The notes under the pieces: generated by a model
Seen by the model: the letters and a program-made list of their open reading frames with translations, nothing else
What the model was told of the DNA's origin: nothing
Database searches by the model: none
Shown: positions 1 through 26,617 of the stretch, one piece after another
Layout of the letters: each line of letters starts with the position of its first letter
Position numbering within the stretch: the first letter of the stretch is position 1
Source: a virus
Length of the DNA stretch: 26,617 bases
Reading direction: 5' to 3' (one strand)
Virus record (IMG/VR): IMGVR_UViG_3300034375_006719
Span: 1 to 26,617 of that record
Position numbers and translations under genes: made by a program

Positions 1-2
1 TG

Positions 3-83
3 GGAAAAGATATTATTGAAGGTGTACCTTTTCATTATCCTGTACAAGGAAAGTGTATTAAAGCACGAGGAGAAGCAACATGA
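3..83 (+). CDS. C-terminal end of an unidentified gene (cut by window edge)
   Basis: A reading frame open from the left edge ends at a TGA that overlaps the holin ATG in the ATGA arrangement used repeatedly in this genome. It gives 26 residues, beginning GKDIIEGVPF and ending KARGEAT, with no motif I recognise. The overlap style and the AGGAG ribosome site for the holin lying inside its last codons argue that it is a real gene of the same plus-strand operon. Its product cannot be told; tail or other late proteins are common at this place in podoviruses. Confidence 0.45.
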   Translation, partial: GKDIIEGVPFHYPVQGKCIKARGEAT

Positions 84-475
84 TTCAAGCACTTATTGGA
101 CCAGTAACAAGTCTATTAGATAAGTTTATTCCTGATGCAGATGAAAAGGCTAGAATTGCACATGAGCTTGCCACTATGGGTGAAAAACATGCTCAACAGT
201 TAGCACTTGCTCAAATAGAAGTTAACAAAGCTGAAGCTGCTAGCGGCAGCATATTTAAAGGTGGTTGGAGACCTTTTATAGGTTGGGTATGCGGTGTGGC
301 TTTTGCATATCATTTTGTTTTACAACCAATTATTTTGTTTGCAGTTACAGCTTATGGATTAGAAATACCAGCATTGCCAGAGTTTGATATGACAAGTCTT
401 ATGACTGTACTTGGTGGTATGCTAGGTATTGGTGGTTTGCGTACTTATGAAAAGCAAAAGGGGCTAACTAAATGA
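80..475 (+). CDS. Holin of the 3-TM, gene-transfer-agent type
   Basis: A 131-residue protein that should form the inner-membrane lesions releasing the lysozyme. The first 55 residues are polar and helical. The segment from about residue 62 (GGWRPFIGWV) to 95 is hydrophobic enough for two membrane passes, and a third short hydrophobic segment (about 104-120, MTSLMTVLGGMLGIGGLRT) precedes a basic tail, KQKG. The GGWRPFIGW signature followed by LQP is what I know from the GTA_holin_3TM family. AGGAG lies 7 bases before the ATG. The stop codon overlaps the lysozyme start, so the two are translationally coupled in a lysis cassette. Family assignment is by motif recognition; the role follows from the lysozyme next door. 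Confidence 0.85.
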   Translation: MIQALIGPVTSLLDKFIPDADEKARIAHELATMGEKHAQQLALAQIEVNKAEAASGSIFKGGWRPFIGWVCGVAFAYHFVLQPIILFAVTAYGLEIPALPEFDMTSLMTVLGGMLGIGGLRTYEKQKGLTK

Positions 476-912
476 ATATAGAACAACTTAGAGAGGAGCT
501 TAAGATTGATGAGGGAGTTAAGTATGAAATTTATCTTGATCACCTTGGCCTCCCTACTTTTGGCATTGGGCATCTTGTTTTGGAGTCTGATGAAGAGTAT
601 GGAAAACCAGTCGGAACTTCGATTACAGAAGATCGAGTCAACGAATGCTTTGCTCGCGACGTCGATGTGGTGCTCAATGAATGTAAAACGCTCTTCCCCA
701 GTTTCGAAGTATTGCCCGAAGAAGTCCAATTAATTATTGCTAATATGATGTTTAATATGGGAAGACCAAGACTTAGTAAGTTTAAAAAGTTTATTGCAGC
801 TGTAGCAATTAGTAATTGGCAAGAGGCTGCAAATCAAATGGTTGATAGCCGTTGGTATAAGCAAGTAACTAATAGAGCAGATCGACTTGTTAACCGTATG
901 AGAAGTATATAA
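472..912 (+). CDS. T4-type lysozyme (endolysin, glycoside hydrolase family 24)
   Basis: A 146-residue muramidase that cleaves the glycan strands of peptidoglycan. It aligns along its length with T4 lysozyme: the N-terminus LKIDEG (catalytic Glu14, equivalent to T4 E11), IYLD (Asp23, T4 D20), LPTFGIGH (Thr29, T4 T26), then MMFNMG and the C-terminal SRWYKQVTNRADR block. No signal peptide or signal-anchor is seen, so release probably depends on the holin. The length is slightly below T4 lysozyme (164). AAAAGGGG lies 8 bases before the start. Codons between about 596 and 730 end unusually often in C or G (GTC, CTC, TTC, CCC, GAC), unlike the rest of the gene; this coincides with the embedded reading frame at 524-733. 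Confidence 0.95.
   Translation: MNIEQLREELKIDEGVKYEIYLDHLGLPTFGIGHLVLESDEEYGKPVGTSITEDRVNECFARDVDVVLNECKTLFPSFEVLPEEVQLIIANMMFNMGRPRLSKFKKFIAAVAISNWQEAANQMVDSRWYKQVTNRADRLVNRMRSI
512..517 (+). promoter_or_regulatory. Ribosome binding site for the embedded frame
   Basis: AGGGAG lies 6 bases upstream of the ATG at 524, inside the lysozyme coding sequence. This near-ideal placement decides the start in favour of Met at 524 over the in-frame starts TTG 506 and ATG 509. Confidence 0.5.
524..733 (+). CDS. Embedded small membrane protein in +1 frame of the lysozyme gene (spanin-like candidate)
   Basis: A 69-residue frame lies wholly inside the lysozyme gene. It starts MKFILITLAS, has one hydrophobic segment (about residues 3-23) and then a polar 45-residue tail with Cys50 and Cys64 and a basic end (CPKKSN). 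There is no lipobox cysteine. Support: AGGGAG sits exactly 6 bases before the ATG; the host gene's codon choice shifts to C/G endings just where the frame runs; and no other spanin is seen in this lysis cassette. Caution: third codon positions here are T-rich, which makes +1-frame peptides hydrophobic by chance, so the membrane segment alone proves little. If real it could be a short inner-membrane spanin subunit or a holin regulator. Function is inference. Confidence 0.55.
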   Translation: MKFILITLASLLLALGILFWSLMKSMENQSELRLQKIESTNALLATSMWCSMNVKRSSPVSKYCPKKSN

Positions 913-914
913 AA

Positions 915-931
915 CACCCTATAAGGGGAAA
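915..931 (+). promoter_or_regulatory. Candidate phage promoter or small hairpin before nrdJ
   Basis: The 50-base gap between lysozyme and nrdJ contains CCCTATAAGGGGA (917-929), which resembles the core of the T7 promoter (CACTATAGGGAGA). The same bases can form a 4-bp, 3-base-loop hairpin (CCCT, ATA, AGGG). Either reading is weak: a promoter read by the T7-type polymerase encoded in this window, or a minor terminator without a T-run. An AGAGG ribosome site for nrdJ follows at 950-954. Confidence 0.3.
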
Positions 932-962
932 ATCGTCATTATATACTTAAGAGGTTAACAAC

Positions 963-2723
963 ATGAGAAACGTAGAATATCTAGGCCCATCAATGCCTAT
1001 TTCAGAAGAAATTGATAAAATGAAATATCGTCTAGAGGGCGAAACGTTTAATGAAAAAATAAAAAGAATAGCAAGAGCGCTAAGTGACGGTATTGAACAT
1101 CAATATGAACTGGAAGATATTCTAGGTCAAATGCGTTTTCTTCCTGCTGGTCGTGTTCAAAACGCCATGGGAAGTCCTCGCATTACTACTGCCTATAACT
1201 GTTTTGTAAGCGGTCACATTGAAGATTCGATGAATAGCATTATGCAAAGAGCTTGTGATGCTGCGGAAACAATGAGACGCGGAGGCGGCATTGGTTATGA
1301 CTTCTCACGCATTAGACCTCGTGGCGATCTCATTAAATCTCTTGATAGTAAATCTAGTGGTCCTGTTAGTTTTATGGGCATTTTTGATTCCGTTTGTCAA
1401 ACCATTGCTTCAAGCGGTCACAGGCGTGGGGCGCAGATGGGCGTACTTCGCGTGGATCACCCTGATATTCTTGACTTTATTCGGGCCAAGCGTAATAGCG
1501 ACAAGCTTACTGGCTTTAATATTTCTGTAGGAATTACAGATGCGTTTATGGAATGTCTTGAAGACACTACTAAAACTTTTGATTTAGTATTTGAAGGTCA
1601 TGTTTATAAAACACTTTCAAATAATGAAGTACATGAGCTTTGGGACGAGATTATGGAGTCTACTTGGGACTGGGCAGAACCTGGGGTTTTGTTTATTGAT
1701 CGCATTAATGAAATGAATAATCTTTATTATTGTGAAACAATTGAAGCAACTAATCCTTGTGGTGAACAGCCACTTCCACCGTATGGTGCTTGTTTGCTTG
1801 GGTCTTTTAATCTTACTAAATATGTAAATATTAATCCGCACGATCATAATACATTTGATTATTCTCAATTTACTAAAGATATCAAAGAAGTAGTACGTGC
1901 TATGGATAATGTAATTGATAGAACAATTTATCCGCTTAAAGAACAAGAGGATGAAGCTAAAAATAAACGTAGGATGGGGCTTGGCGTTACTGGGCTTGCA
2001 AATGCAGGTGAAATGCTTGGCTATATGTATGGTACAGAAGCTTTTCTTATTTGGATGGGTGCAGTATTTAAAACACTTAGAGATAAAACATATCTTACAT
2101 CATCAGAATTAGCTAAAGAAAAAGGTACATTTCCACTTTACACTGAAGAATATTTAAAAGGAAAATTCTTTGCAACGCTAAGTGAAGAAGTTAAAACGGA
2201 AATTAAAAAACATGGTATCCGTAACTCTCATCTCACTAGCATTGCTCCTACTGGCACAATTAGTCTCGTTGGAGATAACGTTAGCGGAGGAATAGAGCCT
2301 GTATTTAGTCACTATTACGATCGGACAATTCAAACTTTTGAGGGGCCGAAAGTTGAACGAGTAGAAGATTACGCATACTCTAAAGGAGTTGAAGGTCGCG
2401 CTGCTAACGATATTAGTGTACAAGAGCATCTCGAAGTGTTGTTGCTTGCACAAAAATATGTTGACAGTGCTTGTTCTAAAACTTGTAATGTCGGAGATGA
2501 CGTAACATATGAAAGTTTCAAACAAGTTTATGTTGATGCCTGGAAAGGCGGGGCGAAAGGATGCACAACGTTTAGACTTAGTGGTAAAAGATTCGGGATC
2601 CTCAACGCGCCCGTGGAAGAAGAAACGAAGGTATCTAGCGAAACTCAGGAAATGGTTGAAGAAGAAGGAAAGGTTGAGGCTTGCTTCATCGACCCGACAA
2701 CTGGCCAAAAAGAGTGCGCGTAA
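963..2723 (+). CDS. nrdJ: Class II (adenosylcobalamin-dependent) ribonucleotide reductase
   Basis: A 586-residue enzyme that reduces ribonucleotides to deoxyribonucleotides using coenzyme B12, supplying phage DNA synthesis. Key residues by analogy with the Lactobacillus enzyme: Cys80 in YNCFVSG and Cys277 (reducible pair), Cys266 and Glu268 in NPCGEQPL (thiyl radical site), and the conserved APTGTISL loop with [28 protein letters not shown] is typical of NrdJ rather than class I. There is no N-terminal ATP-cone, so activity-type allosteric control is unlikely. The C-terminal Cys574 and Cys585 may be the pair that relays electrons from thioredoxin; their spacing is wide for that role. AGAGG lies 8 bases before the ATG. 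It sits between lysis and tail genes, an unusual place for a nucleotide-metabolism enzyme, and no small subunit or NrdD activase is nearby, as expected for class II. Confidence 0.95.
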
Positions 2724-2746
2724 TAATTATATAACGGAGGGGTAAA

Positions 2747-5700
2747 ATGGCAGAAGAAGTAGTTTCTGTTGTCGATATTGCATCGGCGGGGGTAGTCGTT
2801 GACACCCCTCCCATTGCGCTAGGCTCTAATGTTTTCACAGACGTTAGAAATGTTAGGTTTAAAGACGGCGCAGTAAGAAAGATTACTGGTGAATTATTAC
2901 TTAACAATATTACAAGTGACATTACTACATCAGGTGAAACTTTTGGACAAACACGATATTTTGCTGTATGGGAAAACCCTAACTTAGCACCGCATGGTTG
3001 TTACTATATTTGGGTTGTTGATTATGTACGTAATAATATTATTGTTGGTCAAAAAATTTATGTGCAAGATCACACAGGAACTAAACGAGATATTACACCA
3101 GCTGCATTAAACAGCGGCGATGGTTTTACGTTTACAACTTACGGTTGGCAACATACTTTATTTAGTGGTGGATTTACCTTTATTATTAATAATGGTATTG
3201 ATAAACCACATTATATTCTTGACACGGCAGGTAATACAAATATTAATGATCTTGTTCTTGCAGAGCTTCCGGGATGGGATAGCTATCAAGTTGAACAGAT
3301 TGTTCATGAAGATACTTATTCACAAGGTGCAAGTACAGTATTTGATCTTGGACAAAAGGTAGACTTTACTGTTAATCAAATTCATGTAACAGGAACTAAT
3401 AATAAATCAGCACAGGCAGGTAGCCCTGCTGGTTCAGGCACAGTAAATGGAACTAACTTTGTTCCAGGAAATTTACCGGGAACTATACCTACTGTATCAG
3501 GTAATAACTTTCAAATTTATACAGATACATCTACTAATACTACAGTTATTGTAATTGGTGGGTTATCAGTAGGTGACACTGTAAAAGTAAATATTGAATC
3601 AAGAAATCCTGTATCTTGTCGAGCAGGAATTGTACAATCATTTGGCGACTTGTTAGTTGCAGGTGATCTTACTGAAGTAGATTCAACTAATCCTGCTAAG
3701 ATTATTCGTAGACTTTCGGGTGTAGTGCGTACATCAGATGTTGCAGTTCCAGGATCTGTTCCAAACAATTGGAATCCGTTTGCAGCAGGTGTAAGTACAG
3801 CAGATGAATTTACTTTGTCTGAAACAAACGTTATTCAAGAAATGAAATCACTGCAAGGTAATATGTATATTTACAGTACAGACAGTATTCACGTTATGCG
3901 TCTTACTGGTAATGTTGCAGCGCCTGTTTCATTTGCGCCTAATACAGATGAGTATGGTTGCCTTACTACAGGTGCCGTTGTAGAATATGACGGTAAACAT
4001 TTTGTAGTAGGTGCTAACGACATTTATACATTTGCTGGAAACCCAGGAAATATTCAATCTCTTTCAGATAACAGAGTTACTGAATACTTTTATAATAACC
4101 TTAATCCAATTCATGAACGTCAATTGTTTACGCTTCAAAACCATCAAGAAGCAGAAATATGGGTGTGTTATCCAACTCTTAATTCAACAGGTGGAGAATG
4201 TGATGAAGCACTTATATGGAATTACAGAGACAATACTTGGACTATTCGAGATCTTGATGCGGTTGCAGCTGGAGATGTTGGTCCGATTAAAGGTGGCGGT
4301 ATTCCAACTGCTACAATTGCCGCAACGGGGAACAGCGGTAATGCAGGTTATACTAATCGCGGTAAACGAGAGACTCAAGCAGTTACTATTAATGGTAAAA
4401 CGCCTAAAAAGACAGTAGGTACTAAAGCTATTAAAACAGTAGCAGTTGGTACATTTAGTAGCTTTACTACTGATGTGCTTGAAGTTGTAGATCTTACAGT
4501 AACAGGTGATACTGGTCCGAATACTGTTAACGCAGTAAGCACACTTACTTATCCATCGTCAGCAACATTTACTTATGATCGTGATAAGTCTACACATCTT
4601 GATGGTGGTGCTAGTGCTGTTATTAACGGTGACGCTAGTATTGGTAATGTTAGTTTTCCTGCTAGTGCTATTCTTGGCACTAATTATGCAGATGGTGCTA
4701 CAATTACTATGACACAATTTGTAGCCGCTATTCGTGATTATATTAATAGTAACAATGCCTTAGCAGACTTTACAGCAACAGCATCTACTAATGTTCTTAC
4801 ACTTACTTCTGACGTCCCTGGACCTCGTGCATTTAGTACATCTACTTTTGCAGTGTCTGGTAGTGGTTCAACAACTAATATTTCGCCTAACTCTACAACA
4901 ACAGGAATAGGTGTATACGGTATTACAGCGGCACTTAGCCCTGCTATTTCAATGACTATCACGGCACCAGCCGTAAGCGGAGTACAAGGTGCAATCAACG
5001 AAACAATTACTCTTACAAAAAATCTCACAGGTCAAGCGGCGATTAGAGATGATATTGTGTCTAAATTATCTGCTCTTAGCGTTTTTAGCGGTAGTTCTTC
5101 TGCTATCTATAGTGTTGCAGCTAATGGAAACAATGTAAGATTTACTTCGGTTAATGGTGGAAACCATAGTGCTTTGACAATTGCTTTTGCAACTGATTAT
5201 CAAGGTACGGGTTATAGTGAAACAACTTTTGGTGGCAATCTTACTTCTTCAGTAAGTGTAGTTACTACAGGTGTTGATAACAGTATTCCACAACCAGTAC
5301 TTACAGTAACGTTCCCAGATGCCTCTACAAGCACTACAGTACTTAGCGGTACTCAGACTAGAGCTACAGTAGTAACGGCAGTTAGTACACTTATTAATGC
5401 TAATAGCGGATGGAGCACAACTACAGGAACAGGCCTTGTTACAGCTACAGCTGCAACAGTTGGTATTGTTAGTAATAACTTTACAGTTACAGTAGCTAGT
5501 ACAGGTAGTTTACCTGCTGGTTTTAGTAACAGTACTTTTACAGGCGCTCAAACAAGAGCAGGACGGGCCGCACACAGTACTACAGATCGTATTACTATTA
5601 CGCCACCTGAAGGTAACGCAGTAACAGTAAACTTTGATAGTACAACAGCATTTGACCCTGACTCTGGAAGTTCGCCTACTAATGTAGAAGAAATCACAGC

Positions 5701-7009
5701 TACAGAAATTGCTACAGCTATTCAAGCTGCATGGACAGATACAACTTACTTTACCGTAAGTCGTTCTAATGAAGTACTTACATTTACTAGTGCAGATAGA
5801 AAAAATGTAACAGGTTCTTTTGCTTATACTGTAACTCCAGGTAATACTCGTACAGGTACGCTAGTATCTCCTTTGATTGCTAATTCAACAGGAAGTAATA
5901 TTTCAGTTACAGAGGGTGTTGCGGCTACCTATGCTAAAATGACTCGTGTTACAATTACTATTAACACAACTAGCGGCAGTAGTGTAATATTTGACAGGCA
6001 TTATGGTGAAGGTCCGGGTAGACTTTTAGATCCTGCCTTTACAGCAGCAGCGAATGATAGTACATATGGTGATACTAGTCATACTAATGCTACTGACTAT
6101 CTTAATGCTTATTACGATCCTGATAAAACACAAAACTCTACAGAGTTAGCTAAGCCAAATGGTACAGTGTCTACACTACAAAGTGCATTACTTGCAGCAC
6201 TAGCTGAAATTAGCACTAATAATGCATTGATTGTAACACCAGACAGTACGTCTGCTCCTACTTCAATTGGCATTAGCCCTAGCCAGTTTAGTTCGGGCGC
6301 TAACTATGTAACCGCATTTAGTCCAGCTACACAAGTGGTAGCAGCTAGTGTAGCTCCTACAACTAATAATTTAGTAGCCGTAGCAGAAGGCAACACAGTA
6401 GCTACAACTAACCCTACGCAAAGTACTTCAGGTACAAACATTAGTACTACATTTGATATTGTTAGATCTTGGTCTAGCAGTCAAACTAACCCTAATAAGT
6501 TGTTTCCTATTTTTGTAGAAAGTGGTTATGTAAGCGGTACGTTGTTTAATCGTGTTAGAGCAGCAGATCTTGGTTATGATTTTGGTGGCACTCCATACAT
6601 TTCTTATGCGGAACGTCAACAATTATCTATTACTCCAAACTTTGATACTGAAACATTAAACAGTATTGCTTTATGGGCTGATGGTGGAACTGTTACTACA
6701 GTTGGCGGTGAGCCACAACGTGCTACTCTTCAAGTTAGGGCAAGAGCTACTAATTATCCTGGAGAAAAGGCATTCCTTACTACGATAGAAGACAATACAC
6801 AGTCTAATGCCAAAGCTAATAAACTAGTTGTAAACGGATTTACTGTTGCTGATGCATATAAAACAGATATGCGTATTACAGGTCGATTCTTAAACTACAG
6901 AATTGATGATGCAGCTGCAGACACAAGTAGTAGCTATACAGGAAGTAATACTAGAGCGTGGAATGTATCAGGCTTTCAGCTAGGCGTAATGAAAGGAGGC
7001 GTTAAGTAA
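2747..7009 (+). CDS. Tail nozzle-like protein (gp12 / P22 gp10 type) with a long repeat insertion
   Basis: A 1420-residue virion protein. The first ~510 residues resemble the beta-propeller tail proteins of podoviruses (T7 tubular protein B, P22 stabilisation protein): an N-terminal FTDVRNVRFKDGAVRKITG segment, a stretch ending NNWNPF near 340, the FVVGANDIYTFAG blade near 419-430, and EIWVCYP...ALIWNYRDNTWTI at 470-500. The same fold appears to resume at about 1236 (FDIVRSW...NPNKLFPIF, SYAERQQL, NFDTETL, GRFLNYRIDD, WNVSGFQLGV) and runs to the end. Between them lie ~700 Ser/Thr/Gly-rich residues with several degenerate repeats (separate entry). Probable role: the tail nozzle or stabilising ring under the portal, with the insertion exposed on the particle. 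GGAGGGG lies just before the ATG. The last codons carry the ribosome site of the next gene. Family call by pattern, not search. Confidence 0.7.
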   Translation: MAEEVVSVVDIASAGVVVDTPPIALGSNVFTDVRNVRFKDGAVRKITGELLLNNITSDITTSGETFGQTRYFAVWENPNLAPHGCYYIWVVDYVRNNIIVGQKIYVQDHTGTKRDITPAALNSGDGFTFTTYGWQHTLFSGGFTFIINNGIDKPHYILDTAGNTNINDLVLAELPGWDSYQVEQIVHEDTYSQGASTVFDLGQKVDFTVNQIHVTGTNNKSAQAGSPAGSGTVNGTNFVPGNLPGTIPTVSGNNFQIYTDTSTNTTVIVIGGLSVGDTVKVNIESRNPVSCRAGIVQSFGDLLVAGDLTEVDSTNPAKIIRRLSGVVRTSDVAVPGSVPNNWNPFAAGVSTADEFTLSETNVIQEMKSLQGNMYIYSTDSIHVMRLTGNVAAPVSFAPNTDEYGCLTTGAVVEYDGKHFVVGANDIYTFAGNPGNIQSLSDNRVTEYFYNNLNPIHERQLFTLQNHQEAEIWVCYPTLNSTGGECDEALIWNYRDNTWTIRDLDAVAAGDVGPIKGGGIPTATIAATGNSGNAGYTNRGKRETQAVTINGKTPKKTVGTKAIKTVAVGTFSSFTTDVLEVVDLTVTGDTGPNTVNAVSTLTYPSSATFTYDRDKSTHLDGGASAVINGDASIGNVSFPASAILGTNYADGATITMTQFVAAIRDYINSNNALADFTATASTNVLTLTSDVPGPRAFSTSTFAVSGSGSTTNISPNSTTTGIGVYGITAALSPAISMTITAPAVSGVQGAINETITLTKNLTGQAAIRDDIVSKLSALSVFSGSSSAIYSVAANGNNVRFTSVNGGNHSALTIAFATDYQGTGYSETTFGGNLTSSVSVVTTGVDNSIPQPVLTVTFPDASTSTTVLSGTQTRATVVTAVSTLINANSGWSTTTGTGLVTATAATVGIVSNNFTVTVASTGSLPAGFSNSTFTGAQTRAGRAAHSTTDRITITPPEGNAVTVNFDSTTAFDPDSGSSPTNVEEITATEIATAIQAAWTDTTYFTVSRSNEVLTFTSADRKNVTGSFAYTVTPGNTRTGTLVSPLIANSTGSNISVTEGVAATYAKMTRVTITINTTSGSSVIFDRHYGEGPGRLLDPAFTAAANDSTYGDTSHTNATDYLNAYYDPDKTQNSTELAKPNGTVSTLQSALLAALAEISTNNALIVTPDSTSAPTSIGISPSQFSSGANYVTAFSPATQVVAASVAPTTNNLVAVAEGNTVATTNPTQSTSGTNISTTFDIVRSWSSSQTNPNKLFPIFVESGYVSGTLFNRVRAADLGYDFGGTPYISYAERQQLSITPNFDTETLNSIALWADGGTVTTVGGEPQRATLQVRARATNYPGEKAFLTTIEDNTQSNAKANKLVVNGFTVADAYKTDMRITGRFLNYRIDDAAADTSSSYTGSNTRAWNVSGFQLGVMKGGVK
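4280..6451 (+). repeat. Degenerate protein repeats inserted in the nozzle-like protein
   Basis: Residues ~512-1235 of the 1420-residue protein hold about four or five units of roughly 90-120 residues. Each starts with a short strand of the type (I/V)T(I/V)T, has a helix-like stretch such as FVAAIRDYINSNN, AIRDDIVSKLSA, TVVTAVSTLINAN or EIATAIQAAW, then FTxSxxxxVLTxTS. Units begin near residues 606, 733, 850, 947 and 1066; the last is the most divergent. The DNA is rich in repeated triplets for Thr, Ser and Ala, such as ACA, ACT and AGT. The pattern looks like tandem small beta-rich domains, perhaps for surface binding. Boundaries are approximate. Confidence 0.6.
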
Positions 7010-7176
7010 TGGCAATTCAAAATCCGCCAATTACAGAACAACCAGCTTTAGACTTTACATTACTTGAAATGGTTAAGCTTGTTAATGAGCTTGAGCAACA
7101 AAATATTCAATTAATTAAAGACATTAAAGAAGCTACTAACTTCGCTGATTTACAAGCAAAGGTAAATAGACAATGA
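7009..7176 (+). CDS. Small helical protein of 55 residues, unknown
   Basis: A short gene between the nozzle-like protein and the GNAT-like gene. A very strong ribosome site (AGGAGG at 6994-6999, 9 bases before the ATG) and ATGA-type overlaps at both ends support it. The product starts MAIQNPPITEQ and continues with a leucine-rich helix (LLEMVKLVNELEQQNIQLIKD) of coiled-coil character. I do not recognise a family. Its position in the structural block suggests a small virion or assembly protein. Confidence 0.8.
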   Translation: MAIQNPPITEQPALDFTLLEMVKLVNELEQQNIQLIKDIKEATNFADLQAKVNRQ

Positions 7177-7649
7177 TAAAAAAGATTGAGGACAATAATG
7201 TATTCGAAGCTATTCAGCTTATGAATAAATCAACTGAAGATAATAACTACTTTGGGTATGATCGTAATGAATCTGTTTGGATTCAATACTTTACATCTCT
7301 TGTAGAAAAGCAGAATGAAGGAAGCCCTCACGTATTAGTTATAGGTGACTATGATGACAACGGTAATTTAAGAGGGTTTCTTTCAGCTGCAACATTTAGT
7401 AATTATTATAATAAAGAATGGGTTATGGATGTTAAAGATTGCATTGTAGATCATGACTACAATAATGCTTTTGTTGTCTATAGGTTATTTGACGCTATGA
7501 TTGAACACGTTAAAGCTAACGGTGGTCGTCATTGGCGAGCCGACTCGATCAGGGGTGAGCAAGAAGCTCTTGATTATGGTCGTTTCTTGCAACATAGATA
7601 TAATGCGGCATTGCACGTTTCAGTGAGAGGCGTATTACAGGAGAAATAA
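7173..7649 (+). CDS. GNAT-acetyltransferase-like protein in the virion gene block
   Basis: A 158-residue protein. The pattern is reminiscent of the GNAT fold: an N-terminal helix (VFEAIQLMNK), a strand HVLVIGDYDDNG followed by LRGFLSAATF, a strand WVMDVKDCIVD, a helix (AFVVYRLFDAMIEHVKANG) and a final strand HWRADSI. A clear acetyl-CoA binding Q/RxxGxG/A loop is not visible, so enzyme activity is doubtful. GNAT-like proteins of this kind occur beside internal-core genes of T7-like marine phages. The start overlaps the 55-residue gene (ATGA) and AAAGG lies about 10 bases upstream. Alternative: a purely structural or assembly protein. Confidence 0.5.
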   Translation: MIKKIEDNNVFEAIQLMNKSTEDNNYFGYDRNESVWIQYFTSLVEKQNEGSPHVLVIGDYDDNGNLRGFLSAATFSNYYNKEWVMDVKDCIVDHDYNNAFVVYRLFDAMIEHVKANGGRHWRADSIRGEQEALDYGRFLQHRYNAALHVSVRGVLQEK

Positions 7650-8291
7650 ATGATTGAAGATTCAAATCCTAATCTAGGGATTTACGATATGACAGTAGAG
7701 GTTTCAAAAGACGCTCCAAAGTTTTTACGTTATAAACTAAACGAAAACATTTGTAATGGCGGTGGTAGTAGTGGGCAAACTCAGACTTCAGGAATTGATC
7801 CTGAGTTTAAACCTGATCTTCAAAAAGGATTAGGCATTTCAAGAGATTTGCTTGAACAACAACAAGCAGATCCTAGCACAGTAGTTGCAGGATTAGACCC
7901 ACGCCAACAAGAAGCTCTTGGCGCACAAACATTTATGGCTAAAGATAAAATAACTGGTCGTGGATTGTATAATACTCGTGCTGCAGAAGAAAGAGCATTG
8001 CGAGATCTTGCAGGTCAAAATCTTTTAGGTGCAAGTACAGGTAACACACTTGGTTCTGCCCGTAGTCAAGCAGCAATGCAAGGCGCTTTAGCAGGGCGTG
8101 CAGGTGATTATCAAGCACAACGGCAACAAATGGCTGATATCGGTGTTGAACAACTTGGACAAGCTGGTACTACATTTCAAAAACAAAAACAAAAAGAACT
8201 TGAAGCTAAAGATACTTCACTTGATCGCTTCTTTAATCGTTTGACAGGTGTAGCAAATAAAACTACTACAACATCTGGTGGAGGTAAGTAA
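7650..8291 (+). CDS. Probable virion-interior protein, 213 residues
   Basis: No family recognised with certainty. After a polar N-terminus there is a Gly/Ser linker (CNGGGSSGQTQTSG, about 35-48), a segment IDPEFKPDLQKGL, then a long Gln/Ala-rich helical region (about 60-195: LEQQQADPSTV, LDPRQQEALG, GSARSQAAMQGALAGRAGDY) suited to coiled coils, and a Thr/Gly tail. Composition and position match small internal or ejected proteins of marine podoviruses. GGAG lies 7 bases before the ATG, and the gene starts immediately after the previous stop. The last codons, encoding SGGGK, contain the GGAGG ribosome site for the next gene. Confidence 0.6.
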   Translation: MIEDSNPNLGIYDMTVEVSKDAPKFLRYKLNENICNGGGSSGQTQTSGIDPEFKPDLQKGLGISRDLLEQQQADPSTVVAGLDPRQQEALGAQTFMAKDKITGRGLYNTRAAEERALRDLAGQNLLGASTGNTLGSARSQAAMQGALAGRAGDYQAQRQQMADIGVEQLGQAGTTFQKQKQKELEAKDTSLDRFFNRLTGVANKTTTTSGGGK

Positions 8292-8887
8292 TGGCTGTTA
8301 ATATTGCACTTGACGATGAAGAAATGCAAAGGCGTATGCAACAAGTTGCGCCATTAGCACAAATGCCAACCCCTGCAGGTGCGCCAGTACAACCTAGTAC
8401 TATGGATCAAGCTAAGGCTATGGGTACTCAAATGGTACTTGAAAAAGGGCTTGAAGCAGGAATGGCTAAAGCTACTCCTTTAGTAGAAGCAGGGCTAGCT
8501 AAAGGTACATCTGCTTTAACTGGAGCTGGAATGGGTGCAGGGGTTGCTACTGCAGTACCTTATATTGGCGCTGGTTTACTTGCAGGTAAAGCACTAGGCT
8601 TATTTAGTAACGGCGGTCGTGTTGGTCCTTTGTATGCGGCTGATGGAAAAATGGCTTACCCATCTTACAGAAGTAATTACAGTGATTTGAGTGATGCTGA
8701 AATTCTTAAATTAAGCCCTGAAGAGCAAGATGAATATATTAAAACTATTGGCATTGAAGAAGCAATGGATGCTATGTATAATTATAAAGGCGGCAGGGCT
8801 GGCCCATTGTCTAAAGTAGAATACAAGTCAGCTGGCGGTGACGTCTATAAACTATCTTATGGTGGTCCAATAAGCAAAGGAGTGTAG
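8291..8887 (+). CDS. Probable virion-interior, membrane-active protein, 198 residues
   Basis: Residues 1-70 are Met/Ala/Gln-rich and helical. Residues ~72-105 form a glycine-zipper hydrophobic stretch (ALTGAGMGAGVATAVPYIGA) able to enter a membrane, as in several phage ejection proteins. A short motif NGGRVGPLYAADGK follows at 107-120 and recurs in reduced form as KGGRAGPLSK (166-175) and GGPISK near the end; related motifs occur in the 935-residue protein downstream. An acidic helical segment (about 130-160) lies between them. It overlaps the previous gene at ATG/stop and has GGAGG 6 bases upstream. Likely role: a minor capsid-interior protein delivered at infection; this is inference from composition and place. 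Confidence 0.6.
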   Translation: MAVNIALDDEEMQRRMQQVAPLAQMPTPAGAPVQPSTMDQAKAMGTQMVLEKGLEAGMAKATPLVEAGLAKGTSALTGAGMGAGVATAVPYIGAGLLAGKALGLFSNGGRVGPLYAADGKMAYPSYRSNYSDLSDAEILKLSPEEQDEYIKTIGIEEAMDAMYNYKGGRAGPLSKVEYKSAGGDVYKLSYGGPISKGV

Positions 8888-8888
8888 T

Positions 8889-10256
8889 ATGGCAACAATT
8901 CCATATCAACCAACGTATACTACGACTCCGAAATATGGTCTTAGGTATGGTCCATCTCAATTCGCTCCTACAACAGGTACAGCAGGGCAAGGCAGTGCTA
9001 GCCAACAGGTACCTCCAGCTACACTGGGAACACAACAAGGCGGCTATACAATGGCTGATCCTTTTTCTGGCAATCAACAGTTTGCTCAACAACAAGCTTC
9101 ATATGCACCAACACAAGCTTCAGGTGTAAGCAATGCGGCTTACTATGGGCAACCTATTCAAGGAGTATCTGCACAGCCAACTACAGGTTTTCGTAGGCTA
9201 GCTCCGGGAATGACCCAACCACCCCCTGTTTCTACACCAACGCCTACCCCGCCTATGACAACAGAGCCACCTGTACAGCCAACCTCTTATGGCATGGTAG
9301 ATCCTTTTAGTGATAATGACGAGTTTAGACAATCGCAAGTAGCGCAAAGAGATGCCTTCAGTAATACCTTTGGTTATACTAGAGGCACTCAAAATCCTGT
9401 AGGTGTCTTAGGCATGATTCCAGGAGTAGGTTTTGCAATGAATGCGCTCGGTTATAACCCAAATGAAGGTTATACTTATGGTACAGGAGGAACTACAGAT
9501 GCTCAAGGAAATATGTTTGGTAACTATGGTCAAGCTTTTGATCCCCTTACTGGTAAAGCAGTAGCTTCCTTCGGTGGTCCTGTTGGTATGATGGATGTTG
9601 GTAAATCAGCACTTGGTCAAGTAGGTATATTTGGATTTGATCAATCAAATATGATTGAGCCTTATCGTGCTACTGATGCTATGATAAGGCAAGGAATTAC
9701 AGATGCAAGCCTTGCAGGATTACCTAGTATTCCTGGAGAGGTATCTATTGCTGCTATTAGCCCTGATAAACCAATGACTAATCTTGGAACAAACGAATCA
9801 TTTAATGAAGCGGCATCAGCAGGAACAGTTACAGATGGTAATGGTAATCCAGTAACTAGTACAGCCCCTGATGGGACTAAAACAGTAGTTACAACTGGTA
9901 CGCCAATTCAACAAGCAGCTGCTAAACAAGCTTATGCTTCAGGTAATACAAAAGCACCTGCAGGATCTTCAGCAGCAGTTCAAGCAGTGTTAGATAGCTT
10001 AGATCCATCTAAAGCTATTTCTTCAGATGTAACAACATCTATTAGCGATATTGTTAGTGGAACAGGAATGACACCTGCATCTACAGGTAGTAGTAGCTCT
10101 AGCGCTAAGCCGAGTACTCCTGCACCAAGTAGTGTTGCAAATCCTGCAAACTATAATAATAAAGATGGAGTACCATCAAAACCGTCATCCCCTCCTCCCG
10201 GACATCCTGAATATAACAAAGGTGGAAACGATGATAGCTCAAGTGGAGGCAAATAA
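8889..10256 (+). CDS. Low-complexity virion protein, 455 residues
   Basis: No known enzyme motif. It is rich in Pro, Gln, Thr, Ser and Gly. Two copies of a short motif are visible: YTMADPFSGNQQFAQQQ (53-69) and YGMVDPFSDNDEFRQSQ (134-150), separated by a proline-rich linker (PPPVSTPTPTPPM). The middle (about 165-250) has a Gly-rich, weakly hydrophobic part (GVLGMIPGVGFAMNALGYN). The C-terminal ~70 residues are a Ser/Pro/Gly disordered tail. AAAGGAG lies 6 bases before the ATG. The last codons (SSGGK) carry the GGAGG site of the next gene. It probably belongs to the internal virion set; disorder would help passage through the tail. Confidence 0.6.
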   Translation: MATIPYQPTYTTTPKYGLRYGPSQFAPTTGTAGQGSASQQVPPATLGTQQGGYTMADPFSGNQQFAQQQASYAPTQASGVSNAAYYGQPIQGVSAQPTTGFRRLAPGMTQPPPVSTPTPTPPMTTEPPVQPTSYGMVDPFSDNDEFRQSQVAQRDAFSNTFGYTRGTQNPVGVLGMIPGVGFAMNALGYNPNEGYTYGTGGTTDAQGNMFGNYGQAFDPLTGKAVASFGGPVGMMDVGKSALGQVGIFGFDQSNMIEPYRATDAMIRQGITDASLAGLPSIPGEVSIAAISPDKPMTNLGTNESFNEAASAGTVTDGNGNPVTSTAPDGTKTVVTTGTPIQQAAAKQAYASGNTKAPAGSSAAVQAVLDSLDPSKAISSDVTTSISDIVSGTGMTPASTGSSSSSAKPSTPAPSSVANPANYNNKDGVPSKPSSPPPGHPEYNKGGNDDSSSGGK

Positions 10257-13063
10257 TGAAACTTAAAAGTCTTACAAATAAAGACCGATATGGTAATATG
10301 TTCTCCGTTGAGTTCTTTGAGCCGCAAACATCGGTTCCTATGATGATGCTTATTCCTGAGATGGAAGAAGAGGGTTATAACGGTGCTACTGTAGAAGGGC
10401 ATCCCGGAGATCCTAAAGGTACTGATACAGTCCCTGCATGGCTAACTCCCGGAGAAAACGTAGTTAATGCAGAAGCCTCTCGTATTCCGGGCAATCAAGA
10501 AATGATTGATCAAATGAACGAAGAGGGTCGAGCTATACAACAAGCACAAGGTGGACCTATTCCTACCTATGAGGCAGACGGTGGCACAATGCCAGCAGCT
10601 AGTATTGATGGTAATGAGTTTGTTAAAGCAGCTCAAGCAGTAGGTTTACCAACAAATAAATCAACTTTAAATAAAATAGTTAAACTTGTTAATCAAGGAA
10701 TAAGTGTTGCACAAGCTGCAAAAATAGTTGCAGGTGTTCCAAAGTATGAATACAATGGCGGTATGATTCCTCCTATGTATTCAGCTGAAGGCGAAACAGT
10801 ATTACCACTTGGATTACGCCAAAATAATCCAGGGAATATTAGGTCTGGAAAAGATAATTGGTTAGGGCTTACTGAAGGTGGTAATGAAGGTTATGCTCAG
10901 TTTGAAAGTCCTGAATATGGACTTCGTGCTATGGCGCGTACGTTAGGTACTTATGCAGACACACATGATATTGGGACTATCGATGGACTTATTGATCGAT
11001 ATGCTCCTGCTGGAGATAACACTGAAGAATCGAGAGCAAACTATAAAAGTGTTCTTGCAGATACACTAGGTGTAGGTGTTAATGATCCTATTGACCTTAA
11101 GGCCGCACGTAATCAGCTTATGCCAGCTATGATTGGATTTGAGAATGCTAATAATATGCCATATACTCAAGATCAAATTAATATGGCAATTCAAGCGGCA
11201 GGAACAGATGATCCAGCAGCAGTTAGCGAAATACTAGCTGGTATGCCACCTAAAAAAGACAGTGGTTTTTCACTTATTTCTTCGGCAAATGCAAGTACTC
11301 TTGTTCCGGAGCTAGATCAAGCACCACCACCAGTCTCAAGAGGCGGCACACCAATTGATTCAGAAGCGCAAGCTGCAGGGATGCGCTTTAATGAAGCAAT
11401 ACCTGAGTATATGCGTAACAATAAGATGGAAGGTAAAACTGATTACGGTGATGTTATTTATGATTCAGATGGCACCCCACAAGCAGTAAACCCTAATCGC
11501 ATTTCGCCTGAAGCTAAACAAAAAATTATTGATAAGTTTGTAGAAAATGGCGATCAAGAAATGTATGATCGTAGAATAGCAGAATATGAGCAAGCAGTAA
11601 AACAAGATGAAGCTCATAAAAAATATAAATCAGATCAAGCAGAACTTGAAAAAACACAAGAAACATCTAAACGAAATGAAACAATTGCAACACTTGAAGA
11701 GCGTAGAGATCAAGCAATTGTTAACGGTGATGATGATTTAGCTGCTGCTTTGCAAAAAGAAATTGATGGAGTTCCACCTATTGAAGGTGTCCCTCCTACA
11801 AACAATGCGCCAGCAGATACAGATGATACATCATTAAATCCTATTGTAAATAATATTATAGCAGAAGGCTCTCAAGAAAAACAACCTGACAGCGATAACA
11901 CTAGCGAAGATGAAGTTATAGACGCAGGTAAGAATGCACCAGATTCTTTAAAAGAAACATTTAAACAAGGTTTTATAAATGCTTTTGGTGATTTGTTTAG
12001 TGCAAAAGAATTAGCAAGAATGGCAATTTTGTATACGGGATCTCGTATCTTAGGGTATAGTCATAATGGCTCTTTAGCTTACGGTGCTAAGAGTTATATT
12101 TCTAGAATTGATGCTAGAGATAAACAAGAGTATGAACTTGTAAAAGCTAACGCTAAAAATTACACTACAGAATCTTTTAATAAGTATATTGAAACACGAG
12201 ATATGGATGATCTTATACCTGTAGTTGAAGTAAAAGAACGCAAAGCAGGTGACTATCTTTATGTACCTAGGGCAGGTGGCAATGTGCCTTCAATAGATGT
12301 TGAAGGTGTTCCTCATGTTAGTGTTAGAGATATTAATGGGCCTGATGGTAAACCTGATGGTAAAGTTGATTCTTATGATCTTGAAAATGCAATTAATGTA
12401 GGCGGCGTTAAGACAGTAGATAATATTCATAACCCAACTACTGTAGAAGCTGAATTTAGTAAAACATTATCGGATTTAGAAAGCACTATAAATAAAAGAA
12501 GGGGCGTAGGTAATCAAGGTTCAGACGCAGTAGCGTTAGGGCTTAACGATCCTGTTGTGGCAAGTGCTGCAATGACTCTTTATTTCCAAGATCTTCAAGA
12601 CTTTAGTGCAGATCCAGCAAAAGCATACATGCTTAAAGGCCAAATGAAAGAAGCAATTCGAGAGTGGTCAGAAGCAATGGCAGCGTATGCTAATGACCCT
12701 AGCAGTATGGATGATCCGTCAAAATCTTTGTCTGCTTATTATTTTAAACGTAGGATTAAAGATCGAGTTGATGTTTCTGCATCTGCATTTGGTGATACTA
12801 CCCCTGAAAAAATGGTAGAGATTTATCGGGATACAAGTGCAGGGCTTAATGATTTACAAACTCAAACAGTTTATAAACGTGCCTTGCGTCTTTATAATAT
12901 TGCAAAGCAAAATAAGATAGATATGAAAGGGTTTGATTTTAAGGGAACAAATGATGTAGGTTATAATGGTTTTGCATTTTTCTTGCATCAACTTAATCAA
13001 GGCGATGATCGCGCAATTGCAGTCTTTAATGCAGCAAAAAAGTTTGAGACTAAAAAGGAGTAA
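10256..13063 (+). CDS. Large virion protein with TPGE motif and NNPGNIR (muralytic-like) domain
   Basis: A 935-residue protein. Residues 42-95 hold a motif common in phage virion proteins (KGTDTVPAWLTPGENVVNAE). Residues 98-113 (GGPIPTYEADGGT) and 167-180 (NGGMIPPMYSAEGE) carry the short GG-P-Y-A motif seen in the 198-residue protein. Residues ~186-312 form a compact domain beginning LRQNNPGNIR, then NWLGL...YAQFESPEYGLRAMARTL, IDRYAPAGDN and a C-terminal helix. I know this domain from phage structural proteins proposed to open the cell wall; Glu219 or Glu225-region residues could be catalytic but I cannot assign one. The rest (about 330-600 coiled coil, Glu/Lys/Gln-rich; 600-935 helical) is unrecognised. 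GGAGG lies 6 bases before the start. Likely an ejected core protein with local peptidoglycan-cutting activity. Confidence 0.65.
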   Translation: MKLKSLTNKDRYGNMFSVEFFEPQTSVPMMMLIPEMEEEGYNGATVEGHPGDPKGTDTVPAWLTPGENVVNAEASRIPGNQEMIDQMNEEGRAIQQAQGGPIPTYEADGGTMPAASIDGNEFVKAAQAVGLPTNKSTLNKIVKLVNQGISVAQAAKIVAGVPKYEYNGGMIPPMYSAEGETVLPLGLRQNNPGNIRSGKDNWLGLTEGGNEGYAQFESPEYGLRAMARTLGTYADTHDIGTIDGLIDRYAPAGDNTEESRANYKSVLADTLGVGVNDPIDLKAARNQLMPAMIGFENANNMPYTQDQINMAIQAAGTDDPAAVSEILAGMPPKKDSGFSLISSANASTLVPELDQAPPPVSRGGTPIDSEAQAAGMRFNEAIPEYMRNNKMEGKTDYGDVIYDSDGTPQAVNPNRISPEAKQKIIDKFVENGDQEMYDRRIAEYEQAVKQDEAHKKYKSDQAELEKTQETSKRNETIATLEERRDQAIVNGDDDLAAALQKEIDGVPPIEGVPPTNNAPADTDDTSLNPIVNNIIAEGSQEKQPDSDNTSEDEVIDAGKNAPDSLKETFKQGFINAFGDLFSAKELARMAILYTGSRILGYSHNGSLAYGAKSYISRIDARDKQEYELVKANAKNYTTESFNKYIETRDMDDLIPVVEVKERKAGDYLYVPRAGGNVPSIDVEGVPHVSVRDINGPDGKPDGKVDSYDLENAINVGGVKTVDNIHNPTTVEAEFSKTLSDLESTINKRRGVGNQGSDAVALGLNDPVVASAAMTLYFQDLQDFSADPAKAYMLKGQMKEAIREWSEAMAAYANDPSSMDDPSKSLSAYYFKRRIKDRVDVSASAFGDTTPEKMVEIYRDTSAGLNDLQTQTVYKRALRLYNIAKQNKIDMKGFDFKGTNDVGYNGFAFFLHQLNQGDDRAIAVFNAAKKFETKKE

Positions 13064-13066
13064 TTT

Positions 13067-16000
13067 ATGGCTGATGACTTTAGTTTAAAAGATCATCAAG
13101 GTAACAGTTCTTTTGTTATTGATGGTGATACTGAGTACAATAATGAAACAGGCAAACGTGAACGTTTAGCAGGTGTTAACGCTCGTGAAACAGCTAAAGT
13201 TAGCAAAGATAAATATGGTGAAGACGTATTTGAAGCTCCTGAACTTGGATCTGCAGCTCAACGAGAAGCATATAAAAAAATTGTTGAGCAAGGAGGCTTT
13301 AACTACAAAGTAAATACAGGCAAGTATGACAGCAATGGTCGAGAGATTATTGAAAGATACGATGCTGATGGTAATAGTCTTTCTGAAACTTTAATTGCAA
13401 CAGGAATAGTTAGGCCTGATATCTATACTAGTCCTGAAGCTATTCAAGCAAGGGAAGACTATTTACTAAGAGAACAATTAACAGGTAAGCCTGGAAATTT
13501 TTCAGAAATTGCTAACGATGTTGAGCAAGCAAGAGAAATTACTGGGCTTGCTTTTAAACAAACTGCTTTAAATGAAGCTGTATATAATCCTGATATTCAT
13601 TCAGGTGTTGCTTTTAGAGATCACGATAGAACGCTAGATAACAAAGGCATTGGTATTCTTGGTCAAATGGGTGACGCTTGGGATGCTGGATGGGTTGGTG
13701 TACGCGAAGGGATGTACGGATACCTTGAAGGCATTGGCGTGATGACTGGCAGTGAAATGCTAGAAGGTATTGGGGCGCAAGGCACTATGCGAGCGCGAGA
13801 AGAACTTCGTAATGCGCCTGAAGGTATTTTAGATTATCGTGAAGTAGATGGTCTATTAACAGGCTTTCAATATGTTATGAATAATGCTGCAATGAGTGCG
13901 CCCTATATGGTTACTACTTTTGGAGCAATGGCAGCTGCAGTTCCTGCTACAATGATTGGAGGACCACTTGCAGGTGCTATAACCTTTGGTTTACCAAACT
14001 CGTTCATTTATGGTGGTCATGCTTGGAACGAAATGGAAGGCGAAAAAGGTGCTGAACAGTTTGCAGTAGCTACAACAGTGGGTGTTGCTGCTTCAGTATT
14101 AGATCGCTTTGGTTTGTCTAAGTTGTTTTCTCCTACCCAGCTATTAAGTAAAGCAGGTGTTAAAAAAGTAGCTAAAGAACTAGCAGAAAAACGAGGTGTT
14201 TCTGAGGTAGTTGCTGAATCAGCGCTTAGAAAAGCAACTCGTGAAGAACAAAAGGCAGCAATTAGTATGCTAGGTTCGTTAACACCTGACGATCTTGCTA
14301 GATTTTCGGGAAGCCAATTAGGTAAACGAGCAATGGCTGGTGCTGCAATGGAATCAGCAACTGAGATTGCACAGGAAGGGCTTCAGTACGGCGCAGCTGT
14401 AGGTTTTTCTGATAAAGAATATAATGCAGATCAATTGTTTAATCGTCTTGTAAATGCAGGTATTGCAGGTGGTGTGCTTGGTGGAGGCCTAAGTGCTGCT
14501 GCTAATGTATATACGCAAGGTAAACAAGAAGTATATCGCCAAGGAAAAGCTCCTGGAGACCAAGATCGCTATCGGACTATGAATCAAGCTAAAATGAATA
14601 AGTTACAGCGCGATGGCAGTGTTGAAAGCATTGAAGAAAATATTGAGAATAAAGATGCACAACAAAACAGATCGCAACAAGCAAGGGCTGCAATTACGCC
14701 TGAAGAAAAGGAACGAGCTGTTGTTGGTAATCTTACAGAGGCACAACTAACTGAAATTACTTCTGGTTCCTCAGTTAATGCTATTCAAAGTGAACTTGAT
14801 ACGCTTGAGCAAGCACTTACTAATGCAGAAAAGCGTGGTGCAAATACAAGCAGAATTAAAGCAGCTATTGAAAATAAAAAAGCTGAGTTAACACAGGCTA
14901 AACAATTACAAACGCAAGCAATTGCAGAAGTAAAAAGAAGGAGTGAAGGTGCAAAGCCATTAACTAGCGAAGAAGTAGCATCTGTTAGAGAAAGAATTCG
15001 TCTTGCAGAGTTAGAAAGGCCTTCAGATGTAAAAGGTGTCTTTAATAATGAATCACAAAAACATATCAATAAAGTTAGAGGTGCTAAAAACTTTATAACT
15101 AATCTTGTTGATCTTTCTGATTTTGCCTCTAAGGTAGGAACTGGTTTAAAGAGATTATTTCAAGCAGCAGAACGCAGCGCAATTGAAATGTCTAAGCTAG
15201 TTAAAGACGCATCTTTGCTAGATATTTTTGCAAGAGTTGGACAGTTAACTACTGGTGTTTATCACGCTGGTAAAAACTTTAAACAATTTGCAGATGAACT
15301 TATTTCAGAATTTAAAATGTATGTCGATGAAAATTATATAGCTAAACGTTTATTTAACAAAACAATGAATGCAAGCAATGTAATTAAAGCTTCAGCAGAG
15401 ATAAGAGCTTTTGCAAGTAATGAAGGTGTAACTAACGGTAGTGTTTTTCAACAGTATATTGCTTGGCTTCAAATAAAAGAAACAGGTGTTCCTTGGGTAG
15501 AGTTTTATAAACCAAGTGGAAAGCAAAAAGCTTATACTGAAGAACGCGCGCAAATACTTTATGAAGCATCTATGCAAATTAAAACTTCGTATGATGTAGT
15601 AGTTGCTAGGATTAATGAAGAATTGCTTAAAGAAGATCCTAAAGCAACACCTTATACGCTTGATCCTGATTTTTGGTGGCAAAATAGAGGTTTTGATTGG
15701 CACAAAGTAAGAAAAAATAAAGCTAAGTTTAAGGCATGGTTACGGTCAAATGGCTTTGATGAAACTCAAGCTGAAATTATGTATCAAAATATTGCTTACC
15801 GTGGCCAGGCAAACTTTGTAGAAAACTATTCACATGTTAATGGAGATACTTTTTATCCTCCTTTTTTAGAATCTAAAATATTAGATCTTAGTAAACAAAA
15901 AGGATTTGAAGATTTTGCTAGCGAAAATATATTTGAACAGCTTAATAAAGCACAAGTAGAAGCAGCAAAGTATATCTCTATTACTAAATACTTTGGGCAT

Positions 16001-17659
16001 GGTGGTAGAAAGCTTGACTTTTTAATTAGCGAAGCAATACGTAATAACGCAGACAATGATCCTAACGATCCTAATGCAATTACAAGAGAAGACATTGAGC
16101 AATTTGCTTTTTATATGAAGGCAATTATTGATAGTACTCATGGCAACTTTAATGCTATTGAACAACCACAATGGGCTGCTATTAATCGTTTCTTAACCTC
16201 ATGGTCTATCTTTGCAGGATTACCTTTGTCTACTATATCATCTATTCCTGAAACAGCTATGATTTATTATGGTCTCCAGGATGATGCTGATTGGAAAATG
16301 GCTAATAAACAATTGATTACTCAATTAGCTGGAGCATGGGATAAAGCCACTGCTGAAGAGGTTAAGCGTACCGCTGACTTAGTTGATAGAGTTGGCATAC
16401 CTATGAATAGAAATACTATTATTGATAGGCTAGCTACAGGTGAGCGAGATGTGGCTTTTATCAAAGCGCATGAGACTTTCTTTACTTATATTGGAATTAA
16501 AAACTTTACTCAATTTCAACGTAGAATGAATGCTGGACTTGCTATTGATTTTATTAAGTCTAGAACAAGTATACTTGTAAATGCACCTTTAAAACCTGTA
16601 TTGTATTCAGCAGTAAAGCAGAAGAATCAAGATGATTTTGATTTTTTAAATTCAATTGATGAAATTGAAGTTGAAGAGGGTAAATTAGGATTTGATTTTG
16701 ACGAAATGAATGCTGAAGAGTTAGAAGCTTGGAATGCATTAAATGATTTAGGGCTTGATGTTGAACGCATGGTAGAAATTATGCGTGATACAGATGAACT
16801 TTATCGTGATCAAATTTTTAATCCTACTAATACAAAGATTAAAGATAATGATTATATGTTACCTCCTTCTCCAAAACAAGCCGCAGTTCTTTCTGCATTT
16901 CAAAACTCTAAAGATAATAGAGGCACTGAAAGTGATCAAGAATTAATTGCAAAAGCACAAGAACTTGAAAATGAAATAAATGAACAACTTGAAACAGCTG
17001 TGTATCGTTTTGTTAATGAGCGAATTCAAAATCCTCAAGCTGCAAACAGACCTTTGTTTTTTCAAGATCCGCATTATCAATTGTTAACTCAATTTAATGG
17101 TTTTATTTCTACATTTACAGCAGTAGTAATTCCTAAACTTTGGAATCAGTATTTGCGTAAAGGTAATCCTCAAGTTAAATATAATACTTTTGCTTTAATT
17201 GTAATTATGATTAGTCTTGGTGGAGCAAGCCAGTATATTAAAGATTTATTAAAGTTTGGAAAGCCAAGCCCTTATCTTGATACTACAGGTTATGCTCAAA
17301 GAGCAGTGTATGCATCTGGTGTAATCGGTCAATACGAGCGTTTAGCAGATGTAGTTTCACCATTGTATCCTAGCCGTGATGATTGGTTAATGTCAACTAT
17401 TTTAGGCGAAGCAGGCCCAACAGTTAGAAATATTCAAACTCTTGGCAGTGCAATTGGATTAGGCATGCAAGGCGAAGGAGAACGTGCAATTTCAAAAGGC
17501 TTAGGTGCAGCACCGTTAATTGCCCCTGTTACATCTGTACGTAAAGGAATAGCGCAAGGACTTACTGGTCAAAACCCTTTTGAAAACACTACAGTCGGTA
17601 ATGTAGCAGGAGAGGTAGCAGACTCAGCTGAAAACCTAGCTAGAAAACTTTTTAATTAA
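13067..17659 (+). CDS. Giant ejection protein with N-terminal staphylococcal-nuclease-like domain
   Basis: A 1530-residue protein, the size and place expected of a T7 gp16-like ejection protein. Residues ~14-118 match the micrococcal nuclease fold: VIDGDT (Asp21), a strand ending RERLAGVNARET (Arg33, Asn38, Glu41), a helix AAQREAYKKIVEQG, SNGREII (Arg92, equivalent to R87) and LSETLIATGIV. D21, R33 (R35), E41 (E43) and R92 (R87) are kept; the calcium ligand D40 is Asn38. Residues ~278-316 are hydrophobic and Gly/Ala-rich, suited to crossing the inner membrane. Residues ~515-660 are coiled coil. The C-terminal third (FTQFQRRMNAG near 1145, a hydrophobic IVIMISLGG near 1376) resembles large polyvalent phage proteins. 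AAGGAG lies 6 bases before the ATG. No lysozyme domain was seen here. Confidence 0.75.
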   Translation: MADDFSLKDHQGNSSFVIDGDTEYNNETGKRERLAGVNARETAKVSKDKYGEDVFEAPELGSAAQREAYKKIVEQGGFNYKVNTGKYDSNGREIIERYDADGNSLSETLIATGIVRPDIYTSPEAIQAREDYLLREQLTGKPGNFSEIANDVEQAREITGLAFKQTALNEAVYNPDIHSGVAFRDHDRTLDNKGIGILGQMGDAWDAGWVGVREGMYGYLEGIGVMTGSEMLEGIGAQGTMRAREELRNAPEGILDYREVDGLLTGFQYVMNNAAMSAPYMVTTFGAMAAAVPATMIGGPLAGAITFGLPNSFIYGGHAWNEMEGEKGAEQFAVATTVGVAASVLDRFGLSKLFSPTQLLSKAGVKKVAKELAEKRGVSEVVAESALRKATREEQKAAISMLGSLTPDDLARFSGSQLGKRAMAGAAMESATEIAQEGLQYGAAVGFSDKEYNADQLFNRLVNAGIAGGVLGGGLSAAANVYTQGKQEVYRQGKAPGDQDRYRTMNQAKMNKLQRDGSVESIEENIENKDAQQNRSQQARAAITPEEKERAVVGNLTEAQLTEITSGSSVNAIQSELDTLEQALTNAEKRGANTSRIKAAIENKKAELTQAKQLQTQAIAEVKRRSEGAKPLTSEEVASVRERIRLAELERPSDVKGVFNNESQKHINKVRGAKNFITNLVDLSDFASKVGTGLKRLFQAAERSAIEMSKLVKDASLLDIFARVGQLTTGVYHAGKNFKQFADELISEFKMYVDENYIAKRLFNKTMNASNVIKASAEIRAFASNEGVTNGSVFQQYIAWLQIKETGVPWVEFYKPSGKQKAYTEERAQILYEASMQIKTSYDVVVARINEELLKEDPKATPYTLDPDFWWQNRGFDWHKVRKNKAKFKAWLRSNGFDETQAEIMYQNIAYRGQANFVENYSHVNGDTFYPPFLESKILDLSKQKGFEDFASENIFEQLNKAQVEAAKYISITKYFGHGGRKLDFLISEAIRNNADNDPNDPNAITREDIEQFAFYMKAIIDSTHGNFNAIEQPQWAAINRFLTSWSIFAGLPLSTISSIPETAMIYYGLQDDADWKMANKQLITQLAGAWDKATAEEVKRTADLVDRVGIPMNRNTIIDRLATGERDVAFIKAHETFFTYIGIKNFTQFQRRMNAGLAIDFIKSRTSILVNAPLKPVLYSAVKQKNQDDFDFLNSIDEIEVEEGKLGFDFDEMNAEELEAWNALNDLGLDVERMVEIMRDTDELYRDQIFNPTNTKIKDNDYMLPPSPKQAAVLSAFQNSKDNRGTESDQELIAKAQELENEINEQLETAVYRFVNERIQNPQAANRPLFFQDPHYQLLTQFNGFISTFTAVVIPKLWNQYLRKGNPQVKYNTFALIVIMISLGGASQYIKDLLKFGKPSPYLDTTGYAQRAVYASGVIGQYERLADVVSPLYPSRDDWLMSTILGEAGPTVRNIQTLGSAIGLGMQGEGERAISKGLGAAPLIAPVTSVRKGIAQGLTGQNPFENTTVGNVAGEVADSAENLARKLFN

Positions 17660-17667
17660 ACAACTAC

Positions 17668-17690
17668 GGCGGTCCCCCTAAGGGGCCGCC
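17668..17690 (+). other. GC-rich hairpin before the second RNA polymerase gene
   Basis: GGCGG-T-CCCC pairs with GGGG-CCGCC around a CTAA loop, with one bulged T: nine GC pairs in an otherwise AT-rich genome. There is no T-run after it, so it is not a standard intrinsic terminator. It ends 6 bases before the AGGAG ribosome site of the 17708 gene. It may be an RNase processing or stability site, an attenuator that lowers expression of the downstream gene, or a pause site for the phage polymerase. Confidence 0.8.
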
Positions 17691-17707
17691 ATACTAGGAG
17701 TATAATA

Positions 17708-20700
17708 ATGGCTATTAGAGCACAACAACAAAGAACTAGTGGAGATATTCGCCGCGCTCAAGATCAAGAGATGGCACGTATTGAGGCTGAAAGAGATGAA
17801 CAAAGATTACTTCAAGAGGAGCCTAACCCTGCAGTAGCAGCTGCATTAGCAGATGAACAATCCGCAGCTGCGCTAGACCTTCCTTCTGATGTAAGTAATT
17901 TACCAGTGTCTACAGAAGACACACCTGTAGAAACAACTTCAGGTCGATTAGAACGTGAAATACAAGAGCAACAAAACCTTAATCCGCTTAAAGCTGAATT
18001 GTTAGGACAAGCTCAAGCAGAAGCTAGGGCAGGTGCTACAACTATTCCACCAACTGAATCCGATGTAGAGTCTCAAATTGAGCAACAAGTTGCAATGTCA
18101 CAACGGCGAGTAATGCCAGATATTGATTATAGTTATCAAGGTGGACAAGAGCTTGCTAAACAATTACCGCTTGCTACTGCTTCTGCTTCTTCTTATGATA
18201 AAATGGTTTCAGTAGGTAATAGACTTAATGCTGCAGCAGAAATTACTTTTGCAAATGTGTTAGCTTCACCAGAACCACAATCAATTGAAATTAGAAATGC
18301 AATGCTTAACGCAGGGCTTATTACTCCTGACGGTAAAATGACACCTAAACAAGGCAATATACTTAGCTTTCAATGGTTGCAAAATACAGAGGAAGAATTA
18401 AATAAAAAAGATAAGATGATTGCTCAAGAAAAAAATCCGCAAGAATCTTATAAGTATGATGACAATACAGATGATATCGATATATTTGATGAAATAGCTT
18501 CAGGAGAGCCTATTTCAAAGCCTCATGTTGGCGACTTATTAAACCCAGAGTATGAAAGACTTAATATTTCTCGTGGAGTTATTGATAAGTCATTACCAAC
18601 GCCGGATGTTGTTGATGGAATTAGAACAAGCTTTGGTGGCGCAAGTACACAAGTCCCTTCTAGCGTATTACAAGGCCTTGATGCGTTATACTGGCAAGTA
18701 TTTGATGAGGCAGGATTCGTAGAAAAAGTTACTCATGGTGATAAAACAATGTATCAAATGTCTCAAGAGGCAGTTGATTATTATTTTGATGCTCGTGATG
18801 TAATGAATGATGTTATTCCTGAAACTAATTCTTTACCCTCTTTGTTTGCTGCAATTGATGGGCTTACCTTTGGTGCAGAACGAGACTTAGGTTTTAAAAA
18901 AGAAGGCAATGTATCTATTAAAAGTATGAGAGCAGTTGGCGATGACCAAGAACGACAATTCATGGATAACCAAGGTCGATCACCTATTCGTATTAATAAC
19001 GATATGTTTTCAATTGGACAACGATTTGTAAACTCCATTATTCGTTATCAAGTACTTGCTAATGGTCGGATTATTCTTAATCGCAAACAGCCATTAACAG
19101 ATAAAGACCCTAAACATTTTTATTCTACTAATCCTTATGCAGAACGCGTAGGTATGCATAAAGCTAAATGGGATGCTTACAAATCAGCAGCAGAAATGCG
19201 TTTAGGTATGACTGAAATTGATGCTGAAGAACAAGCAAATATGATTATGGCAATGCAAGCACGTAAGTTAGCAATGGATACTCACTATGGCTCTGAATTT
19301 TCAGATAAAATATTTTATCTTCGCAAGATGTATGCTTCTATTACAGGACGTATTCATGATAGAAATAGCCGTCTTAGCCCTCAACAAAGTAAATATGTAA
19401 GAAACTTTTTAGAGTCTGCAGTGCCTGTGTTTATTGATCTTGGTAAAACAAACAATAAAACAATTAGAGAACAAGCAGAATATGCAATTGGTCGTGCTTT
19501 GCTTTCATCTAAAGATACAGGTGGTCGGCGTATAGAAGATATTGGTTGGAACGAAACAACTAAACTTGCAAAAGAAAAAATATTTAATGATCCAGAAAAT
19601 TATTCTCGAATTGTTAATATAGGCCGCAAAGTAAGAGACCTTAAAAATAATCCTTCATTAAACATTAATGAACAGTTAGAAGGTATTGATACTGATTTAG
19701 CAAATGCAACTAATGACCCTGAAGAATGGGGTATTCTATTACAAGCATATATTGATATGGCAAACTATGATGATGCAAATAGTGTATTAAAATATCAAAT
19801 GACACCTGACTCTACTGTAACTGTTCAAACCAGACCAGCTGCTAGGACAATTGTATCAAGCCCGATTAATGCAGAAGGAAAAAGGGTATCGCCTCGCGCT
19901 AAACAATTAATGCAGCAATTAGAAGATGCACGTATTAATGAAGATCAAGATATGATTCAACAGTTAGAGTCAGAGCTTAATAACGAGATGAATACCTTAT
20001 CTGTTGTTTCTGCTCCTGTAAAAACTGCTAGCTCTATTTGGAGACCTCGTGTTCTTATTAAGCATGACACTAAACAAAGTGGCATGGCAATTCAAGCTGC
20101 ATTGTTTGGAAATGTAGATATTTTAAAACGAGTAGGCGCTATTTTTTCAGATGAAAAGAATATTATTCCTGAAGGAGATATTCGTGATTTGTTTATGGAA
20201 AATTTAGATAGCTCTATTAAAATTGCATTTACAGATGATTTAGCTAAGCAAGGTTTTTGGACTGATATTATAAACAATTTAGCAATGCAAGGAAATAGTA
20301 AAGCCGTAGCTAAAGCTCTTTCAAGAGCGCCATTGATGGAATCATCCTATGGTAAATTTATTGGCTTTATGCAAGAGACAGCAATTAAATTTATCAATGG
20401 TGAATTTGGTGATTTTATTCAAGAAAGAATTAAATATTCTAGTAATGTTTTGCCAGGATATAATGAAAATCAAGCAATAATTGATTTGAATAGGTTAATT
20501 GCGGTTAATCTTAATCGCACTTTGTCTTTTCAACAACAAAAATTGTTAAAAGATTTAGGCGCAGTGTGGGCTATTCTTGGTAATCAGAATGCTAGAGTTA
20601 GAAGTGCTACTGGTAAAATGATTTATTTAGGTGGTAAAGAAGCAATATCAACAGGTCAACAAATTAGTTTACCAACACCACGAGGTCAAATTCAACGTGA

Positions 20701-21472
20701 TGTAACTGCAATTGTACCTACTAGTACTGGTAAAACAGAAAAAGTACCGTTAACTTTTGATGAAGAAACTTTTAAATTTAAACCTGGACAAGAAACTAAA
20801 TATGGGCAGCAAGTTATTAATCAGCTTCCGGTTGTTATTATTCAGGCTTTAGATGCAGCAATTATGGTTAATACAATTAACCTTGCTAACAAAGGACGCA
20901 AAGAAAAAGGATTGCCGCCTTTGTTTATGCTTGATATCCATGATTCTATTATTTCAGATATTAACTCCGTAAGAGCTTCTCATCAATTGTATAATAAAGT
21001 AGCTAAAGAATTAACAATGCCTGGAAAACGTCAATATCCTATTTGGAAAATGATTAGTGAAGAACTTTCTCTTGGAGTTAAAGAATGGAAACAATCAATT
21101 AATCCAAAAGATACGTATGAAGTTTCAGATAGAAGCTTAACTTATCGTGGATTACATGGTCAATTGCAAGAGCTTAATAATAAAATTTCAGATGAAACTA
21201 AAAATACTTTTCCAGAAGGATTAGAGGGATTGGGTGGTTTATCAGGGCGTGAAAGTACAAAAGCTTTACGCGCTAAATTAACTGAAATTAAAAGACTAGG
21301 TTGGAAACCAGAAGGTGCAGTTATGACTGGAGAAGCACTTCAAAAAACTGTTCAGTTAATTACAAATTATTTTCAGTTAGCAAGCCGATTAAGGGCTGCT
21401 CAAGCTGAAGTTATAGCTGATAATGAAAAAGCTGCTAAACTAATTTCACCAAATTACATGGGCTTTAACTAG
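17708..21472 (+). CDS. Probable virion-packaged single-subunit RNA polymerase (N4 vRNAP-like)
   Basis: A 1254-residue protein with the ordered signatures of single-subunit RNA polymerases in its C-terminal 60%. A loop at 544-567 (SITGRIHDRN...SPQQSKYVRNFL) matches the GR...NPQ region before the palm. Motif A is LIKHDTKQSG with Asp787 (T7 D537). Motif B is KALSRAPLMESSYG with Lys869, Arg873 and Tyr881 (T7 R627, K631, Y639, so Lys and Arg are exchanged). LPVVIIQALDAA at 1040-1051 fits the helix before motif C. Motif C is DIHDSIISD with His1078 and Asp1079 (T7 H811, D812). Motif spacing is close to T7 except for a Gln/Glu-rich insertion of ~125 residues before motif A. Residues 1-130 are Gln/Glu-rich and probably disordered. 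It is much more like N4 virion polymerase than the T7-type enzyme at 21787. It follows the ejection-protein gene, so packaging is inferred. AGGAG lies 7 bases upstream. Confidence 0.75.
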   Translation: MAIRAQQQRTSGDIRRAQDQEMARIEAERDEQRLLQEEPNPAVAAALADEQSAAALDLPSDVSNLPVSTEDTPVETTSGRLEREIQEQQNLNPLKAELLGQAQAEARAGATTIPPTESDVESQIEQQVAMSQRRVMPDIDYSYQGGQELAKQLPLATASASSYDKMVSVGNRLNAAAEITFANVLASPEPQSIEIRNAMLNAGLITPDGKMTPKQGNILSFQWLQNTEEELNKKDKMIAQEKNPQESYKYDDNTDDIDIFDEIASGEPISKPHVGDLLNPEYERLNISRGVIDKSLPTPDVVDGIRTSFGGASTQVPSSVLQGLDALYWQVFDEAGFVEKVTHGDKTMYQMSQEAVDYYFDARDVMNDVIPETNSLPSLFAAIDGLTFGAERDLGFKKEGNVSIKSMRAVGDDQERQFMDNQGRSPIRINNDMFSIGQRFVNSIIRYQVLANGRIILNRKQPLTDKDPKHFYSTNPYAERVGMHKAKWDAYKSAAEMRLGMTEIDAEEQANMIMAMQARKLAMDTHYGSEFSDKIFYLRKMYASITGRIHDRNSRLSPQQSKYVRNFLESAVPVFIDLGKTNNKTIREQAEYAIGRALLSSKDTGGRRIEDIGWNETTKLAKEKIFNDPENYSRIVNIGRKVRDLKNNPSLNINEQLEGIDTDLANATNDPEEWGILLQAYIDMANYDDANSVLKYQMTPDSTVTVQTRPAARTIVSSPINAEGKRVSPRAKQLMQQLEDARINEDQDMIQQLESELNNEMNTLSVVSAPVKTASSIWRPRVLIKHDTKQSGMAIQAALFGNVDILKRVGAIFSDEKNIIPEGDIRDLFMENLDSSIKIAFTDDLAKQGFWTDIINNLAMQGNSKAVAKALSRAPLMESSYGKFIGFMQETAIKFINGEFGDFIQERIKYSSNVLPGYNENQAIIDLNRLIAVNLNRTLSFQQQKLLKDLGAVWAILGNQNARVRSATGKMIYLGGKEAISTGQQISLPTPRGQIQRDVTAIVPTSTGKTEKVPLTFDEETFKFKPGQETKYGQQVINQLPVVIIQALDAAIMVNTINLANKGRKEKGLPPLFMLDIHDSIISDINSVRASHQLYNKVAKELTMPGKRQYPIWKMISEELSLGVKEWKQSINPKDTYEVSDRSLTYRGLHGQLQELNNKISDETKNTFPEGLEGLGGLSGRESTKALRAKLTEIKRLGWKPEGAVMTGEALQKTVQLITNYFQLASRLRAAQAEVIADNEKAAKLISPNYMGFN

Positions 21473-21482
21473 GAGAGATAAA

Positions 21483-21734
21483 ATGAAAAAGAATTTTAAT
21501 ATACTATCTCTTAAAGGATTAGACTTTGATGATATGGAATTTGTAAAACAATTTAATCTAAATGCTAATCTTGCATACACACCAGAGTTAAATGAAGCTA
21601 TTCTTGAACGTGTATATTCTGATAATGTTAAAAGTTTAATAGATGCTGGAGAAAAAGAAAACAATGCTAAAATGAAAGCAGGTAGAGAACGAGCTGTTGC
21701 TCGCCGCGAAATAGAAGCATTACTTAATAAATAA
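21483..21734 (+). CDS. Small protein of 83 residues, unknown
   Basis: The last gene of the plus-strand operon, 10 bases after the polymerase-like gene and just before the terminator. AGGAGAG lies a few bases before the ATG. The product begins MKKNFNILSLKGLDFDDMEF and ends in a charged helix (KENNAKMKAGRERAVARREI). No family recognised. Strong ribosome site and operon position support it as real. It may be a partner or assembly factor for the preceding protein, but nothing in the sequence shows this. Confidence 0.75.
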   Translation: MKKNFNILSLKGLDFDDMEFVKQFNLNANLAYTPELNEAILERVYSDNVKSLIDAGEKENNAKMKAGRERAVARREIEALLNK

Positions 21735-21788
21735 AAATACCCCACAGGGAATCCTATATGGAAACCTTGTGGGGTTTTTTTTATTTTT
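21731..21788. terminator. Bidirectional intrinsic terminator between convergent operons
   Basis: ACCCCACA (21739-21746) pairs with TGTGGGGT (21768-21775), extended by GG/CC pairs with a small bulge. On the plus strand it is followed by a run of eight T, then ATTTTT. Read on the minus strand it is followed by ATTTTTAT. It therefore serves both the plus-strand late operon and the minus-strand operon that ends with the T7-type RNA polymerase, whose stop codon lies at 21787-21789. Confidence 0.92.
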
Positions 21789-23925
21789 AACAGAAGAAGT
21801 AATCTGAATCACGTACACCTTTAATATCAAGTGTACCAATCGTAGGCACAACGCCTTGATAGCCTCTTCCGAAAGGAATACTATTATAAAAGTTATTTGT
21901 ATCGTATATAGACACAAACTCTTCTCTAGTTTTATTCATAAGTAACTCAACGTGTGTTGCATGAGTGCTAAATGAATCATGCACGGCACCAAAGTCACCT
22001 TCCCAGTTAGCTACAGTAAGAGCCATGTGACTAGCATCCATACTATGCACAAAGTTAGGGCTAATACCGCACATAAAACCACGCCTATCAGGGATATCTG
22101 TTTTCTCTCTGATAACATGTTTAAAGCGTATCTCGCCATCAAGAGTATTAAACCCGTAGCAATCTACTTTAACGGGCCTAGTACGATAGCACTCGTACAC
22201 CACAGGGAAGCCGGATGGGGTTACCCATTCAATTCCCTTACCTCTGTCTGTGCCATAGTCTCTGGCCCAGTTTGTGATCTCTTGATCGGCAAGGCGCTGT
22301 AGGTATCGCATAGTATCTAGCGGTCCTGGACAGACTTCCTGGATAGCTCTGATAACTTGATTGCTTAGCTCATCGCAATCCCAAGTGCTTATGTTGTAGT
22401 CTTCAGTAAAGCCGAATTGATAGCAGTCACTGTACATAGATTCAGACATTTTCTTTTGTCCACAGCTATAAGCACGTGTCATAGCCCCACGCTTAGCAAT
22501 GCCCTTACGAATATGCTTCATAGGCATTTGACGCTCTTCAAACCATTCAGGCATACGTTGAGTAAGCCGCTTAGCTACTTGTACATAAAAGTCGTTCTGT
22601 ACCTCGGTAGGAACAAGGCCAACTAACTGACCTGTGTTATCGTCTTTAGACATTGCGCCTAAGTGTTGCCAGCCGTTATTAGCACCATCAATAGGTATAG
22701 GTAAGCGCGTGTAAAAGTCACCTTCAGTTTGGGAGTACTTGTACCATTCAATACAACAAGCAAGAAATGAAATAGGCTTTTCTGCTTCATGCATAAAGAT
22801 TTTACGCTCACCAAACTCAACAATGCTATCTATGTTTTGTTGAGTCCACATTGCTCTATCTTCAAGAGTCATCTTGTCAACTGAAATAGTATCAAGTTCC
22901 TCTTGCTCAAGCACACTACGATAATCAGTAGTAACCCAATCAGGTATTTCATCAATACCGTAGGACTGATTATATGAACAAGCAGTATGAACGCCTAGCC
23001 AAAAGCTAGCGTTACTATCAAACAACTTTGCTCTTGCAAACAACAGTTGTCCTCGTGCTATATCAGAGCCTTGAAAGTTAAAGAAGGGTTCTGAATAATA
23101 CAGCCTACCTCTATAGTCTGCATCGAGATAAAAACTAAACTCTTTATGCAACCATTTAGCTGCAATTGCCATTACCTCTTTTACTTCTCTATTCTTTGAA
23201 GCTTGCCGCTGATATAGCTTTTCGTTTTCTTTCTTGTCTTCACCATCAAATTTTTCTGACTTAATAAAAGAATCCCACTGCTGCATAATAGCAGCGTGTA
23301 CATCTGGATTAACAAGCCAACGAGTTGCTTGAAGCTTGTCGATAGCCTTAACAAAAGGTGCATTAAGATAGTAAGTAAATTTCTTTTCCTTAGATTTATC
23401 CCAAGTTTTAATAACGCTTTTGTCATTTGCTTGCATTAAACTAGTAATCGGTTTAATGATTTCATCAGTCATACAAATAGTTTTGCCAGCAACTGCTTCC
23501 ATTTCACCCCATTTATCAGTGGCATGGATAGTTACTGGCTTACGGCTTTTCATATGGCCTACCTGTATAGTAAGATAACCACACATTACAAAGCCTTCTA
23601 TAACCAAGTCGCCTACACGAACATGATCTCTAAAGTTAACATTGTTAGCGTCCCAATTTTCGATAATGTGTTTACCAATAGCCATTGAAGCTTGGGTAAT
23701 AGGCGTTTCACCTTCTGTTTTGCTACGCTTAAAACAGCGTTGCATTGTTTTTCTAGCGTAAGTAATCATGTCTTCAATTAAGAAGTCAAGCATATCAACA
23801 CCATCAGTGTCAATCATACGCATAAGCTGTAAATTACGTCTAGGTTTGACTCCTAAGTCATCCCCTCTAATTTTATTCAGAAGATAGTCCTTTACGTCTT
23901 CCATCAGTTTCTCTTTTCCAAACAT
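21787..23925 (-). CDS. T7-type single-subunit RNA polymerase
   Basis: A 712-residue DNA-directed RNA polymerase for phage promoters. Visible elements: DADYRGRLYY at 268-277 (T7 DWRGRVY); motif A IPIDGANNGWQH with Asp413; motif B RKGIAKRGAMTRAYS with Lys478 and Tyr486; TPSGFPV of the specificity-loop region; GISPNFVHSMDASHM; motif C VHDSF with Asp650; and an aromatic C-terminus SDYFFC like the FAFA foot of T7. In motif B the position of T7 R627 is Lys474, with Arg473 next to it. The part before DxRGR is 267 residues against about 420 in T7, so the N-terminal domain is short. Start: Met1 has only GGGG before it; Met8 (ATG at 23904) has GGAAAAGAG 6 bases upstream and may be the true start. It overlaps the upstream 84-residue gene and is last in the minus-strand operon. 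Confidence 0.95.
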   Translation of the reverse strand: MFGKEKLMEDVKDYLLNKIRGDDLGVKPRRNLQLMRMIDTDGVDMLDFLIEDMITYARKTMQRCFKRSKTEGETPITQASMAIGKHIIENWDANNVNFRDHVRVGDLVIEGFVMCGYLTIQVGHMKSRKPVTIHATDKWGEMEAVAGKTICMTDEIIKPITSLMQANDKSVIKTWDKSKEKKFTYYLNAPFVKAIDKLQATRWLVNPDVHAAIMQQWDSFIKSEKFDGEDKKENEKLYQRQASKNREVKEVMAIAAKWLHKEFSFYLDADYRGRLYYSEPFFNFQGSDIARGQLLFARAKLFDSNASFWLGVHTACSYNQSYGIDEIPDWVTTDYRSVLEQEELDTISVDKMTLEDRAMWTQQNIDSIVEFGERKIFMHEAEKPISFLACCIEWYKYSQTEGDFYTRLPIPIDGANNGWQHLGAMSKDDNTGQLVGLVPTEVQNDFYVQVAKRLTQRMPEWFEERQMPMKHIRKGIAKRGAMTRAYSCGQKKMSESMYSDCYQFGFTEDYNISTWDCDELSNQVIRAIQEVCPGPLDTMRYLQRLADQEITNWARDYGTDRGKGIEWVTPSGFPVVYECYRTRPVKVDCYGFNTLDGEIRFKHVIREKTDIPDRRGFMCGISPNFVHSMDASHMALTVANWEGDFGAVHDSFSTHATHVELLMNKTREEFVSIYDTNNFYNSIPFGRGYQGVVPTIGTLDIKGVRDSDYFFC

Positions 23926-24127
23926 CTATGCCCCAAGTTGGAGCGGGTGGGTTGTAAAGTGTTCGAGTGTCACATGTTAACGGATCATAGTTTGGCTTAA
24001 TTCCGACTAAAAGCTCATACTCTGCGACAGGAAACACTTCTTTAAGATGATCCATTTCATCTCGATTACATTGAACCCAAGCAATGTAGTTAGGTTCTTC
24101 TTCTATTTGTTTGTAATAGATTTGCAT
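23873..24127 (-). CDS. Small protein of 84 residues, unknown
   Basis: It fills the gap between dCMP deaminase and the RNA polymerase gene, overlapping the first by 25 bases and the second by up to 53. The product begins MQIYYKQIEEEPNYIAW and has a Pro/Tyr-rich second half (YNPPAPTWGIDVWKR). It is acidic at the N-terminus and basic at the C-terminus, with no membrane segment. The ribosome site is weak (AAAGG about 12 bases upstream); reinitiation after the deaminase stop is possible. No family recognised. Some T7-like phages encode small host-RNA-polymerase or nuclease inhibitors in this size range, but nothing here shows that role. Confidence 0.65.
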   Translation of the reverse strand: MQIYYKQIEEEPNYIAWVQCNRDEMDHLKEVFPVAEYELLVGIKPNYDPLTCDTRTLYNPPAPTWGIDVWKRETDGRRKGLSSE

Positions 24128-24537
24128 AGGCGTATCATGCCTTTCTCTTTAAGTATTGTAAATGACTCCATATATCGTTCGTCTGCTTTATCAACAACAA
24201 CCTCTCGGATGCCAGACTGCAGGATAAGCTTAGTACACTCCATACAAGGCGCGAGCGTAGAGTAGAGTGTGGCATCCAATCCGTTGCCGCCATCACGAGA
24301 TAGCTTGCAGATAGCATTAGCTTCAGCATGAATGACGTAAGGTAATGTAACCCCAGTAGTAGGATGCTTGCAGTTATTAGGAAACCCCGTAGGAGTACCG
24401 TTCCAACCCATTGAAATAATATTTCCATTTTTAACAATAACTGCTCCTACTTTAGTGTCGCTATCATAAGACATCTCGCTAACTCGTTTAGCAATGTCCA
24501 TATATAAATCGTCGTATCTAGCTTGTTTTGCCGTCAT
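24103..24537 (-). CDS. dCMP deaminase
   Basis: A 144-residue zinc enzyme that converts dCMP to dUMP and so feeds dTMP synthesis. The zinc site is visible: His70-Ala-Glu72 in VIHAEANAI (Glu as proton shuttle) and Cys98/Cys101 in PCMEC. DTKVGAVIVKNG and GWNGTPTGFPNNC are typical of the deoxycytidylate deaminase family. I chose Met at 24537 because GGAG sits 7 bases upstream and the homologous region starts here; the frame is open 22 codons further but those residues (LRLLLPWRT) do not look like the family. It works with the class II reductase in this window to supply deoxynucleotides. Its start overlaps the end of the 44-residue gene. Confidence 0.93.
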   Translation of the reverse strand: MTAKQARYDDLYMDIAKRVSEMSYDSDTKVGAVIVKNGNIISMGWNGTPTGFPNNCKHPTTGVTLPYVIHAEANAICKLSRDGGNGLDATLYSTLAPCMECTKLILQSGIREVVVDKADERYMESFTILKEKGMIRLCKSITNK

Positions 24538-24652
24538 TAGAGTTCTCCACGGCAGCAATAGCCTCAGACATTGGCCTGATTTTACCACCACCTTTTGAGT
24601 CAAGGTTTTGTATCTTAATCGCTTTTCTGCGAATAGATTTCTTGTAATTCAT
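24518..24652 (-). CDS. Small basic protein of 44 residues, unknown
   Basis: A short gene with GAGGGG (24660-24665) placed 7 bases before its ATG, between the 61-residue gene and dCMP deaminase. The product starts MNYKKSIRRKAIKIQNL, strongly basic, then GGGKIRPMSEAI and an acidic tail VENSNDGKTS. It overlaps both neighbours, and the ribosome site of the deaminase lies inside its last codons. The frame is open further upstream but without a convincing start. Charge suggests nucleic-acid or phosphate binding, which is only a guess. Confidence 0.6.
   Translation of the reverse strand: MNYKKSIRRKAIKIQNLDSKGGGKIRPMSEAIAAVENSNDGKTS
24545..24548 (-). promoter_or_regulatory. Ribosome binding site fixing the dCMP deaminase start
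   Basis: GGAG on the minus strand, 7 bases before the ATG at 24537, within the end of the upstream 44-residue gene. It supports the shorter 144-residue protein over the 166-residue open frame. Confidence 0.8.
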
Positions 24653-24800
24653 TTTGAAGCCCCTCAATTTTATTTTGGCGCATGATCGCTTTACTACGAT
24701 ATTGATTACGCTCATTAGTAATGTGTTTAATAGTTGCTTTAGCAAGAGCTAACTCCTGCTGAAGCAAACCTATTTGATGATACAATGCAGCCTCGCTCAT
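24615..24800 (-). CDS. Small coiled-coil protein of 61 residues, unknown
   Basis: Starts in an ATGA overlap with the primase-helicase stop codon; GAGG lies 7 bases upstream in the helicase coding end. The product (MSEAALYHQIGLLQQELALA...) is almost entirely a predicted helix with leucines spaced for a coiled coil (IGLLQQELALAKATIKHI, KIEGLQNELQEI). No family recognised. Tight coupling to the helicase suggests a co-expressed accessory or adaptor protein. Confidence 0.75.
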   Translation of the reverse strand: MSEAALYHQIGLLQQELALAKATIKHITNERNQYRSKAIMRQNKIEGLQNELQEIYSQKSD

Positions 24801-26455
24801 GACAATACCTCAAAGTCAATTTCATTTGCGTCATGATAGCTTAACCGTGTAGTATCATGGTTGTATTTAGCGCTTTCAGCCGGACCTGTTTTGCCTGTAA
24901 AACGACTCTTTAATACAACGAAGTTAATAGTATTACGTATTTGTTCGTCTTCATTAGCCATGTCTCTTGCAAAACCAATGATGTCAAAAGAAATCTGCTT
25001 AATTGAGCCTGAGCCTTTGATATCATCCATAGAAGGAAGTTTACCTTGCTCAAAGGTTGTACCTCCACCTTGTACTTTACGGAGATGACTAATAACGCCT
25101 AACCAAATATTATGCTTCTTAGTAAGCTTAAGTAAGTCAGACATTACCTTATCAATAGCTTCATTGCCAGTATAACCTTCAGCACCCTCAGAGACTGCAA
25201 TAGTAATATGGTCAAGAATAAGATATTTACAACCCATAAGAGCCATGTATTCAATCTTATCGATAAGAGACTCATCACCAACTGAACCTTGATGATCAAG
25301 CAATACTAACTTTTCTGAACCGAATACAGCACGACTAGCTTTTTCCTGCTCTTCAATTGATACATCATGTTCTTGAAGATTGCGTTCAAGTTTCATTTGA
25401 ATAAACTTTTCAGCAGTATCACCAATGCTTTCTTCAAGTGATATCATACCAACTTTATCATCTGTTTTATCAAGAAGATCTAATACAATCTCTTTAATAA
25501 CAGTAGACTTACCGCTACCAGTACCGCTAGTAAACAATGTAATTTCGCCGAAGCGCATACCTTTGGTTTTATTGTCAATACCACGAAGACAATCAGGATA
25601 AGCCACAGACTCAGTAGAACGTCTAGCAAGATACTGCTCCCATACAGGCTCATGGCCTACTACAATGCCAGCTGGACTGTAAGGTTGTGCATCCCAAATA
25701 GCTTGCATTACTCCATGCATACCTGTAGCTACATACAATTCACAGGGATCTTTAGCTGCACTAGTAGCAATCTTAATCTTATCAATTCCGATAATATTAG
25801 CTGCTTCTTTAATTGCCTTTTGTCCTGCAGCATCTTTATCAAAGAATAAAACTACTTCTTGAAAAGATCTGATCCATGTCCGAGCGTGAAGAAGGCTTTT
25901 AAGATTAGAAGCACTTGCAATTGATATACAGGGATAGATTTTATTATATTTATCAAGTGAAGCTTGCGCGATTGCCATCGCATCGAATTCGCCCTCCGTG
26001 ATGACAAGTCGTTTTCCACCTGCATGAAAAGCGTGAACGCCGAAAGGCCAAACATCTTTAAAGTCTCCTACTGTTTTAAATTGTTTAGGTAGCGTACGTG
26101 TTTTATAGGCTACAGGATGGTGTGTATCTGCGTGATAAGGATAATTATAAGCAGTAATATTACGTTCACTGTCATAGTTAACACGTACACCATAATGTTC
26201 TGCTACTTTACGAGTAATACGCCGATCTTCTACGCCACGACAATCACCCAGATTAGCCTCAAACAATTCAAGGCTAGTATTATTAGTGTCTAGAGGCATG
26301 TCCTCTTCCTTTCCAATTTCTTTTTCATAATGGTTACATACAAAACAGTAACCGTGTCCATCATCATATAAAGTAAAGCCATCGCTGCTAGGACAAGCAG
26401 GACATTTAGTTTTACCTATTTCTTTACTCTCCGTATATTCTGCTTTCTTTGGCAT
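24797..26455 (-). CDS. T7 gp4-type primase-helicase
   Basis: A 552-residue bifunctional replication protein that makes RNA primers and unwinds DNA as a hexamer. The N-terminal zinc finger is complete (Cys18, Cys21, Cys37, Cys40 in CPACPSSDGF and YCFVC). The TOPRIM primase core shows LVITEGEFDAMA (Glu154) and LFFDKDAAG (Asp206, Asp208). The RecA-like helicase domain has Walker A SGTGSGKST (Lys316), the catalytic acidic pair in SLEES, Walker B YLILDH (Asp415), ISHLRK (His457), and KSRFTG (Arg518, likely arginine finger). Length is close to T7 gp4 (566), so it appears full-length. AGGAAGGAAG lies about 6 bases before the ATG. It is followed without gap by the 61-residue gene. Confidence 0.97.
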   Translation of the reverse strand: MPKKAEYTESKEIGKTKCPACPSSDGFTLYDDGHGYCFVCNHYEKEIGKEEDMPLDTNNTSLELFEANLGDCRGVEDRRITRKVAEHYGVRVNYDSERNITAYNYPYHADTHHPVAYKTRTLPKQFKTVGDFKDVWPFGVHAFHAGGKRLVITEGEFDAMAIAQASLDKYNKIYPCISIASASNLKSLLHARTWIRSFQEVVLFFDKDAAGQKAIKEAANIIGIDKIKIATSAAKDPCELYVATGMHGVMQAIWDAQPYSPAGIVVGHEPVWEQYLARRSTESVAYPDCLRGIDNKTKGMRFGEITLFTSGTGSGKSTVIKEIVLDLLDKTDDKVGMISLEESIGDTAEKFIQMKLERNLQEHDVSIEEQEKASRAVFGSEKLVLLDHQGSVGDESLIDKIEYMALMGCKYLILDHITIAVSEGAEGYTGNEAIDKVMSDLLKLTKKHNIWLGVISHLRKVQGGGTTFEQGKLPSMDDIKGSGSIKQISFDIIGFARDMANEDEQIRNTINFVVLKSRFTGKTGPAESAKYNHDTTRLSYHDANEIDFEVLS

Positions 26456-26617
26456 ATCGAGCTTCCTTCCTACGGTTTCTAGCTCTATCTGATTTAACTA
26501 CTCGCTCTGCTTTCTGGTTTTTCTCAGCCAACATATCAAGTAATAGCTCATCCCATTCATCTGCCTCTGGCTCTGCCTTTTTATTAGGTATTACCTGTTG
26601 CTGTGGAATAGAATTAT
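26424..26617 (-). CDS. C-terminal end of a basic protein, unknown (cut by window edge)
   Basis: A frame open from the right edge yields 63 residues: a Gln/Pro-rich start (SIPQQQVIPNKKAEPE), an acidic stretch (EADEWDELLLDML) and a long basic helix (KAERVVKSDRARNRRKEAR). It ends with TAA at 26424-26426 inside the start of the primase-helicase gene, overlapping it by 32 bases, and its codons contain the helicase ribosome site. The function is unknown; an upstream replication-operon gene is likely. It covers all of the sequence to the right of the helicase start. Confidence 0.7.
   Translation of the reverse strand, partial: NSIPQQQVIPNKKAEPEADEWDELLLDMLAEKNQKAERVVKSDRARNRRKEARYAKESRIYGE

Follow-up and report, generated by a model that had tools for sequence, protein, structure and literature searches.

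One lysis gene may lie inside another, and such cases are already known: in phage lambda, Rz1 lies wholly in the +1 frame of Rz (PMC6139136). In mycobacteriophage Ms6, a second endolysin is made, in frame, from within the endolysin gene lysA (PMC3111421). The locus described here resembles the lambda case in that one gene lies wholly in the +1 frame of a lysis gene, and the Ms6 case in that a second product would arise from inside an endolysin gene. Yet, its outer gene codes for a lysozyme instead of an i-spanin, the embedded product displays no lipobox (by eye) and spanin pairs occur nearby in 10 contigs; in Ms6, by contrast, both products share one frame and the second is itself an endolysin. 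In the open-licence literature searched, no report was found of a T4-type phage lysozyme gene that contains a second gene in another frame, nor of a membrane protein encoded in this manner over the codons of the lysozyme active site.

Among T4 proteins, the antiholin RI is a membrane protein with a periplasmic part and a disulfide, and Spackle is encoded by a separate gene. For the T4 holin T, PMC12162936, where RI is also named, presents the membrane-adjacent (bridge) helix as the only periplasmic part needed for lysis. T and RI are comparable to the putative embedded protein in being disulfide-containing membrane proteins that extend into the periplasm. They differ from it in that the embedded protein, of about 70 aa, would have almost no cytoplasmic N-terminus, whereas T needs an N-terminal amphipathic helix. 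Spackle (gp61.3) is comparable in its small size, periplasmic location, disulfide and link to a T4-type lysozyme, but it displays a cleaved localisation signal and a compact helical bundle, and inhibits gp5 instead of the endolysin (PMC7677548). As membrane or periplasmic disulfide proteins that act at the level of membrane holes or lysozyme, all three provide working parallels; no sequence relationship of the embedded protein to T, RI or Spackle was found.

The window and its lysis cassette

The window, i.e. the whole stretch of DNA analysed, is the 26.6 kb (26,617 nt) viral record IMGVR_UViG_3300034375_006719, which is perhaps a fragment. The features considered here are the following.

1-83, directly 5' of the holin gene: small gene, C-terminal end only (translation by eye)
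80..475, + strand: GTA_holin_3TM holin (PF11351, E 7.8e-26; phrog_3427 holin, E 1.1e-34)
472..912, + strand: T4-type lysozyme (endolysin), 146 aa (PF00959, E 1.4e-9; PHROG endolysin and tail lysozyme families)
509..733, + strand: longer alternative form of the embedded gene from an in-frame ATG at 509, 74 aa (12 of 14 open relatives with ACG at the 524 position)
512..517, + strand: Shine-Dalgarno-like AGGGAG with a 6-base spacer to ATG 524 (from sequence)
524..733, + strand: embedded +1 gene, predicted 69-aa single-pass membrane protein with a disulfide-type tail (frame conservation, codon null, third-base bias, start and GGA, cysteine parity)
530..592, + strand: hydrophobic segment of the embedded protein, presumably transmembrane (boundaries set by eye; AlphaFold2 helix; third-base bias)
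671..673, + strand: first tail cysteine codon, window codon 67 (cysteine patterns)
713..715, + strand: second tail cysteine codon, window codon 81 (89 of 116 open relatives have cysteine here)
963-2723, downstream of the lysozyme gene: ribonucleotide reductase (profile matches)

The 3' end of the holin gene and the start of the lysozyme gene share 4 bases, and a relative of the single-subunit (T7-type) RNA polymerases is encoded further along the window. The outer gene was assigned to the T4-type lysozymes from its Phage_lysozyme domain and its E/D/T triad, the latter by comparison with T4. Residues E14, D23 and T29 are spaced as in T4, whose catalytic triad and spacing we take as the basis for naming them. 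Among the 116 relatives with an open +1 frame (defined below), D23 and T29 were always kept and codon 14 was invariably GAA or GAG.

The original prediction placed an overlapping gene between ATG 524 and a stop at 731-733, with AGGGAG 6 bases upstream, and this ORF proved exact: it has 69 codons, ends with TAA and is in the +1 frame relative to the lysozyme gene (472-912). Its product had been described as a single-pass membrane protein with a two-cysteine tail, in agreement with the one hydrophobic stretch and the following tail with cysteine codons at 671-673 and 713-715. The reported shift in third bases was also borne out, since 20 of 45 lysozyme codons in 596-730 end in G or C, against 6 of 53 non-Met/Trp codons after it (6 of 52 in the prediction) and 12 of 40 before. 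The in-frame ATG at 509, upstream of ATG 524, had not been mentioned.

Conservation of the frame among relatives

Relatives were collected from five IMG/VR scans (viral scans: best 80 each) and three phage records. The 264 loci with a lysozyme match yielded 181 distinct complete genes, or 182 including the window, once duplicates, incomplete genes, genes shorter than 390 bases and genes containing N were left out; these 182 sample the relatives nearest to five queries and do not amount to a census. A gene was termed open when its +1 frame displayed no stop over window codons 18-84 and closed when it displayed at least two; the 15 genes with exactly one stop (including L082) belong to neither group. 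The stop-count null used 117 open and 50 closed genes, while later counts omit L083 (n = 116) and L081 (n = 49), respectively.

The +1 frame was open over the same codons in 117 of the 182 distinct relatives and interrupted in 65. When synonymous codons were resampled with lysozyme residues fixed and with the usage of codons 90-146, 4.16 stops were expected per open gene, the mean probability of no stop was 0.006, and only 0.7 of the 117 open genes were expected to be open. For the window alone, 4.76 stops were expected and 4 of 1000 draws were stop-free. The open genes carried 5.19 stops in codons 90-145 of the +1 frame and 7.56 in codons 18-84 of the +2 frame. They are not copies of each other, since their silent sites are near saturation (median synonymous difference 0.56, with 0.59 expected), and the frame was thus open beyond chance across divergent relatives. 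Among representatives differing by at least 0.35 at silent sites, 63 of 101 were open; at a difference of at least 0.45, 29 of 47 were open, 3 had one stop and 15 were closed.

Stops in close relatives had been put forward as evidence against the gene, and stops were indeed present in 65 of 182. Yet, the group with at least two of them was also devoid of the start, third-base and cysteine signatures described below, and closed genes are thus read as lineages that lost the embedded gene or never had it. Genes with stops contained fewer than the null (3.43 observed, 5.02 expected), a deficit that is not fully explained and possibly reflects partial decay.

All open members counted were contigs of uncultured phages. 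Eight loci originated from genome contigs: the four examined (L274-L277) have stops in the frame, and the other four are partial or distant. In C48C1 (L083, lysozyme 53%), the frame is open and, by eye, not hydrophobic. The Votkovviruses HTVC200P (L082) and HTVC119P (L269) were not counted as members, the remainder of their frame not matching. Over the N-terminal part of their lysozymes (41% and 35% identical, respectively) the +1 frame is open and hydrophobic, possibly an independent or ancient case.

Start, third bases and synonymous change

An ATG at the 524 position was found in 100 of 116 open but only 16 of 49 closed genes. ACG occupies this position in 14 open genes; in 12 of these, an ATG lies five codons earlier in the same frame, without an intervening stop. 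The ATG at 509 was the only one of the two in 12 of the 116. Likewise, lysozyme codon 15, which contributes to the ribosome site, was GGA in 70 of the 116 open genes but in 9 of the 49 closed ones. Against this, the two groups were little different in anti-SD pairing energy (-6.97 and -5.63, respectively). At the other end, 73 of 116 open frames terminate at the same codon (87), and 95 of the 116 products are 69-71 aa long.

Third positions of lysozyme codons serve as second positions in the +1 frame and thus set hydrophobic (T) or polar residues in the embedded protein. At four-fold sites of open genes, T amounted to 62% and A to 10% in the membrane part (codons 17-41), C to 33% and T to 16% in the tail, and T, A and C to 42, 41 and 11% after the overlap. 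The corresponding values in closed genes were 34% T and 33% A, 12% C and 28% T, and 36, 33 and 22%. This bias, together with cysteine parity (see below), points to selection on the residues of a second protein. The hydrophobicity of the +1 frame is partly a by-product of the lysozyme sequence: the resampled mean was 1.73, with 2.28 in open and 1.21 in closed genes, and only 14 of 116 open genes exceeded their own 95% null.

The proposed check for suppressed synonymous change was at most weakly positive. In open pairs of 85-97% identity (262 pairs), the fraction of differing synonymous codons dipped to 0.26 in the tail, against 0.37-0.50 after the overlap, while closed pairs of this range, which number only 38, showed 0.34 and 0.36-0.42. 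Yet, closed genes dipped about as much as open ones among pairs of 65-75% and 75-85% identity. The first 16 lysozyme codons were also slow in synonymous change.

Tail cysteines and predicted build

Tail cysteines were even in number in 109 of 116 open genes, against 25 of 49 closed ones, and a column-shuffle null for the 116 gave a mean of 58 and a maximum of 77 in 5000 shuffles. The commonest sets were (67,81) in 48 open genes, (68,81) in 31, none in 11, (56,67,74,85) in 6, (74,85) in 5 and (74,81) in 4, the remainder being rarer sets; apart from seven odd cases (L017, L042, L220, L125, L126, L194 and L168), open genes hold 0, 2 or 4. On a tree built from codons outside the overlap, 50 single-column cysteine changes were accompanied by only 4 changes of parity, whereas the same number of changes placed randomly gave a mean of 26.3 and a minimum of 17 (1000 runs). 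Such switching of partners with parity kept is the pattern required by an intramolecular disulfide and implies that the frame is translated and its tail exposed to an oxidising compartment. An even cysteine count in a hidden frame is comparative evidence of an unusual kind and can test other hidden exported proteins.

The second coding constraint suggested by the original prediction thus found support in the open frame (117 of 182), its null, third bases, start and cysteines, as did conservation of frame, start and end and a single-pass membrane protein with two cysteines. Sequence statistics likewise support the proposed build and the pairing of tail cysteines. Judging from these comparisons, the embedded ORF is very probably a real, translated gene, and its tail is probably periplasmic. 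AlphaFold2 modelling with 103 family members returned a single helix (residues 2-62) with a mean pLDDT of 76.8 and a pTM of 0.35, confidence in the tail being about 50.

In the clade composed of L112, L113, L118, L200 and L264, the embedded ORF stops exactly at codon 67, i.e. the first cysteine codon, and keeps the 49-residue membrane-plus-helix form only. Its near relatives L173, L136 and L175 are without tail cysteines.

Database comparisons

With the window's embedded protein as single query and the low-complexity filter on, a tblastn search of 50,697 phage records yielded no hit up to an E of 10; the best match of the window lysozyme in these records was 56% identical, with a closed +1 frame. 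A BFVD structure search with the embedded protein gave no match at E up to 10, a PDB profile search gave three (E 0.24-0.85), none naming a function, and a Pfam scan of the family gave scattered weak matches, none naming the embedded protein. The PHROG scan with 103 family members produced weak matches to 58 families and, among the matches listed (25 of 58), Rz-like spanin families led. Three of these matched 15, 15 and 14 of the 103 members (E up to 0.1, best 3.2e-5), i.e. at least 15 members overall. As a control, the same loci supplied 36 natural single-membrane-helix ORFs, which matched 16 PHROG families and no spanins (Fisher 0.012 for family versus control, kinship among the 103 being ignored). 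Individual scans of 10 members gave Rz-like matches for 5, covering the membrane helix and the one that follows; such weak matches may reflect only this build, a membrane helix and then an amphipathic one.

Spanins and other explanations

The original prediction hinted that the embedded protein might stand in for a missing spanin, and a short Rz-like i-spanin would agree with the three top PHROG families being Rz-like where none of the 36 control ORFs matched a spanin, as well as with the predicted continuous helix. It would also suit the window itself, a possible fragment in which no spanin adjoining the lysozyme gene was recognised and no lipobox ORF below 200 aa was found. Yet, ten open-frame contigs (L110, L117, L121, L122, L127, L133, L134, L137, L141 and L180) display, downstream of the lysozyme gene, an o-spanin-type lipoprotein gene with a separate i-spanin-type gene before it. 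The o-spanin-type genes start 328-1049 bases after the lysozyme gene (2194 in L180); L121 and L122 share one lysozyme sequence, and L223 is the same contig as L180. Five of the i-genes (best E 1e-12 to 2e-5) and five o-genes (those scanned) matched Rz-like spanins of PHROG. Each o-spanin-type gene of these ten contigs thus has an i-spanin-type gene of its own, and, since full spanins coexist with it, the embedded protein is not simply the missing one. Only about 45 of its residues lie beyond the membrane, and u-spanin traits, i.e. a lipobox or a C-terminal membrane helix, were seen by eye in none of the 116 embedded proteins. An i-spanin is considered unlikely. The closed gene L142 likewise occurs with an i-spanin/o-spanin pair.

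The lysozyme is the one constant neighbour across contexts, which would also fit a small envelope protein acting against incoming phages, by superinfection exclusion or lysozyme inhibition, and not on lysis timing; Spackle, likewise small, periplasmic and disulfide-bonded, acts as an inhibitor of the gp5 tail lysozyme (PMC7677548). Such a role appears improbable, as the embedded protein matched in sequence no named family with that activity, no obvious signal-peptidase site follows the hydrophobic stretch (by eye) and the embedded tail is shorter than the 75-residue mature Spackle. That the frame is a mere by-product of lysozyme conservation and biased codon usage, with no gene at all, is hardly credible. 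It is true that the lysozyme residues by themselves render the +1 frame rather hydrophobic in its first part, that D13-E14 and Y18-E19 of the lysozyme fix part of the start and that genes with stops contain fewer of them than resampling predicts. Open genes, however, avoid stops only in the +1 frame and only over these codons, and closed genes display little or nothing of the cysteine parity, the start or the third-base bias.

For the function of the overprinted +1 gene, we give roughly even odds to an inner-membrane protein of about 70 aa that controls lysis as a partner of the lysozyme and is not a spanin. The link to lysis rests on the DNA shared with the lysozyme gene, which the ORF cannot leave. 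A holin is also present in cassettes of the window type and spanins in some contigs; the common denominator would be the lysozyme or the host envelope. Our best guess is control of lysis together with the lysozyme, as a small holin or antiholin or by holding or inhibiting the enzyme at the membrane. Both proteins would be made from one stretch of message, the embedded one starting at 524 or 509. It would begin with a membrane helix, continue with roughly 25 residues of amphipathic helix and end in a short tail on the periplasmic side, in most cases closed by a single disulfide. According to the topology, deduced in part, the N-terminus would stay inside and the tail would reach the periplasm, to be closed into a loop by host oxidation. 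It may then delay or trigger lysis via membrane holes or via the lysozyme, both the partner and the direction of the effect being conjectural.

More tentatively, and at somewhat less than even odds, a lysozyme with its own membrane-bound controller in the +1 frame may form a lysis module of two inseparable proteins (the enzyme and a holin/antiholin or inhibitor), with the membrane segment encoded across the active-site codons of the enzyme, that moved between unlike phages as one unit of 0.44 kb. A gene inseparable from its lysozyme offers a clean system to see whether overlap holds cooperating proteins together during cassette exchange. Moreover, since gene finders tend to miss such genes, uncultured phages may have lysis cassettes that are less simple than they appear.

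Genomic contexts

The open frame was kept in unlike surroundings: with a GTA-type holin and ribonucleotide reductase, with a family B DNA polymerase (L084), with PhoH and an exonuclease (L150), and also beside spanins, DnaJ and ClpB-type genes (L127). The phages sharing it would be T7-like and, judging from the polymerase and PhoH genes, apparently T4-like. In the closed genes L044, L183, L187 and L213, the neighbourhood is the same as in open relatives, indicating that the embedded gene can be lost without visible replacement. By eye, no neighbour-gene rule separating open from closed genes was seen.

Several neighbours recurred. A row of lysozyme, i-spanin, o-spanin, DnaJ and ClpB-type genes occupies L127:4453-8269 and L110:441-4401, with Pfam support in L127 only. 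In relatives with a GTA-type holin, the gene before the holin codes for a product of 64-69 aa with a hydrophobic start and several cysteines (L001:458-667, L233:1389-1583 and L168:1926-2135), for which no PHROG match was obtained. Several of these lysis cassettes have in their vicinity a gene for a protein of some 150-170 aa that carries a C-terminal membrane helix (L001:6-446, L168:1443-1916, L160:4443-4934 and L133:5401-5907). The L001 copy matches phrog_32327 (function not assigned), as does, weakly, L233:926-1384, while the L168, L160 and L133 copies were recognised by eye. At the start of contig L012 (4-274), translation gave peptide strings of a pattern typical of sequencing-adapter read-through, and this end is probably an artefact. 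In L218, L222, L225 and L229, the lysozyme gene is directly followed by one for a secreted protein of 354-359 aa, which we take to resemble BMP-type periplasmic binding proteins.

Follow-up and report, generated by a model that had tools for sequence, protein, structure and literature searches.

A divergent staphylococcal nuclease domain at the head of a giant virion-type protein of marine short-tailed phages

The 1,530-aa product of an ATG-initiated gene (positions 13067 to 17659, plus strand) begins with a divergent staphylococcal nuclease (SNase) domain, which is formed by residues 1 to 118 (positions 13067 to 13420, plus strand) and is joined to a large virion-type core. The gene comes from a 26,617-nt (26.6-kb) virus record, the whole of which was analyzed and is referred to here as the window. 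The fusion is fixed in a group of marine podoviruses that includes the cultured Roseobacter phage CRP-7 and is also present in Aeromonas phage phiA008. The favored reading, to which we assign a rough probability of 0.6, is that a virion-built, catalytically competent SNase-type nuclease leaves the particle with the ejectosome and cuts nucleic acid at the site of entry. On this reading, a preformed nuclease may reach the host as soon as infection by these marine phages begins; how a phage keeps such an enzyme alongside the DNA that it packages, and what the enzyme cuts in the first seconds, is the question that follows. In T7, the enzyme at this end of gp16 cuts peptidoglycan; here, that end is consistently occupied by a predicted unspecific nuclease whose active site is intact and for which no inhibitor is apparent. 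Experiments can address the question directly, since both CRP-7 and phiA008 are isolated phages and the domain is small enough to be expressed.

Identification of the SNase domain

The sequence-only reading assigned residues 14 to 118 to an SNase-like domain. Taken as a single sequence, residues 1 to 145 of the window protein match the Pfam SNase family (PF00565) with an E value of 0.0071 and a score of 17.2 bits, under the 21-bit gathering score, which is a detection threshold and not a biological definition. Pfam searches produced no match for the entire 1,530-aa protein or for the N termini alone of the proteins from CRP-7 and from the loci L027 and L025, and a PF00565 search of the window's own record returned nothing at E values of ≤0.001. 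Matches to PF00565 at E values of ≤1 were obtained for 7 of the 24 family members (best E value, 5.2e-5). NCBIfam had no match for the domains from the window, L018, and L021 and a single chance-level match for phiA008; PADLOC had no match for the four proteins submitted to it.

The subthreshold single-sequence result is overturned by the family profile. When a profile of 24 N termini was compared with all PDB sequences, the best match was an SNase (E value, 2.5e-4), and the best 60 of the 84 PDB matches, as listed, were all SNases or thermonucleases, with the DGDT motif, R35, E43, and R87 of SNase aligned opposite family residues. The profile was derived from the window and the 31 loci described below, after removal of near-duplicate or truncated sequences (L007, L009, L010, L024, L026, L028, and L031). 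The other 23 N termini in it are 17 to 43% identical to that of the window, as measured in an alignment that also omits L030 and thus holds 23 loci and the window.

Structure prediction led to the same fold. The AlphaFold model of residues 1 to 145 (pLDDT, 87; pTM, 0.76) is a predicted OB-fold with SNase topology that runs on to approximately residue 139, taking in a third helix. A Foldseek search of the PDB with this model retrieved SNases and SND1 (E value, 1.9e-4; probability, 1.00; TM-score, about 0.5), and VIA-align superimposed it on SNases with a Z-score of 10.6 and an rmsd of 3.1 to 3.3 over 112 to 118 residues. The TM-scores are moderate, and the modeled domain is therefore described as a divergent member of the SNase family.

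Conservation of the active site

All of the active-site positions proposed from the sequence alone (D21, R33, N38, E41, and R92) were found where they had been placed. On the plus strand, the metal-binding DGDT motif, D19-G20-D21-T22, is encoded at positions 13121 to 13132 and corresponds to D19, D21, and T22 of SNase; R33 (positions 13163 to 13165) aligns with R35, E41 (positions 13187 to 13189) with E43, and R92 (positions 13340 to 13342) with R87. The residues at these six SNase-equivalent sites (D19, D21, T22, R35, E43, and R87) are invariant in all 45 aligned N termini, of which 41 are distinct; contigs from later scans were added to this alignment only if they were new and reached the N terminus, and near-identical rows remain in it. 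Within a set of 32 nonredundant full-length relatives, from which proteins that were ≥95% identical or ≤1,200 aa long, as well as that of phiA008, had been dropped, the mean pairwise identity of the domain is 35% (minimum, 19%), and the only invariant columns within residues 1 to 118 are M1, D19, D21, T22, R33, E41, and R92. The chance that four catalytic sites named in advance would all fall within 7 invariant columns out of 118 is about 5e-6. Apart from the initial Met, the invariant positions correspond to the metal-binding and catalytic sites of SNase. Six invariant residues amid a mean identity of ∼35% argue for a working nuclease.

The fifth position, N38 (positions 13178 to 13180, plus strand), lies opposite the SNase calcium ligand D40, and the change to Asn had been presented as the one deviation of this protein from SNase. 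The window does have Asn; the substitution is no peculiarity of it, because about half of the family has Asn (23 of 45) and the other half has Asp (20) or Glu (2), with Asp being present in phiA008. Judging from the alignment, Asn38 is a family-wide alternative and not a sign of decay of the window copy. An Asn at this site could nevertheless weaken calcium binding in the window phage.

Distribution of the fusion

Relatives of the whole fusion protein were detected at 31 loci in viral contigs. A search with the domain alone yielded 12 confirmed loci, all 12 of which place it at the N-terminal end of an ORF product of 1,309 to 1,375 aa. The nuclease domain and the core diverge together (Mantel r, 0.85, a value reached in 0 of 2,000 permutations). 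At each of the 26 loci (of 31) with enough downstream DNA, the fusion gene is followed by a plus-strand ORF of 1,142 to 1,327 aa and then by a minus-strand ORF. A scan of a genome collection added one relative (L085) on a contig binned as Dehalococcoidia, which is probably a mis-binned virus contig.

The same order is found in CRP-7, where gp35, gp34, and gp33 are followed by two small genes and the convergent RNA polymerase gene gp30. A domain profile from which CRP-7, its close relatives, and phiA008 had been excluded recovered CRP-7 gp34 (QBQ72827.1) with an E value of 1.1e-18 and the phiA008 protein with an E value of 3.8e-10, both in a small database, and had no match in the stretches retrieved from tf, Phriendly, KPP25, UFV-P2, and CRP-810. 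The phiA008 protein (UIS74281.1; 2,050 aa) exceeds the Pfam SNase cutoff (29.9 bits; E value, 7.9e-7). Both proteins are deposited as “hypothetical protein,” and in the accessible portion of the report covering CRP-7 (PMC6918029), gp34 is not discussed and no word starts with “nuclease.” Scans of the viral contigs with the whole phiA008 protein and with its N terminus revealed no relative. Elsewhere in the CRP-7 genome, at gp44 to gp46 (L084, positions 35552 to 38170), the annotation splits ribonucleotide reductase into two parts on either side of a hypothetical gene, as if an insertion had interrupted it.

The virion-type core and its neighbors

The view that the giant protein belongs to the virion or ejection module was borne out by its similarity to phrog_6958, a family of virion structural proteins (E value, 2.3e-17), and by homology of the core to proteins of KPP25 and tf. 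The core of the relative L017 matches a KPP25 structural protein (E value, 3e-10) and the tf “phage particle protein” (E value, 5e-6), so that the C-terminal half is homologous to the large virion protein of the LUZ24/KPP25 type; the phiA008 core matches records of the KPP25 group with E values of 8e-29 to 6e-28. In LUZ24, nine proteins have been identified by mass spectrometry and seven tf proteins are homologous, according to an excerpt of PMC3517423; the annotation of tf_51 notes similarity to LUZ24 gp50. Hydropathy analysis of the core of the window protein revealed Gly/Ala-rich hydrophobic stretches at residues 287 to 305 and 461 to 479. From this homology to virion proteins and from the position of its gene, the giant protein is probably ejected into the host with the genome.

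Several relatives of the core (in tf, KPP25, Phriendly, UFV-P2, and CRP-810) are devoid of the nuclease, the N termini of the tf, Phriendly, and KPP25 proteins having no SNase-like domain. As these relatives do without it, the nuclease is dispensable for ejection in itself. In CRP-810, gp35 (2,016 aa; L038, positions 2559 to 8609) adjoins an ejection-type core and has a subthreshold match to an ADP-ribosyltransferase family (ART-PolyVal; E value, 7e-5; 24 bits versus a cutoff of 31.2 bits); at the sequence level, this suggests that related roseophages may load other enzymes onto this module. The N terminus of KPP25 ORF088 (L037/L033) contains a near-identical tandem duplication of ∼140 aa that spans the start of the record, either a repeat or an assembly effect. 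Orthology with T7 gp16 was sought with a full-length profile and was not found: the profile had no match in the PDB, T7 gp16 included, at E values of ≤1. Kinship with gp16 would thus rest on size, place, and analogy, and because no homology was detected, the analogy in topology that is drawn below is weak.

The upstream gene (positions 10256 to 13063, plus strand) encodes an internal virion-type protein of 935 aa with a lysozyme/endolysin-like domain at residues 181 to 322 (phrog_873; E value, 5.9e-30). The Pfam SLT domain (PF01464) was detected in 9 of the 12 scanned members of this family, the window's own copy being without a match, and the task of cutting peptidoglycan seems, from these sequence matches, to sit in the upstream protein. 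Its ORF is separated from that of the fusion protein by 3 bases, and the ribosome-binding site of the fusion gene, AAGGAG, occupies positions 13055 to 13060 (plus strand).

On the other side, a gap of 48 bases separates the fusion ORF from a gene (positions 17708 to 21472, plus strand) for a single-subunit RNA polymerase of 1,254 aa, which had been called a virion polymerase. The polymerase part of that claim stands by fold and motifs. The protein had no match in the PDB by sequence; its family carries DGKQNG-, LSKxPLMExSYGK-, and HDAIITD-like motifs that represent motifs A, B, and C of single-subunit RNA polymerases, and the model of its core (residues 470 to 1170; pLDDT, 79) matches mitochondrial and T7 RNA polymerases (Foldseek E value, 3.3e-8; VIA-align Z-score, 17.7) and the N4 virion RNA polymerase (PDB entry 2po4; Z-score, 11.8 over 504 residues). 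The “virion” part comes from the place of the gene, which makes it probable that this polymerase is carried in the particle.

Next comes a convergent gene for a T7-like RNA polymerase of 712 aa (positions 21787 to 23925, minus strand; phrog_414; E value, 1.8e-102). The window accordingly encodes two phage polymerases on opposite strands, one compact (1,254 aa) and one T7-like. At L025 (positions 13605 to 15846) and L028, the convergent polymerase region is split on the minus strand into two shorter ORFs of 343 and 295 aa, the latter truncated by the end of the locus, where the relatives have one long ORF. The genes around these ORFs code for a holin, an endolysin-like protein, a ribonucleotide reductase, structural proteins, and primase/helicase, and the ORF list of the window contains no inhibitor-sized gene between the fusion gene and its neighbors.

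Proposed function and alternative explanations

The proposed delivery of a working nuclease to the entry site builds on the domain and its fold, the invariant catalytic residues, the consistent linkage to a virion-type core, and a fixed gene order that would read peptidoglycan hydrolase, nuclease fusion, and RNA polymerase. The protein would be packaged in the head and ejected, as its position and its homology to virion proteins suggest, and the domain would be active, as its conservation suggests; the enzyme is probably metal (Ca2+) dependent and sugar nonspecific. In T7, the periplasm contains residues 1 to 156 of gp16, with the transglycosylase, and the protein extends into the cytoplasm with its C-terminal part (PMC8954989, excerpt). 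If this topology is shared, the nuclease would be positioned in the envelope next to the channel for DNA; by analogy with the N-terminal part of gp16 (gp16-N), it may be periplasmic or membrane proximal and may act there and not on the host chromosome. It would then attack DNA that is stray or belongs to competitors, or any nucleic acid of the host that it can reach.

SNase requires calcium at millimolar concentrations, and free calcium in the cytosol is normally too low for it. The periplasm of a marine host could supply such concentrations; the cytosol or the capsid would not. The nuclease may therefore be off in the virion and in the cytosol, where the metal is limiting, and on in the calcium-rich envelope, and such gating would solve the problem of self-damage without an inhibitor gene. 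An intriguing, if tentative and on balance rather improbable, extension is that the DNA entry machine of this marine short-tailed phage family includes an obligatory virion-delivered, calcium-gated nuclease, silent beside the genome and in the cytosol and switched on in the periplasm, that destroys the DNA of competing phages or host nucleic acid. If true, it would be a protein-borne exclusion or takeover device of the first minute of infection, acting beside a co-ejected RNA polymerase.

The nuclease could instead be carried into the cytoplasm and immediately break up the chromosome or RNA of the host, which would shut the host down and supply the phage with nucleotides as the co-ejected polymerase begins to transcribe phage genes. 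The invariant catalytic residues, the RNA polymerase gene immediately downstream, and the ribonucleotide reductase encoded nearby are all consistent with such a role, as is the kcat of SNase, which PMC2390534 lists as 765 per s for heat-denatured DNA; with so high a turnover, few copies could suffice. Takeover from within the cytoplasm nevertheless appears unlikely: the corresponding part of T7 gp16 stays in the periplasm, free cytosolic calcium is normally too low, and the DNA of the phage itself would be cut too, with no adjacent inhibitor and no annotated DNA methylase among 59 of the 72 CRP-7 features.

Delivery of an active enzyme to the entry site has also been weighed against a catalytically dead OB-fold that binds nucleic acid or protein within the ejectosome. 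Dead SNase domains occur in Tudor-SN/SND1 proteins, SND1 is among the fold matches, and 23 of 45 family members have Asn in place of the calcium ligand D40. This explanation is disfavored and looks quite improbable, given that conservation within the domain is highest at the catalytic residues (45 of 45) while the rest of it diverges to as little as 19% identity. Highly improbable, too, is a nuclease that serves in assembly or targets the DNA of the phage itself, processing packaged or trailing DNA as the particle matures or ejects its genome: it is encoded with virion genes and would adjoin the packaged genome, but the homologous cores of tf, KPP25, and Phriendly manage without the domain, and an unspecific cutter is ill suited to producing defined ends. 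Finally, a chance or common-OB-fold resemblance, which the subthreshold Pfam score and the relatives without any Pfam match might have suggested, is ruled out by the agreement of family profile, fold, and invariant residues, as well as by the phiA008 protein, which passes the Pfam cutoff and was retrieved from a small database by a profile trained without it.

Comparison with known systems

The window family shares with SNases (PF00565; PDB entries 1snc and 1snd) the fold, the DGDT motif, the equivalents of R35, E43, and R87, and the order of the elements. It differs in being only ∼20% identical to them, in having Asn aligned with D40 in about half of its members and a longer stretch between the equivalents of E43 and R87, and in being fused to a 1,500-aa virion-type protein, whereas SNase is secreted.

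Like the window protein, T7 gp16 is a giant ejection-type protein with an N-terminal enzyme, encoded among internal virion genes. The earlier remark that gp16 instead has a transglycosylase at this end agrees with an excerpt of PMC8954989; in contrast to T7, the wall-cutting domain in the window is found in the neighboring protein and the SNase domain takes the N terminus of the giant protein, with no sequence match between the two giant proteins having been found. The N4 virion RNA polymerase (2po4) has the single-subunit RNA polymerase fold in common with the 1,254-aa product, but is a multidomain protein of about 3,500 residues. Phage polyvalent proteins (PMC5512222) share the theme of injected multienzyme proteins; the main text contains none of the terms SNase, staphylococcal nuclease, and thermonuclease.

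CRP-7 gp34 and phiA008 UIS74281.1 have the same N-terminal SNase signature with all of the catalytic residues, the longer phiA008 protein having a core nearer to that of KPP25. The viral structure library also holds a fold match of similar length, A0A6J5NQ80 (uncultured Caudovirales; 1,342 aa), which is already named “Staphylococcal nuclease (SNase-like), OB-fold.” Stand-alone genes for SNase domains are already known in phages. Literature searches identified no description of an SNase-ejection protein fusion, a weak negative, as subscription journals mostly lie outside their coverage.

The closest precedent is BtI1, in which the homologue of the baseplate hub protein gp147 of Bacillus phage 0305phi8-36 carries an N-terminal SNase domain where 0305phi8-36 has a transglycosylase; the authors of PMC2147016 call the utility of that domain obscure. 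The window family resembles BtI1 in having SNase at the N terminus of a virion protein in the place of a transglycosylase. Given this precedent and the named 1,342-aa protein, an SNase in the virion is not an entirely novel idea. BtI1, however, is a single reported case, a long-tailed phage-like element with a baseplate hub core, whereas the phages described here are short tailed, with an ejection-type core and a domain that is fixed throughout a family. As far as literature searches show, what is new is a fixed SNase domain with a conserved active site on a podovirus ejection-type protein, encoded beside a small polymerase of the T7/N4 fold.

Follow-up and report, generated by a model that had tools for sequence, protein, structure and literature searches.

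We analyzed an open reading frame (ORF) at the end of the late genes in a 26.6-kb virus record (IMGVR_UViG_3300034375_006719:1-26617); the whole stretch of 26,617 nt is called the window below. ORF calling on this record showed that the frame at 17708-21472 on the plus strand is intact, starts with ATG and encodes a protein of 1254 aa. The late genes lie on the plus strand and extend to about 21,734, and the middle genes of the window, which encode a T7-type RNA polymerase (RNAP), a dCMP deaminase and a primase-helicase, lie on the minus strand and run towards them. The features of this region are as follows:

10256-13063, plus strand: virion protein of 935 aa with an endolysin-like domain (phrog_873, head and packaging), 0 Cys
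13067-17659, plus strand: ejection-type protein of 1530 aa, directly upstream of the vRNAP-like gene (phrog_6958, virion structural protein), 0 Cys
17668-17703, plus strand: strong intercistronic hairpin between the ejection gene and the vRNAP-like gene (-20.9 kcal/mol, z -3.0)
17708-21472, plus strand: compact protein of 1254 aa resembling a virion RNA polymerase (vRNAP) of the single-subunit type, 0 Cys
17708-18574, plus strand: N-terminal ~290 residues of that protein, rich in Q, A and E, poorly conserved and unaligned to N4 mini-vRNAP
21483-21734, plus strand: small ORF of 83 aa, last of the late operon, function unassigned
21739-21783, plus strand: late-operon terminator, a stem followed by a T run (-24.5 kcal/mol, z -4.4)
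21787-23925, minus strand: T7-type single-chain RNAP of 712 aa, 14 Cys, convergent with the vRNAP-like gene

The minus-strand gene at 21787-23925 matched PF00940 (E = 1.1e-59) and phrog_414 (E = 1.8e-102), in agreement with an earlier note on this DNA that had assigned a T7-type polymerase to the same phage. The same note had placed the 1254-aa gene after a giant ejection protein and before the terminator; the gene order was as described except that the 83-aa ORF intervenes before the terminator. It had further expected standard annotation to call the product hypothetical, and this was borne out: Pfam and PHROGs gave no polymerase call, and the record of Roseobacter phage CRP-7 names its homologue "hypothetical protein".

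Used as a single query, the window protein found nothing useful in Pfam, PHROGs, PDB sequences or 50,697 phage genomes. Relatives were reached via the neighboring T7-type RNAP gene in a scan of viral contigs, which gave 80 loci, most of them carrying an ORF homologue in the same convergent position. The family members are about 1160-1370 aa long. Adjacency to the T7-type RNAP gene was found in 68/68 loci, a count with some circularity, since that RNAP had served to find most of the loci (L006-L014, found via the CRP-7 homologue, are exempt). At locus L076, with 2.2 kb of room, the gene is absent and a DNA-ligase-like ORF is present instead. Searches with the T7-type RNAP and with the 1530-aa protein identified CRP-7 as the closest cultured phage. 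The gene for its gp33 (QBQ72826.1) directly follows that for the ejection-type gp34 and is convergent with the one for gp30, the T7-type RNAP. CRP-7 gp33 and the window protein share 22% identity; their pairwise alignment has E = 1e-5, with 21% identity from motif A to motif C. Gp33 was picked by position, and in a blind multiple alignment it keeps D787, Q790-S791, K869, R873, Y881-G882, and H1078-D1079; with the same gene position, all catalytic residues and 0 Cys, it is a true homologue. A profile search of PDB sequences gave sub-threshold matches only (E 0.16-0.28); mitochondrial RNAPs took all of the top ten places, and their motifs B and C were in register. When one member was used to scan bacterial and archaeal genomes, a search sensitive to close relatives only, no relative was detected, and the family alignment held no stretch conserved enough for direct contig search.

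The catalytic motifs of single-subunit RNAPs were located in the window protein as follows:

19346-19402, plus strand: T/DxxGR-type loop, G547-R548...S557-P558-Q559-xx-K562-xx-R565, with R, K, and R invariant (N4 vRNAP: R424, N432-P433-Q434, K437, R440)
20066-20083, plus strand: motif A, D787-T-K-Q-S-G792, DGxxNG in the family (N4 vRNAP: D559-G-x-T-N-G)
20312-20353, plus strand: motif B from the family alignment, K869-xxx-R873-A-P875-x-M877-xxx-Y881-G882 (N4 vRNAP: R666-xxx-K670-x-P672-x-T674-xxx-Y678-G679; in T7 RNAP, K869, R873, and Y881 correspond to R627, K631, and Y639)
20939-20995, plus strand: motif C, H1078-D1079, with the invariant N1096 exactly 17 residues on (N4 vRNAP: D951, N968)

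All motif residues named in the earlier note (G547-R548, S557-P558-Q559, K562, D787, K869/R873/Y881/G882, and H1078-D1079) are thus present in order. The spacing, which the note had called near that of T7, is so for motif A to motif C (292 residues vs 275 in T7) but not for R548 to D787, where 239 residues compare with 112 in T7 and 135 in N4 and point to an insertion in the window protein; across the family this distance is 152-239. As a regular expression with spacing windows, the ordered motif set matched 6 of 20,000 shuffles of the window protein, and a tighter set that also required K562, R565, and N1096 matched 0/20,000. In an alignment of 43 non-redundant full-length homologues from marine viral contigs, with identities to the window protein down to about 13%, R548, K562, R565, D787, G810, R826, D1079, and N1096 were 100% conserved, as was K/R at position 873; Y881 was conserved at 98% and G882 at 95%. 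The ordered, conserved motifs A, B, and C together with the GR-loop Arg place the protein among the single-subunit DNA-dependent RNAPs (T7/N4/mitochondrial), and invariant catalytic residues in 43 sequences that have diverged this far indicate that catalysis is needed and under selection. This bears on whether the protein is a polymerase-derived ejection protein that now has a structural or DNA-translocation role only. Such a role would suit a gene located among those for internal virion proteins, a protein that lacks the N4-type flanking domains and its strong divergence from every library profile; but with both catalytic Asp residues, the GR Arg and the K/R pair invariant in all 43 sequences, we regard it as very unlikely.

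The fold was examined with AlphaFold2 and Foldseek. The model of residues 290-1254, built from an input of 52 sequences, reached pLDDT 82.5 and pTM 0.80, and all 50 PDB matches listed for it were single-subunit RNAPs, with N4 mini-vRNAP among them. Among the matches listed, the E-values were 1e-13 for yeast mitochondrial RNAP, 9e-12 for T7 RNAP and 7e-9 for N4 mini-vRNAP, and N4 mini-vRNAP had the highest query-normalized TM-score (0.43). In a search of viral models the best TM-scores by query were 0.44-0.47, Schitoviridae vRNAPs included. A second family member, L028, which is 16% identical, was modeled on its own (pLDDT 82.7, pTM 0.84); the 50 PDB matches listed for it were again only single-subunit RNAPs, many of them N4 vRNAP entries, with TM-scores up to 0.50. 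Both models therefore have the cupped right-hand polymerase fold, with E-values down to 1e-16 among the listed matches. Since the TM-scores are modest (0.33-0.50 by query) and the E-values rank mitochondrial and T7 RNAP above N4 vRNAP, structure alone does not separate the lineages. We concluded that the window protein is, with near certainty, a single-subunit RNA polymerase.

Next, the family was compared with a profile of 20 Schitoviridae vRNAP cores and with a separate profile of T7-type RNAPs. In the hhalign comparison with the vRNAP profile, 669 columns aligned at Prob 98.9 and E 3.4e-17, and every motif was in register; the T7-type profile gave Prob 97.0 and E 8.8e-11. The alignment to the N4-type vRNAPs begins at about residue 278 of the window protein. 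In control comparisons, unrelated families from the same phages scored Prob below 1 against the compact family, and 34 of 35 column shuffles scored Prob below 0.1, the one exception being a high but meaningless score over 27 columns. A fortuitous occurrence of the motifs in an unrelated structural protein, in whose favor one could cite that no Pfam or PHROGs profile detects the window protein as a polymerase, is refuted by the conservation in 43 homologues, the two confident models and the profile-profile E of 3e-17, and we give it practically no weight.

HMMER and tblastn results, which are independent of hhalign, pointed in the same direction. When a vRNAP HMM was run on all ORFs of the loci, the compact family provided the 32 best matches (best 1.3e-10) and the best T7-type RNAP scored 0.014. 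A tblastn search of 50,697 phage records with L028 gave a single match (E = 2e-4), in Salmonella phage TR2, to a product annotated as "virion RNA polymerase", and the PHROG annotated as virion RNA polymerase (phrog_2206) was matched by 4 members, best at 2.9e-9. Three residue features are common to the compact family and N4 vRNAP and absent in T7: the NPQxxKxxR stretch (N4 K437/R440; T7 has NPQGNDMTK), whose Lys and Arg help the N4 enzyme to hold the initiating nucleotide (PMC4496689); a proline two residues past the motif B lysine (N4 P672; 31/43 family members); and the invariant Asn exactly 17 residues after the motif C Asp (N4 N968). Alternatively, the family could be a divergent offshoot of the T7-type (phrog_414) branch, relocated to the late operon, whose resemblance to vRNAP is due to convergence. 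Eight members do match phrog_414 (best 4.8e-8), and the Foldseek E-values favor mitochondrial and T7 RNAP; however, N4 mini-vRNAP itself matches phrog_414 at 5.1e-6, so that this match does not discriminate, and the profile and HMM scores favor vRNAP by orders of magnitude, with the three vRNAP-specific features in addition. We consider a T7-branch origin quite unlikely. The affinity to the N4 virion type over T7 RNAP proposed in the earlier note is upheld by hhalign, the vRNAP HMM, tblastn, phrog_2206 and the residue details alike, and on these sequence comparisons the family very probably belongs to the N4 vRNAP branch, closer to the Schitoviridae vRNAP core than to T7-type RNAPs. This placement is by similarity scores and not by a rooted tree, as the three groups cannot be aligned reliably except at the motifs.

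The gene context and cysteine content relate the protein to the virion. A homologue of the ejection protein is encoded directly upstream in 49/49 loci with room. Neither the vRNAP-like protein of the window nor any of the four proteins encoded ahead of it (198, 455, 935, and 1530 aa) contains Cys. The compact family as a whole contains 5 Cys in 61,396 residues (0.008%) and the ejection family 6 in 64,492, vs 1,171 in 62,559 (1.87%) for the T7-type RNAPs of the same loci, that of the window having 14 in 712. Among known ejected proteins of N4, gp50 (vRNAP), gp51, and gp52 have 0 Cys in 3500, 644, and 150 residues, respectively; eleven divergent vRNAP segments from other Schitoviridae-type phages also have none; and in T7, gp15 and gp16 have 0 Cys vs 12 in 883 residues for T7 RNAP. 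Some virion proteins that are not ejected are cysteine-free as well, such as the N4 major head protein (0 in 401) and CRP-7 gp51 (0 in 1166), so low Cys marks virion proteins and not ejection specifically. A late gene in an ejection-protein operon with a practically cysteine-free product is the arrangement of an N4-type vRNAP, and this gene order together with the near-absence of Cys, in common with proven ejected proteins, strongly suggests packaging in the virion and supports the view that the compact vRNAP travels with the ejection proteins. The N-terminal ~290 residues are possibly a packaging or ejection segment. An unpackaged second RNAP, made late and active in the cytoplasm of the cell in which it was produced (on late promoters, for instance), would equally have an intact catalytic set, and its gene would simply be the last large one of the late operon. 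The near-total absence of Cys, however, resembles ejected proteins and not cytoplasmic phage RNAPs, the ejection-type neighbor is invariant, and the nearest characterized relative is a packaged enzyme; a purely cytoplasmic late RNAP is therefore unlikely.

The compact family resembles N4 gp50 and the Schitoviridae vRNAPs (phrog_2206) in its core (NPQxxKxxR, DGxxNG, K/R-xxx-K-x-P-x5-YG, and D-x16-N), in having essentially no Cys and in being encoded in the late region at the end of the ejection operon. It differs in size (1254 aa vs about 3500), in the absence of most N- and C-terminal domains and in an identity of about 11-12% over the core; the profile alignment spans the mini-vRNAP core only, and reference N4-type vRNAPs have 2,842-3,820 aa (PMC10654107). 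With T7-type RNAPs (phrog_414; T7 gp1; window 21787-23925) it shares the fold and the four catalytic motifs, but these enzymes are cysteine-rich, cytoplasmic and made early or in mid infection. The phages that carry the family also fall outside Schitoviridae. Members of Schitoviridae have genomes of 59-80 kb and three RNAP genes, among them those for a split RNAPII and for a vRNAP of ~3500 aa (PMC7650795) that has been called unique to the family (PMC7650795, PMC12633501); the phages described here carry a single-chain T7-type RNAP and the compact vRNAP, and their complete relatives are about 58 kb (57.9 and 58.1 kb). In its published description, CRP-7 is grouped with the non-N4-like podoviruses and has a single RNAP, ORF30 (PMC6918029). 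Its portal falls in the N4 portal family and its major head protein does not fall in that of N4; judged by the portal sequence, CRP-7-type phages may be distant kin of Schitoviridae.

We found no published description of a compact vRNAP in the literature searched, most subscription papers lying outside the search. A 2270-aa protein of StenR_269 was proposed as a vRNAP on size, lack of Cys and helicity only, with no motifs or fold match (PMC10747016); from its description it is likewise large, cysteine-free, late and outside the classical N4 phages. An IMG/VR survey with a vRNAP HMM discarded matches shorter than 2,500 aa as well as T7-like RNAPs (PMC10654107), and that cut-off would have removed the compact family. 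Given this cut-off and the failure of standard libraries to recognize most members, it is plausible that the family was overlooked. It is a real, unannotated polymerase family with the core and setting of the N4 enzyme, but it is a third of that enzyme's size and occurs in another phage lineage.

The catalytic set is intact, the sequence is nearer to N4 vRNAP than to T7-type RNAP, and the gene stands at the end of the late operon after an ejection-type protein. The best reading, which we hold to be very likely, is a compact vRNAP of the N4 (Schitoviridae) lineage that is packaged, injected and used to transcribe the first genes before the T7-type RNAP takes over; that the protein is packaged and acts early is likely. 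In this model, for which N4 serves as the analogy (PMC4496689, PMC12633501), late synthesis of the enzyme would be followed by packaging with the other cysteine-free internal proteins; the enzyme would then pass the short tail unfolded, ahead of or with the DNA, and refold in the host (at the membrane or in the cytoplasm), where it would transcribe the first genes, which lie at the leading genome end. These genes, or their middle-gene successors, would supply the T7-type RNAP for transcription of the middle and late genes. Transcription by the compact vRNAP may also help to pull in the genome, as suggested by analogy only. More broadly, it seems fairly probable that marine podoviruses outside Schitoviridae ship a minimal N4-type RNAP of about 1,200 aa for first transcription independent of the host RNAP and then rely on a single-chain T7-type RNAP, a relay of two phage polymerases whose packaged member does without the giant autoinhibitory domains of N4 gp50. 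The compact vRNAP may be the ancestral form, lacking these domains.

"Shipped-in" transcription may thus not be confined to the single phage family in which it has been recognized. The existence of a compact homologue in a separate, widespread lineage of marine phages shows what the giant N4 enzyme can do without, and it provides a second system for work on the passage of a polymerase through a tail and on its refolding. The question can be tested in a cultured phage, CRP-7.

The early regions of the relatives were inspected for candidate promoters. The complete relative G001 has covarying hairpins upstream of early genes (L122:143-200 and 641-687), the CRP-7 relatives have conserved early hairpins, and candidate hairpin elements are also present within the first ~2 kb of CRP-7. 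In one series of these early hairpins there is a UUCG-type tetraloop; such a tetraloop suggests a function at the RNA level, and the early hairpins are accordingly not claimed as vRNAP promoters. The CRP-7 genome contains five oriented copies of TATAGTCCCCTATTAAAAGG (0-3 mismatches) at gene-start positions, and this sequence is plausibly the promoter of the T7-type RNAP. The first copy is at 2,025, so that about 2 kb of CRP-7 early genes precede any such site; we infer that this first ~2 kb would be the natural target of the injected polymerase.

The sequence TATAGTCCCCTATTAAAAGG is found in five oriented copies, with 0-3 mismatches, in the record of Roseobacter phage CRP-7, the closest cultured phage (loci L004 and L003):

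CRP-7 record 2025, 7146 and 14763, + strand: copies of TATAGTCCCCTATTAAAAGG
CRP-7 record 38281 and 57231, - strand: copies of TATAGTCCCCTATTAAAAGG

The T7-type RNAP gene of CRP-7 is immediately preceded by one of these copies, and TATAGTCCCCTATTAAAAGG is a candidate promoter of that polymerase. Hairpins were also observed in early regions. In CRP-7-like phages, conserved hairpins lie between early genes (L004:330-350, 577-592 and 1130-1155, and loci L133-L138 of related viral genomes); two of them have the loop TGTAATG in common on unlike stems, and one carries a UUCG-type tetraloop on a stem that varies on both sides among relatives. The complete relative at locus L122 (57,850 bp, with identical sequence repeated at its two ends) has a double-hairpin leader in two copies, L122:143-200 and L122:641-687, ahead of the first early genes. 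Between these copies each of the two stems is altered on both sides: GGGTAGCTC/GAGCTATCC versus GGGTAGCAC/GTGCTATCC in one stem, and AGGAC/GTCCT versus AGGAT/ATCCT in the other.

A further hairpin separates the ejection protein gene from the vRNAP gene:

Window 17668-17703: hairpin of -20.9 kcal/mol, very stable and lacking a T run

It possibly has a role in setting the expression level or in RNA processing. At its N-terminus (VIDGDTEYNNETGKRERLAGVNARE, window 13067-13200), the 1530-aa ejection protein is like the beginning of a staphylococcal-nuclease-like domain, a resemblance also present in CRP-7 gp34; there was no Pfam match. Four consecutive late proteins (198, 455, 935 and 1530 aa; window 8291-17659) contain zero cysteine, and such depletion may offer an easy way of recognising phage proteins that are ejected.

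The CRP-7 portal (L003:39612-41846) is a member of phrog_1216, the portal family of N4 (E 2.4e-83), even though CRP-7 was termed non-N4-like; the major head proteins of N4 and CRP-7 fall in different PHROGs. The T7-type RNAP relative at L076:7818-9020 has no convergent vRNAP gene; the ORF that lies downstream of it, in the same orientation, is DNA-ligase-like instead. The ribonucleotide reductase gene of CRP-7 (L003:25553-28171) is annotated as two pieces separated by another ORF, which may reflect an intron carrying a homing endonuclease; its counterpart here is undivided:

Window 963-2723: intact ribonucleotide reductase gene
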